A stretch of DNA of 64,000 bases, from the NCBI RefSeq assembly GCF_018853465.1, contig NZ_JABBOU010000009.1, positions 9,525 to 73,524 of the forward strand, read 5' to 3'. Of this stretch, positions 1 to 64,000 are shown in pieces (positions within the stretch are counted from its first letter, which is position 1; every line of letters starts with the position of its first letter). The stretch is from Acidithiobacillus montserratensis (lineage in GTDB: Bacteria > Pseudomonadota > Gammaproteobacteria > Acidithiobacillales > Acidithiobacillaceae). Made by a program: the position numbers and the translations under genes. Under the pieces are notes generated by a model. The model had not been told where the DNA came from. It did not search any database and saw only the letters and a program-made list of their open reading frames with translations.

Positions 1-599
1 GCGGGGATGGCGCGTAAAAAAGCCCGGGCATCATAATGATGATTGCTGCTGTTCACATATAAATTGTTGAGATCCAGCAACAGGTTGCAGCCGGATTTGT
101 GCAGCAGTCCGAGCAGAAAGTCCTGCTCGCTTAAGCTGCTCTCGGCATAATCCCCGTAATAGGCGGTGTTCTCTATGATCAGGGGCAGGTTCAGGAAATC
201 CTGAACCTGCTGGATGCGACCTGCGACATAATCCAGCATGTTTTCCGTCAGCGGGAGGGGCAGCAGATCGTAGAGCTGGCCATGGTCGGCACAAAAAGCC
301 AGGTGTTCGCTGTAGTAGTGAATGTCGTGTTCGCTGAGGAAGTCCTGTACGGTCTGCAAAAATTCGGTGTCGAGGGGTTCCGGGCCGGCAATGGACAGCG
401 ACAGGCCATGAGCAATAAAGGGATAGGCTTCAGTCAACTGGCGCAGTTGGCGCTGTGGGCGCCCGCCAAAGCCTATCCAGTTTTCCGGAGCCAGTTCAAA
501 AAAGTCGATACCACTTCGGGGGTGGGCAAGCAAATCGTCCAGAAATTCCCGGCGCAAACCCAGGCCAATATCTTGATCAGACAGGCTGAAGGAGGGCAT
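1..599 (-). CDS. bufB: BufB-type DUF692 (MNIO) peptide-modifying enzyme, 3' end cut by window edge
   Basis: This is a DUF692 family protein of the multinuclear non-haem iron oxidase (MNIO) group, read from ATG at 599 to the window edge (199 codons, C-terminus missing). Visible family blocks are GLGLRREF near residue 12, the block ELAPENWIGFGG near residue 37, HGLSLSIAGPEPL near residue 64, a SEHLAF block, and LLLDLNNLYVN near residue 180; the His, Glu and Asp/Asn in them are the expected iron ligands. It lies 108 bp downstream of a Cys-rich exported peptide gene on the same strand, which is the known bufferin arrangement: BufB with partner BufC converts Cys residues of BufA to thiooxazole-type metal-binding groups. 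BufC, if present, would be beyond the left edge. An AGG about 10 bases before the ATG is a weak SD. The family call is firm; the substrate is inferred from context. Confidence 0.88.
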   Translation of the reverse strand, partial: MPSFSLSDQDIGLGLRREFLDDLLAHPRSGIDFFELAPENWIGFGGRPQRQLRQLTEAYPFIAHGLSLSIAGPEPLDTEFLQTVQDFLSEHDIHYYSEHLAFCADHGQLYDLLPLPLTENMLDYVAGRIQQVQDFLNLPLIIENTAYYGDYAESSLSEQDFLLGLLHKSGCNLLLDLNNLYVNSSNHHYDARAFLRAIP

Positions 600-707
600 G
601 GGGATCAGCCTGTTGAAACGTACACTGAGGGTTTGTCCATTTTCCTGAAACAGATGAAGCCAGCCGGGTGCAGAGGCTTCAAGGAGTTACGGATGCGGAG
701 AATATAC

Positions 708-1073
708 TCAGGAAGCCATGTCTGGCTTGTGCATTTTGCCCATGTATTGCTTGCCGCATTTCCCGTCATGAGCCTTGATAGCCGCACTACTGACGCAATG
801 CGCCTCCTTGGCTTTGGCATTGCCCGGTGCTTTGGGCGCCATCTTGTTCATGCGTTTTGAGCAATTGCCTTCCTGATAGCCCTTGCCAGACATTTGCGAA
901 CCCATCATCTGCGAACAATTTCCTTCTTTCTTGGCACTGCTACCCATCATGGCGACAGGTTGCAAAGTGGCAGTACCGGCGGTGGCAGCCATGGCCGTAG
1001 CAGGCAGAGCGGTCAGGGACAGGGCGAATGCAGAACCGAGGGCAAAAGAAGCGTAAATCTGATTTTTTTTCAT
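708..1073 (-). CDS. bufA: BufA-type bufferin precursor (DUF2282-like), exported Cys-rich peptide
   Basis: A 121-residue protein with a clear Sec signal peptide (cleavage after about residue 29, ATAMA). The mature part is Met-, Lys- and Gly-rich with four Cys in short related contexts: two EGNCS units, one AHC and one GKCG. That is the composition of DUF2282 bufferins, ribosomally made peptides that are modified on Cys and bind copper in the periplasm. The next gene downstream encodes the DUF692 enzyme expected to modify it. The ATG at 1073 has GGAG eight bases upstream. The many Met residues (MMGS repeats) would themselves suit soft-metal binding. Family role is established knowledge; metal specificity here is inference. 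Confidence 0.8.
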   Translation of the reverse strand: MKKNQIYASFALGSAFALSLTALPATAMAATAGTATLQPVAMMGSSAKKEGNCSQMMGSQMSGKGYQEGNCSKRMNKMAPKAPGNAKAKEAHCVSSAAIKAHDGKCGKQYMGKMHKPDMAS

Positions 1074-1142
1074 GATGGTTACTCCACAAGGGTGTGCGGA
1101 TATGAACTGAGGCTGGATGCCTACAGGGTCATTCCTAATTTC

Positions 1143-1550
1143 TCACAGCACATGAAATCCCGCAACTTTATTGTAAGCAAATGTAATTTGAATCAGGACC
1201 TGCTGCCCATTGGCCATGCTCAGACGCCAGATGCCACTCTGGTATTTCCCCTCATTGAGGGTGGTGACGTAATTGGCCGTCCAGTGTTTTTGCAGGCCCA
1301 GCTTTTGATCCAGGCTGCTGGCCATTTCCTGGAAGCTCTGGGCGGAGGCAGCCGTCGCAAACTGCGGATCAGCGTGTTCCGTCCAGAGGTTGAAGTCCTT
1401 ATGAACGAGGGCCGTCATCAGACGGTCAAACTGTTGTTGGGTGTCTCCGGGAGCCGTCACCGTGCATTGGCTGGCATCGTCCGCCCAGGCGTTTTGAAAC
1501 AGCGGTACTGCCATACTGCAAAATACAATGAACAGGGCTTTTTTCAGCAT
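1143..1550 (-). CDS. small exported protein of unknown function
   Basis: A 135-residue protein with an N-terminal signal peptide (MLKKALFIVFCSMAV..., cleavage near NAWA-DD) and a mature domain of about 110 residues that looks like a small alpha+beta (NTF2/DUF4019-like) fold: an N-terminal helix QQQFDRLMTALVHKDF, then strands ending AYNKVAGFHVL. I do not recognise a defined family. The start chosen is the ATG at 1550 because GAAGGA lies nine bases upstream; the ATG at 1562 sits directly on that SD. It follows the Slp-like lipoprotein gene by 29 bp on the same strand, so the two are probably co-transcribed. Confidence 0.65.
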   Translation of the reverse strand: MLKKALFIVFCSMAVPLFQNAWADDASQCTVTAPGDTQQQFDRLMTALVHKDFNLWTEHADPQFATAASAQSFQEMASSLDQKLGLQKHWTANYVTTLNEGKYQSGIWRLSMANGQQVLIQITFAYNKVAGFHVL

Positions 1551-1579
1551 GACTTTTTTCATCCTTCGTTCGGTGCTAA

Positions 1580-2122
1580 TTACCAGCGCCTCGGCCAATA
1601 TCCCCACCCGGGTCCATACCAGCCTGGATAAAATCCAAAGCCGGTACCCACAAAAACCTGTTGTTCCACCTGCGGACGGGGGGGTTCTAGGGGCCATAAA
1701 TACACGGTGCTGGCTGCCAGCCGTGGATAGGTATAACTGAACTGACCCACATTGTGGTGCTCAGTGCCAGTGATCATACCGATGAAAGTGACCTCACGGT
1801 CGGGGCGATAGAGCATGGGATCATAAAAGCCGGGGGCACAGGCCTCGAAGCGGCCGATATGCGCCTCGCCTTCTTCGGAGCGTGGCCGACCACTGTTGCG
1901 CAGAGGCTCGCCCAGTACCGTGAAGCAGGTTTGTTGTGCTTCAGGTTGGGTTTCAATGATTTTTCCTCCCCAGCGCACTTGCTGACCATTGAAATTACCG
2001 CTTTGTGCAGCCATGGGGGTGATGTTCGGGAAAGTCCCGCTCACCGGGGTGACAGTGGCACAACCCGCAAGGCAGGTCGCACTGATCATAAAGGTCCAGA
2101 ATGCCAGATGTCGCTTCGTCAT
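1580..2122 (-). CDS. slp: Slp-family outer-membrane lipoprotein
   Basis: A 180-residue lipoprotein. The signal peptide ends in a lipobox (CLAGC, Cys about residue 20). The body follows the Slp/YeaY pattern: VRWGGKII near residue 50, then PLRNSGRP, IGRFEACAPGFYDP, and GQFSYTYPRL. The C-terminus is an unusual Trp/Gly/Pro-rich tail. E. coli Slp is a starvation and acid-stress induced outer-membrane lipoprotein; a role in envelope stability at low pH fits the presumed acidophile but is inference. The ATG at 2122 has GGAG about nine bases upstream; an in-frame ATG 31 codons further upstream has no SD and would spoil the signal peptide. Confidence 0.8.
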   Translation of the reverse strand: MTKRHLAFWTFMISATCLAGCATVTPVSGTFPNITPMAAQSGNFNGQQVRWGGKIIETQPEAQQTCFTVLGEPLRNSGRPRSEEGEAHIGRFEACAPGFYDPMLYRPDREVTFIGMITGTEHHNVGQFSYTYPRLAASTVYLWPLEPPRPQVEQQVFVGTGFGFYPGWYGPGWGYWPRRW

Positions 2123-2252
2123 GATGTTCGCTCCGCAAAACCGACTCACCAGGTGACAAAAATGTATCAGGAGATGATGTGAAGTCTCCTGAATCTGAAT
2201 GTGTTTCTGAAGCATTTGCTATCGGGATAACCGATGACCCATAGATATTAGC

Positions 2253-2621
2253 CTAGCGAGGAGTGCCCGGTCTACCGTCATTTGCCTTGCTTTTACTGCC
2301 CCAGTAACTGACGGCAAAAAGGATGATGGCCATAATTAGCTCCTGGGCGGCGGGAATCAGCCAACCCTTCGGCCAGGACTGCAGCAGGACCATGGCGATG
2401 GTCAGCACTCCCAGGAGAATCAGGACACCGGCCAGCCGTGATAAAACCAGAAACACATTTTTGGCGGTGAAGATGCCAATTCCCCGCCGGAATCCGATGT
2501 TACGCAGGAAACGATCGAGTTTTTGCGGCGAGATCAGATAAACCAACGCAAGCACCAGGAATAAAAGAATACCCAGTGCAATGATGACGCCAATGATACT
2601 CATGATGTTGACCATGGGCAT
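2253..2621 (-). CDS. small integral membrane protein, unknown
   Basis: A 122-residue protein with about three hydrophobic helices (around residues 6-30, 57-77 and 85-105) separated by a basic loop (PQKLDRFLRNIGFRRG) and ending in a short charged tail. No family recognised. The ATG at 2621 follows GGGGAGAG with suitable spacing; the frame is open for 73 more codons upstream but without SD or hydrophobic logic. It is flanked by intergenic stretches, so it may be its own transcript. Confidence 0.6.
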   Translation of the reverse strand: MPMVNIMSIIGVIIALGILLFLVLALVYLISPQKLDRFLRNIGFRRGIGIFTAKNVFLVLSRLAGVLILLGVLTIAMVLLQSWPKGWLIPAAQELIMAIILFAVSYWGSKSKANDGRPGTPR

Positions 2622-2855
2622 GACAGTCTCTCCCCTGTGAATCTGTTGCCAGTATATCAGATATAGACTCTTTCGGGCGCTAAAAGTTGTCTGATAATCA
2701 GCGTAACGCCAGCGGGTGCTTCGCGCACCATCAATAGCGGTAGCTGCACGCTTGACGCTGATCCCTGTGGAAAACCGACTCATCCCAAGCGCTGTTTGAC
2801 ACCAAGCAAGAGATAGTCGGGGAAATCTGAAGCCCCGCAATTGGGCTGAAGGCCT

Positions 2856-3434
2856 TTATTCCTTGCTGGTCATCAGCAGGTGTTCTATGCGTCGGTCGGG
2901 AATCAGCCAGATAAAAGCGACGCCCAGATAAAGAAATTTGCCCACGGCGGGTGACCACTGCGAGGAAACAATACCTATGAGATACAGGACGGGAGAAATT
3001 TTCCCTTTCCAGTCCCGACCCACGGCGCGGCGCAGGGTGCTCGCTCCGGCGGCAATGATCCGTTGCTGCAGGATGAAATAGGCCATGGCCGCCATGAACA
3101 GCACAACGCCGTATAATTGGGTGGGTACGGTTGCGTAGTGGTTTTCACCCATCCAGCTGGTTACAAAAGGAAAAAGAGATAACCAGAAGAGCAGGTGGAG
3201 ATTAGCCCAGAGAACTCCGCCGGTGACTTTGCCGCTGGCTTGCAGCATGTTGTGGTGATTATTCCAATAAATACCGACGTAGATGAAACTCAACACATAG
3301 CTGAGGAAAACCGGTAGCACGGGTAATAATGCTGACAGATTTTCTCCATGGGGAACCTGCATTTCGATGACCATGATGGTAATGATGATGGCGATGACGC
3401 CATCACTGAAGGCTTCCAAGCGATTTTTGCCCAT
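2856..3434 (-). CDS. TMEM175-family (DUF1211) potassium channel-like protein
   Basis: A 192-residue membrane protein starting with the family signature RLEAFSDGVIAI (residues 5-16), then several transmembrane helices including the FLSYVLSFIYVGIYWNNHHN block. Bacterial TMEM175 proteins have six helices per subunit and form tetrameric K+-permeable channels without the usual TVGYG filter; the FSDG motif in helix 1 lines the pore. Length and motif are typical. The gene stands alone between the small membrane protein and cfa, with a 9-bp inverted repeat just upstream. A proton/potassium homeostasis role would suit an acidophile (inference). Confidence 0.88.
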   Translation of the reverse strand: MGKNRLEAFSDGVIAIIITIMVIEMQVPHGENLSALLPVLPVFLSYVLSFIYVGIYWNNHHNMLQASGKVTGGVLWANLHLLFWLSLFPFVTSWMGENHYATVPTQLYGVVLFMAAMAYFILQQRIIAAGASTLRRAVGRDWKGKISPVLYLIGIVSSQWSPAVGKFLYLGVAFIWLIPDRRIEHLLMTSKE

Positions 3435-3442
3435 GTTTTTCT

Positions 3443-3476
3443 CCCTGACTGTCTGAATTTTTGCGATCAGTCAGGG
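3443..3476. repeat. 9-bp inverted repeat upstream of the TMEM175 gene
   Basis: The arms CCCTGACTG (3443-3451) and CAGTCAGGG (3468-3476) are perfect complements with a 16-base spacer. A second smaller stem, TCCCTG-CGT-CAGGGA, follows at 3491-3505. Together they fill the 80-bp gap between cfa and the TMEM175 gene. They could end the cfa transcript or be an operator; there is no run of T on the minus strand, so a simple intrinsic terminator is not supported. Confidence 0.45.
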
Positions 3477-3514
3477 CATATTAGGCAGTATCCCTGCGTC
3501 AGGGAATAATTTGG

Positions 3515-4768
3515 TTAAATATCTCCCCAATCCGGTTCGGCCAGGCGGTATTGGTTTTCCTCATATTGATAACGCCGTTCCCAGGGGCGCGGGGTGAGTT
3601 CTTCACCGGTCTGCTTGATAGCCAGTACCTGATGCAGGGCTGACCAGTTCCGCCAGAAGGCATAGGCACAGCCCGCCATGTAAATGGCCCAGATTCGGTA
3701 ACGTTTTTCACCGACCATGGCGACCGCTTCGTCCTTATGGGCTTCGAGGCGATCTACCCAGTGAATGAGGGTCTGGGCATAGTGAGGACGCAGGTTTTCC
3801 ACATCAATGACTTCCAGGTTCTGCCCGGCCATATCCCGAACCACCCGCCATAGGTGAGGTATTTCGCCGTCGGGAAAGACGTATTTATCCATGAAATCAC
3901 TGCCGGAGTGGTGCCCGCCTTCATCATCCTGCTGGCTGGCGGTTATCCCGTGATTCATGACCCAGCCCCCTTCTTTCAGCACACGATTGATGACCTCAAA
4001 ATACTCGGGGAGTTTGGCCCGACCCACATGCTCGAACATGCCGACCGAGGAAACCTTGTCAAAATAATCGCGTTCGGGAATATCCCGATAATCCTGCAAG
4101 CGGATTTCGACGCGATCGGCCAGTCCTTCCCTCTCGATCCGCTCTTTGGCGAAGGCAAACTGTTCTTCGCTGAGGGTGACGCCTACCCCCTGAATACCAT
4201 AGTGTTTGGCTGCCCAGGTCAGCAGCCCTCCCCAGCCACAGCCAATATCCAGGAGTTTTTCGCCAGGCTGCAGATGAAGTTTGCGACAGATATGGTCGAG
4301 TTTCTGCTCCTGGGCGGTATCGATGTCTTCCTTACCGGTTTTGAAGTAGCCACAGGAGTACACCATGTTGCGATCCAGCCAGAGCCTGTAGAAGTCGTTG
4401 GAAACATCGTAATGATAGTGGATGGCTTCCTTGTCCTTGGCTTTGCTGTGCAAGGCCTTGTGGAGAATGCCGGTTTTGGGTTTTTTGGCGGGAAACGCAT
4501 CACTTAGGCCTTCAGCCACCGCGAGAATATCCTGATAACGTCCATCTATGCCGATGTCTCCTTCCACATAGCCTTCACCCAGGACGTCGAGGGCGCTGCC
4601 GGTGAGCAACTGAGTGATGATTTTGGCCGATTTGAGGTGCATCGTGACCAGAAAATTTTCATCAAATAGATACTCGTGACCATCCCAAAAGAGCACTTTC
4701 AAGGGTAAGACCCTGCCATTCAGGCCTTTTTTGACATGTTCGAGGAAGGTGGTTCGTAAGTCTTTCAC
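3515..4768 (-). CDS. cfa: cyclopropane-fatty-acyl-phospholipid synthase
   Basis: A 417-residue SAM-dependent enzyme that adds a methylene bridge to unsaturated acyl chains of membrane phospholipids. Seen: the block HYDVSNDFYRLWLD near residues 119-132, the SAM-binding motif LLDIGCGWGG at 172-181, EHVGRAKLPEYF, and the C-terminal AGCAYAFWRNW containing the conserved Cys. Length is slightly above the E. coli enzyme (382). The start is GTG at 4768, because AAGGAG lies seven bases before it; the more upstream ATG has no SD. Cyclopropane lipids lower proton permeability and are an acid-tolerance trait. A -10 box lies about 70 bases upstream, so it has its own promoter after the hyf-like operon A. 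Confidence 0.94.
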   Translation of the reverse strand: MKDLRTTFLEHVKKGLNGRVLPLKVLFWDGHEYLFDENFLVTMHLKSAKIITQLLTGSALDVLGEGYVEGDIGIDGRYQDILAVAEGLSDAFPAKKPKTGILHKALHSKAKDKEAIHYHYDVSNDFYRLWLDRNMVYSCGYFKTGKEDIDTAQEQKLDHICRKLHLQPGEKLLDIGCGWGGLLTWAAKHYGIQGVGVTLSEEQFAFAKERIEREGLADRVEIRLQDYRDIPERDYFDKVSSVGMFEHVGRAKLPEYFEVINRVLKEGGWVMNHGITASQQDDEGGHHSGSDFMDKYVFPDGEIPHLWRVVRDMAGQNLEVIDVENLRPHYAQTLIHWVDRLEAHKDEAVAMVGEKRYRIWAIYMAGCAYAFWRNWSALHQVLAIKQTGEELTPRPWERRYQYEENQYRLAEPDWGDI

Positions 4769-4837
4769 GAGATAACTCCTTTTTTCAGATGAATTTCGGC
4801 TGGTTCCAGGTACGCATAGAACTGCCACTATGGTTTA

Positions 4838-4843
4838 ATTATA
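4838..4843 (-). promoter_or_regulatory. -10 box of a probable cfa promoter
   Basis: On the minus strand the sequence TATAAT is preceded by TTC and followed by TAAACC, about 70 bases before the GTG of cfa. No convincing -35 hexamer lies 16-18 bases upstream, so this would be a weak or activator-dependent promoter. Confidence 0.4.
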
Positions 4844-4867
4844 GAACAAAGCATTTACTTCCAGACT

Positions 4868-6982
4868 TCACGGGGATCCTGCGACAATGATCAACACCAG
4901 TACCAGGGCGATCAGGATGTAGCTGGCATAGGTATTGACCCGGCCTTTGTGCATTTTGGCCAGTAATGCGGCAATCCGCATGGTGCTTTGAATGACAGGT
5001 TGAATCACCAGGCGTTCGGAGATGTTGGTGATGATCTGGTGATAGCTGCGGGTCAGCACAAAAGCACCCTGACGTTCTTCTTTTTCTTCCATCAGCGGAT
5101 GAAAAAACCCCTGAAAGACAGCCCGGACCGGCGCGGCAAAAGTGGTTGCCGTGTACGTCATTTCCGGGCGCAAGCGTGTCAGTCCGGCATCCCAGAGGGT
5201 GTTGCGGCTGACCTGATGTTTACGGCGACGCAGGCCGCGCGCCAGCACCCATACCGTTGCGAGCATGAATATCAGCACAAGAAAAGTCAGCAGTGTGGAC
5301 ATGGCATAGACCACCGGTGCGTTGCCCTGATTCAGATGCATGACCACGAGGCTGCGTAGCGGCAGGAAAGTGGCTCCCAGATTGGCGCCGATGGGATCCA
5401 GGGCGTGCCTTACGGCCAGGGGAACCTGACTGGGTATATGGAAAAAATCAGGCACGAGGGATGCGGTCGGATTGGCCCCCAGAAGGGGGGCTGCCAGACG
5501 GGACAGAACGGGCAGGATCAGGGTGGCCGCAAGGCCCAGCAATAAGGCGAGCAGGGCCAGCAAGCCCATGGGTATGACCACGGTCAACGGTGCTTTTTTT
5601 GCCGCACTGGCATGGGTGGAACGGGGTAATCCCATCAGGGCGCTGCCGGGGAGCATGATAAAGCAGGTCAGGGCCAATCCTGAGGTGAGGGCCAGCAAGG
5701 CACCGGACAGAGCGAAAGTGATGCGCACGGGAATGTCCGGTATTTCCACCACGCGCAGCAACGACTCCAGCAATAACCATTCACTGACAAAACCGTTGAA
5801 AGGAGGCAGGGCGGCAATCGCAAAAGCGCCCAAAAGAAAGAAGGTACCCAAAGCGGGTAGCCGCTTCATCAGGCCCCCCAGTTCATCCAGATTATGGGTG
5901 CCGGTGCTGGCGTCTATTCCCCCGGCTCCAAGAAAAAGCAGGGTCTTGAAGGTCGAATGATTGATCATGTGATAGAGGCCGGCGACCATGCTGGCACCCC
6001 CCAAAAACGGATGTCCATAGGCGGCAAAGGTTAGCCCCGCACCTATTCCGGCAGTGGCAATGCCCATGTTTTCAACAGAGCTCTGGGCCAGCAGCCGTTT
6101 CATGTCTTTTTCGACGAGTGCGTAAATAATGCCGATGAGCGCGGTCAGGGCGCCACTGCTGAGAATGATCAGGCCAAGTTGCGGCAGGTGCAGGGCTATG
6201 GGCGCGTCAATGCGTAAAAATGCATACAGCCCCAGATTGAGCGTGGCCCCCGAGAGTATCGGCGAAGTGGAACGCGGGGCGGTGCCATGGGCGGCGGGCA
6301 ACCAGACATTGAGGGGAATGATGCCAGCTTTCATGCCGAATCCGAAAAATGCCAACAAACCCGCGACCATCAGCAGGGTCGGTGACATTTCCGGAACGGC
6401 ACTGGCTATCGCTTCCAGTTGTGGAGAACCCGCAGCGGCGGCCAGTAACAGCAGACTGACCAGACCCGCAAGACTGCCCAGCTCGGATAATGCGAGAGTC
6501 AGTAATCCAGCGGCAACTGGTTTGCTCTGCCGGGTTTCAAAGGTGATCAGTCCCCAGATGGCCAACGCTGCCAGCTCCCAGCAGAAGATAAATGCGGCAA
6601 TGCTGGCTGCCGAAAAAAAGCCGATCATACTGGCGAGCGTCAGCATGACAATGGTCAGAAACAGCCCCCTTCTTGCGCTTGGATAAAGATTGGCATCGTG
6701 GGTGACAAAAGGGAGGGCGACGGCAAAAACACTGGCAGTGATGAGAATCAGCAGCCCGCCCAAGGGGGTTTGCACAAAATCCAGGGGGCCAATGATGGGT
6801 AACTGCAGGGCAACCAGCGACTGGTTGTGGCCTGCTGCAATGGCTATGACCGCCTGAATACCCGCCAAAATACAGGCGCTGGTCATTACTGACCAAGCAC
6901 TCAGGGCTGGTATGCGACGGCCGGGAATGAACGCCAGGATCGGACCGGCCGCAAAGAGCAGAAACGCAATGATGTAGAGCAT
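4868..6982 (-). CDS. hyfB: HyfB-like proton-translocating antiporter subunit, operon A
   Basis: A 704-residue polytopic membrane protein of the NuoL/M/N-MrpA family, the class used as the distal proton pump of group 4 hydrogenase-type complexes. Seen: about 14-16 hydrophobic helices, the family core WLPAAHGTAPRSTSPILSG, the half-helix block MKRLLAQSSVENMGI, and a long C-terminal extension with a charged stretch then a final helix, as in HyfB. It is the last gene of operon A; its ATG at 6982 overlaps the stop of the NuoB-like gene by one base (TGATG), with GGAGG upstream, so it is translationally coupled. Which ion it moves cannot be read from sequence, but protons are expected. Confidence 0.88.
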   Translation of the reverse strand: MLYIIAFLLFAAGPILAFIPGRRIPALSAWSVMTSACILAGIQAVIAIAAGHNQSLVALQLPIIGPLDFVQTPLGGLLILITASVFAVALPFVTHDANLYPSARRGLFLTIVMLTLASMIGFFSAASIAAFIFCWELAALAIWGLITFETRQSKPVAAGLLTLALSELGSLAGLVSLLLLAAAAGSPQLEAIASAVPEMSPTLLMVAGLLAFFGFGMKAGIIPLNVWLPAAHGTAPRSTSPILSGATLNLGLYAFLRIDAPIALHLPQLGLIILSSGALTALIGIIYALVEKDMKRLLAQSSVENMGIATAGIGAGLTFAAYGHPFLGGASMVAGLYHMINHSTFKTLLFLGAGGIDASTGTHNLDELGGLMKRLPALGTFFLLGAFAIAALPPFNGFVSEWLLLESLLRVVEIPDIPVRITFALSGALLALTSGLALTCFIMLPGSALMGLPRSTHASAAKKAPLTVVIPMGLLALLALLLGLAATLILPVLSRLAAPLLGANPTASLVPDFFHIPSQVPLAVRHALDPIGANLGATFLPLRSLVVMHLNQGNAPVVYAMSTLLTFLVLIFMLATVWVLARGLRRRKHQVSRNTLWDAGLTRLRPEMTYTATTFAAPVRAVFQGFFHPLMEEKEERQGAFVLTRSYHQIITNISERLVIQPVIQSTMRIAALLAKMHKGRVNTYASYILIALVLVLIIVAGSP

Positions 6983-7725
6983 CAGGGCTGTTCCTCCAGG
7001 GAGGCTGGCGCTACCCGTCCCACCAGGCTGAGCAAGCCATGAATGATGGCGAGAGGCGGGGGTGGGCAGCCGGGCAACCATAAATCGACGGGAATGATTT
7101 TTTCCAGTCCACCGGCACAGGCAAAGCTTTCCCCGAAAATGCCGCCATTGATGGCACAGGTGCCCATGCCCATGACCCTTTTGGGGGCTGGCATGGCGGC
7201 GTAGGCCTTGAGGATAGCGGTACGCATGGCATCGGTGATCGGACCCGCCACCAGGAGCACATCGGCGTTACGCGGGGTTGCCGTCACAAAAATACCGAGA
7301 CGGTGAAGATTATAAGGGGGTGCATCGACCAGTCGGACTTCATTGACACAGGCCCCGCAAGCTCCTGCATCAATATATAAAACATGCAGAGAAGCCGAAA
7401 AGCGCGAGCCCAGAACGGGCTGCGCAGAGGCTGTAGAAGCGCCCCAGGCGAAATCCCGGGACCAGGGGAGGGCATGGGAGCCGGTCCGGCAGCGTTGGCA
7501 ATGAATACAGCGGGAAAAATCCACCGCCACACCATGCTCTGAGGTCTCCTGTTGCTTGACGACCCGCAGGGCCTGGGTCGGACATTGCGCAGCGCTTTCT
7601 TCGGGGTGCAGGCTCTGCGTCGCTCGCGGCCGTCCCGGGGTGATGCCGACACTGTCCTCTTCGCCATCGGGCCAGGATGTCGTGCTTATGCCTCTTTTCA
7701 ATCCATAATAGGGCCAGAAGCTCAT
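6982..7725 (-). CDS. hyfI: HyfI/NuoB-like iron-sulfur small subunit with degenerate ferredoxin domain, operon A
   Basis: A 247-residue fusion. The C-terminal two thirds are NuoB/HycG-like with the four expected cluster ligands: CGAC in DAGACGAC, the Cys in GTCAINGG, and the Cys in PGCPPPP; this would hold an N2-like [4Fe-4S] cluster beside the large subunit. The N-terminal 90 residues correspond to a two-cluster ferredoxin, but the first site keeps only the final CP and the second reads CIHCQRC followed by Ser where the fourth Cys should be. So the ferredoxin part is largely dead, in contrast to the paralogue in operon B. It overlaps both neighbours by one base. Confidence 0.87.
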   Translation of the reverse strand: MSFWPYYGLKRGISTTSWPDGEEDSVGITPGRPRATQSLHPEESAAQCPTQALRVVKQQETSEHGVAVDFSRCIHCQRCRTGSHALPWSRDFAWGASTASAQPVLGSRFSASLHVLYIDAGACGACVNEVRLVDAPPYNLHRLGIFVTATPRNADVLLVAGPITDAMRTAILKAYAAMPAPKRVMGMGTCAINGGIFGESFACAGGLEKIIPVDLWLPGCPPPPLAIIHGLLSLVGRVAPASLEEQP

Positions 7726-9302
7726 CAGCGATCGTTCTCCGCTACGGACAGGCCCCAGGTGGCCAGAATGATGGGAAAATCCTGGAATGCCGCCCCTTCA
7801 ATGGCGCGTTCGAAGGCGTGCCAGTTTCTGAAGCCGGGTGTCCCGAGGCGCAGGCGCGTGATCAAGCCGTCTGCAGTGCAGCGCAGCCAGTGAAAAGTGG
7901 CGCCTGAGGGCGCTTCTACCCAGGCCAGGGCATGCCCCTCGCGCACCGGGCAGGGGCTGTGTATGGGGCCGTCTGGTAAAAAGGCCAGCAAATCGAGGAT
8001 CAGTTTGACGCTGATCCGGCTTTCGGCAAAAAATACCCGTAAGCGGGCGTAGCCATCGCCTTCTTCTTCCAACGGAACATCAGGCGCCAGGAATCCATAC
8101 TGTCCATAAGGCAAATTGCGCCGCAAGTCGATGTTTCTGCCCGAGGCTCTGGCGATGGGACCGACTACCCCGTAAGTTTTGGCCATCTGGCTGTCGAGCG
8201 TGCCCATTTCTTCGATACGATCAAGAAAGCTGGAGCTTTCTTCCAGGTGCTGTTCCAGCGCACGCATGCGCTGATCAATGGCAGGCAGATTGTTGTGAAG
8301 TATTTCGAGAGCGTCTGTATTCAGATCTTCGCGGAGTCCTCCCGGCGTCAGGACGCCAAAAAAATAGCGATGTCCACACAGTCTGGCGCTGAGTCTCAGC
8401 AAATCTTCGACGATGCCTTGGGCCAGGGCCTTGGCCACGGACAGGGCCGTGGATCCGGCAATTTCGGCAATGTTGGCGGCATGATGACGGATGCGCTCCA
8501 GCTCGGCGAACACCATCCGCAATTGTTCGGCGCGGGGAGGTGGCTGACACGCGCCAATTTGTTCCAATGCCTGACAATAAGCCCAGCCATGGGCAAATGC
8601 TGAGGCACCGGCAAAGCGTTCTGCCAGCAGCAGGCCCTGATCAACCGTACGGCCTTCGGCAATTTTTTCGACCCCGCGATATTTGTAAAACAGTCGGGTA
8701 TGGAGATAGCGGATCTGCTCACCCGGTGTTTCGAGCAGCCACAGCCCGGATTCATTGAAATCTCCCCAGACTGGACCGATGGGAAAAACGATAGCGCCTT
8801 CTTCCTGTAAAAGTCGGGGCGGTGCCCATTCTGCGCCAGTGCCATGGGCATCCGGACGTTTGCTGCCGTCAAACTGGCGGCGCATGGGGTCTATCCCTTC
8901 CGGCCAGTCATCATCGTGCAATACAAAATCGCCCAGAAAGGGGTGACCGCTGAAACGCAGTCCATACAAATCCCAGGCCTCGCGTTCGTGCCAGTCAGCG
9001 GCGTGAACGGTATCACTGATGGCCGGCAATTCTGCCCCCGCCTTGACGGCGACCTTCAGCTCGATCAATTTCCCGGTGGCAGGTAGATAAAACAGATAAT
9101 GCACCGTCAAATTTTCCTGATCGGCAAGTTCTTCCACCAGCAGGGTGGCAAATTCGGCCTCTTCTTTTTCCAGCAGATACCGGGTCAGCGTGGGTAACTG
9201 TTCTGCTGGACACATTATCTGTAACCATTGTTCAGAATGTTCGTGCCAGGACAGTGCAGAGTTGCTGTGCAGCACGGTTTGCAGTTCTATGGAAATACTC
9301 AC
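7725..9302 (-). CDS. hyfG: HyfG-like large subunit (NuoC-NuoD fusion) lacking Ni-Fe ligands, operon A
   Basis: A 525-residue protein: an N-terminal NuoC-like domain (residues 1-150, with HEREAWDLYGLRFSGHP near 105) fused to a group 4 hydrogenase large-subunit/NuoD-like domain. In true hydrogenases the L1 motif carries CxxC within an ERVCG context; here residues 228-239 read ERFAGASAFAHG with no Cys. The C-terminal L2 motif (DPCxxC) is replaced by residues with no Cys (ATWGLSVAENDR). It therefore cannot bind the Ni-Fe centre and resembles the hydrogenase-related (Ehr) group, whose reaction is unknown. ATGA overlap with the upstream hyfF-like gene shows coupling. Confidence 0.88.
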   Translation of the reverse strand: MSISIELQTVLHSNSALSWHEHSEQWLQIMCPAEQLPTLTRYLLEKEEAEFATLLVEELADQENLTVHYLFYLPATGKLIELKVAVKAGAELPAISDTVHAADWHEREAWDLYGLRFSGHPFLGDFVLHDDDWPEGIDPMRRQFDGSKRPDAHGTGAEWAPPRLLQEEGAIVFPIGPVWGDFNESGLWLLETPGEQIRYLHTRLFYKYRGVEKIAEGRTVDQGLLLAERFAGASAFAHGWAYCQALEQIGACQPPPRAEQLRMVFAELERIRHHAANIAEIAGSTALSVAKALAQGIVEDLLRLSARLCGHRYFFGVLTPGGLREDLNTDALEILHNNLPAIDQRMRALEQHLEESSSFLDRIEEMGTLDSQMAKTYGVVGPIARASGRNIDLRRNLPYGQYGFLAPDVPLEEEGDGYARLRVFFAESRISVKLILDLLAFLPDGPIHSPCPVREGHALAWVEAPSGATFHWLRCTADGLITRLRLGTPGFRNWHAFERAIEGAAFQDFPIILATWGLSVAENDR

Positions 9303-10780
9303 CCTTGCACCTCTAACAACTGCGCCGCTTCATGTACCAGATGGGTCAATGGTGGGGGAAGATAAAAGCCAAAAACCAGAACCGGGATGAAGGCAATGGC
9401 CATGGCCGCCAGGCTGCTGCGGGGAATTTTTATGGCAGGGGAGGGCTCATTCTGGGCCGTATCCGGTGTACCAAAGGCGATGCGCGTAGCCTGGTAGGCC
9501 AGGGCAATGAAGGCGATCACTATAAAGGCGGTCAGCAGGCCTGTGGGCAGATACTGACCGTTACTGTAGCCGGTATCGAGAATTTCAAATTCCGACAGGA
9601 AAAGGGCAAAAGGCGGAGCGCCGGCAATAGCCAGGGTGCCGAGAATCAGCGCCCAGCCAACCGCCGGAGCACGGCTGATCAGCCCCCGCACCTTGGCAAT
9701 TTCCTGGGTGCCAAAAATGATGCCGGCCAGGCCTGCCGCAAAAAAGCAGAAAGATTTGGTAAAGCCGTGGGCAAACAGCTGATAGACGGTGCCCTGCTCA
9801 TGAACGGCGGCGCCAATGCCGCAGGCAGTGAGGATAATGCCCATGTGTTCAATGGTGGAATAGGCGAACATTCTTTTGAAATCATGTACCTGTATCAGCA
9901 TGAAGGCAGCGCTGCCGACGGTGATGAGTCCGGCAGTCATGTACCAGGCGGCCGGATCATGGATGCCCGGATTGACCGCGAGTGCCGGGTAGATACGTAA
10001 CAACATGTAGAGGGCTGCACTGGTTTCAACTCCGGATAATACGGCGCAGACCGAAGCGGGAGCCTGACTGTGGGCATCAGGAAGCCAGGTGTGCATGGGG
10101 ACCAGACCGGTTTTGGCACCAAAACCGATCAGCCATAATACAAAAGCCAGGAGCAGCAAAGGCGCCGACATATGGGGTGCGGCTTTCAGCAGGCCGTCCC
10201 AGGTGGGGGCCTGCCCGGCGGCATGGGTTCCATAGTACAGCATCAATACCCCGAGCAAGGCGATCATGGCCCCCATACTGGTCAGAGCCACATATTTCCA
10301 GGCGGCTTCCAGCGCTTCGGCCCGATCTTCATAAGCCACCAGAAATGCCGAAAAAACGGTGGTGAGCTCAATGGCAATCCACATGAGGGCTAGATTGGCC
10401 ACCAGAGGTACGGCGAGGATGACCAGGGCAAAAACATTCATCAGCGGAAAATACTGGCGGTAACGCGGTTCTGCGGCGTCTTTGGCCTGTTCCTGTTGGC
10501 GGGCCCACAGGTAACCGATGGCATAAAGGGAGGAAGTAAAGTAAACAAAGCTCACCGGCAGCAAATACAGGGCACCCAGAGCGTCCAGATAAAACAGGCC
10601 ATCGCTCCCGCTCAAGGGACCATGGGCTTCTACCTGCCAGGCTGCGGAAATCGCCAATAGCAGGGTAATAAAAGCGGCGAGCACACTGAAATAAGGTGCG
10701 GAACGCCGGTTTGCCAGGGCGAGCAAAGCGCCGCACAGGGGCACAAGCAGAATAAGTGCTGGCAGCCATTCAGTGTTCAT
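9299..10780 (-). CDS. hyfF: HyfF/NuoN-like antiporter subunit, operon A
   Basis: A 493-residue polytopic membrane protein of the NuoL/M/N family. Seen: WIAIELTTVFSAFLVAYE with the conserved Glu near residue 130, the pump block PMHTWLPDAHSQAPASV near residue 235, and KRMFAYSTIEHMGI near residue 315. The start at 10780 (MNTEWLPA) overlaps the end of the hyfE-like gene by 11 bp; the frame is open further upstream but that part would lie inside hyfE. Length matches E. coli HyfF (526). It is the second of two pump-like subunits in the operon. Confidence 0.87.
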   Translation of the reverse strand: MNTEWLPALILLVPLCGALLALANRRSAPYFSVLAAFITLLLAISAAWQVEAHGPLSGSDGLFYLDALGALYLLPVSFVYFTSSLYAIGYLWARQQEQAKDAAEPRYRQYFPLMNVFALVILAVPLVANLALMWIAIELTTVFSAFLVAYEDRAEALEAAWKYVALTSMGAMIALLGVLMLYYGTHAAGQAPTWDGLLKAAPHMSAPLLLLAFVLWLIGFGAKTGLVPMHTWLPDAHSQAPASVCAVLSGVETSAALYMLLRIYPALAVNPGIHDPAAWYMTAGLITVGSAAFMLIQVHDFKRMFAYSTIEHMGIILTACGIGAAVHEQGTVYQLFAHGFTKSFCFFAAGLAGIIFGTQEIAKVRGLISRAPAVGWALILGTLAIAGAPPFALFLSEFEILDTGYSNGQYLPTGLLTAFIVIAFIALAYQATRIAFGTPDTAQNEPSPAIKIPRSSLAAMAIAFIPVLVFGFYLPPPLTHLVHEAAQLLEVQG

Positions 10781-11447
10781 GGAGCTTGTCCAGAGTGCCC
10801 ACACGCGTGGAGCCGGTAACCCGGCGAATGCTGCGGATGAGTAGGCCAATCACCAGGGCGACAATGGGCACGTCCACCGCAGCGGCTATTTCGGCAATGA
10901 CGGTCAGATTATGAACAATGGCGATGGAACCAAAAAAAGCACCATTTTCCATGATCAGCAGACCCATCATCTGCGCCACGCTCTCGCGCCGCAAGGCCAC
11001 AGTGAAGGCTCCCCAAAGGACCATGATCAACCCCGTGGGCAGATTGATGACGGCAAAGGGAACCCCATGCAATGTGGGTAAAACCGGGGCAACCGCAAAC
11101 CAGCCGACCAGGGCAAAAACGGCGGCAACCAGGACCGAAGCAGGAATTCCCAGGGCCTGATCCACTTCGCGACGACCATAGACTTCTTCTCCGGCAGCCC
11201 AGCGCAGTACCAGGGGAACGGCGATAACCTTGGTGACAAAAGTGATCAGGGCTACCCAAAGCAGGTTGACTGTATGCAAGGCATCGGCAAGCACCAGGGC
11301 GGAAAGTGTCAGGGCGATCGACTGGCCCATGAAAAAGCGCAGGGAGGCGAGCATCTGGCGGGAGACCATGACGCCCAGCCCAAATACCACAAATAGCGCT
11401 GCGACGGATCCGGCAATACTGAGCATGATCGGACTGACGGTGATCAT
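10770..11447 (-). CDS. hyfE: HyfE-like membrane subunit, operon A
   Basis: A 225-residue protein with about seven hydrophobic helices; the C-terminal half (MMGLLIMENGAFFGS, then VPIVALVIGLLI) has the NuoK-like pattern with a buried Glu, as in HyfE. The ATG at 11447 shares a base with the stop codon of the hyfC-like gene (TGATG). It bridges NuoK-like and neighbouring subunits in the membrane arm of group 4 complexes. Confidence 0.82.
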   Translation of the reverse strand: MITVSPIMLSIAGSVAALFVVFGLGVMVSRQMLASLRFFMGQSIALTLSALVLADALHTVNLLWVALITFVTKVIAVPLVLRWAAGEEVYGRREVDQALGIPASVLVAAVFALVGWFAVAPVLPTLHGVPFAVINLPTGLIMVLWGAFTVALRRESVAQMMGLLIMENGAFFGSIAIVHNLTVIAEIAAAVDVPIVALVIGLLIRSIRRVTGSTRVGTLDKLHEH

Positions 11448-12409
11448 CAGGCAATTCCTGTCAGCCGGATGCTGACTGCAAAGAGACAAATGATGAAAGC
11501 CACGGCGAGAAACTCGGAAATTCTGAACAGCCTTAGCTTCGCGAGGGTGGTTTCCACCAGGGCGAGAATGATGACAAAAGCCAGCAATTTGAGCAGAACC
11601 AGACCAACAGCTGCGAGAACAGCTGTCCACTGCGTGCTCTGCGCCAGCCCCCAGGGGGTCACCAGTACATTCACAAACACCAGTGCCAGCACCATGAGTT
11701 TGTTGGCCCCACCCCATTTCATCAATGCCGCGCTGGTCCCGGAATACTCCAGCCCTTTGGAATGGCCGATCATGGCGATTTCTACTTTTCCTGCTGGACT
11801 GTCTACCGGAATACGGCCCTCATCGGCCAGTATCAGCAGGAAAAAAGCGAGAATGACCATAAAGTGGGCAGGCTGTAACATGCTGGCCCATGATGCCCCC
11901 CAGGTGGCAGTCACAAAATAAGGGATGGTGCTGTTGGCAACGTAAGACACGCTAAAAAACACCATGATGAAAACAGGTTCGGCGAGAAAACCCACCATGT
12001 GGGTCCGGCTGGCGCCGACGGCGGCATAAAGATTGCCTGTATCCATGCCGCCCAGGGCCACAAAAAAACCGGAAATGGCCATCAGGAAACCCACAGCAAC
12101 CATATCTCCCATAAAAGCAAAAAACAGGGGATAAGCCGTCAGAGCAGGTATCAGTAACACGACGAAAAGAGGCATCACAAAAGCGACGATGGGGGCAAAG
12201 CGGAATACCCAGGTGGACTGTTCGGAAATGACTTCATCCTTGGCAAAAAGCTTCCAGATATCGCGATAAGTCTGCCAGACGCTGACGCCACTTTTTCCCT
12301 GGATGATTTCTTCCAGACGGTGCAGCACCCCTTCCACCAAGGGGGCAAACAAAAGAATGAAGCCCACTTGACAGAGATTCAGCACCAGATGGGTCCAGAG
12401 CGTGCTCAT
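11447..12409 (-). CDS. hyfC: HyfC/NuoH-like membrane anchor subunit, operon A
   Basis: A 320-residue NuoH/HycD family membrane protein. Seen: GVSVWQTYRDIWKLFAKD near residue 40, and DEGRIPVDSPAGKVEIAMIGHS near residue 195, matching the Glu/Asp-rich loop that faces the quinone or hydrogenase module in complex I and HycD. Its ATG overlaps the stop of the preceding unknown gene (ATGA at 12406-12409). It would connect the peripheral Fe-S arm to the pumps. Confidence 0.88.
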   Translation of the reverse strand: MSTLWTHLVLNLCQVGFILLFAPLVEGVLHRLEEIIQGKSGVSVWQTYRDIWKLFAKDEVISEQSTWVFRFAPIVAFVMPLFVVLLIPALTAYPLFFAFMGDMVAVGFLMAISGFFVALGGMDTGNLYAAVGASRTHMVGFLAEPVFIMVFFSVSYVANSTIPYFVTATWGASWASMLQPAHFMVILAFFLLILADEGRIPVDSPAGKVEIAMIGHSKGLEYSGTSAALMKWGGANKLMVLALVFVNVLVTPWGLAQSTQWTAVLAAVGLVLLKLLAFVIILALVETTLAKLRLFRISEFLAVAFIICLFAVSIRLTGIA

Positions 12410-12843
12410 GACAGCCCTACTTTGTAACCCAGTGCGGCCAGCAGGTCACCAATACCCATCAACCCCAAAGCCCATTTCCAGCGTGCTCCCTGCACCCATT
12501 GACCCAGGGTGAGTCCTACGCCCAACGGGGCCGCAGCGCCCATAAAACTGCTGGCTGTGGCAATGCTGGCCATATCCTCAATAATATCTCTATAACTGCA
12601 GGGATGTTGATAGTGACCAATAAATTCGCAATCCGTTTTGACAGATTTCTGGAGAGAAGAATGTAAAATCATGGGCAGAACATGGGCTGTTCCACTGGCG
12701 CATATCCACAAATCTACACCAGACCGTGAGTATTCTTCGGCTTTTCGGGAAACTCGGGTGGCCAGCGCTTCTACCGATTGCTTCAAAACTATGGGCTGTT
12801 TTGGGCGCAAATTCGGTACTGTAAAAGATTGCGATGATGACAA
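12406..12843 (-). CDS. unknown membrane-associated protein, first gene of fluoride-riboswitch operon A
   Basis: A 145-residue protein that I cannot assign. The N-terminal 95 residues are soluble (VSRKAEEYSRSGVDLWICASG, then QHPCSYRDIIEDMA with two Cys nearby), and the last 50 residues are hydrophobic and Gly-rich (SSFMGAAAPLGVGLTLGQ, WKWALGLMGIGDLLAALGYK), suggesting one or two membrane helices. I prefer the TTG at 12843, which has GGAGGG five bases upstream. The frame is also open to a GTG at 12897, but that codon lies inside the fluoride riboswitch hairpin and has no SD. It is coupled to hyfC by an ATGA overlap. No counterpart exists at the head of operon B. Confidence 0.72.
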   Translation of the reverse strand: MSSSQSFTVPNLRPKQPIVLKQSVEALATRVSRKAEEYSRSGVDLWICASGTAHVLPMILHSSLQKSVKTDCEFIGHYQHPCSYRDIIEDMASIATASSFMGAAAPLGVGLTLGQWVQGARWKWALGLMGIGDLLAALGYKVGLS

Positions 12844-12879
12844 ATTACCCTCCACATGCCAAACTTTAATTCGGTCAAT

Positions 12880-12929
12880 GTAGAAGTCATCAGCCACAAA
12901 GGCGGTTATTTGGTGGACTTCATCACCAT
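12880..12929 (-). promoter_or_regulatory. fluoride (crcB) riboswitch, operon A
   Basis: Read on the minus strand, this 50-nt element has the crcB-motif order: P1 stem GGTG/CACC around the loop ATGAAGTC, the linker AAATAACC, a small stem GCC-TTTGT-GGC, and the conserved 3' end TGATGACTTCTAC. The loop bases GAAGTC are exactly complementary to GACTTC in the 3' end, giving the expected pseudoknot. The paralogous element upstream of operon B has compensatory changes in P1 and in the pseudoknot. It starts at the predicted transcription start. The P1 bases TCCAC can also pair with GTGGA of the downstream SD, which suggests translational control with fluoride freeing the SD (inference). Confidence 0.85.
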
Positions 12930-12935
12930 CGATTA

Positions 12936-12964
12936 ATTATACAAAATTAAATCATTTCATTCAA
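12936..12964 (-). promoter_or_regulatory. sigma70-type promoter of operon A
   Basis: TTGAAT (12959-12964) and TATAAT (12936-12941) are separated by 17 bases on the minus strand in an AT-rich stretch. The start site is predicted about seven bases on, near 12929, which is exactly where the riboswitch begins. Confidence 0.75.
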
Positions 12965-13003
12965 ATTTAATTCCCCAAATTATACTACAGTACATATTAA
13001 AAT

Positions 13004-13390
13004 TCACGATAATACGGACAGCTTTTCGGCCGCTGAAACCCTGACGGCATGTGCGGGGTGATGGCTGAGTTTCTCCAGTGCTTCGCGTTTTTCTGATCCG
13101 GACGGAAGACGTTCAATGGCATCCAGCACTGCCATACCCTGAACGACATCCACGGGATACTGGGCCGCACAATCGGCCAGAGGGCCCGCTGCTTCCGGAC
13201 GCTTCTGGTTAGCCAGGCTGAGAATGGCGCCCATCCGTACTTCTGAATGGGGATTGCGTAGAGCCCAGATCAGTCGATCAAAATAGGGCGTTTCCCGCTC
13301 CCAGCGTTCAATGTCACGGCCATATACCGGACAAGAGACGCTGCCGACGGGGATCTCGGCATAGCAGAGTGGGCAGTAGTGGTGGTTCAT
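13004..13390 (-). CDS. zinc-ribbon/HEAT-repeat protein, last gene of operon B
   Basis: A 128-residue protein. The first 30 residues look like a half-intact zinc ribbon: CPLC at residues 6-9, then a second knuckle reading CPVYG, where the final Cys is Tyr/Gly. The rest is alpha-helical with HEAT-like units (VRMGAILSLAN, VVQGMAVLDAIERL, VRVSAAEKLSVLS), each carrying the A-A-L pattern of PBS-lyase HEAT repeats. Such modules are protein-binding scaffolds. Its start overlaps the DUF190 stop (ATGA at 13387-13390), so it belongs to the crcB-DUF190 tail of the operon. Function unknown. Confidence 0.75.
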   Translation of the reverse strand: MNHHYCPLCYAEIPVGSVSCPVYGRDIERWERETPYFDRLIWALRNPHSEVRMGAILSLANQKRPEAAGPLADCAAQYPVDVVQGMAVLDAIERLPSGSEKREALEKLSHHPAHAVRVSAAEKLSVLS

Positions 13391-13704
13391 GCGCAGCCGC
13401 AGTCGGCTTCCCAGCGTAAAATATGATTACCGGGAACCAGCTCCAGCAGGTGTGGCATGACCGCATCCACGGTTTCCGGCTCATCAAAAAACTCCAATAC
13501 CAGAGGCAGATGGACGTTCAGGCGCAGGATATCATCAGCATGCACCACCCCCTTGCTGCCAAAACCGGCAATGCCGCGAAAGGCCGTCACGCCATGAACT
13601 TTGTACTGATCATGGAGCATGCGAAATATTTCCTCCATCAGATTGTGGCCGCCGTGTTTGTCGCCTTCTTTGATGTAAATTCGCACTACAGAAACGCTGG
13701 TCAT
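13387..13704 (-). CDS. DUF190 family protein
   Basis: A 105-residue protein of DUF190, a PII-like small fold that is frequently encoded beside crcB. Seen: VRIYIKEGDKHGG near residue 7, the central GVTAFRGIAGFG, and LPLVLEFFDEPETVDAVMPHL. It starts 14 bp after crcB and overlaps the HEAT gene by four bases. The family has been proposed to sense or modulate the neighbouring channel; its ligand is unknown. The start at 13704 was chosen because an SD-like GAGGAG precedes it; an upstream in-frame GTG lacks one. Confidence 0.87.
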   Translation of the reverse strand: MTSVSVVRIYIKEGDKHGGHNLMEEIFRMLHDQYKVHGVTAFRGIAGFGSKGVVHADDILRLNVHLPLVLEFFDEPETVDAVMPHLLELVPGNHILRWEADCGCA

Positions 13705-13718
13705 GATTGTTACTCCTC

Positions 13719-14096
13719 TCAGATACTGCGGGATATCCAGGCACCGGCAAATGCCGCTGCCACACACAGGAATAGTGAAGCAAACATGTAAATCAGAGCC
13801 TTGACGGTATCGCCATTTTCGAACAGTACCAGGGTTTCCAGGGAAAATGTCGAGAAAGTGGTGTAGGCACCCAGACCTCCGGTGAGCATGCCGGTACGCA
13901 ATTCCGGACTGAGGGAAATGCGCTCCAGGGTTTCAAAAAACAAAAAACCCATGATGAAACAGCCCATGATGTTGATGCTTAGTGTGGCCCAGGGAAAATC
14001 TCGTCCAAATACGGTTTGCACCAGCAAACTCTGACCATATCGAGCCCAGGCACCCAACACCGCAAATATGGCAATGAAGCCGAAGGTGGCAAACAT
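13719..14096 (-). CDS. crcB: CrcB/Fluc fluoride channel
   Basis: A 125-residue four-helix protein. Seen: GAWARYG near residue 15, the central LSINIMGCFIMGF with the conserved Asn and Gly-x-Phe, and the hallmark TTFSTF (residues about 79-84) holding the Phe-box and Na+ site. Fluc proteins work as dual-topology dimers and let F- leave the cytoplasm. Only one copy is present, so a homodimer is expected. It follows the hyfB-like gene of operon B by 18 bp on the same strand, and the operon leader is a fluoride riboswitch, which makes the assignment secure. Confidence 0.96.
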   Translation of the reverse strand: MFATFGFIAIFAVLGAWARYGQSLLVQTVFGRDFPWATLSINIMGCFIMGFLFFETLERISLSPELRTGMLTGGLGAYTTFSTFSLETLVLFENGDTVKALIYMFASLFLCVAAAFAGAWISRSI

Positions 14097-14114
14097 TTCT
14101 ACTCCTTAACTGAA

Positions 14115-16073
14115 TTAAATATAAAAAACACTCGCAAAAATGATAATCAGCAATAATCCTATATAGGCAAGATAAGCATTCAAGGAACCATTTTGCAGAG
14201 CCAGTCCGATGCGGTCACTCAAAAACTGAATGAAACGAACAATTGGTCGAAATAACCAGGGGCCGAATACCGGTGCCTGGCTATAATCAAAGTGCAGTTC
14301 CCGCACAAAATAATTACGTTCCGTATGGCTTCTGCGGGTGTTGGTACTGGGACGATACACAAAGCTGTAAAATTCCCGCAAGGCATTGGAAAAAGCCAGG
14401 GCGGTCACTGCATTATTGGCCGGAATCTGCCGCAGACCATGTCCCCAAACCGGCACCCGTTTGCGGCCCTGACGGAGATGACTCCAGCCCAGCAGCGTCA
14501 GGGGAATGAGCGACAACAATAGGCCCATCAGCAGCAACAGCGGCGGGGAAATAAAGGCGAAATGGAAGCGCAGGGGAATCAGAATCGGCCCTTTCACCAT
14601 GGCCTGCAGAGCGGCCGGTACGGCTGGCCAGTTGTCCTGGGCGAGGAAACCCAGCGTCCAGGGCAGGGCTGCGGCATAGGCCAGCACCAGCAAACCGAGA
14701 CCGAGAATCGGCCAGCGTCCGGAAACGGCTTGATGATTTTCCTCACGGCCCAGAAGGCCCAATCCAAACACTTTGATCATGGTGGCCAGGGCGATGGCGG
14801 CAGTCAGTGCCAGGCCGGCACCACCCAGGGCCAAAGTGACCCGGGCAGCAGAGCTGCTCAGGTGAAAATCCTGGAATACGGTCTGGAATAAATACCATTC
14901 ACCGGCAAAACCGGCGGTGGGTGGCATGGCGGCCAGACTCATGGCGCCGAGCAGCGCACCGATACCCAGAGTCCAGGGAGCAAGTGCCAATAGCCGGCTT
15001 TGGGCAATGGCATAGCTTCCCCGGACTCCAGCAACCCGGTCCGCGCTGAGCATCATGCTGCCTTTGGCGAGACTGTGACCACCCAGATGGATGAGTCCTA
15101 CGGTCCAGGCCAGGGTAGAGAGCATGGTGAGCCCATCCGCCCGGAACAGGGACGCCGCACCTAAGGCAACCACGGCGAGCCCGGCATTTTCAGCGGTGGA
15201 AAAAGCCAGCAGACGCCGCCAGTCTTCCTGTTGAAAGGCATATAAAATGGCGAGAATAGCGGTGATGGTTCCCAGGGCCACCAGTAAAATACCGGTGCCG
15301 GTCGCGCTGCTGCGCGGTAACCAGTCGAGCATGGCCCTCCCCAGAGCAAAATAGGCGACATTGAGCACAATACCTGACAGCAAGGCTCCGGAAGCACCAC
15401 TGCCGCTGCCATAAGCGCCGGGATACCACTCATAGAAGGGCAGGATGCCGAGCTTGGCGCCAAAGCCGATGATAAAGAGGATGGCAATACCGAAGGCGGC
15501 GGATCCATAGCCTGCCCATGTGCCCGCCCAGCTGGCAAAATCCGTGTTGTGGGCGCCGAGCAAAAGCAGGCACAGAAGCAGTGCGACAGCACCCACTTCC
15601 AGTAGCGCGAGCATATACAAATTGGCCTGGCCACTTTTTTCGTCTTGCTGCAAGCCGTCGGCCAGAAGCATGATCGCACCGCCGAAGCTTAGAAATTCCC
15701 AGGCGATCAAAAAAGCAATGCCTTCCTGCAGGCCGGCAATACCCAGACATCCCAGCAAGGCGAGACCTGCGCCGGACATCCAGATGCCGGGATTTTTGGC
15801 GCGGCTTGGCGACAGAACAGCGGCTAGTGCGGCGAGCCCCCCCCAGAATATCAACCAGGCAGCCGCTGCTTGCAGGTGCCAGGTGACGGGAATGTCACCC
15901 AGTGACCAGAGCTGACCGGAGCTGTTTCCGGACGAAAGGCTGAGAACGCTGCCCGACAAGGTGGCCAGGGTGCCGATAATGAGGGCAATGCGCGCGCTCT
16001 GAGCCAGTCGCAGCAGGCCCAGGACGATGGCCAGGACAAAAAATCCGGCTGCCAGCAGAAAACTATTCAGCAT
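14115..16073 (-). CDS. hyfB: HyfB-like proton-translocating antiporter subunit, operon B
   Basis: A 652-residue NuoL/M/N-type membrane protein, paralogue of the 704-residue one in operon A. Seen: AWEFLSFGGAIMLLAD with the conserved Glu near residue 125, the pump region LPFYEWYPGAYGSGSGASGA where the usual HxxAP is altered, and DWRRLLAFSTAENAGL. The long C-terminal extension ends in a single helix. The start at 16073 (MLNSFLL) overlaps the upstream NuoB-like gene by 11 bp. The altered pump loop may mean different ion handling from the operon A subunit (inference). Confidence 0.87.
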   Translation of the reverse strand: MLNSFLLAAGFFVLAIVLGLLRLAQSARIALIIGTLATLSGSVLSLSSGNSSGQLWSLGDIPVTWHLQAAAAWLIFWGGLAALAAVLSPSRAKNPGIWMSGAGLALLGCLGIAGLQEGIAFLIAWEFLSFGGAIMLLADGLQQDEKSGQANLYMLALLEVGAVALLLCLLLLGAHNTDFASWAGTWAGYGSAAFGIAILFIIGFGAKLGILPFYEWYPGAYGSGSGASGALLSGIVLNVAYFALGRAMLDWLPRSSATGTGILLVALGTITAILAILYAFQQEDWRRLLAFSTAENAGLAVVALGAASLFRADGLTMLSTLAWTVGLIHLGGHSLAKGSMMLSADRVAGVRGSYAIAQSRLLALAPWTLGIGALLGAMSLAAMPPTAGFAGEWYLFQTVFQDFHLSSSAARVTLALGGAGLALTAAIALATMIKVFGLGLLGREENHQAVSGRWPILGLGLLVLAYAAALPWTLGFLAQDNWPAVPAALQAMVKGPILIPLRFHFAFISPPLLLLMGLLLSLIPLTLLGWSHLRQGRKRVPVWGHGLRQIPANNAVTALAFSNALREFYSFVYRPSTNTRRSHTERNYFVRELHFDYSQAPVFGPWLFRPIVRFIQFLSDRIGLALQNGSLNAYLAYIGLLLIIIFASVFYI

Positions 16074-16854
16074 ATTGGCCTCCGCTGACACGTTGGGGCA
16101 TGCGCTCCAGCAACAGCAGTAGTGCATGGATCAGGGCGGCGGGATTGGGTGGACAGCCCGGCAGCCAGATGTCCACAGGAAGAATTTTTTCCACGCCTGA
16201 CCCCCCGGCATATCCGCCATCCATGGGCGCTCCCGAAACCGCACAAGTGCCGGTGGCGATCACGCTGCGGGGTTCGGGCATGGCTTCCCAGGTCGCCAGC
16301 AGCACGTCGTGCATGGGCGCCGTCACCGGACCCGTCACCATGAGCAGATCGGCGAAGCGTGGGGAAGGCGTAAAGAAAATTCCGAGACGATGCAAATTGT
16401 AAAAAGGATTGTCCAGGGCGCTGATTTCCGCTTCGCAGGCATTACAGGAGCCGGCGTCCACATGGCGAATATGCAGGCTGCGCCGCTGGCTGGACGCAAT
16501 GCGTTTGCGCAGGTGTTCCGCCTCATGGCTTTCCAGGGCTGAAGACCAGGTCAGGTCACTGCGCTGGCGAACGCCAAAGGCCCAGTCATAAGAGCTCTGC
16601 ATGGCGCCTTCGGGACATTCTTCCACGCAACGCTGACAGACAATGCAGCGTCCGTAATCAATGACCGGTTCAGCCTCTATCTGGTGAATGGCCTGGGTGG
16701 GGCAACTGTTGACACAGAGGTCGCAACCGCTGCGGCATTTATCGATATCCAGACGCGGCATACCGAGGACGCCCTGCTGTCCGTCGGAACCGCTGTGTGG
16801 CCAGCGGGTGGCGGCTTTGCCGGCTTTGAGTCCTGTCCAGGTCCATAGAGGCAT
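16063..16854 (-). CDS. hyfI: HyfH-HyfI-like fusion: two-cluster ferredoxin plus NuoB-like subunit, operon B
   Basis: A 263-residue fusion. The N-terminus carries a complete 2x[4Fe-4S] ferredoxin: CRSGCDLCVNSCP near residue 40 (first spacing C-x3-C instead of the usual C-x2-C) and CIVCQRCVEECP near residue 70. The C-terminal NuoB/HycG domain has all four N2-type ligands: CNAC, the Cys in GTCAVSG, and PGCPPNP. This gives an electron path from a soluble donor to the large subunit. It is intact where the operon A paralogue has lost Cys. It starts nine bases after the large subunit gene. Confidence 0.9.
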   Translation of the reverse strand: MPLWTWTGLKAGKAATRWPHSGSDGQQGVLGMPRLDIDKCRSGCDLCVNSCPTQAIHQIEAEPVIDYGRCIVCQRCVEECPEGAMQSSYDWAFGVRQRSDLTWSSALESHEAEHLRKRIASSQRRSLHIRHVDAGSCNACEAEISALDNPFYNLHRLGIFFTPSPRFADLLMVTGPVTAPMHDVLLATWEAMPEPRSVIATGTCAVSGAPMDGGYAGGSGVEKILPVDIWLPGCPPNPAALIHALLLLLERMPQRVSGGQYAE

Positions 16855-16863
16855 AATTTTCTC

Positions 16864-18369
16864 CTAACGGTCGCAGCCGGCAATGGTGAGGCCGAAGCTG
16901 GCTTCGTTGATAGCGTAATCCATCATGTTGGTACCATGTACCGTCAGCGGGAATACGCGCCAGTTGGAAAATGAGGGAGATTTGATTTTGACCCGCTGCA
17001 GTCGCCCGTCCCGGATGCGCACGGCGTACATGAGTGTGCCCCGGGGGGTTTCCGCCCAGCCGAGGCCCTGCTGCTCTCCTGGCGGTGGCGCATATTCCGC
17101 CTGTACCGGACCGGCCTTGAGACGCCCGGATGCCTGCACCAGTAAGGCCAGGGCTTCGCGCAGGGATTCGGCGCGAACCTCGCTGCGCGCCATGGCATCC
17201 CCTTTCTCGCGGACGGGTACGTTAAAACGTAACTTATGATATGCCGCGTAGGGATGATCCCGGCGTAAATCCCGGTCCAGTCCCGAGGCGCGGGCGACCG
17301 GGCCGGTGGCTCCCTGATCGAAGGCGGCTTCCCGGGAAAGTATCCCGGTGCCCATCAGGCGGTCCAGATGAGTCGCGGTCTGATGCAGGCGATGCAGGTA
17401 AGCTTCGCCTTCGTCGATAATGCCTTCCAGGGCGCTTGCCAGATGTTCGGCGGATAGATCCCGTCGCAGGCCACCCACGCAGAGCAGGCTGCGCAAATAG
17501 CGGGACCCCGTCAATTGGCCCGCTAGCTGTTTGACTCGCTCTTCCATCAGAAAACCGGTGGCGGCCCCGACCTTGAGGGTGGTGGTTTTGGCCAGTTGGC
17601 CAAAATAGTGAAAATGATTATACAGTCGCTCCAGTTCCACAATGATGACGCGCAGCAGCTGCGCCCGCAGCGGTACTTCAATGCCCCAGGCATTTTCCAC
17701 CGCCTGACAGTAGGCCAGGGCGTGGCAGGCACTGCCCACACCCGATACCCGCTCAGCCAGATACACACTGCGTGCGGCATCCTGCCCCGCAAAGCGTGCT
17801 TCCATGCCCCGGTGTTTAAAAAACAGCCGGGGATGATAATGAAGAATGGCCTCGCCAATGTAGGAGTAGTGGAATTCGCCGGTTTCCACCACATCGGCGC
17901 GTACGGGTCCCCAATACAAGTCCTGTACCTGATCGCTCTGCACTTCGGGCATGCTGGGGGGCTCGTAACTTCCTTGCAAATGGCCTTGCAAATGGTCGTC
18001 TGCAGTCGTTCGGCCCAGGGGCGGCGGGGAGATGCTGAAACCTTCATGAATGATCAGGGGAAAGGGCTCGGGATGTCCGCTGAACTCAAGGCCACCCAGA
18101 TCGTGCATTTCCCGTTCATACCAGCCTAAAAGCGGGACTACAGCAGCCAGGGAAGGCAGCGTATCGGTACCCCGCACTTCCAGCAGCACAAATTCAGCGT
18201 TGCCTTTCTGACTGAGTAAATAACGGACCACACATTCCTGGTCCTCCCAGTCATGCCAAGCCATCAAAAAGCGCATCTGCTGATTCAGACATTCCCGGGC
18301 GACATCTACGAGTTGATCTACCGTAACCAGTCGGGTGCTGCACGAATTCAATGAACTCTCCATACTCAT
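16864..18369 (-). CDS. hyfG: HyfG-like large subunit (NuoC-NuoD fusion) lacking Ni-Fe ligands, operon B
   Basis: A 501-residue NuoC/large-subunit fusion. The NuoC-like part contains WYEREMHDLGGLEFSGHP near residue 83. In the large-subunit part, the L1 site (about residues 205-216) reads AERVSGVGSACH, so the first CxxC is lost; the C-terminus reads EASFGLTIAGCDR, keeping a single Cys where DPCxxC is expected. The Ni-Fe centre cannot be assembled. The start at 18369 overlaps the preceding stop (ATGA), which is why I prefer it to the ATG two codons later. The two large subunits of the window have lost the ligands in different ways. Confidence 0.88.
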   Translation of the reverse strand: MSMESSLNSCSTRLVTVDQLVDVARECLNQQMRFLMAWHDWEDQECVVRYLLSQKGNAEFVLLEVRGTDTLPSLAAVVPLLGWYEREMHDLGGLEFSGHPEPFPLIIHEGFSISPPPLGRTTADDHLQGHLQGSYEPPSMPEVQSDQVQDLYWGPVRADVVETGEFHYSYIGEAILHYHPRLFFKHRGMEARFAGQDAARSVYLAERVSGVGSACHALAYCQAVENAWGIEVPLRAQLLRVIIVELERLYNHFHYFGQLAKTTTLKVGAATGFLMEERVKQLAGQLTGSRYLRSLLCVGGLRRDLSAEHLASALEGIIDEGEAYLHRLHQTATHLDRLMGTGILSREAAFDQGATGPVARASGLDRDLRRDHPYAAYHKLRFNVPVREKGDAMARSEVRAESLREALALLVQASGRLKAGPVQAEYAPPPGEQQGLGWAETPRGTLMYAVRIRDGRLQRVKIKSPSFSNWRVFPLTVHGTNMMDYAINEASFGLTIAGCDR

Positions 18370-19829
18370 GGCTGCACCAGAAAAGCCTGTTGAAAAAATC
18401 CCCACAATCCGGTGGGCCACCACAAACCCAACACCAGTACCGGGATCAGTGCCAGCCACATGGGCAGAGTATTCCAGAGAGAGAGTTTCAGGGTCGGCGC
18501 CGTATCGGGTTCGGGTTCCGGTCCCCAGATCATCCGCCGGAAATGATTCATGAAAGCGGTAAAAATGAGAATGAGCAGAATCGCCATCACCCAGACCGCC
18601 CAGGGGTTGGGGCTGAGAATGCCACCACGGAGGATGGTCAGCTCCGACAAAAACAAGCCGAAGGGTGGGGCGCCGGTAATGGCGACCGCGCCGAGCAGCC
18701 AGACAGTGCCGCTCACCGGATAGTAGCGCAGCACATGCCGCATTTTGCTCATGGATTTGGTGCCGTAAGCACGCATCATGTTGCCCGCGCCGAAAAACAT
18801 CAGGGACTTGTTCAGGGAGTGATTGAGCATGTGGTACATGGCACCCGCAAAGGCAATGGCCCCGCCAAAACCGAAACCTATGGCCAGCACCCCCATATGT
18901 TCCAGGGAGGAATAGGCGAGCATGCGTTTGGCGCCATCCTGACGGACGATGAACAGTCCGGCCACGAACAGAGAAAGCACCCCCAATACCAGCAGGGCAG
19001 TGTGGCCCATGACGCTGTAACCACCGCTATCGACAATGGCCAGAAAGCGATAAATCCCGAGCAGGGCAATATTGAGCAAGGCGCCGGAAAGCATGGCGGA
19101 CACCGGAGCCGGGCCTTCGCTGTGGGCATCGGGAAGCCAGGTGTGCATGGGGGCCAGACCAACCTTGGTGCCAAACCCTACCAGAGTCAGGAGGAAGGCC
19201 AGAAAGAGCAAGGTTTCCGGCACCTTGGGGGCAACTTCGCGGAGATTGGCCCAGGTCAGCGCATAGGTCGGTCCGAGTACAAAGGTGCCTCCCCAGTAAA
19301 ACAGGATGATGCCGAGCAGAGCCAGAGCTAACCCCGCAGACACCACAATCAGGTATTTCCACGCGGCCTCAATGCACTCCGCTTCTTTCTCAAAACCCAC
19401 CAGAAAGGCACTGACAATGGTTGTAAAGTCAATCGCAATCCAGAAAATGCCCGGATTGTTCATCAATGGCGCAATGAGCATGGTCAGCGCGAAACCCGCC
19501 TGCAGGGCGTAGTATTTGTGGAGTCGCGGCTTTTCTTCAGGCAACAGGCGCATGTAGCCAATGGCATAAATGGAAGCCAGCAGGTACACCAATCCTACAC
19601 AGAACAGCACCCAGGCCCCCAGCGGCGTCAGCAAAATATAGCGCGCCCCGGTAACCAGGGGCTTATCGGGTGCGGCCACCAGAATGGCCAGGGTCAGCCC
19701 AAACACGGTGATGGACGTGAGCAGATTCAGATATTCCGCCAGACGCGGGCGGCGCAGGGCCAGCATCACGATAATGGCGACACCGGGGATGATCCAAAGC
19801 GCGGCGATCAGAGCAGCAAAATTGACCAT
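18366..19829 (-). CDS. hyfF: HyfF/NuoN-like antiporter subunit, operon B
   Basis: A 487-residue polytopic protein of the NuoN/L family. Seen: FWIAIDFTTIVSAFLVGFE (an Asp where many family members have Glu), PMHTWLPDAHSEGPAPVSA near residue 225, and KRMLAYSSLEHMGV near residue 300. ATG at 19829 lies two bases after the hyfE-like stop; a TTG at 19835 overlapping that stop is possible. It ends in an ATGA overlap with the large subunit gene. Confidence 0.86.
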   Translation of the reverse strand: MVNFAALIAALWIIPGVAIIVMLALRRPRLAEYLNLLTSITVFGLTLAILVAAPDKPLVTGARYILLTPLGAWVLFCVGLVYLLASIYAIGYMRLLPEEKPRLHKYYALQAGFALTMLIAPLMNNPGIFWIAIDFTTIVSAFLVGFEKEAECIEAAWKYLIVVSAGLALALLGIILFYWGGTFVLGPTYALTWANLREVAPKVPETLLFLAFLLTLVGFGTKVGLAPMHTWLPDAHSEGPAPVSAMLSGALLNIALLGIYRFLAIVDSGGYSVMGHTALLVLGVLSLFVAGLFIVRQDGAKRMLAYSSLEHMGVLAIGFGFGGAIAFAGAMYHMLNHSLNKSLMFFGAGNMMRAYGTKSMSKMRHVLRYYPVSGTVWLLGAVAITGAPPFGLFLSELTILRGGILSPNPWAVWVMAILLILIFTAFMNHFRRMIWGPEPEPDTAPTLKLSLWNTLPMWLALIPVLVLGLWWPTGLWGFFQQAFLVQP

Positions 19830-19831
19830 GT

Positions 19832-20512
19832 TCAACCCACCAGCTTTTGCAGGCCACGACTGCTGGTGGTGCCGGCATGGGTCTGCAGGAAACGCACCAG
19901 CATACCGAAAGCCATGACAATGGTGAGCAGGTCGAAAATGATCACCAGTTCGAGGAGGGCTGGCATGCCCGGAACCAGAATCTGAGAGCCTAGAAAGATA
20001 CCGTTTTCAATGACCAGCAAGCCGAGAATGTGACTGATGGCCTCGGAGCGTAAAATCATCATCAAAAAACCGATCAACTTGAGACTGAACATGCAGGTCA
20101 GGGCGAGAACGGCAATATTGTCGGTCAAGTGCAGGGCAATGCCGAGTTGCCGGGACACCTCGTAGGAGAAAATGACCAGCGCCGCACCCAGTATCATGCT
20201 GGATGAGGGTTTGAGCAGGGGGGTAAATTCCCGCTGGATATCCAGACGATTCACCAGACGGATGACCAGATAAGGCAGGAACGTTCCGCGAAACAAGGCG
20301 GTCAAGGCCGCAATGACATAAAGCTCGGGGTAATGTCCGTAATAGCCAATGGAGGCGGATATGGCGGCAATGGTCCAGGATTCTGCCGCGAAAGCGTACA
20401 CATGATTTTTCAGCCAGTGGGAAGCCAGCATGACAAAGGACAGGACCAGGGCAAGAATGGCAAGCAGGCTGAACAGGGAGGTAGCCAGTGGACCCAGATG
20501 AAAGATCAGCAT
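19832..20512 (-). CDS. hyfE: HyfE-like membrane subunit, operon B
   Basis: A 226-residue membrane protein with about seven helices. The C-terminal half contains EAISHILGLLVIENGIFLGS, the same NuoK-like pattern with a buried Glu as in operon A, but identity elsewhere is low by eye. It starts nine bases after the hyfC-like stop with GGAGCGG upstream. Part of the membrane arm. Confidence 0.82.
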   Translation of the reverse strand: MLIFHLGPLATSLFSLLAILALVLSFVMLASHWLKNHVYAFAAESWTIAAISASIGYYGHYPELYVIAALTALFRGTFLPYLVIRLVNRLDIQREFTPLLKPSSSMILGAALVIFSYEVSRQLGIALHLTDNIAVLALTCMFSLKLIGFLMMILRSEAISHILGLLVIENGIFLGSQILVPGMPALLELVIIFDLLTIVMAFGMLVRFLQTHAGTTSSRGLQKLVG

Positions 20513-20521
20513 GTGCCGCTC

Positions 20522-21463
20522 CTAGAGTTGATCGGCCACAATGGCCAATACCGCGAAAAGAAAGGACAGTGCCAGAGGTTCCTGATAGCGGTAGAAGCGC
20601 AGCCGGGACTGCATGGTATCCACGCCCACCATCAACAGCCCGATGAACCCGTATTTTGCGAGAATGATCAGCAATGCCAGCAGTACCGAAGGAAAACTGC
20701 CGGTGGTTGATAATCCCCAGGGAAACAGAAAGACATTGAGAAAAATCGTATAGAGGATAAATTGCTTCATCCACCCCGCCCATTTCAGCAAGGCGAGGAG
20801 CGGGCCCGAATATTCGAGAATGCGCGCCTCATCAATCATGTAGATTTCGTAGGGGATGGTGGAATGAATGGGCAGGCGGTCAGTTTCCACGGTGAGCAGA
20901 ATAAAAAAGGCCAGAATCAGAAAAATATGCGCCGGACTCCAGTAGGCCACGGGATTTTGGGCGAGCAGATGATTGGCCACAAAGGGCAGCATGGAGTGAT
21001 CGAGAAAAGTGATGCCCACAAAAACCAGGATCAGGGTCGGTTCGGCCAGAATACCCAGCATGACGGCGCGACTGGAGCCTAAGCCCCCAAAAGGCTGGCC
21101 GGTATCCAGTCCTGCCAGCAGGATAAAAAAACTGCCCAGGGTCAGGATCAGGCCGCCCCCCAGAATGTCCCCCATATCGGATAAGGGCAGGGGAAAATTG
21201 GTCAGCACCGGGATGAGCATAGGGACAATCAGCATCGCTGTAAAAGCAACGACTGGTGCCCAGAAGAACACCCAGGTGGCTGATTCCGGAACCAGCAGAG
21301 ATTTATTAAAAAGTTTCCAGAGATCCCGGTAGGGCTGGAAAATGGAGGGACCTTGACCGCGCTGGACGCGCTCTTCCACGGTGGTGATGAAACCGTGCAG
21401 CAGGGGGGCAAGCAACATGACTGTCAGCACTTGCCCGCATTGCAGAAGGACGGAACCCAACAT
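20522..21463 (-). CDS. hyfC: HyfC/NuoH-like membrane anchor subunit, first gene of operon B
   Basis: A 313-residue NuoH/HycD family protein. Seen: PSIFQPYRDLWKLFNKS near residue 37 and ETDRLPIHSTIPYEIYMIDE near residue 195, the acidic loop facing the peripheral arm. The ATG at 21463 follows AAGGGAG with good spacing. The 5' untranslated leader of about 115 nt holds a fluoride riboswitch, and no extra gene precedes hyfC here, unlike operon A. Confidence 0.88.
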   Translation of the reverse strand: MLGSVLLQCGQVLTVMLLAPLLHGFITTVEERVQRGQGPSIFQPYRDLWKLFNKSLLVPESATWVFFWAPVVAFTAMLIVPMLIPVLTNFPLPLSDMGDILGGGLILTLGSFFILLAGLDTGQPFGGLGSSRAVMLGILAEPTLILVFVGITFLDHSMLPFVANHLLAQNPVAYWSPAHIFLILAFFILLTVETDRLPIHSTIPYEIYMIDEARILEYSGPLLALLKWAGWMKQFILYTIFLNVFLFPWGLSTTGSFPSVLLALLIILAKYGFIGLLMVGVDTMQSRLRFYRYQEPLALSFLFAVLAIVADQL

Positions 21464-21523
21464 ACTGCTCTCCCTTGTCAGCTTGACTAATACCCAATAT
21501 TCCCAAGCTTGCACTTGAGGTAG

Positions 21524-21574
21524 GTAGGAGTCATTAGCCTATAAAGGCGGTTATTGGGCGGAATCCATCGCCAT
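21524..21574 (-). promoter_or_regulatory. fluoride (crcB) riboswitch, operon B
   Basis: On the minus strand: P1 stem GGCG/CGCC around loop ATGGATTC, linker CAATAACC, small stem GCC-TTTATA-GGC, then TAATGACTCCTAC. The loop GGATTC pairs with GACTCC at five of six positions (pseudoknot). About 42 of 51 positions match the operon A element, and the differences in P1 (T-A to C-G) and in the pseudoknot (A-T to G-C) preserve pairing. It begins about five bases after the predicted transcription start, and crcB itself lies in this operon. Confidence 0.87.
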
Positions 21575-21585
21575 AATTTGGGCTA

Positions 21586-21614
21586 ATGATAGGCAGAGCG
21601 CGCAGATGGGTCAA
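21586..21614 (-). promoter_or_regulatory. sigma70-type promoter of operon B
   Basis: TTGACC (21609-21614) and TATCAT (21586-21591) are spaced by 17 bases on the minus strand. The predicted start near 21579 lies just before the fluoride riboswitch, matching the arrangement at operon A. Confidence 0.75.
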
Positions 21615-21634
21615 GCTTCCTGCCGGCGCTTCCC

Positions 21635-22780
21635 TCACTGAGGGCGAGCATCGGCTAAAAAGATGGCATGAGGACTGATGAAGCGGCTCAGATGCTGGGC
21701 CAGCCGGGCAGCGACCGATACGCCCTGGTCGGTGGCATCGGAGTTAAGAAAAATCACAATGGTGTCCTTGCTTTTGGGGGCATAGATGATTACGGATTCG
21801 TAACCCGCCTGACGGCTGGCATTGCCAACCCAGCCGTTATTGTCCAGGGATCCCCAGCGATAATGTATAGGGGTGTTTTTTTCATCAGCGGAATGGGGCT
21901 TAAAAGAATTCAGAACCGGCGTGTAGGGTTGCAGGTTGGCATTGATCCTCGCCCAGCGCCGCATGTCCTCTGCGGACCCGGTCACGGCGCCTGCAGCCCA
22001 GAACTGTGAAGGATTCCAGGTGGTCGCAGACAATTTATTGGATTTATTGATTGTGTGACCGATTGCTTCCAGCAAGGGGTCGGCGAAGCTGGTCGAAAAA
22101 TGGGTGTTGTGTAACTTGTGGGGTTGCAAAATCTGCTCGGCAATGACCTGGGACAAGGGCTTGCCCGTGACTTTTTCAATAATCAGGCCGAGAACGATGC
22201 TGTTGGTGGCAGAATACGCAAAGCGGCTTCCGGGCTTGAATAATAGGGGTTGGGCAAAACTGTAGTGCAACAGTTGCTCAGGACTCAAGCGGGTTTCCGG
22301 ATGGGTTTTAATTTCCTGGATAAAAGCCGGGTCACTCAGGTAATCCGGCAGTCCGCTGCGCATCTCGGCGAGGTCGGCCACCGTAATGACGTTACCCTCC
22401 GGAACTCCTTGCAGGTACTTTGACACCGGGTCCTGGAGCTGGATTTTCCCGGCTCGGGCTAGTTCCAGGGCTGCGCGCACGGTCAAAGCGCTGCTGACCT
22501 GGCCGACCGGCATAAGCATACGTGTGGTCATGGGGGTCTTTTTGGTTAAATCGGCGTCACCAAAAGCCCGCAAATAGGCGGGGCGGCCATTTTGCCAGAT
22601 GCCGACAATGGCTCCCGGCACGGCGGCCTTGTGCAGACTCTCGGCAATATATTGCGAATATAAGGTGGTGGTATTGTGGAATCCGGAAAGTCCCGAAAAA
22701 CCTGTAGCCTGCGCCGATACCGCCGCCGTCATGCCCGATAACACTACGGCAGACAAGAAGAATCGTTTGATAAAAATCAT
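21635..22780 (-). CDS. beta-lactamase/serine-hydrolase fold protein with lost catalytic residues
   Basis: A 381-residue exported protein of the class C beta-lactamase/esterase EstB-like family. Signal peptide to about residue 23 (VSA-QA). The fold is recognisable (VPGAIVGIWQNGRP, LELARAGKIQLQDPVSKYL, LFKPGSRFAYSATNSIVLGLIIEKVTG). However the SxxK site, normally G-S-V-T-K, reads GQVSS at residues 93-97, so both nucleophile Ser and general-base Lys are gone; the YSN motif reads YSA; and the late HxG reads WVG. It is probably a pseudoenzyme or binding protein. ATG at 22780 is chosen for the AAAAGGA ten bases upstream. It lies upstream of operon B on the same strand, separated by the operon B promoter. 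Confidence 0.8.
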   Translation of the reverse strand: MIFIKRFFLSAVVLSGMTAAVSAQATGFSGLSGFHNTTTLYSQYIAESLHKAAVPGAIVGIWQNGRPAYLRAFGDADLTKKTPMTTRMLMPVGQVSSALTVRAALELARAGKIQLQDPVSKYLQGVPEGNVITVADLAEMRSGLPDYLSDPAFIQEIKTHPETRLSPEQLLHYSFAQPLLFKPGSRFAYSATNSIVLGLIIEKVTGKPLSQVIAEQILQPHKLHNTHFSTSFADPLLEAIGHTINKSNKLSATTWNPSQFWAAGAVTGSAEDMRRWARINANLQPYTPVLNSFKPHSADEKNTPIHYRWGSLDNNGWVGNASRQAGYESVIIYAPKSKDTIVIFLNSDATDQGVSVAARLAQHLSRFISPHAIFLADARPQ

Positions 22781-23027
22781 GGCATTCAGGTCCTTTTGCA
22801 AGAGAGCTTTGACGGGTGAATAAGATGCAGCCGCGAATATATCGGGTTGCCGTTCGTTCCCTAGAATACCGCCAGCGTATCATTCAAACAAATGCAGCCC
22901 CTGAAGGGCGTCATGGATCAGTGATATGACCAGGATGTTCAAGGGCTTCATTATGGGGAGGGTTTCAGCTATAAACCATCAATAGTAAGTACAACATATG
23001 GGTTTTATTCACAAAGAGGAAGTGACT

Positions 23028-24080
23028 ATGAAAAAAAGGCTGCATTGGGTTTTATTGGGCGGGGTCGCGGCGTTGCTGTCAGCGGGCGCGGCCAATGCCT
23101 GCACTCGGGTGGTCTACCATGGCAAAGATGATCTGGTCATCACGGGCCGCACTATGGACTGGAAAGATCCCATGCATTCACGGGTGTGGATTTTCCCTCG
23201 GGGGTTGGCCCACGAAGGCGGTGCCGGACGCAATTCCATTCACTGGACTTCCAAATATGGCAGTGTCGTGGTGACTTCCCTCCAAGCCGGGGTAAGTGAT
23301 GGCATGAACCAGAAAGGGCTGGTGGCCAACATGCTATGGTTGGCGGGAAGCAAGTATCCTGATGATTGTGGCAAGGAACCGCGTTTGAGTATTGCCGCCT
23401 GGGCACAGTATTTCCTGGATAATTTTTCTTCGGTTAAGGAAGCAGTTGCCTCTATCAAGGCCTATCCGATGTGTGTCGTATCCGACCGGATTCCGGGTAC
23501 GGATCGTTATACGACCCTTCATCTGTCCATTTCCGATGCCAATGGCAACAGCGCCATTTTTGAATATATTGATGGCAAGCTGGTGATCCATGAAGGACGG
23601 GAATATCAGGTGATGACCAATGATCCTGAATATTCGCAGCAGTTAGCCATTGAAAAATACTGGAATCAGATTGGCGGGACCACTTTCCTGCCAGGGACCA
23701 ATCGTGCCGCTGACCGCTTTGCCCGGGCAGAATTCTATATTCATGCCATTCCCAAAACGGCCAACCAGTCTGAAGGAGTGGCAGAGGTGATGAGCGTGAT
23801 GAACAACGTCTCTGTGCCTATGGGCATTTCCACGCCGGGGCAACCCAATATTTCCTCCACGCGCTGGCGGGTGGTGGCAGACCAGACCGGTCTGAAGTAC
23901 TACTATAATCCGGTAAGCACTATGGATACTTTTTGGGTGAACCTGAATAAGGCCGATCTCAAAAAAGGGGCACCGGAGTTGCAATTGCCCATGGGTCAGG
24001 GGCAGGTTTATTCCGGTGATGTGACGGCAGATTTCAAGCCCGTCAGCAAGCCTTTTGAGTTTGTGTCCGTATCCCCGTAA
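23028..24080 (+). CDS. exported linear-amide C-N hydrolase (choloylglycine hydrolase / penicillin V acylase family)
   Basis: A 350-residue Ntn hydrolase. The signal peptide is predicted to end at ANA-C, so cleavage would itself expose Cys25 as the N-terminal nucleophile; the sequence then follows the family: CTRVVYHG, GRTMDW with the conserved Arg and Asp, GMNQKGLVANML, and a conserved Asn near MTNDPEYSQQ. Such enzymes hydrolyse bile salt amides, penicillin V or N-acyl homoserine lactones; which substrate applies here is unknown, and acyl-homoserine lactone is only one possibility. ATG at 23028 has AGAGGAAG upstream. It is a single gene, divergent from the pseudo-hydrolase gene. Confidence 0.87.
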   Translation: MKKRLHWVLLGGVAALLSAGAANACTRVVYHGKDDLVITGRTMDWKDPMHSRVWIFPRGLAHEGGAGRNSIHWTSKYGSVVVTSLQAGVSDGMNQKGLVANMLWLAGSKYPDDCGKEPRLSIAAWAQYFLDNFSSVKEAVASIKAYPMCVVSDRIPGTDRYTTLHLSISDANGNSAIFEYIDGKLVIHEGREYQVMTNDPEYSQQLAIEKYWNQIGGTTFLPGTNRAADRFARAEFYIHAIPKTANQSEGVAEVMSVMNNVSVPMGISTPGQPNISSTRWRVVADQTGLKYYYNPVSTMDTFWVNLNKADLKKGAPELQLPMGQGQVYSGDVTADFKPVSKPFEFVSVSP

Positions 24081-24101
24081 AAAAGTCAGCCCTGAGGGGC
24101 T
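24081..24101 (-). terminator. intrinsic terminator of the glycosyltransferase operon
   Basis: On the minus strand AGCCC-CTCA-GGGCT is followed by GAC and then six T. It lies between the convergent stops of the amidase gene (24080) and the mannosyltransferase-like gene (24123). Confidence 0.6.
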
Positions 24102-24122
24102 TGCAGCAAAGGGCGATTTTGC

Positions 24123-25343
24123 CTAAAACGCCCAATGCCCGGATATGAAAAAGGCTGCCTGAAGAATGAGGGCAGCCGCTTCTGCAATCAGCAACAGGCG
24201 CGGCCAGATGCGTTGGGTCGCGCTCTGAAACAACCAACCTGCCGCCAGAAACAGAGGCAGGTTGAGGTAAAGCAGACGATAAGTGGATACGGGCCCCTGA
24301 GCGGCAGCCTGAAACCAGAGGTAAGCCCCAATCAGCGCGATGCTGATGATCAGCAAGGACCATTGGCGGCGTCGCCATAACACTCCCAAAGTAATCAGAT
24401 TGGCCAGCAAGACCAAAGCGTTCATCAGAAAATAGACACTGCGTGCCGGGTTCAGCACCGTCGGCTGAAGGAGTAACGACTGGATCAGCGGTGTATAGTC
24501 GCCACCCCAGAAGGGATAGAGCTCCAGGATGTTTTGCAGCTTTTGCAGCGGTGACAAATGGCCGATATACGGACCGTGGGCGACCACAAATGCCCAAGGG
24601 GTTCGAAACAGGTACCATTGATAAATCATGAACAATATGAGGCCACTGCAGGCAATAATGCCGAGGCCCAGGCTTTTCAACGCCCGGATCCATCCGGGAT
24701 ATTGTCGGGCCGTCCAGAGGCGCCAAAGTACAACCAGCCAGGTGCCGAAGGCGAAAAAGACCATCAATGGCCCCGCCGCCGTGCCTATGCCGGCCCAGAG
24801 CGCAGCCTGAAAATGCCGTTGCCGGTGCAGGGCGAGTAAGGTGGCAATAGCCAGGCAGTTCATCAAGGACGTGGGATAAGCGCTGATAAAAAAAGCAGCG
24901 GCGGGATAAAGGGCGTAGGTCAGGGTGGCAAAAGCAGCACTTTCGGCGTCCATCCAGGCTGTAGCAAGGCGCTGGAACAGGAAGATCGAAACCACGCCCC
25001 CCAAAATGGCCATCCCGATACCAATGGCAGGTATCGGAATCGGCAAAATCAGACCAAGACCTGCGCATATGGCCGGGTAGAGTGGAAAAAAGATGATGTT
25101 CTGGCCAAAATCAGCATGGGGTATGTACTGATAACCCTGAGTGGCAATATTCATATACCACTTGGCATCCCAGTTGATGAGCGCTTGCGCCAGCGAACCT
25201 GACACGGGATCAAGACCACGACTGAACAGGTAATAGCCGACCCAGGTTCCCACATAAATGGCCAGAGCACTGAGGGCGATGGCCAGAACGGAGTCGCGCC
25301 AGTTCTGCGCTGTTTTACGGATGGAAATACTGGGCCCGGGCAT
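24123..25343 (-). CDS. PIG-V-like membrane mannosyltransferase family protein
   Basis: A 406-residue polytopic membrane protein of the GT-C superfamily. The first lumenal/periplasmic loop has WDAKWYMNIATQGY followed by FFPLYPAI, the pattern of PIG-V-type mannosyltransferases, which use a polyprenyl-phosphate sugar. About ten further hydrophobic helices follow. Bacterial homologues are thought to glycosylate envelope glycans or proteins. It starts five bases after the stop of the GT39-type gene, with AAGGAA lying inside that gene's last codons, so the two form one operon. The sugar and acceptor are unknown. Confidence 0.78.
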   Translation of the reverse strand: MPGPSISIRKTAQNWRDSVLAIALSALAIYVGTWVGYYLFSRGLDPVSGSLAQALINWDAKWYMNIATQGYQYIPHADFGQNIIFFPLYPAICAGLGLILPIPIPAIGIGMAILGGVVSIFLFQRLATAWMDAESAAFATLTYALYPAAAFFISAYPTSLMNCLAIATLLALHRQRHFQAALWAGIGTAAGPLMVFFAFGTWLVVLWRLWTARQYPGWIRALKSLGLGIIACSGLILFMIYQWYLFRTPWAFVVAHGPYIGHLSPLQKLQNILELYPFWGGDYTPLIQSLLLQPTVLNPARSVYFLMNALVLLANLITLGVLWRRRQWSLLIISIALIGAYLWFQAAAQGPVSTYRLLYLNLPLFLAAGWLFQSATQRIWPRLLLIAEAAALILQAAFFISGHWAF

Positions 25344-25348
25344 GCACG

Positions 25349-27061
25349 TTATTCCTTGTTTCCGGGAACAGCATCCGGCACCCGGGGTTTATGATCGATG
25401 ATTGCAGAATAAGTGCGCTTGCGGATGTCCAGCAAGCTGATTTTTTGGTGGCTGTATATTTCATAGGTGGTCATGAGCCGGGTCGTTTGGTAGCCTGGAG
25501 GCGTGCCTGCCCGGACCGCAGGAATGTCTTTGGCAGGACACACCAGGTAAAGTGGCTCAGGACCCAACAGTGTAGATAATTGCGCCAAAGCAGTCAGATG
25601 ATGGATGGGCATGTCGCCGCGCCCGGCATAAAACAAAAAACTTGGCTGAAACCAGTCCCAGGAGGCCAGCTGATAGGGACTGCTGCCTTGCACGGCGGCG
25701 ATTGCACGGCCCATGGCCTGGGAGGGTTTGAGGGGATTGATGGCTGGAAGCACGCTGAATACCAGCAATCCGCTCAATATGACACTACCGGTTCCCAGAG
25801 CTACCCAGGCTGCAGACCAATATCGTCGCAGCATCAAAGCTCCCGCGATCAAGGCCGCAAGCATGTAAGGAAAACCGATGGCGATCATGGAGGGCAGATG
25901 CGGTTCCCGCAGGGGTAAAATCCAGGCTGCAAAAACGCTGAGGGCAAGACCCACAACGAACAGGGTGCCCAGGGAAATGCCCATGCTCCATTGGCGGGGT
26001 GTTATTTGGTGCAGATGGATTTTATTCAACCAGACCGCCAACAGGATAAATAAAGGTGGGTAAGCTTCCCAGACATAATTGGGCAGTTTGGTGGCTGACA
26101 GGGTAAAAAAAGCGATCCAGAGCAAGGCCCAGATCAGCAAAAACAGGGTTTTCCCGTCATCCCGCAAAAGCTTTTGACGCCGCTGCCCAATATCATGCAG
26201 TACCTGGGGCAGGAAAATCGACCAGGGTAACATGCCCAGAAAAGTGCTGATGAGATAATAAAACCATGGACCCCGGTGGCCTTGCATACTGTCATCAAAA
26301 CGGCCAATATTTTGTTGAAAAATAAACAGGCGATCCCAGAGCCAGTGGGTTTCGATGCCCACTGCCAGATACCATGGTAAGGCGAGCATTAAAAACAGGG
26401 GAATGCCTGTAGTCAGTCGGCCGGCTTTCCACAAAAAAGATAATTGCTGCCGCAGCAGTAAAAATACGACGATAATCAATCCCGGTAACAGAAACCCGAT
26501 AGGCCCCTTATCGAGCGTGGCCAGTGCCATGGCCGCATAACTCAGATGAAATTCGCGAGTCCGTATTGCCGGATCAATATAAGCGCGTAAATAGCTCAAC
26601 AAGGCCACGGTGACCAGCAAAATCAGCAAGGGGTCAGGTGTGGCGCTGCGAAAAATAACGGTGCTGTGGAGCGCTGTGGCCGTGAGTATGCCACTGAGCA
26701 GGGCGACGGGAGCACCGTAGAGACGGCGCAAGGCGATGATCAGGTAAAAAACCAGTAGTGCGCCAACCAGTGCCGAGCCAATGCGAAGACCCCAGGCATT
26801 CATGCCCAGCAGGCGGACACCGGACCACATCAGCCAGTAATTCAGTGCGGGTTTGTCGGGTAGCAGACGCTCATTGTAGATGGGCACTACCAGATTATGG
26901 GTGGCTATCTGTTGCTTCAGACTTTGCGCATAAATGGGTTCATCAATATCCCAGAGACTGGTATTACCCGTGTCCCAGGAAAAAAACAGAAAAGCCAGAA
27001 AGAAAAGGGCTATGGCCTTGAGGAGAAAGCCCTGGGGCCGGTCAGCGCTGGAGACTTTCAT
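25349..27061 (-). CDS. ArnT-like GT39 family glycosyltransferase
   Basis: A 570-residue GT-C enzyme (PMT_2/ArnT type). Seen: SLWDIDEPIYAQSLK near residue 35, with the Asp-Glu pair that is catalytic in this family, and PDKPALNYWLMWSGVRLLG near residue 70, followed by about 12 hydrophobic helices and a periplasmic C-terminal domain. E. coli ArnT (550 residues) adds aminoarabinose to lipid A; this one could use another undecaprenyl-phosphate sugar, since no arn synthesis genes are visible here. First gene of a two-gene operon. Confidence 0.85.
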   Translation of the reverse strand: MKVSSADRPQGFLLKAIALFFLAFLFFSWDTGNTSLWDIDEPIYAQSLKQQIATHNLVVPIYNERLLPDKPALNYWLMWSGVRLLGMNAWGLRIGSALVGALLVFYLIIALRRLYGAPVALLSGILTATALHSTVIFRSATPDPLLILLVTVALLSYLRAYIDPAIRTREFHLSYAAMALATLDKGPIGFLLPGLIIVVFLLLRQQLSFLWKAGRLTTGIPLFLMLALPWYLAVGIETHWLWDRLFIFQQNIGRFDDSMQGHRGPWFYYLISTFLGMLPWSIFLPQVLHDIGQRRQKLLRDDGKTLFLLIWALLWIAFFTLSATKLPNYVWEAYPPLFILLAVWLNKIHLHQITPRQWSMGISLGTLFVVGLALSVFAAWILPLREPHLPSMIAIGFPYMLAALIAGALMLRRYWSAAWVALGTGSVILSGLLVFSVLPAINPLKPSQAMGRAIAAVQGSSPYQLASWDWFQPSFLFYAGRGDMPIHHLTALAQLSTLLGPEPLYLVCPAKDIPAVRAGTPPGYQTTRLMTTYEIYSHQKISLLDIRKRTYSAIIDHKPRVPDAVPGNKE

Positions 27062-27229
27062 CAGAATTGCCTGCCAGGAGGACGGCTAGCCAAGGGGTTT
27101 GCTATCAAGATGCGAAATTCCGGGAAGTACAAATAAAGAACTATACGCGCTCTATCCCTTCAAACCAACGCCAGAGACTCCCCGTCATAAGATTTTCCGG
27201 AGGATTGCTTTTCGCCGGTTTGCTCCGGC

Positions 27230-27529
27230 TCAGGATGCGTTGAGCATATCTGGCGCGCAATGACGCAGGGTTTCCTTGAGCATCACAAAGTAGCGCTGAT
27301 AACGACTGATTTCCTGGTCCATTTGTAAAAGCTGATCCATCATCTGGTCGGGTTTTTCTGCGGGCAGACGCTGCATGATTTCCTGCCATTGATGGTTGAT
27401 GCACTGGTGACGTTCTTCCAGGGCATTCAGTAAATCATCCAGATCCGGATTTTTTACGGAATGCGTGGACAGATGCTGTTCGGCGGCGAGTCCGAGCAAT
27501 GCTGTAGCGTTCATGGGGCTTGATTTCAT
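27230..27529 (-). CDS. small helical protein, unknown
   Basis: A 99-residue, mostly alpha-helical, soluble protein with heptad-like Leu spacing (LDDLLNALEERHQCINHQW, then MMDQLLQMDQEISRYQRYF). The general look (helical hairpin, QxW, short) resembles FliT-type export chaperones, but I cannot assign it and there are no flagellar genes nearby. ATG at 27529 follows AGGGGA with five-base spacing. A small stem (GCCGG/CCGGC at about 27216-27231) overlaps its end. Confidence 0.55.
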   Translation of the reverse strand: MKSSPMNATALLGLAAEQHLSTHSVKNPDLDDLLNALEERHQCINHQWQEIMQRLPAEKPDQMMDQLLQMDQEISRYQRYFVMLKETLRHCAPDMLNAS

Positions 27530-27620
27530 GAAAATCCCCTTGTCAGGATAAGTTTCTGAGTGGTGAACTTTTTGACCCCTGCAATCGCAAAAAAGTTGCG
27601 CAGAGTCATAAAAAGGGCGA

Positions 27621-27653
27621 TAAAAAACCGGCCATGCCGAAGCAGTGGCCGGT
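27621..27653 (-). terminator. intrinsic terminator of cydAB
   Basis: Read on the minus strand, ACCGGCCA (27646-27653) and TGGCCGGT (27627-27634) form a perfect 8-bp stem with an 11-base loop, followed directly by six T. It lies 20 bp after the cydB stop and leaves no room for a cydX gene. Confidence 0.88.
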
Positions 27654-27672
27654 ATGCTTTGAGAGAAAGTGA

Positions 27673-28761
27673 TCAGTGGGCGCCGTAAGCGCTCTTTTTG
27701 GTGAAGCGGCCCCGGAATACCCAGATCTGATACCAGTTATACATGATCATCACGGGGACAAAGCCGGTCATGAACAGGGTGAACACGGCCATGGAGTTGG
27801 CCGGGTTGGAGGCGGCGTGGACCGTCCAGGTACCCGGTACAATGTAGGGGAACATGGTAGCCCACATGGCCGCCCAGAGCAGAACTACCACCCCTTCTCC
27901 CCAAAGCAGCGCAGTGAAGTCATGCTGCATGGAATGATTGGTCATGGATTTGAACGCGAAGAACAGTACGATAACAAACCAGATGGCCCAGATCCACCAG
28001 TTGGGGCCGGTCCATTTGGCCGCTGCCCAGGGGAAGATGGCATAGGACCACACCAGGGTAATGACAATGGCTCCCAGGGCCAAAAAAGAAAACCAGTTGG
28101 TCCAGGACTTGGCGCGTTCGTGAATCACATCACCCGGCAAAAAGCGGGCACAGAGGAATAAACCACCAGCTAATCCGGCGGCAATGACCGCCCCAACCCC
28201 AGTCCAGATGGAAAAGGGGGTCAGGAAGTCCATAGCGCCACCTGAATAATGCATGACGGGGGTCGTGAAGCCCCGGTCGGCAATCCCTTGCATAGCGATG
28301 CCGGATTTCATGGGAAAACCCTGCAGGACGGCACCCAGGGAAACCCCGGCGAAAAATGGTGCGGTCAAACTGCCGAGGGCGAAAGCCCAACCCCAAATCC
28401 GTTTACTGCTACGGGCATGAATATGGAATTCAAAAGCAATAGCCCGTGAAATAATGCCCCAGAGAGCCAGCATCAGGGGAATCATCAAGAAGTTGAAGGC
28501 CGAGCCGTAAACCAAAGGAAAAGCGCCAAAAAGTACGCCTCCAGCGACCACCAGCCAGGTTTCATTACCATCCCAGAAACCGGCCATGGATGCCATGATC
28601 GCACCACGCTCATCTTCATCTTTAGAAAATAATGCAAAAATTCCGGCGCCGAGGTCGGCTCCATCAAGGGCGATATATAACAAAAACATCAATCCGAGGA
28701 TCATCCACCACCAGGTGGAGAGAGCAGATACGATGCGCACAATATCCGTACTGAGTTCCAT
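27673..28761 (-). CDS. cydB: cytochrome bd-type quinol oxidase subunit II
   Basis: A 362-residue membrane protein of the CydB/CioB family. Seen: ALDGADLGAGIF near residue 32, GFWDGNETWLVVAGG near residue 62, and the typical nine-helix pattern. It pairs with CydA to form the haem-copper-independent terminal oxidase that reduces O2 with quinol electrons. It lies 69 bp after cydA, with a strong hairpin in between and its own SD (CGGAG). No cydX-like small subunit gene follows before the terminator. Confidence 0.95.
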   Translation of the reverse strand: MELSTDIVRIVSALSTWWWMILGLMFLLYIALDGADLGAGIFALFSKDEDERGAIMASMAGFWDGNETWLVVAGGVLFGAFPLVYGSAFNFLMIPLMLALWGIISRAIAFEFHIHARSSKRIWGWAFALGSLTAPFFAGVSLGAVLQGFPMKSGIAMQGIADRGFTTPVMHYSGGAMDFLTPFSIWTGVGAVIAAGLAGGLFLCARFLPGDVIHERAKSWTNWFSFLALGAIVITLVWSYAIFPWAAAKWTGPNWWIWAIWFVIVLFFAFKSMTNHSMQHDFTALLWGEGVVVLLWAAMWATMFPYIVPGTWTVHAASNPANSMAVFTLFMTGFVPVMIMYNWYQIWVFRGRFTKKSAYGAH

Positions 28762-28792
28762 AGTAATAACTCCGGTGACTTTTATCAGTGGC

Positions 28793-28817
28793 GAAGGAGG
28801 GGGATTCCCCCTCCTTC
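28793..28817. repeat. strong hairpin between cydA and cydB
   Basis: An 11-bp perfect stem (arms GAAGGAGGGGG and CCCCCTCCTTC) with a three-base loop sits 13 bp after the cydA stop and 31 bp before the cydB start. There is no T run, so it should act as an RNA stabiliser, processing site or partial attenuator and not as a full terminator. Confidence 0.75.
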
Positions 28818-28830
28818 TGACAGCGGTCTG

Positions 28831-30297
28831 TTAACGATCAGAATGCATCATGGGTTTGTGGGCAAAGGTCGGCGCAACATGTCCGCCCCCCGCCTGGGAA
28901 GCCTCATGGTCTTCATCATGACCGTGGAACAGGGTGTCGGAGTGGGCAATGCCATCCACTCCTTTCTGGATCACACGGGTGAAGAAGTACCAAGCTCCCG
29001 CCCAAACCACCAGCTCGAAGATGATATAGCCCACGAACCAGACGACTTCCTGGGTGATACTCATGTTGCTGACGCCTTCATAGGTACGCATCATTCCGTA
29101 CACGACCCAGGGCTGACGGCCGATTTCGCGAACCCACCAGCCGGTCCAAATAGCCAGGAAGGGAAGGAATCCGGAAAAAGTCACAGCACGCAGGAACCAA
29201 GGATGTTTACGAAGTTCTGTGGCGGTGAACTTACCACGTACTCTCAGCATATTTCCCCAGATTGCCACGAAGAACAGAAGGAAACCAATGCCTACCATAG
29301 CCCGGAAAGCGTAAAAGGGGACCCAGACATCAGGGCGTTCATTGACGGGAAACTGATCCATTCCAGTAACAACACCATTCCAAGTATGTGTTTCCAACAA
29401 GCTCAGTACGTGTGGTATCTGAATGGCAAACAGGTTCTTACCGGCCTCCACATCAGGAATGGCAATCAAATTCCAGTCCGTATTGGGCTTTCCATCAGGC
29501 AAATACGTATGGAAATGTCCTTCCATGGCTGCCAGTGAAGTAGGCTGAGTTCTCGCTACATCTTGGCCTGCACTGTCCCCAATATAGATCTGTAGAGGTG
29601 TGACCACTAGTAAAGCCAAGATAGTAGGTTTTAACATCTTCGTGAAAAGTTCGGCATTACGATTTTTCAGAATGAACCAGGCGCTGACTGACGCCATTAA
29701 AAATAGAGCCAGCTCGACGGTGGCTACCCACATATGTGGAAAACCCCAAACGAAATTGTCATTGATAATGGCATGCCACCAGTTGGTGACCTGAAAGAGA
29801 CCATCCTTGAGAACAACCCCATTGGGGGTCTGCATCCAGGAGTTGGCGACCAGAATCCACATGGCCGAGAGACTGGAAGACAGGCCGACGTTGAAGGTGG
29901 CAAACAGATGCATACCTTTGCTGATTTTACCCCAGCCAAAGACCATCAAGCCGATGAAGCCGGCTTCATACATGAAGGCGGTAATGGTTTCAAAGCCGAG
30001 GATGTTGCCGAAGAAGGGACCTACGGCCTGGGAGAAAGGGCCATAAAGGATACCGAAGGCCATTTCCATGGTGACGCCGGTAGCCACACCAGCCCCGAAA
30101 TTGATGATGAAGATTTTTTCAAAGAAGCGGTTGAGCTTATACCAGCGTTCATCACCGCTTTTCAACCAGGCGAGCTCCATAAAAAAGAGCAGCCAGGACA
30201 TGCCGATGGTCAAGGGCGTCCAAAGGATATGCATGGAGGTGATCCAGGCAAAATCCAGTCGGCTCAAGAGCACCGGTAATGAATTTTCGATAACCAT
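28831..30297 (-). CDS. cydA: cytochrome bd-type quinol oxidase subunit I (short Q-loop, CIO-like)
   Basis: A 488-residue membrane protein. Seen: RLDFAWITSMHILW with haem-ligand His23, EMAFGILYGPF, ETITAFMYEAGF with the proton-channel Glu, FPHMWVATVE with the b558 His, and GRQPWVVYGMMRT. The Q-loop has no long insertion, placing it with CioA-type, often cyanide-insensitive, oxidases. The C-terminal tail is His- and Asp-rich (GHDEDHEASQAGGGH). ATG at 30297 follows AAAGGGAG. It is the first gene of cydAB and is divergent from a large cyclic-di-GMP protein gene, sharing a 357-bp intergenic region. Confidence 0.95.
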   Translation of the reverse strand: MVIENSLPVLLSRLDFAWITSMHILWTPLTIGMSWLLFFMELAWLKSGDERWYKLNRFFEKIFIINFGAGVATGVTMEMAFGILYGPFSQAVGPFFGNILGFETITAFMYEAGFIGLMVFGWGKISKGMHLFATFNVGLSSSLSAMWILVANSWMQTPNGVVLKDGLFQVTNWWHAIINDNFVWGFPHMWVATVELALFLMASVSAWFILKNRNAELFTKMLKPTILALLVVTPLQIYIGDSAGQDVARTQPTSLAAMEGHFHTYLPDGKPNTDWNLIAIPDVEAGKNLFAIQIPHVLSLLETHTWNGVVTGMDQFPVNERPDVWVPFYAFRAMVGIGFLLFFVAIWGNMLRVRGKFTATELRKHPWFLRAVTFSGFLPFLAIWTGWWVREIGRQPWVVYGMMRTYEGVSNMSITQEVVWFVGYIIFELVVWAGAWYFFTRVIQKGVDGIAHSDTLFHGHDEDHEASQAGGGHVAPTFAHKPMMHSDR

Positions 30298-30654
30298 GGT
30301 GATACTCCCTTTAACATGATTGATATTAGTAACTACTGCCCGCTATGACAGCAAATGCCGTGCCATCTGGGAGAGTGCAATGAAAGTCCACTGCATCAGT
30401 ATCTTGTGATATAGCTCGAAGATTTTGTGGGCATAACAACCATATCGAGGTGGTTCAAAATAACCATATTACATAAAATAACCCAGTATAAAAATATCTT
30501 CTTAAATTTTTATAGTTCGACTTGCTGCTTTATATCCACAAAAATAATGCGTTTCAGCCCTCGAATTGTTACAGTTGGGGAAACTACCCATCCACCTGCT
30601 GGTTTTGGCATACGTTCTTGATTGCGGAGGATATCCTTTGAAACAGGGCCAGGT
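30298..30654. other. divergent intergenic region cydA / cyclic-di-GMP gene
   Basis: A 357-bp AT-rich region that must hold promoters for both directions. I see no strong sigma70 pair, no clear FNR or ArcA palindrome and no coding potential. A GGAGG at 30626-30630 lies before a possible 8-codon TTG-initiated leader peptide (30638-30664) that overlaps the ATG of the large gene. Confidence 0.5.
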
Positions 30655-33600
30655 ATGTCGCTAAGGCAAAAGGTTTCCGTTAATGCCCGGCAGAAGTCCA
30701 ACTTCTATCTGCTGGATCAGGTAACTGTGCTGCTCGGCCTGGTATTGTCCGGCCAGTTTGCCCGCTTTCTGATCCCGGATGTCCAGAACGGATGGTATTT
30801 GTCGGTATGGGCCAGTTCGGGGCTGTTTGTATTTTTCCTGATGCGCAAGGGAGACATCTTGTTTCCCGGGTTGTGGTTGGGTGGGTTCTTAGGCAACTGG
30901 TTATTAGGGTATAGCCCCTTTGACGCCCTGGGGTTTGCGAGTGGAGAACTGCTTGCCGCATGGATTTCGTTACGTTTGCTGTACCGCTGGGCGCCTGACT
31001 GGCGATCGCTGGCGTATAAGACGGATTTTTTGCTGTTTCTGGCCTTTCCCGTTGGTTTGAATGGTGTGCTTGCCGGTGCCTGGGGACTGTTCTGGCAGCA
31101 AATGTTTTACCAAGGACCGTGGCATCTGGCCCCTGCCCTGCTCCTCAGTAATAGCTGCGCGGTCAGTTTTGGTGTTTTGCTGCTGGGCACGAATTTATTG
31201 TCCTGGCAGAAGCCCTGGTCCTGGCAACGCCTGCTTGCCGAAGAATCCAGCTTCTGGTTTTTTTCGATTTATGCCCTGGTCGCGACAGCCTGGCTTTTCT
31301 GGCAGCAGGATAGCGGATTTCTGGGGATTGTCGGGTTGCTGTTTGTCCTATTCATGCCCATGCTCTGGGCGCTGACCCGTTTCCCAGCTGACGCAGTCTA
31401 TCGTTTGGCACTGCTGGTGTTTCTGCTGGCCATGGCCGCTACTGCCCATGGCCTCGGGCCTTACTCAGGGGCTACTGCCCTGCACCCCATCACCGTCCTG
31501 CAGATTATTGGAATAGGCATGATCAGTATGGGCCTCTTTGCGGCGGCCATGATTGCGGAGGCGGCACGCAACAAGGAGTCCTTGCGGCAGGGCAGCCGCT
31601 GGCTGGAGCGGCGTGTCGAAGAACGGACCCTAGCCTTGCGTCAGAGTCAGCAGGACTTGCTGGCCCGGGAGCGTTTCATTCGCACGGCAAGCGCCGTGAA
31701 CCGCTTGTTTTCGGAGAGTCTGGATCTGCCGGAGGAGCAGATCTTTCCGCAATTTTGTGAAATTCTCCAGAGACAATTACATCTTTCTCTGGTGTGGGTT
31801 GTGGAAGATGCCCAGAGCGCCAGCGTCCCACTACTGCTGGGGGTGGCTGGGCCCCGGGCCGAAATGTTGCGGAGCATGCTGGAGCAAGCACCCGGTCTGG
31901 CTAAGATCAGTCGTGAGTCCGCTACCAGTATGGCCCTGGACTTTGTCTGGCCCGATGGGCGCTCGGGTCATGTAGTCCTGCAGTGTGCAGATGATGAGGG
32001 CTTTGCAGAGGAGGTTGCAGGGGTACTGAGGCAGGTGACCCAAGATTTGCAGGATTTTTTACAGCGTCAAAACAATCATTTTTCATTACAACGTACCCGC
32101 ATCTTGCAGCAAGCCCTGTTGCGCGCTGGAGAAGCGATCCTGGCCGCCGAAGATATGCATGAGCTGCTCCAAAAAAGCTGCCAGCAACTGATCGATAGTG
32201 GCATTTTCATTGCCTGCTGGGTGGCGCGGCCGGGAGTGGATGCCTGTATGGACGCCCTGGCTTACGCCGGCTGGAGTGCGCCCAATGCTCTCCAACGACG
32301 CTGGCCGGTATCCGCAGATGTCCCCGAGGGACAGACAGTGGGTGCCAGAGCCTGGCGCGCCAATAGCCTGGTGGTTCAGCAGGATTATCTATCCGATCCT
32401 TTGATCCAGTCCTGGCGCGCCGAAGCTCTGGATTACGGATGGCGTGCAGCAGCGGCACTGCCCATTGCTCACGATGGACAGCGCTGGGCGGTTCTGGCCG
32501 TCATTGGTGATCGGCCACACATGTTTTCCAGGGATATTTGTGACGTTTTGCAGCAGGTGGCGCGCCTGGTAGGACATGGACTGGACGAGCTGGTTCTGAA
32601 GCAAAAACTGGCCGAAGAAAAAATGCAGCTGACCTTGCTTGCCGCCCAGGATGCCGCCATGCGCCGTTATCAGTCTGCAGTGATGAAAATCCAGCGCGAT
32701 CTGCTGGATCGGGCGGCAGTGACGCAAATGTTTCCGGATTTGCTCCGTACCCTGGTACAGGAAACCAATGTGCTTGCGGCCTATATTACCTTGCCTGACC
32801 CCGAAAAGGCGCAGATCGGGAATTATTTTATCCACTGCGATCATGTAGGCTTGCGCAGCGCCCTGGAGTCTTTCACAGACCAGCAAAATGCACTGGAATG
32901 GCCGGTAGCGGCCAGCCTGATCGGGCAATTTCTTCATCACCCCCCGGCGCAGATTCATCCCCTGGGTTATCCGGTCCCTCTGGTGAACAGCCTTTTCCTG
33001 CAAATGAATCCCCACCTCCAGAAACTCGAACTGGTGAGCAGGCTCTGGGTCATCGCCGCTACGGACGACAGTCGACCCATGGCCATTCTGGGCGTTTTCA
33101 GTGAGAACCCGCAACATTTTACCGAGGCTGTTCAGCAACTGTATGGGCAGCTGGCCAACAGTATTGGTCTGGCCCTGCGCCAGGACGAATATCAGAAAAC
33201 CATTGAAGAGGCCCGGCAAAAGCTGGAGAAAGTGGCGTTTTATGATCCTTTGACGGGCCTTGCCAATCGTCGTCTGCTGGAAAGCCAACTGGAGCAGGCC
33301 ATGGCCCGGCATCAGCGGCAGGATGAAGTGCTGGCGGTATGCATGCTGGACCTCGATCGGTTCAAGCCCATTAACGATGAATTCGGACACGAGGCCGGAG
33401 ATCAGGTACTGGTGACCTTGGGGCATCGTCTGGCCGAAGTGCTGCGCAAAAATGACATGGTGGGGCGCTTTGGTGGTGATGAGTTTGTGATTCTGCTGGA
33501 GTCTGTCCAGAACCAGGACGATCTCTATCAAATTTTGCGCAAAATTGAAAATGTAGTGACCTCGCCCATGCAATTGCAGAGTGGTCAAAGTGTGCGCGTC

Positions 33601-34845
33601 GGATTGAGCATCGGCGTCAGTATCTATGCTGGCGGTGACAAAGTGCTGACTCCCGAAGAATTGCTCCATCAGGCGGATCTGGCCCTTTACGAAAGCAAGC
33701 ATCATAAACAGGACCGGGACGCCTGTTGGATGCTGCATCAACCCAGTACAGCCCTGGAGCGGGCGCCGCTGGCGCAGCGACTTCTCGCCAGCGGCCAGTT
33801 GCTGGTTTTATACCAACCGGTTTGGGATGCCCGGTCAAACAGGGTGGCAGGTATGGAGTCCCTGGCCCGTCTGCGCGCGGAAGATGGCCGTATATTGACC
33901 CCCCGGGAGTTTCTGCCGCAATTGCGCGGGGGAAATTTGTGTCATCTGACCCAGCGGATGCTGGCGCAGTCTCTGGAGGATCTCAAAAGTCTGGGGGAGG
34001 TAGGTGAGAACTTATGGGTTTCAGTCAATATTGATCCGCAATCCCTCAACAAACCCTGCATTCGCCAGATTCGCCAGATTATCCTGGATAGTGGTCTAGA
34101 TCCGGCCCGCATTATTCTCGAAATTCTGGAGGGCAGCGATTTTCTGGAACGCAATTCCGCTCTGGAACTATTGCGCCAGATACGCGCCCTGGGCGTGCGA
34201 CTGGCGCTGGATGACGTGGGTAGCGCTTATGCGTCCCTATTGCGACTCAAGGACCTGCCGGTTGATGAAATAAAGCTGGATCAAGGCTTTGTGCGAACAC
34301 TGGCCACCCGTCCGGAGGACTTGCATTTTGTGCTGGCGGTACGGGATCTGGCCCAGGGACTGGAAGTGGAACTGGTCGTGGAAGGGGTTGAAAACGAAGC
34401 CGTCATGGATGCCATGATGACTCTCAATATTCCCCTCCTGCAGGGACGGCACATTGCCCGACCCATGCCTATCATCCGTTTGCGCTCCTGGTTGCAGCGC
34501 AAACAACCCCTGCGCAAGTACCCCGCAACCATGCTGGGAATTTACGCCGCACAAATGGCCAGTCATAACCTGCTGTTCAAAATGGCCCGGCAAAATCCGC
34601 ATTTGATGCAGGTTGAAACCCTCAGTCAGGCCCGTTTATGCCCCATCCATGACTATTTGCAGAATCTGGAACTAGACGACCAAAAGCGTTTGATGCGCCA
34701 TCACCAATTATACCATCGGGAGCTGGGCAGTCTGCTCCGACAACTGGCAGAAGATCGCGATCAGGCCGACTGGATAGCCTGGAGTAAAGCCCAGGAAACT
34801 TTTCTGCATCTACTGCGCAATGCCTGGCAGGAGCAGGAACATTAA
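30655..34845 (+). CDS. MASE1-GAF-GGDEF-EAL protein with CZB-like C-terminus
   Basis: A 1396-residue cyclic-di-GMP turnover protein. Order: MASE1-type membrane sensor with about eight helices (residues 10-300), a coiled coil, two to three GAF-like regions (about 320-860), GGDEF (motif RFGGDEF at 938-944, with inhibitory-site RKND five residues before it), then EAL (ESL at 1068-1070, VNIDPQSL, LEILEG, LALDDVGSAYASL, IKLDQG, VVEGVE, LLQGRH). The diguanylate cyclase site looks intact; the phosphodiesterase keeps its acidic residues and Lys but with ESL for EAL and DDVGSA for DDFGTG. The last 90 residues have the H...CPIHDYL...HHQLYH spacing of a CZB zinc domain. The ATG at 30655 is chosen over an upstream TTG lacking an SD. 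Confidence 0.88.
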   Translation: MSLRQKVSVNARQKSNFYLLDQVTVLLGLVLSGQFARFLIPDVQNGWYLSVWASSGLFVFFLMRKGDILFPGLWLGGFLGNWLLGYSPFDALGFASGELLAAWISLRLLYRWAPDWRSLAYKTDFLLFLAFPVGLNGVLAGAWGLFWQQMFYQGPWHLAPALLLSNSCAVSFGVLLLGTNLLSWQKPWSWQRLLAEESSFWFFSIYALVATAWLFWQQDSGFLGIVGLLFVLFMPMLWALTRFPADAVYRLALLVFLLAMAATAHGLGPYSGATALHPITVLQIIGIGMISMGLFAAAMIAEAARNKESLRQGSRWLERRVEERTLALRQSQQDLLARERFIRTASAVNRLFSESLDLPEEQIFPQFCEILQRQLHLSLVWVVEDAQSASVPLLLGVAGPRAEMLRSMLEQAPGLAKISRESATSMALDFVWPDGRSGHVVLQCADDEGFAEEVAGVLRQVTQDLQDFLQRQNNHFSLQRTRILQQALLRAGEAILAAEDMHELLQKSCQQLIDSGIFIACWVARPGVDACMDALAYAGWSAPNALQRRWPVSADVPEGQTVGARAWRANSLVVQQDYLSDPLIQSWRAEALDYGWRAAAALPIAHDGQRWAVLAVIGDRPHMFSRDICDVLQQVARLVGHGLDELVLKQKLAEEKMQLTLLAAQDAAMRRYQSAVMKIQRDLLDRAAVTQMFPDLLRTLVQETNVLAAYITLPDPEKAQIGNYFIHCDHVGLRSALESFTDQQNALEWPVAASLIGQFLHHPPAQIHPLGYPVPLVNSLFLQMNPHLQKLELVSRLWVIAATDDSRPMAILGVFSENPQHFTEAVQQLYGQLANSIGLALRQDEYQKTIEEARQKLEKVAFYDPLTGLANRRLLESQLEQAMARHQRQDEVLAVCMLDLDRFKPINDEFGHEAGDQVLVTLGHRLAEVLRKNDMVGRFGGDEFVILLESVQNQDDLYQILRKIENVVTSPMQLQSGQSVRVGLSIGVSIYAGGDKVLTPEELLHQADLALYESKHHKQDRDACWMLHQPSTALERAPLAQRLLASGQLLVLYQPVWDARSNRVAGMESLARLRAEDGRILTPREFLPQLRGGNLCHLTQRMLAQSLEDLKSLGEVGENLWVSVNIDPQSLNKPCIRQIRQIILDSGLDPARIILEILEGSDFLERNSALELLRQIRALGVRLALDDVGSAYASLLRLKDLPVDEIKLDQGFVRTLATRPEDLHFVLAVRDLAQGLEVELVVEGVENEAVMDAMMTLNIPLLQGRHIARPMPIIRLRSWLQRKQPLRKYPATMLGIYAAQMASHNLLFKMARQNPHLMQVETLSQARLCPIHDYLQNLELDDQKRLMRHHQLYHRELGSLLRQLAEDRDQADWIAWSKAQETFLHLLRNAWQEQEH

Positions 34846-34925
34846 AACTTGCGATGGCGCGCAACCTTATCCTAAGCTTTAATTGAATCATGGATTTGTT
34901 CCTTTCTCGCTCAAGGAGTTTCCTC

Positions 34926-36548
34926 ATGTCGGCAGCCCTGCTCAATGCTTCACCCGCCTGGCAACATTTACAGGCGCATCGTCAGACCTGGGAGGGCGTT
35001 ACCCTGCGTCAGCTTTTTCAGGAAGATCCCCAGCGTGCTACCCACTTTTCGGCAGAAGCCTGCGGGATTTATCTGGATTATTCCAAGCATCTGCTACGTC
35101 GCGAAAGCATGCACCTGCTCCTGGATCTGGCTCGCAGTCGTGACCTGGAGGCGCGCAGGGACGCCATGTTTGCCGGCGAAAAAATCAACCATACCGAGGG
35201 CAGGGCGGCATTCCATGTCGCCTTGCGGGCACCCAAGGGTACGGTTATGCGGGTTGATGGTGTGGATGTGGTTCCCGAGGTGCATCAGGTCCTGGATCAT
35301 ATGGCGGAGTTCACCCAGGCCATTCATTCGGAATCCTGGCGAGGAGCCACCGGAAAACCCATCCGCCAGATCGTGAACATCGGCATTGGCGGATCCTACC
35401 TGGGTCCGGAAATGGCCTGGAAGGCACTGCGGACTTATCGGCATCCCCATATACAGCTGCATTTTGTGGCCAACGTGGATGGTGCCACCCTCAGTGATGT
35501 GACCGCGCATCTGGACCCTGCGGAAACCCTGTTCATCATTTCCTCGAAAACCTTTACGACCCTGGAAACCATGACCAATGCCCATGCCGCCCGGCAATGG
35601 CTGGTGGATGCCCTCGGCGAGGAGGCAGTAGCCCGGCATTTCGTGGCAGTTTCCACCAATGCCGAAGCAGTCAAGGCTTTCGGCATGGATACAGAGCATA
35701 TGTTCGGTTTCTGGGAATGGGTGGGTGGCCGCTATTCCATGGACTCCGCCATTGGCCTGTCCACCATGCTCGGAGTCGGCGTGCAGCATTTTCAGGCCAT
35801 GCTGGCTGGTTTCCATGCCATGGACCTGCATTTCCAGAGTGCTCCGCTGGAGAAAAACCTCCCGGTTCTATTGGGCCTCCTGTCCATCTGGTACAACAAT
35901 TTCTGGGGCGCACAAACCCAGGCGATTTTGCCCTATGCCTATGATCTGGCCCGCTTCCCGGCGTATTTGCAGCAATTGCAGATGGAAAGCAACGGCAAAA
36001 GTGTGGATGAGGCGGGGCAAGGGCTGTCCATAGATACCGGTCCTATTATCTGGGGTGAGCCCGGCACGGACGGTCAACACTCTTTTTATCAATTGATTCA
36101 CCAGGGCACCCGCCTGATTCCCTGCGATTTCATTGGGTTTTGTCATCCTCTCAGTGATTCTGCGGAACAGCACGAATTGCTCATGGCAAATCTCATTGCC
36201 CAGGCGGAAGCCCTGGCTTTTGGTAAAAGCGCGGAGGAACTGCGCAGTGAAGGCGTGGCCGAGGCCCAGATTCCTTTCCGTACTTTTGCCGGGAACCGGC
36301 CGAGCAGCGTTCTGCTGGTGGATGCCTTGAGTCCCCATAGTCTGGGAACCCTGGTGGCCTTATATGAACACAGCGTATTTACCCAGGGGATCATCTGGGG
36401 GATTGATTCTTTTGACCAGTGGGGCGTGGAGCTGGGCAAGGTGCTGGCGCAGCGCATTGTGTCTGATCTGCAGGGCAAAACCCGGCATCCCCATGACGGT
36501 TCCACCTCGGCCTTGCTGGAGCGCTATTTGCGGCGGCGCGGTCATTGA
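34926..36548 (+). CDS. pgi: glucose-6-phosphate isomerase
   Basis: A 540-residue enzyme interconverting glucose 6-phosphate and fructose 6-phosphate. Seen: [14 protein letters not shown] near residue 153, [10 protein letters not shown] (phosphate-binding), the signature MESNGKSV near residue 355, and [12 protein letters not shown] near residue 385 with the catalytic His. Full length. ATG at 34926 has AAGGAG eight bases upstream; an earlier in-frame ATG at 34890 lacks one. It stands alone after the cyclic-di-GMP gene. Confidence 0.97.
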
Positions 36549-36745
36549 TGCAGGGAGTAGTAACCCCTCTTTGCCATCACCGAGATTTCCGAGAAATTTG
36601 GACGTGGTCATAGTGCGGTAAAGGGGGATGTAAATAGATTGGCGGCCTCTGCTTTGCTGGCTGTCGGGGCAGGTTGGGGAACTTTTGCCCGGCTGCGGTT
36701 TTCCAATGAGAGATTATCAGCTGGATTGAAGAGCCGCCCAACCAT

Positions 36746-37915
36746 ATGAAACATCCAATTACTCTGGCCGTTACGGCCGTATTTGCCTGGGGGAGCGTCG
36801 CTTATGCCGCTGTTCCGCCTTTGCCGCCCATGCCCACCCTGCCGCCGCCGCCTCCCATGCCGGCGCCACAATTGACGGGTATCCAGTCTGCTGTTTTGCT
36901 GGACGTCAACAGTGGTCAGGTGCTGATGGCGGAAAACGATCAAAAACCCGTCAACCCCTCGGGGCTGGTGAAGCTCATGACCGCTTACCTGATGTATCAG
37001 GCGGAAAAGCAGGGATTGGTCCAGCCCGATGAAAATGTCCATGTGTCGAACGAGGCCTGGCATGCCCAGGGATCACGCATGTTCATCCAGCCGGGGCTGC
37101 CGGTGACCATGTCCGAGCTGACCCACGGACTATTGATTGACGGCGGGAATGATGCGGCCATCGCCATTGCCGAAACAGTGGCAGGTAGTGTCGGCGGTTT
37201 TGTGGATCTGATGAACCATGATGCCGCAGCCATGGGCTTGCAGCATACCCATTTCACCAATCCCGACGGCTTGCCCCAACCCGGGCAAAGCAGCACGGCG
37301 CTGGATATGGCCCGTTTGTCGGAGCACCTGATCCAGACCTACCCGCAAGTCATGCAGGTGGCGGGTAAGGTTTCTTATACCTACAACCATATTACCCAGT
37401 ACAACTATAATCCCCTCGCCGGCCAAAATGGGGTGAATGGCCTGGGCGTGGGATTGGCCGGAAAAAACAGCTGGAATCTGGCGGTCAGCGCCACCCGGGA
37501 CGGTCGTACCCTGGTGGCGGTGGTGTTGGGGGCGCCTTCCCGCAGTGCGGCGGGCAGCGATGCCAGCGCCTTGCTGCATTATGGCTGGAACGGCTGGCAT
37601 AATGTCTCCCTTTATTCAGCGGGAACCGTAGTGGCCCGGATCCATAACGGCGACTGGAGTCCGGCGGCGGTGAAAGGCATTACTGTAAGTCCTGTGGTGG
37701 TTTCTGAACCCAAGCAGCAGAAAAGCCAGTTACAAACCCGTTTTGTCGCTATTCCCGATTTGAAGGCACCCATCGCGGCAGGAGCCGATCTGGGTACGCT
37801 GCAAATTTCCTGGCATGGTCATCTCCTGAAGACGGTTCCTGTACATGCCCAGACTGCGGTAAAACCGGCAGGATGGTTCACCCGTCTGGTCCACGAAGGC
37901 GAGTCCTGGTTGTGA
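36746..37915 (+). CDS. D,D-carboxypeptidase (PBP5/6) homologue with all three active-site motifs lost
   Basis: A 389-residue exported protein with the full PBP5/6 layout: signal peptide (to about residue 21), a Pro-rich linker, transpeptidase-like domain, C-terminal beta domain and a final amphipathic helix (AGWFTRLVHEGESWL). But SLTK reads GLVK (residues 73-76; the nearest Ser, 72, is one position off), SGN reads GGN (133-135) and KTG reads GVG (234-236). The intact paralogue at 49991-51160 has the same length and the canonical motifs. No D,D-carboxypeptidase activity is expected; a binding or scaffolding role is inference. It lies just upstream of a PBP1A-type gene on the same strand. Confidence 0.85.
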   Translation: MKHPITLAVTAVFAWGSVAYAAVPPLPPMPTLPPPPPMPAPQLTGIQSAVLLDVNSGQVLMAENDQKPVNPSGLVKLMTAYLMYQAEKQGLVQPDENVHVSNEAWHAQGSRMFIQPGLPVTMSELTHGLLIDGGNDAAIAIAETVAGSVGGFVDLMNHDAAAMGLQHTHFTNPDGLPQPGQSSTALDMARLSEHLIQTYPQVMQVAGKVSYTYNHITQYNYNPLAGQNGVNGLGVGLAGKNSWNLAVSATRDGRTLVAVVLGAPSRSAAGSDASALLHYGWNGWHNVSLYSAGTVVARIHNGDWSPAAVKGITVSPVVVSEPKQQKSQLQTRFVAIPDLKAPIAAGADLGTLQISWHGHLLKTVPVHAQTAVKPAGWFTRLVHEGESWL

Positions 37916-37964
37916 GCGGCCTGGAGATCAAGCTGTCTGCCGTTCAGCGGACCCGGAGCTGATT

Positions 37965-40445
37965 TTGGCAACGCGTAGAAAGTCCCCCCGGCGCCGCTGG
38001 GTATTCTGGACGCTTGTGGTTCTGCTGCTGATTGCGCTCAATATCGTAGTGGGCATCGGGGTCTGGACCTGGCGGATCTGGCAGGAGTTACCCCCGGTTG
38101 TGCAGCTCGAAAACTGGCATCCCCAGGAACCTTTGCGCATTTATGCGGACAATGGTCATTTGCTCCAGGTAGTCGGGCCGCAATTGCGTTATGCCCTGCC
38201 CCTGCAACAAATCCCCAAAACCCTGCAGGAAGCTTTTATTTCGGCGGAGAATTCCAAATTCTACAGCCATAATCCGATGTATTATCCGGTCAGTTTTCCC
38301 GGAATTATCCGGGCGGCCTTTGTGGATCTGGTACATATGGCACCAGTCCAGGGTGCCAGCACCATTACCGAACAGGTGGCCCGCAATTTTTATTTGACCC
38401 CCAAAAAAACCATCACCCGCAAGGTGGCGGAGATTCTTCTGGCCTATAAACTGGCAGCGCGCTTGCACCGGCCTGAGATTCTGGATCTGTATCTCAACAA
38501 GATTTATCTGGGTGAGGGCGCTTACGGCGTCGAGGCGGCGGCGGAGACCTATTACGGCAAAACCGTCCAGCAACTCAGTATTGCCGAAATGGCTACCCTG
38601 GCAGGTTTACCCGCGGCGCCTTCGGACTTCAATCCTATTGCTTCACCGGCATCGGCCAAAACCCGCCGGGATTATGTGTTACGGCACATGGCGCGTTATG
38701 GATACATCAGCAAGACCCAGGAACAAGCAGCCCTGGCCGAACCCATAAAGGCCCATTACCACGCCCCGGCCAGCAATATTGCGCCTTATGCCACTGACTG
38801 GATCCGGAACTGGCTGGAAAAGCATTTTGGTGCTGACTTCACCTATCGTACCGGGCTGCGGGTGTACACCAGCATCAATCCCGTCGATCAGCGCGCGGCG
38901 GATCGGGATATTGCCGTGGGTCTCGAAAATTACGGCATGGGTCTGGACAGTATGGATCCCAAGGCCTGGCATGGTCCCATTGCCCAATTATCGGCCAGCG
39001 CCATGGAAACGGCTCTGCAAGGCCAGCGTCCCAGCCAGTTGCCCCATCATAATCCCGCTAATTTGCACTGGGGGGTTGTCGTCAAGGCCACGCCGGCCAT
39101 GGCGACGGTATCCTTCGAAGGCCGCCATCTGGTGCATCTGACTCTGCGCGACGTGGCCTGGGCACGTTCAGCGCCCAAGGGCAGTCCGCCGACGGCGGTC
39201 AACCAGGTGCTGCAGCCGGGTGATCTGATCTGGCTGCGCCGCTATGTGGTGGCTGCCACCTCGGGTACCGGTAACCCGGTGTGGGGAACCAAGGTCTGGC
39301 ACACTATTCCCCATGGCGGCTGGCAACTGGCGCAAATACCCCATGTACAGGGCGCTCTCGTGTCTCTGGATAGCCATAGCGGTGCTATCCTCGCCCTGTC
39401 GGGAGGGTTCAGTTATGAGCTCAGCCATTTTGACCGGGCCTTGTACGCCTTCCGTCAACCGGGCTCGGGATTCAAGCCATTTGTGTACGCATCGGCCATG
39501 GATGCGCCGACTTATCTGGCCAGTGGCCGCAAACATTATCTGACGCCCGTATCGCTGATTGCCGATACCCCGCTGGTGATTCATCTCAGCGACGGGCAGG
39601 TTTATGCCCCGACCAATTACAGCCGGACTTTTTCCAATATTCCTTTTCCGGTTTGGGAGGACCTGGCAGACTCCCATAATGTCCCCAGCGTGCGTTTGTT
39701 GATGCATGTGGGTATTCCCTACGCCAAGCGCTACGTGGAACGCTTCGGGATTCCGGCTAAACAGATTCCCGCTTCGCCTTCCATGGTGCTGGGCTCGGGA
39801 GATTTTACGCCCCTGCAGATTGCCCGGGGTTATGCGGTCTTTTCCAGTGGCGGGTTTTTACCCCATCCCTATTTGATCCGGAAAATCGTTACCGCCCATG
39901 GCACGACGGTTTCCTTGCTGGGTTGTCCCCTGGGTTATCGCCCCCCGGCAAAGCAGACCGTGATTCCCCCCGGAGTGGCTTTTTTGATGACGCGCATGAT
40001 GGAGCGGGTGATCCGGGTAGGTACCGGGGTGGCTGCGCAGATTTTGCATCGTCATGATCTGGCTGGGAAAACCGGCACTACCAACCACGAAGACAATGCC
40101 TGGTTCAATGGTTTTAATCCCAATATCACCACTTCCGTCTGGGTGGGTTACGACAATAATCAATCCATGGGGACTTGGGCGGCAGGCGCCCGCGAAGCCT
40201 TGCCCATCTGGATTCGTTACATGCATACGGCGCTGGCGGCTTATCCTGATGCAGGTTTCTTCCAGCCGCCTGATGTGGTGACAGCGCATTACAATCCCAA
40301 AACCGGGGATCTCGCCCCCCGGCATGATCCCGGGCACAAGTATCCTCTGGGTTATTTTCTTGCCGGTTATCTGCCGCCCAAGCCTAAACCCAAAGTCAGT
40401 GCAGAAACCCGGAGTTTCATTCATGCGTTGATGCAGATTTTCTAG
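37965..40445 (+). CDS. PBP1A-family bifunctional peptidoglycan synthase
   Basis: An 826-residue class A PBP: N-terminal membrane helix (12-34), glycosyltransferase domain (80-250) and transpeptidase domain (450-740). Transpeptidase motifs are intact: SGFK (501-504), SHN (570-572), KTG (702-704). In the glycosyltransferase domain, the catalytic EDxxFxxHxG reads ENSKFYSHNP (95-104), so the Asp next to the catalytic Glu is Asn, and GASTITEQ replaces GxSTITQQ. The TTG start at 37965 follows GGAG by seven bases. It is probably co-transcribed with the small ORF that follows 10 bp later. Confidence 0.88.
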   Translation: MATRRKSPRRRWVFWTLVVLLLIALNIVVGIGVWTWRIWQELPPVVQLENWHPQEPLRIYADNGHLLQVVGPQLRYALPLQQIPKTLQEAFISAENSKFYSHNPMYYPVSFPGIIRAAFVDLVHMAPVQGASTITEQVARNFYLTPKKTITRKVAEILLAYKLAARLHRPEILDLYLNKIYLGEGAYGVEAAAETYYGKTVQQLSIAEMATLAGLPAAPSDFNPIASPASAKTRRDYVLRHMARYGYISKTQEQAALAEPIKAHYHAPASNIAPYATDWIRNWLEKHFGADFTYRTGLRVYTSINPVDQRAADRDIAVGLENYGMGLDSMDPKAWHGPIAQLSASAMETALQGQRPSQLPHHNPANLHWGVVVKATPAMATVSFEGRHLVHLTLRDVAWARSAPKGSPPTAVNQVLQPGDLIWLRRYVVAATSGTGNPVWGTKVWHTIPHGGWQLAQIPHVQGALVSLDSHSGAILALSGGFSYELSHFDRALYAFRQPGSGFKPFVYASAMDAPTYLASGRKHYLTPVSLIADTPLVIHLSDGQVYAPTNYSRTFSNIPFPVWEDLADSHNVPSVRLLMHVGIPYAKRYVERFGIPAKQIPASPSMVLGSGDFTPLQIARGYAVFSSGGFLPHPYLIRKIVTAHGTTVSLLGCPLGYRPPAKQTVIPPGVAFLMTRMMERVIRVGTGVAAQILHRHDLAGKTGTTNHEDNAWFNGFNPNITTSVWVGYDNNQSMGTWAAGAREALPIWIRYMHTALAAYPDAGFFQPPDVVTAHYNPKTGDLAPRHDPGHKYPLGYFLAGYLPPKPKPKVSAETRSFIHALMQIF

Positions 40446-40455
40446 GAGACTGACG

Positions 40456-40584
40456 ATGAAGCAGTGGCTGGCCCTGATTATTATCGCCCTGTGTTTCTGG
40501 GGGGCTTTTGAAGTCAGCCATCACTGGCTGGTACAGCATCCGGATCGCCCGGATCAGCGGACCCTGAAGGTGATTTCCCCATAA
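40456..40584 (+). CDS. 42-residue single-helix membrane peptide
   Basis: A short ORF with AGGAG seven bases before the ATG and one hydrophobic helix (residues 4-18, WLALIIIALCFWGAF), then a polar His- and Asp-rich tail. It starts 10 bp after the PBP1A stop, so it is probably translated from the same message. Function unknown; small partners of cell-wall synthases exist, but none that I recognise here. Confidence 0.55.
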   Translation: MKQWLALIIIALCFWGAFEVSHHWLVQHPDRPDQRTLKVISP

Positions 40585-40690
40585 GCGAAAGCAGGAATAC
40601 TGAAATACCCCGGTGTAAACATCTGTGCTACATTTCCACGGCTTTAACCTGGATGTTGTGAAATTACAGCCATTATCAAAGGAAAATATT

Positions 40691-41146
40691 ATGCGCCGTA
40701 TGTTGACTGCCGCTTTATTGTTGACCGGTTCGCTTTCTGTTTCTGCGGTGGCGGCCGATGCGCCCATGCAGCCCGGGCTCTGGGTGATGCATGTTTCCGG
40801 AGTCACCAAAGTTTCTTCGCCTCCGGTCAGCACGCCCATGGAACGCAGTACGCAGATTTGCGTGAAAGCTCATCAGAAACCAGAGTCCGTTTTCCTGCCA
40901 CAGGGGAGTGATCGCTGCACCGGTAGTCATAAACTCCTGCCCGATGGAAAAACCCAATGGACTTTCCACTGTCAGGCACCCGGAGCCTCCATCACCCAGG
41001 TGGGTTGGTTCCGGACCAGTCCCCATCATCTCCATGCCCACTGGGTCATTACGGCAGCGGTCCACAGCGAAGCCCATTACGAAACGACCACGGATTTGCA
41101 GATGCAGGGTACTTATCTCAGCGCCCACTGTGGCAAGGTGAAATAA
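40691..41146 (+). CDS. DUF3617 exported protein
   Basis: A 151-residue protein with a signal peptide (cleavage near AVA-AD, residue 20). The mature part follows DUF3617: PGLWVMHV near the start, four Cys in two pairs (ICVKAH, RCTGSH, FHCQAPG, AHCGKV) and a WxFxC strand block, as expected for a small periplasmic beta-rich domain with disulfides. ATG at 40691 follows AAAGGA. Function of the family is unknown. Confidence 0.8.
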   Translation: MRRMLTAALLLTGSLSVSAVAADAPMQPGLWVMHVSGVTKVSSPPVSTPMERSTQICVKAHQKPESVFLPQGSDRCTGSHKLLPDGKTQWTFHCQAPGASITQVGWFRTSPHHLHAHWVITAAVHSEAHYETTTDLQMQGTYLSAHCGKVK

Positions 41147-41178
41147 GCCAGCGGAAAGCGCGGAGCTGATTGAAAAAC

Positions 41179-41359
41179 GGCGGTGAGCAGGGGCTTTTTT
41201 TCGCGACTTTGGCCCGCGCCGTCGTTGTTCTTGGCGAAATCCCGCGCCCGGCAGGAGAACTGTCTGAGCCCGCAGGGCGAGTTTTCTCCTGCCAGCGGGA
41301 TGAGCCCCAGAACAACAGGCAAGGGGCGTTGGAGCGAAAAAAAGTCCCTGATCACCGCC
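41179..41359. repeat. 181-bp imperfect foldback (long inverted repeat) element
   Basis: The two outer arms of 26 bases (41179-41204 and 41334-41359) are inverted copies with two mismatches; inner matching blocks follow (GTTGTTCT/AGAACAAC, ATCCCGC/GCGGGAT, GGCAGGAGAA/TTCTCCTGCC), leaving a loop of about 22 bases near 41260-41282. It fills the gap between the convergent DUF3617 and LysR genes. It has no coding content. It could be a MITE, a REP-like palindromic unit, or serve as bidirectional terminator, since both outer arms contain seven T in their reading direction. Confidence 0.85.
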
Positions 41360-41381
41360 ATTTAATACGAGTTAATACGGG

Positions 41382-42269
41382 TTACTGGCGCAGCAGTTCC
41401 AGAAAAGCCCTGCTGCTGTGACTGGCTTCCCGGCGATACAATACTGAAAGACGATGCTGAATGCGCGGTTGTGTATTCAGGGTGATCAGTCCCGGGCGCT
41501 GACCACTGCCGTCATTCAGCGCCGAAACAAAACTCACGCCCAGGCCGCAGCGCACCGCATCGCGAATGGCCGCCAAACCGCTCAGCTCATAACGGATTTC
41601 CGGATATATTCCGGCCTCTTTCAAGGCCTGCAGGGCATGGTCACGAATGCCCGAGCCTTCTTCCCGCCAGACCAGCGACTCCGCAGCCAGTGCCTGCAGA
41701 GGCAGGGCGGCTGCAGCCAATCCCAGCCAGTACGGATTTTCCGGGGCCAGCAGGACAATGGTCGTTTCCCGCAAGGTTTCCTGGACCCAGTCGGTATGTC
41801 TTGGCACCGTCAGGTCGTCCTCGACAAAAATCAGATCCGCCTGATCGCGCATGGCCCGGGCGGCACGACTGTTGGTGGCCGTCAGGCGTAACGAGACGCC
41901 GGGATAAAGTTGCTGGAATCGGGCAATAGCCTGAGGGAGCAGGCTTTCGGCATTGCTGTGGCTGGCGAGGATGGACAGGGAACCGCGGAGCTTTTTTTCG
42001 GTGTCCTGACAGAGGGTCCGGGCATCTTCCAGGGCGTTTTCGATTTGTTCGGCAATACGCAGCAGTGCCATGCCCATGGCCGTGGGAGTGATGCCGTGAC
42101 GGGTCCGTTGATAGAGCGCTTCGCCGACGATTTCCTGCAAGTTTTTAAGACGATGCGATACCGCCGGTTGGGTCATGAACAGGCTTTCGGCTGCCGCATG
42201 GAGGTTTCCGTGCCGCGCTGCCTGGGCCCAGACCAGCAGTAAAACCGGGTCAATACGCTGATGCAGCAT
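41382..42269 (-). CDS. LysR-family transcriptional regulator
   Basis: A 295-residue LTTR: winged helix-turn-helix at residues 10-65 (AAESLFMTQPAVSHRLKNLQ) and a two-lobe effector domain. It is divergent from a TDT-family exporter gene, with a 120-bp gap containing the inverted pair GCTTAT/ATAAGC, which could be its operator. The usual arrangement implies that it regulates itself and the exporter. The inducer is unknown; sulfite or a dicarboxylate is plausible from the transporter class. Confidence 0.9.
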   Translation of the reverse strand: MLHQRIDPVLLLVWAQAARHGNLHAAAESLFMTQPAVSHRLKNLQEIVGEALYQRTRHGITPTAMGMALLRIAEQIENALEDARTLCQDTEKKLRGSLSILASHSNAESLLPQAIARFQQLYPGVSLRLTATNSRAARAMRDQADLIFVEDDLTVPRHTDWVQETLRETTIVLLAPENPYWLGLAAAALPLQALAAESLVWREEGSGIRDHALQALKEAGIYPEIRYELSGLAAIRDAVRCGLGVSFVSALNDGSGQRPGLITLNTQPRIQHRLSVLYRREASHSSRAFLELLRQ

Positions 42270-42389
42270 GTCTTCTTTTCCCCATTATAAAATTATCTAT
42301 GCTTATTCACCCATGAAAAACTAGCATTGGATGCATAAGCTGTCCAGGTGCAAGCTGTCCTTATATTCATTGAGCAGGAAGCCGCCGTC

Positions 42390-43580
42390 ATGAAAATATG
42401 GGCTGAAGCACCCGGAAAAGATCCCCGCGAAATCATTCGTCATTTCACTCCCAACTGGTTCGCCGCCAATATGGGTACGGGTATTCTGGCGCTCATGCTC
42501 GCGGAGTTTCCCTATGGGGAGTGGGGACAGAAAGTACTGGCCCAGGGCTTATGGACCATCAATGTCGGGTTTTTTGTGCTCTTTGCCCTGTTGTTCATGG
42601 GGCGGGCGGTGTTTTATCCGGCCAGTTTCCGGCGCCTCTTTCAGCATCCGGTACAATCCCTGTTTATTGGTGCCATTCCTATGGGCTTTGCGACCATTAT
42701 CAATGGCCTGCTCATCATCTGGCCGATCACACCCCTCACCCTGCAGTTCACCCTGATTTTGTGGTGGATAGATGTGGCCATGGCACTGTTTTCCGTGCTG
42801 CTGGTGCCCTTTTTCATGTTTACCGCACAGGAACACAGCGTGGAGCGCATGACCGCTGCCTGGTTGCTGCCCATTGTCCCACCCGAGGTGACGGCGGCCA
42901 GTGGCGGATTGCTGGCCCGGCATCTGGCCCCGGCGCTGGGCAGTACGGTCATTTACCTGAGCTATCTGCTCTGGGCCGTTTCGGTGCTGCTGGCCATGGG
43001 CATACTCGCCATCCTGCTGCTACGCCTGACTCTGCACAAGCTCCCGCACCAGGATATGGCGGTATCCGCCTGGCTTCCATTGGGACCTCTGGGTACCGGC
43101 GCCATGGCCATGATCACTCTGGGCGGCGCCGATAAAATCGTATTTGCCGGAGGCCCCCTGGCCGCCATGAGTCAATTTGGAGCCATGGCGGGACTGTTTA
43201 TCGCTCTGCTTCTCTGGGGGTTTGGGTTCTGGTGGCTGCTGATGGCAGTGTTTTTTACCCTGCGTTATCTGGGAGAGGGGCTGCCCTTCAATATGGGCTG
43301 GTGGGGTTTTACCTTTCCCCTGGGCGTATTCAACGCCGCCACTTATTTGCTGGCCCGGGAAACCAGTTGGCCTGTGCTTCTACCCCTGGGCGCTTTCTTC
43401 ACCATCGCTCTGGCCGGCTTCTGGATCATCGTGACCCAGCGCAGTTTTGTGGGCATGTGGAGCGGACGCCTGTTCCGTGCGCCCTGCTTGTCGGTGGAAA
43501 CCGGGCTACCGGAACCCGTTTGTGTGGACGCTGCGGAAAATACCGCCAGCGACGATCTCATGCGCTCCTTGCGGGAGTAA
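42390..43580 (+). CDS. TDT-family (TehA/SLAC1-type) anion exporter
   Basis: A 396-residue polytopic protein of the tellurite-resistance/dicarboxylate transporter family, ten helices expected. Seen: HFTPNWFAANMGTGILAL near residue 17 and the PxGFATI helix (IPMGFATIINGLL), typical of TDT proteins that export sulfite or take up malate. In a sulfur-oxidising organism sulfite efflux is attractive but inferred. ATG at 42390 has AGGAAG eight bases upstream. Divergent from the LysR gene. Confidence 0.86.
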   Translation: MKIWAEAPGKDPREIIRHFTPNWFAANMGTGILALMLAEFPYGEWGQKVLAQGLWTINVGFFVLFALLFMGRAVFYPASFRRLFQHPVQSLFIGAIPMGFATIINGLLIIWPITPLTLQFTLILWWIDVAMALFSVLLVPFFMFTAQEHSVERMTAAWLLPIVPPEVTAASGGLLARHLAPALGSTVIYLSYLLWAVSVLLAMGILAILLLRLTLHKLPHQDMAVSAWLPLGPLGTGAMAMITLGGADKIVFAGGPLAAMSQFGAMAGLFIALLLWGFGFWWLLMAVFFTLRYLGEGLPFNMGWWGFTFPLGVFNAATYLLARETSWPVLLPLGAFFTIALAGFWIIVTQRSFVGMWSGRLFRAPCLSVETGLPEPVCVDAAENTASDDLMRSLRE

Positions 43581-43606
43581 AACGTGCGATCAATGGATTA
43601 GCCCTC

Positions 43607-43822
43607 ATGAAACTCACTGTTGCCGCTTTACTGTTGTTACCGAATCTGGCCTTTGCCGATAGCCATTATGTCAGCATCCAGCAGTTTCTGGAGGCGGGCC
43701 ATGTGACTGGGAATATCCGTTCTTACTATTTCAACCAGATATTCAGTGGCAGCATTCTACCCAATAAGCACGCTTATTCTCTACAATCAGATTTTCACCT
43801 AATACAGGGAACTTTCCTATAG
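43607..43822 (+). pseudogene. 5' remnant of an outer-membrane porin gene
   Basis: A 71-codon ORF: signal peptide (MKLTVAALLLLPNLAFA) followed by FLEAGHVTGNIRSYYFNQIF, which resembles the N-terminus of OprD-like porins of 400 or more residues. The reading then goes into ALSLQ-like sequence and stops at 43822, with no continuing barrel in any frame downstream. It looks like the surviving 5' end of a deleted gene. Confidence 0.55.
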
Positions 43823-43843
43823 GTCATTCGGTCTTTTTCAATA

Positions 43844-43865
43844 GTCAGGAGTCCTGCTTCCTGAC
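43844..43865. repeat. hairpin between porin remnant and next gene
   Basis: GTCAGGA (43844-43850) and TCCTGAC (43859-43865) form a 7-bp stem with an 8-base loop. It is followed by AATGGTTTGG and so lacks a T tract. Confidence 0.35.
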
Positions 43866-43909
43866 AATGGTTTGGATCTCAGGGTTTTTTGACATTAAGG
43901 AGGATAGTC

Positions 43910-44479
43910 ATGAAAAGAAGCCCTCTCTCGAAATCAAAACGTCAGTGGCTCACCTTGCTGAGCCTGCCCATACTGGGAACAGCAATGGCCTTCCCCCTCG
44001 CTCATGCGGCAACTAGCTATGTCTCGGTAGATGGCCATTCAGTGCCTGTTTCCACAGAAAACCGCACCATCCACATCCCGGGGGGTGTTATTCAAATTCA
44101 CAGTGTGACCTGGGGGACGCAGGGGGTGCCGGGGCATTTGCAAGTGACCGCCGGACAAATCTCTCCCGTCCAGGCGGAAGCAATGATCCATCACAGCTTG
44201 TGGCAAATGCGTTCGATGCAAGTGGCGATGGATCGCCAGATTGCCGAGATGAACCAGTTGATGCGGGTGTCTTTTGGCCCATTCGCAAGTCCGTTCTTTA
44301 ATTTCCCGGAGCCGGTCATGATGACCCGGGTATTTTTGCCGGGACCGGTCATGGTGCCGCCGGCAGCTCCAGCCCACCTGGTAGCACCATCTCCCGCAAA
44401 AACTCTGCCGGGCCATGAGCTTATGTCGGTGCGCTGGCGGCATCCACAGCAACCCGCTAGTCCTAAGCTACCCATTTAG
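43910..44479 (+). CDS. exported protein of unknown function
   Basis: A 189-residue protein with a long n-region and signal peptide (cleavage near AHA-AT, residue 33). The mature domain begins SYVSVDGHSVPVSTENRTI and contains a Met/Gln-rich helix (QMRSMQVAMDRQIAEMNQLM) and a Pro-rich C-terminus. The SD is excellent (AAGGAGGA). No family recognised. Confidence 0.65.
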   Translation: MKRSPLSKSKRQWLTLLSLPILGTAMAFPLAHAATSYVSVDGHSVPVSTENRTIHIPGGVIQIHSVTWGTQGVPGHLQVTAGQISPVQAEAMIHHSLWQMRSMQVAMDRQIAEMNQLMRVSFGPFASPFFNFPEPVMMTRVFLPGPVMVPPAAPAHLVAPSPAKTLPGHELMSVRWRHPQQPASPKLPI

Positions 44480-44616
44480 TCGCATCTATTCGATACACCC
44501 CAAGGACCAGCTCGCGGTGTCTGAACACGAGCAGCAGATGATGATGGCAAATAGTCCAAACGTCTCTTGGAATCAGGCATCTGCCGGGAATCTGTTTATC
44601 TTTGCAAATAGATTCA

Positions 44617-44639
44617 GCCCCACGTCACGGGGCATTTTT
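44617..44639 (+). terminator. intrinsic terminator after the unknown exported gene
   Basis: GCCCC (44617-44621) and GGGGC (44629-44633) form a 5-bp GC stem with a 7-base loop, followed by ATTTTT. It lies between the stop at 44479 and the next start at 44656. Confidence 0.6.
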
Positions 44640-44655
44640 ACTGAGGAATGTTTTT

Positions 44656-44946
44656 GTGTCTGCGCGATTCCATAAAAAATATATCGGGGCATTCATTTTC
44701 GTTGTCGTTTTTGCCAGTAGTCATGTTATGGCCTTTGCTGGTCAATTAAAGGTGTCCATAGTACCCCACTATCCAGTCCATGTTTTGGAAATGCCCAGAT
44801 CAGTGGCAGGTATGTCATTAGGCAGAATGGAAAAATGGGCACGTATTGGAGATCCCGCAGCAGAAAAGGCCCTTGGTCTGGATTACTTATATGGCAGAGG
44901 CCTTCGAGAAAACTGGCAACAATCCACCAAAGATCGACGGAAATGA
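44656..44946 (+). CDS. short exported Sel1-like fragment
   Basis: A 96-residue protein read from GTG at 44656 (GAGGA eight bases upstream). A signal peptide (FIFVVVFASSHVMAFA) is followed by KWARIGDPAAEKALGLDYLYGRG, which has the pattern of one Sel1-like tetratricopeptide unit. Sel1 proteins normally contain several such units, so this is either a minimal member or a truncated gene; the end (STKDRRK) looks like out-of-frame sequence. Confidence 0.5.
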   Translation: MSARFHKKYIGAFIFVVVFASSHVMAFAGQLKVSIVPHYPVHVLEMPRSVAGMSLGRMEKWARIGDPAAEKALGLDYLYGRGLRENWQQSTKDRRK

Positions 44947-44967
44947 GCCCTTCTTGTGTTCAAGCGC

Positions 44968-45096
44968 ATGATGAAAATCCTTGCAGTAGTTCTGTTCGCG
45001 ACTTTCTGGGTGGTCTGGATTGGTCACCAAGGGCATCTGCATAGCGAACGAATATTCGCTTCGGAAAATACCGGCAAGATATCCGTGAGCGGGTAG
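44968..45096 (+). CDS. 42-residue single-helix peptide (possible gene)
   Basis: A short ORF (MMKILAVVLFATFWVVWIG, then a polar tail) with one hydrophobic helix. There is no good SD, so support is weak. It starts 22 bp after the Sel1-like fragment. Confidence 0.3.
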   Translation: MMKILAVVLFATFWVVWIGHQGHLHSERIFASENTGKISVSG

Positions 45097-45277
45097 TCTG
45101 CCTGCTGGGTAGACCGTTAATACCTAACCAGATTCAGTGGGATGCTTGATCACGGCAGGTCATTCCACACAATTCCAACGCGCTGGCTATGAAACTTGGG
45201 GGTGGAGTTGCCCGGCTGAACACTGCAGCAAAGCTGCGTAATTCTGCAATGGTGTCCTGATGATCACGACGTCAGCG

Positions 45278-46687
45278 CTACGCCTTATTTGCCGATGTCT
45301 TCAGTTCGGGCTGGACATTTTCGGCTTGCAGTCCATGTCCAGTCAACCAGCCCAGGAGAATCCCTACAATCGCCATGGCGGACAAGGCCGGATAACCGAT
45401 AAATTGTACCAACGGCCCACCCAGAAAGGTTCCCAAAACGGTCGCGACCGCGCCACTGGCATTGAATAAACCCATGGCAGCCCCTTGACTGAAGGGGGTC
45501 AGGCGGGCAGTCAGGGTGGTGCCTGAGATGCTTTGCAAGGGCCATACCGCCATAATTACAACAAAGCCCAGCAAGGCGACGAATGTTTTCGGAATAGGGG
45601 TAAAAAACACGAGCAACAACAGACTAAAACCGATTAAGCGCCCGAGCAGGGACCAGCGATAGACCCGACCAGCACCATATTTTCCGGATAATTGCCCACC
45701 CACTGAATAGAGAATCAAGGCAAAGGCAGCGGTGATGGCATAGACACTGGAAGTCAACGTGGGGGCCACGCTGTAAGCTTTTTGCATGGCCACCGGGAAA
45801 TAGGCAAAGAAGGCCGCCACGCCAAAGGCCACCGCAAACCAGGAAAACAGAAAGCGTCCGAAGCGCGTATGCAAAACATCCATGAAGCGTTTGCCACCCC
45901 GGAGGGAAAGATGATGGGAAAAGCGCAGTAGCCCACCCCCCAGCAGTTCGGGACGGCCGAAATTGGCCAGCAGACGCCAGTCCAAATCCCGGCGCATTTG
46001 TTGACCGATTTCCGCTGTCCAATCAACCCGCTTTGCGGCCGAAGGGAGCCCCTTGGCAGCCAGCCATATTGCCGGAAACAAAGCCAGCGCAGAACAGATC
46101 AGCCCCCATTTGAAATTCGCGGTAAAAATCCCGGCAAGCAATAGTCCTCCCACTTGTCCCGCACCATTAAAGGTCTGTAGCCAGCCGAGCCGGGCCTCCC
46201 AGTGGTTTTTGGGATCGAATTCCACAATAAACAAACTGGCCACGGTAGCGACCGCTGAAGTGCCTGCCCCCGCCGCCAACGATAACAGTGACCACGGTAA
46301 CAGTCCGGGTAAAAACGGCAGAAACCCCAGAGCCAGCATCAATACGATGAAACCACCAAAGAAAACGGGAAGATGCCATTGCTTGTTGTCCGCCAGAAAG
46401 CCCCATAGAGGCGAACTCAATAATCCCAGATTGAATCCTCCCATCACATAGGCGACCCAACTGAGATGATGGGATATTGCGACAATCATCAAGGGGAGAA
46501 GAATGGGGAGTATTCCTGAAGAGATCGCCCCCAGAATGGCGTAGGAAAGAAACCAGATGGATATCCAGCGTCTTGGTTCATTCAGGATGTGCAGAACCTT
46601 GGCCAGATGCGCACGTGCCCGCTGCCTGCGATCCATGGATGAAATGGGTTTTTCGGGTTCAGCCTGCTGAGTGATACTTTCAATCAT
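45278..46687 (-). CDS. MFS transporter
   Basis: A 469-residue protein with 12 expected helices. Features include GFLADNKQWHLPVFFGG (loop 2-3 region), a long cytoplasmic loop between helices 6 and 7 (RVDWTAEIGQQMRRDLDWR), and NASGAVATVLGTFLGGPLVQ in helix 11. The exact subfamily and substrate are not clear to me. ATG at 46687 follows GGGAGGA with seven-base spacing; the frame extends upstream but without SD. The gene faces an accessory, partly decayed neighbourhood. Confidence 0.82.
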   Translation of the reverse strand: MIESITQQAEPEKPISSMDRRQRARAHLAKVLHILNEPRRWISIWFLSYAILGAISSGILPILLPLMIVAISHHLSWVAYVMGGFNLGLLSSPLWGFLADNKQWHLPVFFGGFIVLMLALGFLPFLPGLLPWSLLSLAAGAGTSAVATVASLFIVEFDPKNHWEARLGWLQTFNGAGQVGGLLLAGIFTANFKWGLICSALALFPAIWLAAKGLPSAAKRVDWTAEIGQQMRRDLDWRLLANFGRPELLGGGLLRFSHHLSLRGGKRFMDVLHTRFGRFLFSWFAVAFGVAAFFAYFPVAMQKAYSVAPTLTSSVYAITAAFALILYSVGGQLSGKYGAGRVYRWSLLGRLIGFSLLLLVFFTPIPKTFVALLGFVVIMAVWPLQSISGTTLTARLTPFSQGAAMGLFNASGAVATVLGTFLGGPLVQFIGYPALSAMAIVGILLGWLTGHGLQAENVQPELKTSANKA

Positions 46688-47182
46688 GACAGATCCTCCC
46701 AGGATGGGTGATAAAAGAAATTCGGGACAAGAGCTTGGCCATATAAAATATGGATAGGCATCCCGGCCAATAGTTCCATCGGGAATGGCAAAGGCGCTTA
46801 CGCCAACTGATTGTGCTGAAACATCCTTGTTTGACATTTCAGTAACATTTTTAAGGCTTGGCCCTTGAAAGTTGTCCCCTATGCATTCACCTGAACCTCC
46901 CGGATAATCAGCAGTCAGATGAATTTGGAACATTTTTTAAACTGCTAACCTTATAAACTGATTGGCAGTTGTCAGAGTAGGCATTGCCCCCGCTGCAAAC
47001 TTTTTGCTCCGCCGGGTCCTGCGAAGCGTTATATACTCGCAATGCCTGGATGATAAACGCACTGAAAATAGCCTGTTGTCCGGTACATCCGGCTGGGCTT
47101 GTGGGACAAATTAGTCAGTCAGCTCGAAAATCTCCCTGTCTGGAAGTCATCCTTTTCCGTTCTCATACGTTCGTCGGGGTGT
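46688..47182. other. gene-free stretch
   Basis: About 495 bp between the MFS gene and an MFS pseudogene. I see no convincing ORF with an SD, no tRNA and no strong promoter pair; a TTGACA at about 46831 on the plus strand has no matching -10. Probably remnant sequence plus the MFS promoter. Confidence 0.4.
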
Positions 47183-47516
47183 ATGAAATCAGCAAACACC
47201 ATCTTTTCGTCTATAGTCGAGCTGAATGAGGCTGCTCTCGGATTTTTTTACCTGAAAACCATGTTAACCGCCGGACTGGGATTTTTTCGGCAGCCTACGA
47301 TTTGTTCATCATTGGTTTTGCCTTGGCCTTGATTCGGCAGGAATGGCATCTCGATGCCTTCAGGATGGGATTGATCATTTCCATTTCTCTGATTGCAGTG
47401 CTTTTGGGGGCCTATTTTTCGGTAGAATTGCGGGTAGTTACGGACGGCGGAAAATATATGGTGTTGAGGTCCTGCTGATGGCGCTGGGTGTATTGATCTG
47501 GCCGGCCAAACGATAG
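47183..47516 (+). pseudogene. frameshifted, truncated MFS (phosphate-permease-like) gene
   Basis: Reading from ATG 47183 gives a start like phosphate:H+ symporters (FFYLKTMLTAGLGFF). A one-base loss near 47288 shifts the frame; in the next frame follows YDLFIIGFALALIRQEWHL and MGLIISISLIAVLLGAYF. A second one-base loss near 47420 shifts again to FGRIAGSYGRRKIYGVE and LLMALGVLIW, ending at TAG 47516. The composite matches the first four helices of the family (GFFxDAYDLF, GRxxDxxGRRK). Only about 110 of some 450 codons remain. Confidence 0.75.
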
Positions 47517-47544
47517 GGGTCCATAGTGATATCCCAACAATACA

Positions 47545-48459
47545 TTATTGGAGGACTGGACCTTTGGGTTGGCTATATCCGGTTTCCTTGAACATGGCCT
47601 GACCGGCCGCGCTGGTCATGAAATGGATGAAGGCCATGCCCAGTTTGGGATCAGGAGCATCCGTAGGCACTGCCGCATAAAATACCAGCGGTTGGGTGTG
47701 AACCGTTTTGGGGTGGCCATCCACATTCAGAGTGAAGTGGACCTTGCTGTACCAGTCCTTGGACATGGCCGGATCGCTGAGGTTGATCTGCGCAGGGAGG
47801 GTGATATAGGACAGATGCAGGGATTTGACGGCGCTTAAGTAACCCGATGAAGCGGCCATCTGACCACTTTTGAGGCGGGCAAGCAGAGAGGCTTCGGTGA
47901 AAATCTGTTGCTGGTTTTCGACGGGGCCGAGAATGTTTTTGACCAGATCCGGCTGGTGATAATATTTTTCTGCCAGCATGAAGGTGAAAACGATGTTCTG
48001 ACCTTGTGGATCGGTTTTGGGGTCGGTACGACCAAAGCGGACCCCGGGCATTTCAAGAACCTTGTACCAGGGCATTTTACCCGCAGCCGCTTTTTCAAAG
48101 TCCTTGGCGTAGGGACTGTTGGGGCTGTAGGCAATGCACATGGCGGTGCTGGCCACTGGATAGGCTTCTTTAACCAGGCCCGCTTTCATCAACACTTCAA
48201 TGGGTCCGGGAGTAATGGAAACAAACACATCCGGACGCAGCTTGTGTCCGGCGATTAGATGCGCCAGGCCATAGGCGCCCTGGCCTTCACCCTGGTAATG
48301 GACACCCTGGGCCTTGGCAAAGGCGGGCCCCAGGTGCAGATCCATGACGGCACCCATGGAGCCTGCATAGGCAACCCGAAAATCTTGAGCACTGGCAAAG
48401 GCAGGCAGAGTGAGAAAGATGGCAGCGGTGAGGCCGGCGGCAATATGAAGTTTTTGCAT
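47545..48459 (-). CDS. periplasmic substrate-binding protein, molybdate/tungstate type (WtpA/ModA-like)
   Basis: A 304-residue exported binding protein. Signal peptide to about residue 24 (ASA-QD), then RVAYAGSMGAVMDLHLGPAF and GEGQGAYGLAHLIAGHKLRPDVFVS, the N-lobe pattern of oxyanion-binding proteins (the GSM and GEG loops contact the anion). No permease or ATPase gene adjoins it, so its transporter is encoded elsewhere or it is an orphan. The promoter overlaps a ModE-like palindrome, which supports molybdate or tungstate as ligand. Confidence 0.82.
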   Translation of the reverse strand: MQKLHIAAGLTAAIFLTLPAFASAQDFRVAYAGSMGAVMDLHLGPAFAKAQGVHYQGEGQGAYGLAHLIAGHKLRPDVFVSITPGPIEVLMKAGLVKEAYPVASTAMCIAYSPNSPYAKDFEKAAAGKMPWYKVLEMPGVRFGRTDPKTDPQGQNIVFTFMLAEKYYHQPDLVKNILGPVENQQQIFTEASLLARLKSGQMAASSGYLSAVKSLHLSYITLPAQINLSDPAMSKDWYSKVHFTLNVDGHPKTVHTQPLVFYAAVPTDAPDPKLGMAFIHFMTSAAGQAMFKETGYSQPKGPVLQ

Positions 48460-48474
48460 AAAGTGAACCCATGG

Positions 48475-48502
48475 TTGTTTATATATGAATATATATAACG
48501 AT
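48475..48502. promoter_or_regulatory. ModE-like palindrome at the binding-protein promoter
   Basis: The arms TTATATAT (48479-48486) and ATATATAA (48491-48498) flank GAAT, and the right arm continues into CGAT, giving the TATATAACGAT half-site typical of ModE boxes. It covers the -10 region of the promoter, so a Mo-loaded ModE would repress. No modE gene is in the window. Confidence 0.6.
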
Positions 48503-48520
48503 AGATCAACAACAGGTCAA
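48492..48520 (-). promoter_or_regulatory. sigma70-type promoter of the binding-protein gene
   Basis: TTGACC (48515-48520) and TATATA (48492-48497) are separated by 17 bases on the minus strand, about 33 bp upstream of the ATG. The -10 lies inside the ModE-like palindrome. Confidence 0.65.
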
Positions 48521-48691
48521 GCGAGCGCGCTCAGCACAGCGGTGAGAAGCCATTTGGGCGCGGTTGACGCCCCTCTATTCGAACGATGGCCGCTGCTTGC
48601 CGTTGATTTTTATGATGGATATTCACCACGATGCGCCGCTGTAAGGTGGCGGGATGATGCGACATCCGGGCGTCGGTCCAGTAGCAGTCCC

Positions 48692-49972
48692 TCAGCCCGG
48701 AGACCAGGCCGGTTCGTTGGCTTGACCGGATATATCCAGAAAATGCAGGCCCTTACCGTTGACGGCCACTTCTCCCAACACTTTTTGTCCGCCGCGATGG
48801 GTGGCAAAAACCAGCATCCGGCCATCTTCGGCAAAACTGGGGTGCTCGCAGTTGCCGCCATCATAAAGAATCTGCAGGTCATTGCCGTCGGGGCGCATTT
48901 CGGCCAGCGATAATACTCCGCGATAGGCATGAATAAAGGCAATCCAGCGCCCGTTGGGGGCGTAGCTGGGAGAAACATTGTAACCACCCGCGTAACTCAG
49001 TCGTTCAATGTGACTGCCATTGGCGCGCATCTGATAAATCTGGGCACTACCCTGGCGGTTGGACACAAACACCAGATGGTGGCCTCCGGGGGACCAGCTG
49101 GGACTGGTATTGACGGTTCCCCGGCGCGTCAATACCCGTTCGTGACCAGTATGCAGGTTTTCCAGTACCAATTCGGTGCGTCCCCGTTCCCAGACCTTGG
49201 CGAAAGCGAGGTACTGGCCATTGGGCGAAAAAGCCGGAGCGCTCAGGGCGCTGCCCTGGTCGGGAACCTGCTGGCGCTGACCGTTGGCGAGATTCTGAAT
49301 GTAGATGACCGAATGGCGGTGCCGGTAGGTGACATAAGCCAATTGCCGACCATGGGACGACCAGTCCGGAGAGATGATCGGAATTTTGCCGCGCAAAATG
49401 CTGCGGGCATTCCAGCCATCCGACTGGGCCACATCCAGGTCGTAATGGCTGCCCTGTTGATCCACATAAGCAATATGACTGGCAAAAGGGCCGGGCTCAC
49501 CGGTAATCTGCTGATAGAGCAGGTCGGCAATTTCCTGACCGACCATGTGATAACCCTCGGCATTGCTGACATAGCGGCGTCCCGCCAGCATTTTGTGGGT
49601 GATCAGGCTGACCGCATCGGCATCCACCACATATCCTTGGGATGTTTGCCGGACTTTGCCAACGGCCATGGCCAGCGCCCCGGTTTTTTCCCATGCGCCG
49701 ACTTTAATGGCAGCGGCGGAGTGGGGATCATCCGGATACAGAGCGGGATTGATCACCGAAAAATAGCCACTGTGCTGCAGATCGTATCGCACAATGTGGG
49801 CAATATCCGGCTGTCCGGCTGGGCCGGAGCCAAAGCTGGGGACGGCGACGGGGGCTGAGCTGCTGACAGCTTTGCTGATGTTGACAGTCAGAGCGCTGGC
49901 CGTGAGGGGCAGACCGCCCAAAGCTAGTAGCAGGGCGGGGAGCAGAATAGGTCGATGAATAGGCCGAGACAT
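48692..49972 (-). CDS. tolB: Tol-Pal system beta-propeller protein TolB
   Basis: A 426-residue periplasmic protein: signal peptide (to about residue 27), TolB N-terminal domain (VAVPSFGS, then HIVRYDLQHSGYFSVINP), and a C-terminal six-bladed propeller with repeated WSPDG-like units (SPDWSSHGRQLAYVT, APAFSPNGQYLAFAK, SPSWSPGGHHLVFVS, SPSYAPNGRWIAFIH). It bridges Pal with the TolQRA motor. It is unusual that no tolQRA or pal gene adjoins it; instead it follows a D,D-carboxypeptidase gene by 18 bp. ATG at 49972 follows AGGAG. Confidence 0.93.
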   Translation of the reverse strand: MSRPIHRPILLPALLLALGGLPLTASALTVNISKAVSSSAPVAVPSFGSGPAGQPDIAHIVRYDLQHSGYFSVINPALYPDDPHSAAAIKVGAWEKTGALAMAVGKVRQTSQGYVVDADAVSLITHKMLAGRRYVSNAEGYHMVGQEIADLLYQQITGEPGPFASHIAYVDQQGSHYDLDVAQSDGWNARSILRGKIPIISPDWSSHGRQLAYVTYRHRHSVIYIQNLANGQRQQVPDQGSALSAPAFSPNGQYLAFAKVWERGRTELVLENLHTGHERVLTRRGTVNTSPSWSPGGHHLVFVSNRQGSAQIYQMRANGSHIERLSYAGGYNVSPSYAPNGRWIAFIHAYRGVLSLAEMRPDGNDLQILYDGGNCEHPSFAEDGRMLVFATHRGGQKVLGEVAVNGKGLHFLDISGQANEPAWSPG

Positions 49973-49990
49973 GAAAGGCTCCTGATGCTT

Positions 49991-51160
49991 TTACAAGGAT
50001 TGTTTGACGCGATTCCAGAGGCTACCGAAGGTGCCTGCCGGTTTGGCGGCCTCAGCGGCGACCAGATCTGTGCTACCCAACACCTTGCCGTTCAGGGATA
50101 CGGTCATTTCCCCGAGTTTCTGACCTTTGGCAATGCCCTGACTACCGATTTTCTGATAAGTGACCTGGGTTTTCAGATCCTTTTCGGCGCCGGTGGGAAT
50201 CATGACCTCCACATTCCGGGCGACCGTGACCGGCAGTTTGTCCGGGTCCAGGCTGGTATCGCTGTAAGTGCCGACCACGCTACCGGCCTTGGTCACGGTG
50301 TGGTCTGTGGTAAAGCGGTAACCGTAATCCAGTAAGGCCACCACATCATTGACCCCGCTCGGCCAGTTGGGGGCACCCATAACCACGGCAATCAGGCGGC
50401 GTCCATTGCGGACGGCGGTGGTATCCATGCAGTGCCCTGCTGCGTTGGTATGTCCGGTTTTCAGGCCGTCGATGTCAGGATGCCCGAACAGGGCCGGATT
50501 CCAGCTCCGCTGGGTGATGTGGTTGTAGCGATAGTATTTGATTTTGGAGATATGGATGACTTGCGGGTATTTCGCTATCAGATCCCGGGAAATCATGGCA
50601 ATATCCAGGGCGGAAAGGTGCAGATCAGGAGTGGGAAGCCCATCCACGTCGCCATAGTGGGCCCCCGGTAAACCCAATTTACGGGCTGTGCTGTTCATTT
50701 CATCCACAAAACTGGCGCGACTACCCGCTACTGCTTGAGCCAATGCCACTGCCGCATCATTGCCGGAGTCAATGATCAGACCATGCATGAGCTGGGCGAC
50801 GGTGACGGGCAGATTCGGCTGGATGAACATACTCGACCCGCCGGTATGCCAGGCTACCCGGCTGACATGAATGCGTTGATTCCAGTGCAGGGCGCCATCG
50901 GCGAGAGCCCCGTAAGTCAGGTAGGCCGTCATCAGTTTGGTCAGGCTGGCGGGAGGTAACTGCAGGTTGGCGTCTTTTTCCGCGATAATCTGTCCGGTCC
51001 GAAAATCCATCAGCACATAGCTTTTGGCATCGGCTATGGGCGGTGGCGGAGGCATCAGCAGGGCGGTATTGGCAAAGGCAGTGCCTCCTGACAACAGCGT
51101 GGCAACAGCCGCCAGCAACAGGAAACGCGTGGATTGCAGCGAGGTGGTTTTGTGGCGCAT
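49991..51160 (-). CDS. D-alanyl-D-alanine carboxypeptidase (PBP5/6 family), intact active site
   Basis: A 389-residue exported enzyme removing the terminal D-Ala of pentapeptides. Signal peptide to residue 30 (AFA-NT); SLTK at 72-75, SGN at 132-134 and KTG at 234-236 are all canonical. The C-terminal domain ends in an amphipathic anchor (GSLWNRVKQSL). ATG at 51160 follows AAGGAAG. It lies 27 bp after a DegP/Q-type gene and 18 bp before tolB, so the three probably form one operon. It is the active counterpart of the degenerate homologue at 36746-37915. Confidence 0.92.
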   Translation of the reverse strand: MRHKTTSLQSTRFLLLAAVATLLSGGTAFANTALLMPPPPPIADAKSYVLMDFRTGQIIAEKDANLQLPPASLTKLMTAYLTYGALADGALHWNQRIHVSRVAWHTGGSSMFIQPNLPVTVAQLMHGLIIDSGNDAAVALAQAVAGSRASFVDEMNSTARKLGLPGAHYGDVDGLPTPDLHLSALDIAMISRDLIAKYPQVIHISKIKYYRYNHITQRSWNPALFGHPDIDGLKTGHTNAAGHCMDTTAVRNGRRLIAVVMGAPNWPSGVNDVVALLDYGYRFTTDHTVTKAGSVVGTYSDTSLDPDKLPVTVARNVEVMIPTGAEKDLKTQVTYQKIGSQGIAKGQKLGEMTVSLNGKVLGSTDLVAAEAAKPAGTFGSLWNRVKQSL

Positions 51161-51187
51161 ACGACTTCCTTGTAAGCAGTTTTGGTT

Positions 51188-52678
51188 TTAATGTTCCGAC
51201 AGGGTGATCACCACATACAGACTTTGATGCCCCTGGCGGACCAGCAAGGGAATGGGCGTATGGGCCGGTAATTTCCGGACAATCTGCTGGAGTTGCTCAG
51301 GACTGTTGACCATCTGCTGATCGATTTGCTGGATGACCATGCCGTCCGTCAACCCCATTTGCGCCGCAGGGCCAGGATAAATGCTCTCGATCAGGACCCC
51401 GTGATGGATGCCGAGACGTTTTTGCGCGGCCTGGTCCAGAGTGGTAACCCGCAGCCCCAGACGACGGATATCGGCGGTTTTTTCGGCTTCGACATGGCGC
51501 ATTTTGGACGGCATGGTGCCAATGGTGACTTGCAGGGTTTCCGGCTTGCCATTATGCAAAATACCCATGGGCACGGTAGTTCCGGGGGGCGTATCGCCCA
51601 CCAGCGGGGGGAGCTGTCCCACGCTGTAAATCGCTTCGTGATTGTAAGTCACAATCACATCACCCGGCTTCAACCCGGCCTTGGCAGCGGCCTCATGGGG
51701 GCTGACCGAGGCGACCAGAGCGCCCACCGGTTCTTTCATGTGCAGGGCCTTGGCCATTTGCGGCGTGACTTCCTGAACATCCACACCGAGCCAGCCAAAG
51801 TGGAGTTTTTTATGAGCCTCAAAAGCATGAACAGCGCGCATGGCGGTGTTGATGGGAATACTGAAAGACAGGCCCATATAACCACCATCGTTGGTATAAA
51901 TCTGGTCATTGATACCTACGACCTGTCCTTCCATGTTGAAAATTGGCCCTCCGGAATTACCCGGGTTGATAGGCACATCGCTCTGAATGAAGGGGATATA
52001 TTCATCATCATGGGGAAGTGGCCGATTCAAGGCACTGACCACCCCCTGGGTGACCGTATTGTAAAAGCCAAAAGGCATGCCAATGGCCAGTAACCACTGT
52101 CCTACTTTGAGGTTGCGGGAGTTGCCCAGCTCTACAGTGGGTAGGTTATGAGCATCGATTTTCAACAGAGCGGTATCGTAACGTACCGATAATCCCACGA
52201 CTTTTGCCGGGTAAGCATGATGATTGGTGAGGGTCACAATAATGTGATGCATCCCCCGCACGACATGCCCGGCGGTGACAATATAGCCGTTAGGGGAGAT
52301 GATGAATCCGGAGCCGAGGGCTTCCATTTTTTCTTTTTGAGGGGGATTGGCCCCGGAAAAGCCCTGAAAGAACTGGTAGAAAGGCGAATTTCTGGGAAAT
52401 GGATCGGCACCGTTGCCGCCCCGGACAATTTTGGTGTCGGAATCGTCAATTTTTACGATGGCATTACCGTACTTGTTCACAATGGGCGTGAAATCCGGCA
52501 GATCTACCAGCTTGTGGGGATCAGCAGCAGTTTTATTCGCGGAAGTCACGACTGCGCTTGGTGAATGATTGTCGGCAGCAAAAGCCCATCCTGCAGCGCC
52601 CAGTCCAAATCCGGCAGTGGCAGCAATGACGGCAACGAGAATTTGCCGTGGCTGAAAATTAAATGCACGTAAAGGCAT
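51188..52678 (-). CDS. DegP/DegQ-type periplasmic serine endoprotease
   Basis: A 496-residue HtrA protease/chaperone: signal sequence or anchor (residues 12-35), trypsin-like domain with triad His138 (VTAGHVV), Asp168 (RYDTALLKID) and Ser242 (GNSGGP), then two PDZ domains (about 285-370 and 400-490). It degrades or refolds misfolded envelope proteins. A short hydrophobic ORF ends 12 bp before its ATG. Heads the deg-dac-tolB cluster. Confidence 0.93.
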   Translation of the reverse strand: MPLRAFNFQPRQILVAVIAATAGFGLGAAGWAFAADNHSPSAVVTSANKTAADPHKLVDLPDFTPIVNKYGNAIVKIDDSDTKIVRGGNGADPFPRNSPFYQFFQGFSGANPPQKEKMEALGSGFIISPNGYIVTAGHVVRGMHHIIVTLTNHHAYPAKVVGLSVRYDTALLKIDAHNLPTVELGNSRNLKVGQWLLAIGMPFGFYNTVTQGVVSALNRPLPHDDEYIPFIQSDVPINPGNSGGPIFNMEGQVVGINDQIYTNDGGYMGLSFSIPINTAMRAVHAFEAHKKLHFGWLGVDVQEVTPQMAKALHMKEPVGALVASVSPHEAAAKAGLKPGDVIVTYNHEAIYSVGQLPPLVGDTPPGTTVPMGILHNGKPETLQVTIGTMPSKMRHVEAEKTADIRRLGLRVTTLDQAAQKRLGIHHGVLIESIYPGPAAQMGLTDGMVIQQIDQQMVNSPEQLQQIVRKLPAHTPIPLLVRQGHQSLYVVITLSEH

Positions 52679-52690
52679 AAATGGAGGCTC

Positions 52691-52801
52691 CTATTTGTCC
52701 CAATGACGTAATATCCATTCCACCAGCAGGCTGGCTGGAACAGTAAAAACCGCAATGCCCGCTAAAATGAGGCATATTTCCAGAATATCGACCATCAGCA
52801 T
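52691..52801 (-). CDS. 36-residue hydrophobic peptide upstream of the HtrA gene (possible gene)
   Basis: A short ORF (MLMVDILEICLILAGIAVF...) consisting of one membrane helix and a basic end (ILRHWDK). Its TAG overlaps the SD region of the HtrA gene (TAGGAG), as expected for a coupled upstream ORF. There is no clear SD of its own. Could be a leader or a tiny membrane protein. Confidence 0.35.
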   Translation of the reverse strand: MLMVDILEICLILAGIAVFTVPASLLVEWILRHWDK

Positions 52802-52895
52802 TTTTCTGACAGGAACCCAGCAGCCAAAGGCGTTATGGGAATCGGTTTGCGGTTTTTTAGCGGCATCTTTCAGTTTGAGTTAAAGTCCTTACACC

Positions 52896-52969
52896 CGTCT
52901 TAAGACGCCTACTCTTTACGGGAAGTTCCCGGAACATTTTTCCGGGACGGAGTCATCCTGCGGGAACTT
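52896..52969. repeat. nested inverted repeats upstream of mrdA
   Basis: A 12-bp palindrome CGTCTTAAGACG (52896-52907) is followed by two mutually exclusive stems: TCCCGGA/TCCGGGA (52927-52933 with 52941-52947) and AAGTTCCCG/CGGGAACTT (52923-52931 with 52961-52969). They lie 100-175 bp before the PBP2 start. The alternatives could be an RNA switch or operators. Confidence 0.5.
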
Positions 52970-53070
52970 TCCCCGGCTGACGACCTCTCAGCTAAGCCAT
53001 AGACTGGGTTTTCTGAGGTGGTTACGTCATTGTTTTCTCCATGTTTGACGATTATTGAAGGGATTTCTGG

Positions 53071-54918
53071 ATGAGCCCGAATGCGGAGAAAACCGGCCGT
53101 TTCCGGGGCCGTCTGGCGGTGGCGATTGTTCTGCTGCTGCTGGCTTTCCTGTATCTGATATGGCGTTTGGTGGATCTGGAAGTGCTGCATTATCAGCGCT
53201 TCCGGCAAATGGCCCAGGCTAATCACACCGCCATTGTTCCGGATGCGCCAGCGCGCGGACTGATTCTCGCCAGCCACGGTCAGATTCTTGCCGCCAATCA
53301 CCCGCGCTATGTGCTGGAGCTGATCCCCGATGAAACAGAGCATCTGCACGGAACGCTCCAGCGTCTGGAACAACTGTTTCCCATTCCCCCGAAAAATGTC
53401 CGGCACCTGCTGCATACCCTGGATGACAAGCCGCCTTATATCCCCCGCATTCTCTTGCATCACCTGGATGCTGCCCAAATTGCCGACTTTTCGGTGCGTG
53501 ATATGGAATTTCCGGGCGTGCAGGTGGCCGCCCAGTGGCATCGCTATTACCCCTACCAAAAGCTGTTTACCTCGGTAGTGGGTTATGTCGGTCCAGTCAG
53601 CGCCCGCAATCTCAAAGGTTTTGACCCGCAAAAATACATTTATCGGCGCTTCATCGGTGAGAGCGGTCTGGAATATGCCTTTGAGCGCCAGTTACGGGGA
53701 AAATTCGGCTATCAGATCAAGGAGGTGGATGCTTTTGGTGTGCCGGTAGCCAATTTGCGCAATATTGCCCCGACGCCGGGGGATAATCTGCAAACCAGTT
53801 TACGCTTGCGGGTGCAGCGAGCCGTTGCCCGGGTCATGCGCCGCAATCATTTTCGTGGTGCCCTGGTAGCGGTTAATCCGAAAAATGGTGCCGTCATCGC
53901 CAGCTACAGCAATCCGAGTTTCAATGCCAACTGGTTTGTCGACGGTATCAGCGATACCCACTGGCAAAGCCTGCTGCATGACAAGGGGCGGCCATTGCTC
54001 AATCGGGTGGCGCAAGGGTTGTATCCGCCGGGTTCCTGCATCAAGCCCTTTTATTCCATTGAAGCTTTGCAGGACAAAGTCATCCAGCCCGATTTCCATA
54101 CTTACTGCCCCGGCTATATCCGTCTGGGTGGTCACGTTTACTGGGACTGGTATCGTTCGGGTTTCGGGGAAACCGGGCTGACCAAGGCCCTGGCCTGGTC
54201 CGTGGACGTGTTTTTTTACAAGCTGGCCATCAAAATGGGTATTCAGCGTCAGGATGCCGCCCTGTGGCGCTTTGGTTTCGGGAAACCTGCACCCATTGAT
54301 ACGCCAGGCAGCGCATCTGGTTTTGTACCCACGCCTCGCTGGAAAGAAGTGCATTTTCACCAGCCCTGGTACACCGGTGATTCGGTGATTCTGGGAATTG
54401 GTCAGGGGTATCTGCTGGTCACCCCACTGCAGTTGGTGCGCGCCGTTTCGGCCATCGCCAACGGCGGCTATTTACCATATCTGCATGTGGTTACTGCCCT
54501 CATCAATCCGGAAACCGGCGTTCGTCAGGCTTTACCCATAGCCCCGCCGAAAAATCTGCATATTCCCGCCTTTGCACTAAGGGCCGTGCGCAAGGGTATG
54601 ACGGCCTGTGTGACCCGGGGAACCTGTAAAAGCATGGCTACTCCCGGCCTGGCCATGGCCGGCAAAACCGGAACGGCAGAAGTGCCCATCGGTTATCAGA
54701 ATGGTCGCACGATTTACAATGATGATTCCCTGTTTATTGGCTGGGCCCCTCTTCATCACCCCCAAATTGCCGTAGCGGCAGTGGTGGAAGATGGGGGTAA
54801 TAATGCCTGGCAGGCGCTGCCGGTAGCCAAGGCTGCTATTCTCAGCGACTTGCGCCCCAAAATGAAATTACGGGATTTTACCAATATTGTGGTGAACCCC
54901 GCCCAGGCTTTCGGATAA
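53071..54918 (+). CDS. mrdA: penicillin-binding protein 2 (elongation-specific transpeptidase)
   Basis: A 615-residue class B PBP: membrane helix at residues 14-36, dimerisation/pedestal domain, then the transpeptidase domain with SCIK in YPPGSCIKPF (near residue 325), SVD in WSVDVFFYK (the usual SxD of PBP2) and KTG in MAGKTGTAEV (near residue 530). It crosslinks lateral wall with RodA; no rodA or mreBCD gene adjoins it. ATG at 53071 follows AAGGGA by eight bases. Confidence 0.92.
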   Translation: MSPNAEKTGRFRGRLAVAIVLLLLAFLYLIWRLVDLEVLHYQRFRQMAQANHTAIVPDAPARGLILASHGQILAANHPRYVLELIPDETEHLHGTLQRLEQLFPIPPKNVRHLLHTLDDKPPYIPRILLHHLDAAQIADFSVRDMEFPGVQVAAQWHRYYPYQKLFTSVVGYVGPVSARNLKGFDPQKYIYRRFIGESGLEYAFERQLRGKFGYQIKEVDAFGVPVANLRNIAPTPGDNLQTSLRLRVQRAVARVMRRNHFRGALVAVNPKNGAVIASYSNPSFNANWFVDGISDTHWQSLLHDKGRPLLNRVAQGLYPPGSCIKPFYSIEALQDKVIQPDFHTYCPGYIRLGGHVYWDWYRSGFGETGLTKALAWSVDVFFYKLAIKMGIQRQDAALWRFGFGKPAPIDTPGSASGFVPTPRWKEVHFHQPWYTGDSVILGIGQGYLLVTPLQLVRAVSAIANGGYLPYLHVVTALINPETGVRQALPIAPPKNLHIPAFALRAVRKGMTACVTRGTCKSMATPGLAMAGKTGTAEVPIGYQNGRTIYNDDSLFIGWAPLHHPQIAVAAVVEDGGNNAWQALPVAKAAILSDLRPKMKLRDFTNIVVNPAQAFG

Positions 54919-55028
54919 GCTCGTACGGAAATGCTTGAGACTGATGAAGAGGTTTTTTTGAACTGTTCGCGACATTCAGGGTCTACTGATATACTGCAAT
55001 AACATTTACTTCATGAGGAATGACCATC

Positions 55029-55142
55029 ATGTTTTATGCAACATTCATTGTTCTGGGTGCTTTGTGGGTGGTAGCCATGGTTGCCGGAATGCGCACAACC
55101 TTTGGCCCTGCCGATTCTGATGACGGTCAGCACAACGCTTGA
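55029..55142 (+). CDS. 37-residue single-helix membrane peptide
   Basis: A short ORF with GAGGAA nine bases before the ATG, one hydrophobic helix (YATFIVLGALWVVAMVAGM) and a polar acidic tail (GPADSDDGQHNA). A terminator-like stem follows about 70 bp later. Unknown function. Confidence 0.5.
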   Translation: MFYATFIVLGALWVVAMVAGMRTTFGPADSDDGQHNA

Positions 55143-55210
55143 TATCCGGTTTTTAGAGGCTTTAAACCAGTCTTTGTATTGGTGTAAAGCCATGAATACC
55201 TCAAATAGTC

Positions 55211-55241
55211 GCAGGTTAAATAAGACCTGCCAGGGTTTTTA
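55211..55241 (+). terminator. probable intrinsic terminator
   Basis: GCAGGT (55211-55216) and ACCTGC (55225-55230) form a 6-bp stem with an 8-base loop, followed by CAGGG and five T. It lies between the small membrane peptide and the potassium channel gene. Confidence 0.45.
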
Positions 55242-55316
55242 TTGCTTCTCTTGTCCGAGGCAGGTTAGGGTTAATCTAGTTGCTTAACAAACCCACGGAT
55301 ATTTGAGGAAGTGGTC

Positions 55317-56558
55317 ATGATTCGCATCCCTGACATCATGCGCCTGTCGCTGCGCCAGAGGTTCTTTCGCTTTGCCGCCAAGGCTCGTGTGGTTTTATAC
55401 CTGGATCGCTGGTTTCCCCATATCCCCCTGGCGCTGGCAGTAGGCTTGCTCGGGGCTTTGGCCATCCTCAATGTGCTTCCTGATCTGCTTCATCTGTTTC
55501 CGCAACTTTCCGATCTGGCCCCGGCCGATGGTTTGACCCAGGCACCCTTGCTTTCGGCCTTGGGGACCATCCCTGAAGCCATTGTGGGTATTGTCCTGTT
55601 ATTGATGGCCTTCGGTCTGCTGTTCCGCTCCCGCTTTTCCTGGGCCATAACCCTGATACTGGCGGGGGCGATGCTGGCCATGCTCCTTCACCATTACGGT
55701 TTTGAGTGGAGCGGGTTCACCATTTTCAATGCTGTTATCCTTATTTCCTTGCTGGTATTCCGTCGGCATTTTGCCCACTCCAGTGTCGTGGCCGGTACTT
55801 TATTCGCGGTTATTTCTATTCTGCTGTTGATGAGTTATGCGGTATTGGGTAGTTATGTTCTCGGTGCCGGTTTTTCTCCGCCTATCACCAATATGATCAG
55901 CGCCTTGTATTTTGCCGTGGTGACCATGTCCACCGTCGGTTATGGAGATATCGTCCCTAAAAGCGCCGATGCCCGCTTTTTTGTAATTTCCATCATTATT
56001 CTCGGTATCACTGTTTTTGCCACCTCTATTTCGGCGGTGATTGTGCCCCTCTTGAATGGCCGGATGCAGCGCCTGCTTATGGGTGGCGAAAAGCGCCATC
56101 ATCGCAATCATTATTTGATTATCGGCGATAATGTGCTCGCCCAGAATACCTATCGGGCGTTACGCGCCCGGCATTTGCGGGTTTTGGTGCTGGTTCCCGT
56201 TGCGCCGGAAAATGAATGGATGGCACCCGAGGATCTGATATTGGGAGATGCCACCGATCTGGAAGTCTTGAAGCGGGCAGGGGCAGAATGCGCCTTGGGG
56301 ATATTGGCCTTGCGGGTCATTGATAGTGAAAATGCCTTTATCATTCTGGCGGCCAAGGAATTAAAGGTTCCTGGAAAAACCGTGGCCGCCGTGCAGGATG
56401 CCCGGAATCTGGAACGTTTGCGCCTGATTGGTGCGGATCTGATTATTTCTCCCGATGTGCTCGGTGGCGAACTGTTGGCCATGACCTTGAGTGGTGAGGA
56501 AATGCAGGGAGATACCATTATCAGTAAGTTGTTCGCTGCCAAAGGAGCAGAAGCATGA
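55317..56558 (+). CDS. kch: Kch-type potassium channel with RCK (TrkA-N) domain
   Basis: A 413-residue protein. Several N-terminal hydrophobic helices (35-170), a pore region with the filter TVGYGD at 206-211 within TMSTVGYGDIVP, the inner helix, then a cytoplasmic TrkA-N/RCK domain (HYLIIGDNVLAQNTYRALR, GDATDLEVLKRAGA). The filter context is the same as in E. coli Kch. ATG at 55317 has GAGGAAG seven bases upstream. It overlaps the next gene by ATGA, so the two are coupled. K+ uptake to build reversed membrane potential is known in acidophiles; the link here is inference. Confidence 0.92.
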   Translation: MIRIPDIMRLSLRQRFFRFAAKARVVLYLDRWFPHIPLALAVGLLGALAILNVLPDLLHLFPQLSDLAPADGLTQAPLLSALGTIPEAIVGIVLLLMAFGLLFRSRFSWAITLILAGAMLAMLLHHYGFEWSGFTIFNAVILISLLVFRRHFAHSSVVAGTLFAVISILLLMSYAVLGSYVLGAGFSPPITNMISALYFAVVTMSTVGYGDIVPKSADARFFVISIIILGITVFATSISAVIVPLLNGRMQRLLMGGEKRHHRNHYLIIGDNVLAQNTYRALRARHLRVLVLVPVAPENEWMAPEDLILGDATDLEVLKRAGAECALGILALRVIDSENAFIILAAKELKVPGKTVAAVQDARNLERLRLIGADLIISPDVLGGELLAMTLSGEEMQGDTIISKLFAAKGAEA

Positions 56559-56863
56559 GTGCCATTTTAGGTGTTGCTATTGTTTTATTGGCGCTTGTAG
56601 GCTTGGGTATTGCCGCCTTGTTTTTTCATGTCGTGGTCTGGCTGTTGATGGCTGTACTGGGTTTGATGGTTTACTTTGTGCCCAGCATGATTGCCGCCGC
56701 CCGTCATCATGAGCATTTTTTCTGGGTGCTGGTGCTCAATATTGTGCTGGGGTGGTCCGGCATTGTCTGGGTGGTGCTGGTGGTCTGGGCTATTCTCGGT
56801 GAAAGGCGCGGTCCACCTTTGAACCGGGTGCGGGCCGATGCCTTTAACCCTCCTGTTCGCTGA
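56555..56863 (+). CDS. superinfection-immunity-family small membrane protein
   Basis: A 102-residue protein with about three helices and the family core VYFVPSMIAAARHH, then LNIVLGWSGIVWVVLVVWAI. This matches the Imm_superinfect family, named after the T4 Imm protein but widespread in bacterial genomes without phage context. It overlaps the kch stop (ATGA) and its end overlaps the convergent rlpA-like gene by 20 bp. A phage-immunity role is not demonstrated. Confidence 0.78.
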   Translation: MSAILGVAIVLLALVGLGIAALFFHVVVWLLMAVLGLMVYFVPSMIAAARHHEHFFWVLVLNIVLGWSGIVWVVLVVWAILGERRGPPLNRVRADAFNPPVR

Positions 56864-57926
56864 CCACAAAATTACCCAAACGCAAGCGCTCCAGGCTGGA
56901 TGCATAATCTTCGGGAGCGGCAGTCGGTGCCATGGGGCCTATTTTGACTTTGTATAGACTGGCCGCTGCGGGGACCAACTTGGCGGTGCTGATACCAAAA
57001 TCCTGCAGTTTGCTGCGCTCACGCAATGCGCTGTGAAACCCCATGGCCTGCGCGGTTACCAGATAGACCTGCTCCACCTGGGGAGCCCTGTGCCAGTTGC
57101 GCAGGACATGGGGTGCTGGAGCGGCGGGCGCTGTAGCCGGGCGGGGCGCAGGCGTAGCCCTTAATGGTATAGGGGCCGCTTTTGTTTCAGGACGGTTGTG
57201 GGCGCCGCTCGCAAAGGTTTGATTGACCACGGCCGTTAGATTTGCTCCGGCATTGGCTGGTGGTGTATAGGCGGGCAGAGGGATGGCCCGAGGCGTGGCA
57301 GGTAAGGAGGCTGGCGGCTGCACCGCCGGTCGTTGTGCCACTTCCAAAACCTGTGGAGCCGGAACATGGGGACTCAGCGCGCTGGGAATGACCTGGATAT
57401 GTATCCGGGAGGTTCCCTGATTGAGCATTCCCAAGGCATTGGCGGCACCCGCCGACAAGTCCATGATCCGACCCTGGACGAATGGCCCCCGGTCATCCAC
57501 CAGTACGTCGATGCTGCGCCCGTTTTCGAGGTTGGTCACCCGCACACAGGTGGGCAGGGGCAAGGTCCGGCTCGCGGCTGACAATTGCCGCGCATGAAAG
57601 GCGGTGCCCATGGCGGTCACATCACTGGAAGACTGCCGGTCATACCAGGAAGCAATGCCGTTTTCGGAAAATCCCGAGGCATGATGCATGGGGTGGTACC
57701 ATTGCCCGTTTATTTCATAGGGTTGGTTGTAGGCAGCATTGAGATTGGGGGTCGGTGCATAGCAGGTCTCTCCGGTGGAGTAGGCTGAGTTGGCCAGAGC
57801 AGAACCATATCCTCCCGTAGTGGCCCTTTGGGTGGGGCCTGGCATGCTGGCACAGCCTGCCAGGGCGGCAACCGTCAGGGCGAAAGCCCCTGAGCGCAAA
57901 AACGGGTAGTCTGGTTTCAGACGCAT
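56844..57926 (-). CDS. rlpA: RlpA-like septal lipoprotein with altered catalytic residues
   Basis: A 360-residue lipoprotein: lipobox ALAGC (Cys25), double-psi beta-barrel (GIASWYDRQ at 90-98 to about 170), a long Pro/Ala linker, and a C-terminal SPOR domain (residues 285-360) that binds denuded septal glycan. In active RlpA the barrel has TANGE and AAH; here TAMGT (residue 108 is Thr instead of Glu) and AAS (Ser119 instead of His). The third residue, Asp145 in DDRGPF, is kept. Lytic transglycosylase activity is therefore doubtful, while septal binding should be retained. Confidence 0.86.
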   Translation of the reverse strand: MRLKPDYPFLRSGAFALTVAALAGCASMPGPTQRATTGGYGSALANSAYSTGETCYAPTPNLNAAYNQPYEINGQWYHPMHHASGFSENGIASWYDRQSSSDVTAMGTAFHARQLSAASRTLPLPTCVRVTNLENGRSIDVLVDDRGPFVQGRIMDLSAGAANALGMLNQGTSRIHIQVIPSALSPHVPAPQVLEVAQRPAVQPPASLPATPRAIPLPAYTPPANAGANLTAVVNQTFASGAHNRPETKAAPIPLRATPAPRPATAPAAPAPHVLRNWHRAPQVEQVYLVTAQAMGFHSALRERSKLQDFGISTAKLVPAAASLYKVKIGPMAPTAAPEDYASSLERLRLGNFVVSEQEG

Positions 57927-58149
57927 GAATATGCAGACCTCACTAAAGTCATCGTCGCCATTCTAGGTCAGGTTATTAAGAAAGTTCAAGTTTGGCGAAC
58001 AGTTGTCAGATTTTTCTCATGTATATATAGAGCAATATTCGAAATCCTGCCGGATGCTGGAACTTTTTCATGAATCAGTCGTCAGAAGCTTGTTACAGCT
58101 CTATCAGAGTTCACTATGCACCCCATCTTTTTGCAGGTACAGCGCCCGC

Positions 58150-59895
58150 ATGACTGAGCATACGGTCAAAATTCTCCCTTCGGGGCGGGCGCGCTGGCTG
58201 ATTCTGATTTTGCTACTGGGCTTTGCTGCGGTGCTGGCCCGGGATTTGCGTTTGCAATTGCTTGAGCACCAAAGTTTGCGCTCCCAAGGGCGGATGCGCT
58301 ATCTGCGAACCTTGCCTTTACCCAGTGAACGCGGAGTCATCAAGGCAGTTAACGGTGAACCTCTGGCGGTGAATGTCAAAGCCGTCACCATCTGGGCCGA
58401 CCCTGCCATTCTCGATAAACAGCAAAAGCACTGGCTGGCCATTGCCCGGGTGCTCCATCTCAGCCCTGCCAGTTTTGCCGAGAGAGTCGCCAGTGGGGGT
58501 GCGGATTATGCCTATATTCTCCGGCAAATTTCCCCCGCTCTGGGCAAAAAACTCGAAGCGCTGCAAGTGCCGGGTATTTACGTTCAGCATACCAGTCGCA
58601 GCTATTATCCCTTGGGCGCGGTCACTGCCCCTTTGTTGGGTATGGTCAATTTGCAGCATCAGGGGGGTACCGGGCTGGAGCTGGGTTACAATCAGTGGCT
58701 GGCGGCTCATCCTGGTCAGGAAAGAGTCCTTGAAGATGGTCACGGGCAAATTGTGCATGTGGATAAAATCCTGCAATTGCCGCGTGCCGGACATGCCCTG
58801 CAGTTGACCATCAATCCCCAGATCCAGTACTGGGCCTACATGACCCTGCTGGCTGCCCAGCGTCATTTCGGCGCCAGTAATGGCTCGGCGGTGGTGATGG
58901 ATGTGCGTACCGGGCAGGTTCTGGCCATGGCCAGTGTCCCCAGTTGTAATCCCAATAACCTCGGCAGTTGCAGTAATCCCATGGACTATGTGGACAATGC
59001 GGTGCATCAGGCATTTGAACCGGGTTCAGTCATCAAACCTTTTGCCATCGCCGCAGCGCTGGCGACTCATAGCGTCAGTCCTACGGCCCGTTTCAATGTG
59101 TTTCATCCACTCTGGGTAGGGGGTTACCCCATTACCGATGATGTCCGCCATCACATCCTGAATATTGAACACATTCTCAAATACTCCAGCTGCATAGGTA
59201 CGGCTAAAATTGCCTTGAAGACGCCGCGACGGGATATTTATGCTATGTATCGGGCGGTGGGTTTTGGTGATGTGCCGCAGATTGGTTTACCGGGCACAAC
59301 CGCCGGTGTTCTGCCAGCCTGGGAGGGCTGGGGAAAAGCCCGTCATGCGACCATTTCCATTGGCTATGGCATTTCCGTGACCACTTTGCAGCTGGCGGAC
59401 GCTTATGCGGCTATTGCCAATGGCGGTTACCATATTCGCCCTGTTCTGGTGAAGGGCGAGCCACTGGTCAAGCGGCGGGTGATGCCCTTCTGGGTGGCCA
59501 ATGATTTGCGGCGCTGGTTGCGCAGCGTGGCGGAGCCCAATGGTACGGGGATTCTGGCAGCGATTCCCGGTTATGCGGTTGCCGGCAAAACCGGGACGGC
59601 GGATTTGGCCAATGGCAAGGATGGTTTTTTCCATCATCGCACCAACGCGACTTTTGTGGGATTTGCGCCGGGGCGCGATCCGCAACTGGTGATGGCGGTT
59701 ACCCTGCGCGATAGTGACAAATTCTGGAATTTTGGTGGCGTGGAGGCCGCCCCGGTGTTTCGGGTGACCATGGAGCATGCGCTGCAACAACTGGATATCG
59801 GGCCGGAATGGTGTGGCAAGGCGGTTTGCCGACTGCGTGCCCCGGTGATCACCACTGCGCAGGCGGAAATATGGTCGGAGGGCGGTGGCAACTAA
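58150..59895 (+). CDS. class B penicillin-binding protein, PBP3/FtsI-like
   Basis: A 581-residue transpeptidase with one N-terminal membrane helix (14-32). SVIK at 293-296 and KTG at 480-482 are canonical, but the SxN motif reads SSC (346-348), with Cys in place of the conserved Asn. The C-terminus ends with a pair of Cys (EWCGKAVC). No ftsL, mraW or murE genes adjoin, so this is not in a dcw cluster and may be a second, specialised PBP3. The start at 58150 is chosen for the signal-anchor position; no strong SD is visible. Confidence 0.87.
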   Translation: MTEHTVKILPSGRARWLILILLLGFAAVLARDLRLQLLEHQSLRSQGRMRYLRTLPLPSERGVIKAVNGEPLAVNVKAVTIWADPAILDKQQKHWLAIARVLHLSPASFAERVASGGADYAYILRQISPALGKKLEALQVPGIYVQHTSRSYYPLGAVTAPLLGMVNLQHQGGTGLELGYNQWLAAHPGQERVLEDGHGQIVHVDKILQLPRAGHALQLTINPQIQYWAYMTLLAAQRHFGASNGSAVVMDVRTGQVLAMASVPSCNPNNLGSCSNPMDYVDNAVHQAFEPGSVIKPFAIAAALATHSVSPTARFNVFHPLWVGGYPITDDVRHHILNIEHILKYSSCIGTAKIALKTPRRDIYAMYRAVGFGDVPQIGLPGTTAGVLPAWEGWGKARHATISIGYGISVTTLQLADAYAAIANGGYHIRPVLVKGEPLVKRRVMPFWVANDLRRWLRSVAEPNGTGILAAIPGYAVAGKTGTADLANGKDGFFHHRTNATFVGFAPGRDPQLVMAVTLRDSDKFWNFGGVEAAPVFRVTMEHALQQLDIGPEWCGKAVCRLRAPVITTAQAEIWSEGGGN

Positions 59896-60437
59896 GGGGC
59901 GGTGGTATGCAGTTCCTGAACCCAGCGCTGCAGTTTGCGCAAATCGTTGCGGATGAGGATCCCCATGATCAGGCAGGAAAATATCAGGACACCCAGGGCA
60001 GTCCACCATAAAAAGACGGGCATGCCAAAAATCATGTTGACCAGCACTACCCCCAACACTGGACCGAAGAGGAATACCGAAAGTAACCACTCGCGCTGCA
60101 GGACTTCACGAATGGCCGCCCGACGCAGAATTTCGGGGCGCAGGGTGATTCGGGCATCAGCCAAAAGCATGGCGACAATATGACCTTGTCTCACCAGTAG
60201 TTCCGTTTTGGCGTTTGCCGGCAGCGGATCCTGGCTTTGGCAAACCAGGGATGTGACTGGCACATCCTGTGCCTCAGGATGAAACTGATAATGACGAATA
60301 CTTCCCTCTCCCGTACTTAAAATAATGCTGGGGAGGGAAAGCGGGTTGTTACCAGATATTTTTTCGCTCTCAAGGAACCCAGAGATTCTTTCAATACTGG
60401 ATTCTTGAGACGAAGCTTGAGGGTCAGATACAGGCAT
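59892..60437 (-). CDS. membrane protein of unknown function
   Basis: A 181-residue protein: a soluble N-terminal part of about 110 residues and two close membrane helices near the C-terminus (LLSVFLFGPVLGVVLVNMIF and TALGVLIFSCLIMGILI). The ATG at 60437 lies four bases after the stop of the Gly-zipper lipoprotein gene, so the two are co-transcribed; the frame upstream of it lies inside that gene. The end overlaps the convergent PBP3-like gene by four bases. No family recognised. Confidence 0.62.
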   Translation of the reverse strand: MPVSDPQASSQESSIERISGFLESEKISGNNPLSLPSIILSTGEGSIRHYQFHPEAQDVPVTSLVCQSQDPLPANAKTELLVRQGHIVAMLLADARITLRPEILRRAAIREVLQREWLLSVFLFGPVLGVVLVNMIFGMPVFLWWTALGVLIFSCLIMGILIRNDLRKLQRWVQELHTTAP

Positions 60438-60441
60438 GAAC

Positions 60442-60819
60442 CTAGCGAGGCGTACAGGTGTAACCTGCAGGGCAAGCTGGAGGTTGCTGGTATTGTGGAG
60501 CTGTAGGGTTACAAACATATCCGGCCGGACAAGGGACATTACCCGGAGGAGGCGCATAATAACCCTGCTGCGGCGCTGGCGCTTGTTGTTCCTGACTTTT
60601 GGACAAACCATAACCTGCCAGACCACCCAGACCGGCACCAATGGCCGCACCCGCCAGAGGTGAGCCGGTCTGGTTGCCGATGACGGCACCGGCCACCGCA
60701 CCGAGCAATGAACCGCCCGCTGTGTTGGCGGTGGTGCCATTGCTGGCATAAGGATTATTTGCGCAACCCGCGAGCATCAGGGGGAGGGCCGCAGCCATCA
60801 ACCACTTTGCATTTTTCAT
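60442..60819 (-). CDS. glycine-zipper outer-membrane lipoprotein
   Basis: A 125-residue lipoprotein: lipobox LAGC, a Gly-zipper segment (GGSLLGAVAGAVIGNQ, then GAAIGAGLGGLAGYGL) as in SlyB/YMGG families, and a Pro/Gln/Tyr-rich tail with two CPAGYxC repeats. The zipper inserts in a membrane; the tail may be disulfide-linked. The start at 60819 follows GAGGAG by ten bases. Confidence 0.78.
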   Translation of the reverse strand: MKNAKWLMAAALPLMLAGCANNPYASNGTTANTAGGSLLGAVAGAVIGNQTGSPLAGAAIGAGLGGLAGYGLSKSQEQQAPAPQQGYYAPPPGNVPCPAGYVCNPTAPQYQQPPACPAGYTCTPR

Positions 60820-60938
60820 CTTTTCCAGCTCCTCTATGAGTAAATCCATCATAACGTGCTTTGTTATTATGGTGCAAAGCTTCCAGAACGCGCCACTGTA
60901 GTTAACTGGCTACAGGCATTATATTCTGGTTTTTCGGC

Positions 60939-60944
60939 TATAAT
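60939..60944 (+). promoter_or_regulatory. -10 box upstream of the DUF3568 lipoprotein
   Basis: TATAAT lies 51 bases before the ATG at 60996 in an AT-rich divergent region. No good -35 is found at the proper distance. Confidence 0.35.
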
Positions 60945-60995
60945 GGCGCTATAAGATTCATTAAAGCGTCTTTATGGTTGTTTCGGAGGAAGTTT

Positions 60996-61382
60996 ATGTC
61001 TTTTTCGTCACGCATTACTGCAGTATCCCTGGTTTTGGCCCTGGGGCTCAGTGGTTGTACGGCCAGTTGGGCGCCGCAAGTCAATCCTGTACCTTATTAT
61101 ACCTACTACCCGGCTTCTCTGGCGGTCGTCACCGCTGCTGCAGAAAAGGCTTTACCCCAGGCGGGCATGCATTTTACTGGTGCCAAGCAGATCAGTCCGA
61201 CGACGGTGGAAGTGCATGGCTATGATGCAGAGGGAAATGCTGTCCTGATCAATCTGACCTCCAAGGGCGCTGCCGTGACCAAATTTTCAGCGCGCATTGG
61301 TCTATATGGACATCTACAGGAAGTGCAGCAAATTGAGCACTGGATGGGTCGTTATGTCGGTCAGGCAATTAGCCAGCCCTGA
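60996..61382 (+). CDS. DUF3568-like lipoprotein
   Basis: A 128-residue lipoprotein with lipobox LSGC. The mature part (ASLAVVTAAAEKALPQAG, a short linker, TVEVHGYDAEGNAVLINL, FSARIGLYGH) follows the alpha-beta pattern of DUF3568, in which the IRVG-like strand reads ARIG here. ATG at 60996 has GGAGGAAG five bases upstream. Divergent from the Gly-zipper lipoprotein. Function unknown. Confidence 0.72.
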   Translation: MSFSSRITAVSLVLALGLSGCTASWAPQVNPVPYYTYYPASLAVVTAAAEKALPQAGMHFTGAKQISPTTVEVHGYDAEGNAVLINLTSKGAAVTKFSARIGLYGHLQEVQQIEHWMGRYVGQAISQP

Positions 61383-61540
61383 TATTGTCATTCTGCACGG
61401 CATGGATAGCCCTGGATTTTAGATTGTAATATTACGGATAAATCGGATAAATCATGGAGATGCACAATAATGGTGAATATGCCATCGTTTGCAGATAGTT
61501 CATGTTTCTGCGAACAAAAATTAAAAGGAACCATTGGTTT

Positions 61541-62098
61541 ATGAGTGCTGCTCCCGTCGAGAAAAAGGTCATCATTGCCGGGCATGTTGGTTCAGGCAAA
61601 ACGACGGCCCTCCATTCTATTTTTGGCGATGACATGCTGAGTACCGATGCCAAGTACTCCGATGCTCTGGCATCTGAAAAGAAAAAAACGACAACTGTGG
61701 CCATGGATTATGGCGCCATTACCTGTCCAAAGACTGATTATCGCTTACATTTATATGCGATTCCCGGTCAGGAACGGTTCCAGTTCATGTGGGAGATTCT
61801 CGGCAAAAATACGGATGGGCTGGTGGTCCTGGTAGATGCTAAGCGTCCTAACCCCATTGCAGCCATTCATTTGTATCTGGACAAGATTTTACCGTTTCTA
61901 AATCGGGCTGTGGTCGTTGTGGCACTGAACAAATTGTCGCTGGAAGAACGGGAGGTGCTCAAACTGCCCCCTTATTTGCGACATGGTGATCTGCGTTTGC
62001 GTCTGACGACGACAGATGCGCAAAATCCGGAAGAGGTTTTCGCGTTGTTACGGCTGTTACTCGATGAGATGATCCCGTCCGGACAAACAGAAGGCTAA
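61541..62098 (+). CDS. Ras-like small GTPase (MglA/Rup family-like)
   Basis: A 185-residue cytoplasmic GTPase. P-loop GHVGSGKTT at 14-22; a switch I block TTTVAMDYG; switch II PGQERFQFMWE, with IPGQ instead of DxxGQ; and NKLS where NKxD is usual. This is the pattern of bacterial Ras-superfamily GTPases that often work with roadblock proteins, but no roadblock gene adjoins. Its stop overlaps the stop of the convergent GGDEF-EAL gene by four bases. ATG at 61541 follows AAAGGAA. Polarity or motility control is a possibility only. Confidence 0.82.
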   Translation: MSAAPVEKKVIIAGHVGSGKTTALHSIFGDDMLSTDAKYSDALASEKKKTTTVAMDYGAITCPKTDYRLHLYAIPGQERFQFMWEILGKNTDGLVVLVDAKRPNPIAAIHLYLDKILPFLNRAVVVVALNKLSLEEREVLKLPPYLRHGDLRLRLTTTDAQNPEEVFALLRLLLDEMIPSGQTEG

Positions 62099-63885
62099 GA
62101 AGCGGAATTTTGTCTTAGGAATTCGGTGAGTTCTCCCGCTGGCATGGGTTTGGCCAAGTGATATCCCTGAGCACGATCTGCGCCGGCCTGTTTTACTAAA
62201 CATTTGGTATTTTCGTCTTCGATTCCTTCTGCTGTTACAGAAACGCCCAGGGCATGGGCCATCTGCACCATGGCTAAAACCATATTTTGATGCCGTGGAC
62301 TTTGCGGCAGGGGAATGACGAAGCTATGATCGATTTTGATCTGGTTGCAGCCCAATTCCAGCAAATACTGCAGGGCCGCTGGTCCCGTACCAAAATCATC
62401 GAGGGCAAAACGTACCCCCAGACTCTGACAATCACTGATCAGGCGTGCGGTTTTGCGCAGATCCCGCAAGGCGATTCTTTCCACAAGTTCCAGGCATATC
62501 TGATCAGCAGATAGCGCCGGACAGTGATTCAAGTTCTCGCGTAATTCCTCGCAAAGTCGATGATTTTCAATTTGTCGGGCAGACAGATTGATCTGAATAT
62601 CCAGGGGAAAGCCCGCTTCTGTCCAAGTATTCGCCTGCTGGCAGGCAGCTTGAATGACCCATGTACCGATGCGCTGCATGGCCGGAGATTTTTCGGCGAT
62701 GTCCATGAAGCTGGCAGGCAGTAACAGTCCTCTTTCGGGATGCTGCCAGCGAATCAGGGCTTCCACAGCAACACATTGCTCGGTCTGTAAGTCTATAATG
62801 GGTTGCCAGTAGAGGATGAATTCCTTCTGTTTCAGGGCGCGCTCCAGCTCTCCGCGCAGGCGTTGCGCGGCAAGGCGGCGTTCATCGTCGGCGTGATCGT
62901 AGTAAACCCAGCGGTTACCGCCCAGGTTCTTGGCACGATAAACGGCCTGATCGGCATGATGAATCAGCTCCAAAACATCGACATCGTCGTGGGGATAGGT
63001 GGTGACTCCCGCGCTGGCAGTGACCTGGATTTGTTGCTGATCTATTCCCATGCGGATATTCAGGGCAATCAATACCCGGTGGAGAATATCCTCCAGATCC
63101 CGACGGCTGTGCAGATTTTCCAGGAGCAGAATGAATTCGTCGCCGGCCAGGCGGACAATGGTATCACTGGCGCGCAGAACATCGTGGAGCCGCGTCACGA
63201 TTTCACGCAACAGTCGATCTCCGGCCTGGTGCCCCAGGCTGTCATTCACTTCCTTGAAGCCGTCAATATCCAGAAGAACCAGAGCCAGGGTGCGTTGATC
63301 GCGTTGCGCTCGCGCACAGGCAGTCTGCAGTCTTTCTTCGAGTTGGTAACGGTTGGGAACCCCCGTCAGGGCATCCCGGGTGGCGATATGCTCCAGATGA
63401 ATCTCCATGCCCATGCGATACCAGGCGGCCCCGAGCATGTCCCCCAGCAGCTGGGCAAACTGCAGTTGCTCCTCGCTGACTTCGGGAGGCTGTGAGGCAA
63501 ACCAGGAAATGGCAAGAATGCCATTGATGCCATCAGGACCATGGACGGGAATCACCAGACTGGCTTTGAGCCCGGTGGCGATATATTCCGGCATTGCCGA
63601 GGCGTCAGCCGGATAATCAGGTACATAGACGGCCCGATCCCGCCGAAGTGCCTGCCCGCTGATGCCCTGATCATCGGGAAAAACGTGGCTGGCCAATTCT
63701 GCGTAGGCGGTGGGAAGACCATGGAAGAACAGATAACGCAGGGTACTTCCCTCACGCACTATGAAGGCGGCTCCTTCGGCCTGCAATTGTTCAGCTGCCA
63801 ACGCCGCGCATTCCTCAAAAAAGATATGGAAGTCATAGGTTCGCGTCAGATTTTGCAGACGTCCGAGAATGGCTGGCAGGTTCAT
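62095..63885 (-). CDS. GAF-GGDEF-EAL cyclic-di-GMP protein
   Basis: A 596-residue protein: GAF domain (5-150), GGDEF domain (165-330) with motif LAGDEF (first Gly is Ala) and an RASD inhibitory site, and EAL domain (345-590) with EAL, NLSARQ, ELVE, DDFGTG, IKID, AEGIE and AQGYH all intact. So phosphodiesterase activity is likely; the AGDEF variant may still be active or only bind GTP. No membrane segment, so it is a cytoplasmic sensor. Confidence 0.92.
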   Translation of the reverse strand: MNLPAILGRLQNLTRTYDFHIFFEECAALAAEQLQAEGAAFIVREGSTLRYLFFHGLPTAYAELASHVFPDDQGISGQALRRDRAVYVPDYPADASAMPEYIATGLKASLVIPVHGPDGINGILAISWFASQPPEVSEEQLQFAQLLGDMLGAAWYRMGMEIHLEHIATRDALTGVPNRYQLEERLQTACARAQRDQRTLALVLLDIDGFKEVNDSLGHQAGDRLLREIVTRLHDVLRASDTIVRLAGDEFILLLENLHSRRDLEDILHRVLIALNIRMGIDQQQIQVTASAGVTTYPHDDVDVLELIHHADQAVYRAKNLGGNRWVYYDHADDERRLAAQRLRGELERALKQKEFILYWQPIIDLQTEQCVAVEALIRWQHPERGLLLPASFMDIAEKSPAMQRIGTWVIQAACQQANTWTEAGFPLDIQINLSARQIENHRLCEELRENLNHCPALSADQICLELVERIALRDLRKTARLISDCQSLGVRFALDDFGTGPAALQYLLELGCNQIKIDHSFVIPLPQSPRHQNMVLAMVQMAHALGVSVTAEGIEDENTKCLVKQAGADRAQGYHLAKPMPAGELTEFLRQNSAS

Positions 63886-63975
63886 CGTGGCCTTGTGTCC
63901 TTCTTGAGAAGAATGTTCCTTAACGCGTTCGCGAAGTACCCGCTAAGTAATTAGTCATTTTTCGAAATCTTGCAT

Positions 63976-63998
63976 AAAAAACGGCGGTTTCCCGCCGT
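63976..63998 (-). terminator. intrinsic terminator of a gene beyond the right edge
   Basis: On the minus strand ACGGCGG and CCGCCGT (63981-63998) form a 7-bp stem with a 4-base loop, followed by six T. It must end a minus-strand transcript entering from outside the window. Confidence 0.75.
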
Positions 63999-64000
63999 AT

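Follow-up and report, generated by a model that had tools for sequence, protein, structure and literature searches.

A 64,000-nucleotide stretch of the Acidithiobacillus montserratensis genome (the window) carries two neighbouring operons, A and B, each of which stands behind its own fluoride riboswitch and encodes a six-subunit membrane complex related to formate hydrogenlyase and to respiratory complex I. The large subunits of these complexes lack the cysteines that would hold a NiFe site, and in the clade to which operon B belongs the link between the complex and the fluoride riboswitch is near-obligate.

The first-pass annotation had read the start of the predicted operon A transcript as a crcB motif with a six-base pseudoknot (GAAGTC with GACTTC), lying directly after a TTGAAT-17-TATAAT promoter, and had proposed a search with the Rfam crcB covariance model. 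The search, once run, bore this reading out: RF01734 matches window positions 12936-12874 (minus strand, as all features of the two operons) with 56.0 bits against a gathering score of 34, and the E value of 7.6e-13 rules out a chance match. In this aptamer A (12874-12936), P1 is formed by 12927-12924 and 12915-12912, the pseudoknot by six pairs between 12921-12916, in the P1 loop, and 12888-12883, and P3 by 12903-12901 and 12895-12893. The pairs covary in the family sample: in a set of 39 distinct riboswitches drawn from this genome and others, 96.6% of the cells of the pseudoknot helix are paired and four of its six pairs show changes on both sides, and the covariation score of the whole structure was reached by none of 500 shuffles. 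A second match, which the first-pass annotation does not mention, lies at 21581-21518 (53.1 bits, cut-off 34) and heads the sister operon B. Both aptamers match the full-length model with P1, P3 and the pseudoknot, with the difference that aptamer B (21518-21581) has one pseudoknot mismatch (GGATT with ACTCC) and nevertheless scores 53 bits. No third fluoride riboswitch was found in the genome (2.83 Mb, 178 contigs) by a whole-genome search that scored 150 of its 450 first-look candidates. The promoter is likewise where it had been placed, i.e., a sigma-70-like TTGAAT-17-TATAAT at 12964-12936 that matches exactly and abuts aptamer A, so that transcription of operon A should begin just before P1. 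With up to one mismatch allowed, the promoter pattern occurs at two sites in the window, compared with 0.19 expected from shuffling, the second being a promoter-like site with one mismatch at 13007-12979.

In many crcB-motif RNAs, transcription terminators overlap the motif (PMC2864571). The leader of operon A differs in its predicted expression platform, which appears to be translational, and inspection of its sequence showed no stretch of at least four T between the pseudoknot and the start codon. In the ligand-free fold predicted with ViennaRNA, the 3′ strand of the pseudoknot uses four of its bases to pair with the Shine-Dalgarno sequence GGAGGG (12848-12853) of the first open reading frame, which starts at TTG 12843. 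A GGAGG-type site and a TTG at +39 occur in all five A-type leaders, and in all five the pseudoknot 3′ strand is predicted to pair downstream at 0.75-1.00, with the Shine-Dalgarno sequence as its main partner. When the aptamer was enforced in the model, the Shine-Dalgarno sequence stayed paired, now to coding sequence further on, and its release by fluoride is therefore plausible only. For the B-type leaders, seven of which were folded (one from the window and six from relatives), downstream pairing lies at 0.61-0.99, and in the window the strand is predicted to pair in front of the Shine-Dalgarno sequence and not over it. Twenty leaders were also taken from the named loci described below; two could not be parsed, and among the 18 scored the pairing was at least 0.60 in 13 and at most 0.50, i.e., weak or absent, in five (L101, L111, L138, L144 and L172). 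Switching would then proceed as follows: without fluoride, the pseudoknot 3′ strand would pair downstream, which in operon A means over the Shine-Dalgarno sequence of the first gene, and expression would be low, and fluoride together with Mg2+ would lock the pseudoknot, withdraw the 3′ strand and allow the operon to be expressed.

Operon B runs from 21581 to 13004. Behind the riboswitch lie a HyfC/NuoH-like subunit (20522-21463, PF00146), a HyfE-like subunit (19832-20512), the antiporter-like HyfF (18366-19835, PF00361), the HyfG (NuoCD-like) large subunit without NiFe cysteines (16864-18369, assigned by alignments and by an AlphaFold model nearest to 7z0s_E), a small subunit in which a ferredoxin domain is fused to HyfI (16063-16854, a 2[4Fe-4S]-HyfI with all 12 cluster cysteines) and a second antiporter-like subunit, HyfB (14115-16073, PF00361). 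The HyfE-like subunit was assigned by its position, as it has no Pfam match and scores 51.3 bits with NF008556, below the cut-off of 136. The operon continues with a CrcB/Fluc fluoride channel (13719-14096; PF02537, 98.1 bits, cut-off 32.9), a DUF190 protein (13387-13707, PF02641) and a HEAT-repeat protein (13004-13390, PF13646).

Operon A (12964 to 4868) has, behind its promoter and riboswitch, a short open reading frame followed by a HyfC-E-F-G-I-B set that has diverged from that of operon B, the two large subunits being 32% identical. The set comprises HyfC/NuoH-like (11447-12409, PF00146), HyfE-like (10770-11447, probable start 11447), HyfF (9299-10780, PF00361), HyfG (7725-9302, again without NiFe cysteines, by profile match and alignments), ferredoxin-HyfI (6982-7725) and HyfB (4868-6982, probable start 6982, PF00361). 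The HyfE-like subunit, again without a Pfam match, lies between HyfC and HyfF, and the A- and B-type reading frames at this place form one BLAST cluster. In ferredoxin-HyfI of the window, as in all six fully aligned A-type sequences, the ferredoxin cluster I cysteines are lost and those of cluster II and of the N2-type cluster are retained. In one relative (L061:3192-6050, genome G009), HyfI and HyfB of operon A form a single reading frame of 952 residues that the HyfI cysteine alignment does not resolve. Operon B is the widespread form, and the A-type has been seen in Acidithiobacillaceae only.

The first gene of operon A, which had been noted as an unknown gene, is present as the first reading frame (12406-12843, TTG start); it proved, however, to be a gene fusion whose two parts are found separately in relatives, with the N-terminal 91 residues coming from a gene X and the C-terminal 55 from a VIT1-like gene Y. 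Gene X stands alone as a reading frame of 104 residues in G009 and of 118 in P0124, the latter a 98% identical protein in which X is unfused. Gene Y encodes a membrane-type protein of 174 residues whose VIT1 match stays under the Pfam cut-off. A protein search returned ten homologues, and both of the named ones are from Acidithiobacillus. A longer version of 163 residues from GTG 12897 was rejected, because its start would fall inside the aptamer and TTG 12843 is preceded by GGAGGG. At the other end, a gene for cyclopropane-fatty-acid synthase (cfa; 3515-4828, PF02353) starts 39 bases past hyfB; cfa adjoins in relatives as well, and it is probably the last gene of the operon A transcript. Past cfa, a reading frame at 2856-3434 encodes a TMEM175-family channel (PF06736, 108 bits).

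The operon had been described as encoding a relative of formate hydrogenlyase in the membrane. The relationship holds, with six subunits of Hyf type; by sequence, however, it is not a hydrogenase, since both pairs of NiFe cysteines are absent from the members compared. The CGIC motif of E. coli HycE (7z0s_E) aligns with AGAS in A and SGVG in B, and the C-terminal DPCxxC is missing. Both pairs are lacking in all 24 aligned A- and B-type large subunits of the order (16 B and eight of nine A, the ninth, from G014, lying at a contig end and having been left out), and the ligands are missing in 31 of 31 rows of a further alignment (the window together with 30 of the 120 homologues listed). A wider sample was drawn as the best 80 of at least 538 confirmed protein relatives in named genomes, chosen by protein alone; from it, subunit alignments were built with 69, 66, 73, 78 and 73 loci plus the window, after sequences that deviated strongly in length from the reference had been set aside. 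Among the 74 B-type large subunits (73 named loci and the window), neither RxCGxC nor DPCxxC occurs once, and the last 20 residues hold a single cysteine in 55 and none in 19. The complex should thus be neither a formate hydrogenlyase nor any other NiFe hydrogenase, as far as these ligands can tell.

A genuine formate hydrogenlyase or hydrogenase with a role in fermentation under fluoride, the view implied by a 2024 review, could appeal to the database names of the homologues (formate hydrogenlyase subunit 5, nickel-dependent hydrogenase large subunit), and to the AlphaFold model of the B large subunit (pLDDT 86), whose best structural match is 7z0s_E of the E. coli formate hydrogenlyase with a TM of 0.87. 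By sequence, the absence of the NiFe ligands from the members examined rules this identity out; the curated NiFe model NF033181 gives 59.6 bits for B and 19.7 for A against a cut-off of 600, and no formate dehydrogenase or maturation gene was found among the reading frames of operons A and B, so that we leave this explanation next to no probability. The closest named protein matches are from Acidithiobacillus. With E. coli formate hydrogenlyase and hydrogenase-4 (7z0s), the complexes share the subunit types C, E, F, G, I and B, the fold of the large subunit and an Fe-S small subunit, and they differ in lacking CGIC, the C-terminal cysteine pair and formate dehydrogenase, and in having a ferredoxin domain fused to the small subunit.

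The place of the lost ligands has a signature of its own. In the 74 B-type sequences, the first NiFe cysteine position is occupied by S (68), A (5) or T (1) and the second by G (38), D (35) or A (1), and ASFGL is found near the C-terminus in all 74. Such a cavity, looking as if a new ligand were bound, would suit a dedicated redox enzyme that acts on a substrate arising under fluoride stress, with ion pumping secondary; however, apart from the six subunits no gene was found to recur in nearly all loci, and we consider this explanation distinctly unlikely.

The remainder of the complex has been kept. All 12 cluster cysteines are present in 79 of 79 B-type HyfI sequences. In HyfF, residues E156, K224, K303, H339 and K343 are found in all 67 B-type sequences, and in HyfB the residues E159, K207, H333, K337 and E392 in all 74, with E126 in 72 of 74 and gaps in the other two; all of these are kept in A too. 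At one position conservation is imperfect: for the TM5-like acid of HyfF, 44 of the 67 B-type sequences have Glu and 23 have Asp, with Asp in B and Glu in A of the window. We take these HyfF and HyfB residues to form the proton or cation path of the known relatives, and the conservation of cluster cysteines and channel-type residues indicates that the complex is under strong selection. Among the reading frames of operons A and B, no gene for an electron donor or acceptor was recognised. With respiratory complex I (NuoCD, NuoB, NuoH and NuoL/M/N), the complexes share homologous modules and the channel residues; they differ in that they lack the NADH module, have only two antiporter-like subunits and have replaced the tyrosine of RMDYLHSF in the complex I 49-kDa subunit, which aligns with G in both A and B and which we take to be the quinone ligand of complex I.

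The constancy of the riboswitch link was followed within the order and beyond it. Among 31 genomes of Acidithiobacillales, the riboswitch occurs in 26. A B-type large subunit is found in 16 of the 31, and in all 16 an RF01734 match lies 3.15-3.18 kb upstream on the same strand. The A-type is present in nine, with a riboswitch of its own in five; a permissive search found none for the other four (G008, G014, G021 and G025). In the wider sample, all 69 testable loci, six of them Acidithiobacillaceae, have the riboswitch upstream at a distance of 3165-4586 bases and on the same strand, the other 11 of the 80 having too little upstream DNA. The search model for this linkage was built from 40 riboswitches, some of which came from the tested loci themselves; RF01734 was run on eight of the 69, including the weakest, and exceeded its cut-off at the upstream site in all eight. 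Altogether, the 80 named loci gave 181 riboswitch matches, and RF01734 was found somewhere in the genome of 77 of 79 carriers. The named carriers include six Acidithiobacillaceae, Acidiferrobacter, Thiomonas, Paraburkholderia, Caballeronia, Pollutimonas, Acidiphilium, Rhodopila, Labrys, Acidicapsa and other Acidobacteria, genera which we take to be acidophiles.

As a control, 398 genomes were drawn evenly from the phylum, and 68 of them hold a group-4-like large subunit (E 1e-45 or better). Among the 398, no further A- or B-type large subunit was found besides those of the window's own genome, the next-best match to B being a type C sequence (G341, 210 bits). In the other 67 genomes, under stricter filters, no contig that carries the large subunit has a riboswitch within 10 kb of it, although, several control genomes being in short contigs, a few links could be missed. 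Only 11 of the 67 have any fluoride riboswitch (ten over the cut-off), the nearest to a large subunit at about 57 kb. Nor was a riboswitch found near any of the 16 type-C loci of Acidithiobacillales. With these other paralogues unlinked, the linkage can be rejected as a by-product of riboswitch-rich genomes. Where the motif was inspected, in 30 control loci, 25 have an NKSFN C-terminus (type C), two are CGIC hydrogenases and three were unparsed, one of the latter being labelled CGIC in the tree. Type C is a second widespread NiFe-less group-4-like family, with an SGDS-type motif where it could be parsed and without a fluoride riboswitch nearby (e.g., L090:10595-12154, L091:8101-9708 and most of L235-L262). 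In the tree, A and B each form one clade and the two are sisters (98/97), the calculation having given long-branch warnings and containing one poor row (L238). NiFe-less group-4-like large subunits are also known from Ehr complexes, whose function is unknown (PMC4378227, PMC7304191). The large subunits of the window share this feature with them; the fluoride clade differs in having a constant regulator, gene order and fluoride partners.

In some lineages the complex appears to have been lost. Thirteen riboswitches of the order head no complex; 12 of these have crcB-DUF190 downstream, and the thirteenth (G012) lies at a contig end. Between the riboswitch and crcB, seven of the 12 complete loci retain a piece of the front of hyfC (E below 1e-19) and one retains a long 3′ remnant of hyfB, so that hyfC or hyfB remnants are seen in eight of 12; the remaining loci hold one marginal remnant and, in three cases, nothing. 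The differing breakpoints of the remnants suggest that the complex was lost more than once. From such remnants it looks old in the operon and dispensable in some lineages, in which the switch and the exporter stay. As several Acidithiobacillus live on riboswitch-crcB-DUF190 alone, the complex is an accessory.

In 28 of the 80 named loci (20 of the 59 that reach that far), the start of the large subunit is followed after 3-6 kb by a crcB gene on the same strand, and 38 have crcB anywhere in the locus; DUF190 is also among the neighbours. The further families, labelled by one representative each in Pfam (two for MutS_V), are enolase (24 loci), MutS_V (23), MFS (18), CLC (12), dynamin (six and five), histidine phosphatase (six) and pyrophosphatase (five). 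Some carriers are very rich in fluoride riboswitches: Paraburkholderia sp. DHOC27 (G096, L165) has 34 matches in its genome, and those listed all fall in a stretch of about 126 kb on contig C3 (about 51-177 kb), forming a large fluoride island, and Candidatus Sulfotelmatobacter (G063, L131) has 21 in a 4.8-Mb genome. A fluoride island with crcB, eno and ppaC has already been described (PMC5533749). At L101:1067-2518, a cyclopropane-fatty-acid synthase gene stands directly behind a fluoride riboswitch, from which membrane modification appears possible as a response to fluoride.

Two explanations draw on this neighbourhood. The complex might be a primary fluoride pump that couples electron transfer to the export of F- (or to F-/H+ exchange) through its antiporter-like subunits. 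The riboswitch in front of all 69 loci that were picked by the complex alone would fit, and with crcB 3-6 kb behind in just 20 of 59, many complexes stand without an adjacent recognised Fluc. The retained channel residues, however, are those that we assume to serve protons or cations in the relatives, no halide-binding feature was recognised, and in the Acidithiobacillus operon, where Fluc is already present, a second exporter would be redundant; this makes the explanation very doubtful. Alternatively, the complex might be a fluoride-proof stand-in for a fluoride-sensitive complex I or F-ATPase, comparable to the riboswitch-controlled enolase and pyrophosphatase. The enolase and inorganic pyrophosphatase families found nearby are both fluoride targets, and F-ATPase is inhibited by fluoroaluminate. 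On the other hand, the complex has neither the NADH module nor the quinone-site tyrosine of complex I, and we know of no fluoride sensitivity of complex I itself, so that such a stand-in is, in our view, unlikely.

The reading that we prefer, and to which we give roughly an even chance, is that of a fluoride-induced, redox-driven pump for protons (or another cation) that offsets the entry of HF beside the Fluc exporter. The product of the operon would be a six-subunit membrane complex of hydrogenase/complex I descent in which the NiFe site is gone and the Fe-S wire and the ion-translocating subunits are retained, such that electron transfer would drive ion pumping. At low pH, HF would diffuse in and dissociate and Fluc would release the F-, the net result being an entry of protons. 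The pump would pay for this leak and sustain the gradient required for F- export, and would do so without NiFe and without phosphoryl transfer. The cfa gene at the end of operon A would fit the same logic, as cyclopropane-fatty-acid synthase lowers the proton permeability of the membrane. The premises of this proposal have been described: at low pH, fluoride is mainly present as HF, which crosses the membrane and frees H+ and F- inside (PMC12831704, PMC11139923), HF acidifies the cytoplasm and acidophiles then need more proton pumping (PMC12831704), and Na+/H+ antiporters are the next-commonest class of genes behind fluoride riboswitches after the exporters (PMC11139923). Several observations speak against this reading: no donor or acceptor gene was recognised in the operons, the quinone-site tyrosine is gone, the TM5-like acid of HyfF varies, several Acidithiobacillus do without the complex, four of the nine A-type operons lack a riboswitch of their own, and the predicted folds leave the Shine-Dalgarno sequence of A paired when the aptamer is enforced and give weak or absent downstream pairing in five of the 18 other leaders. 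More tentatively, and at somewhat less than an even chance, the complex may belong to a new respiratory-type class with fluoride as its dedicated purpose, i.e., a NiFe-free relative of complex I without the quinone-site tyrosine, in which electrons would drive protons (or F-) across the membrane and which would be expressed when fluoride locks the riboswitch.

Genes for "formate hydrogen lyase" have been listed behind the crcB motif since 2010 (PMC2864571; repeated in PMC8004769), as the first-pass annotation had stated and as PMC2864571 and PMC11139923 confirm, and the 2024 review puts them under a metabolic shift to fermentation, citing Baker 2012 (PMC11139923). The listed genes are probably of the same kind as those described here, with the motif preceding hyfC; the difference is that the members examined here are no hydrogenases. 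The passages on these genes in PMC2864571 and PMC11139923 mention neither a missing NiFe site nor the constancy of the linkage. A search of the open PMC literature found no paper that reports the loss of the NiFe site in fluoride-linked genes or so strong a linkage, and, among titles and abstracts, none that explains the function of the complex.

The examined sequences contradict the placement of these genes under fermentation: the NiFe ligands are found in none, and the wire, the channel residues and the riboswitch are kept at every testable B-type locus. The linkage provides a handle on NiFe-less relatives of the hydrogenases that is tied to a function. The finding would also be of relevance to bioleaching, where acidophiles are inhibited by fluoride (PMC12831704). 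An entry in a list that had stayed unexplained thereby becomes a testable claim about how cells may meet the proton cost of fluoride.
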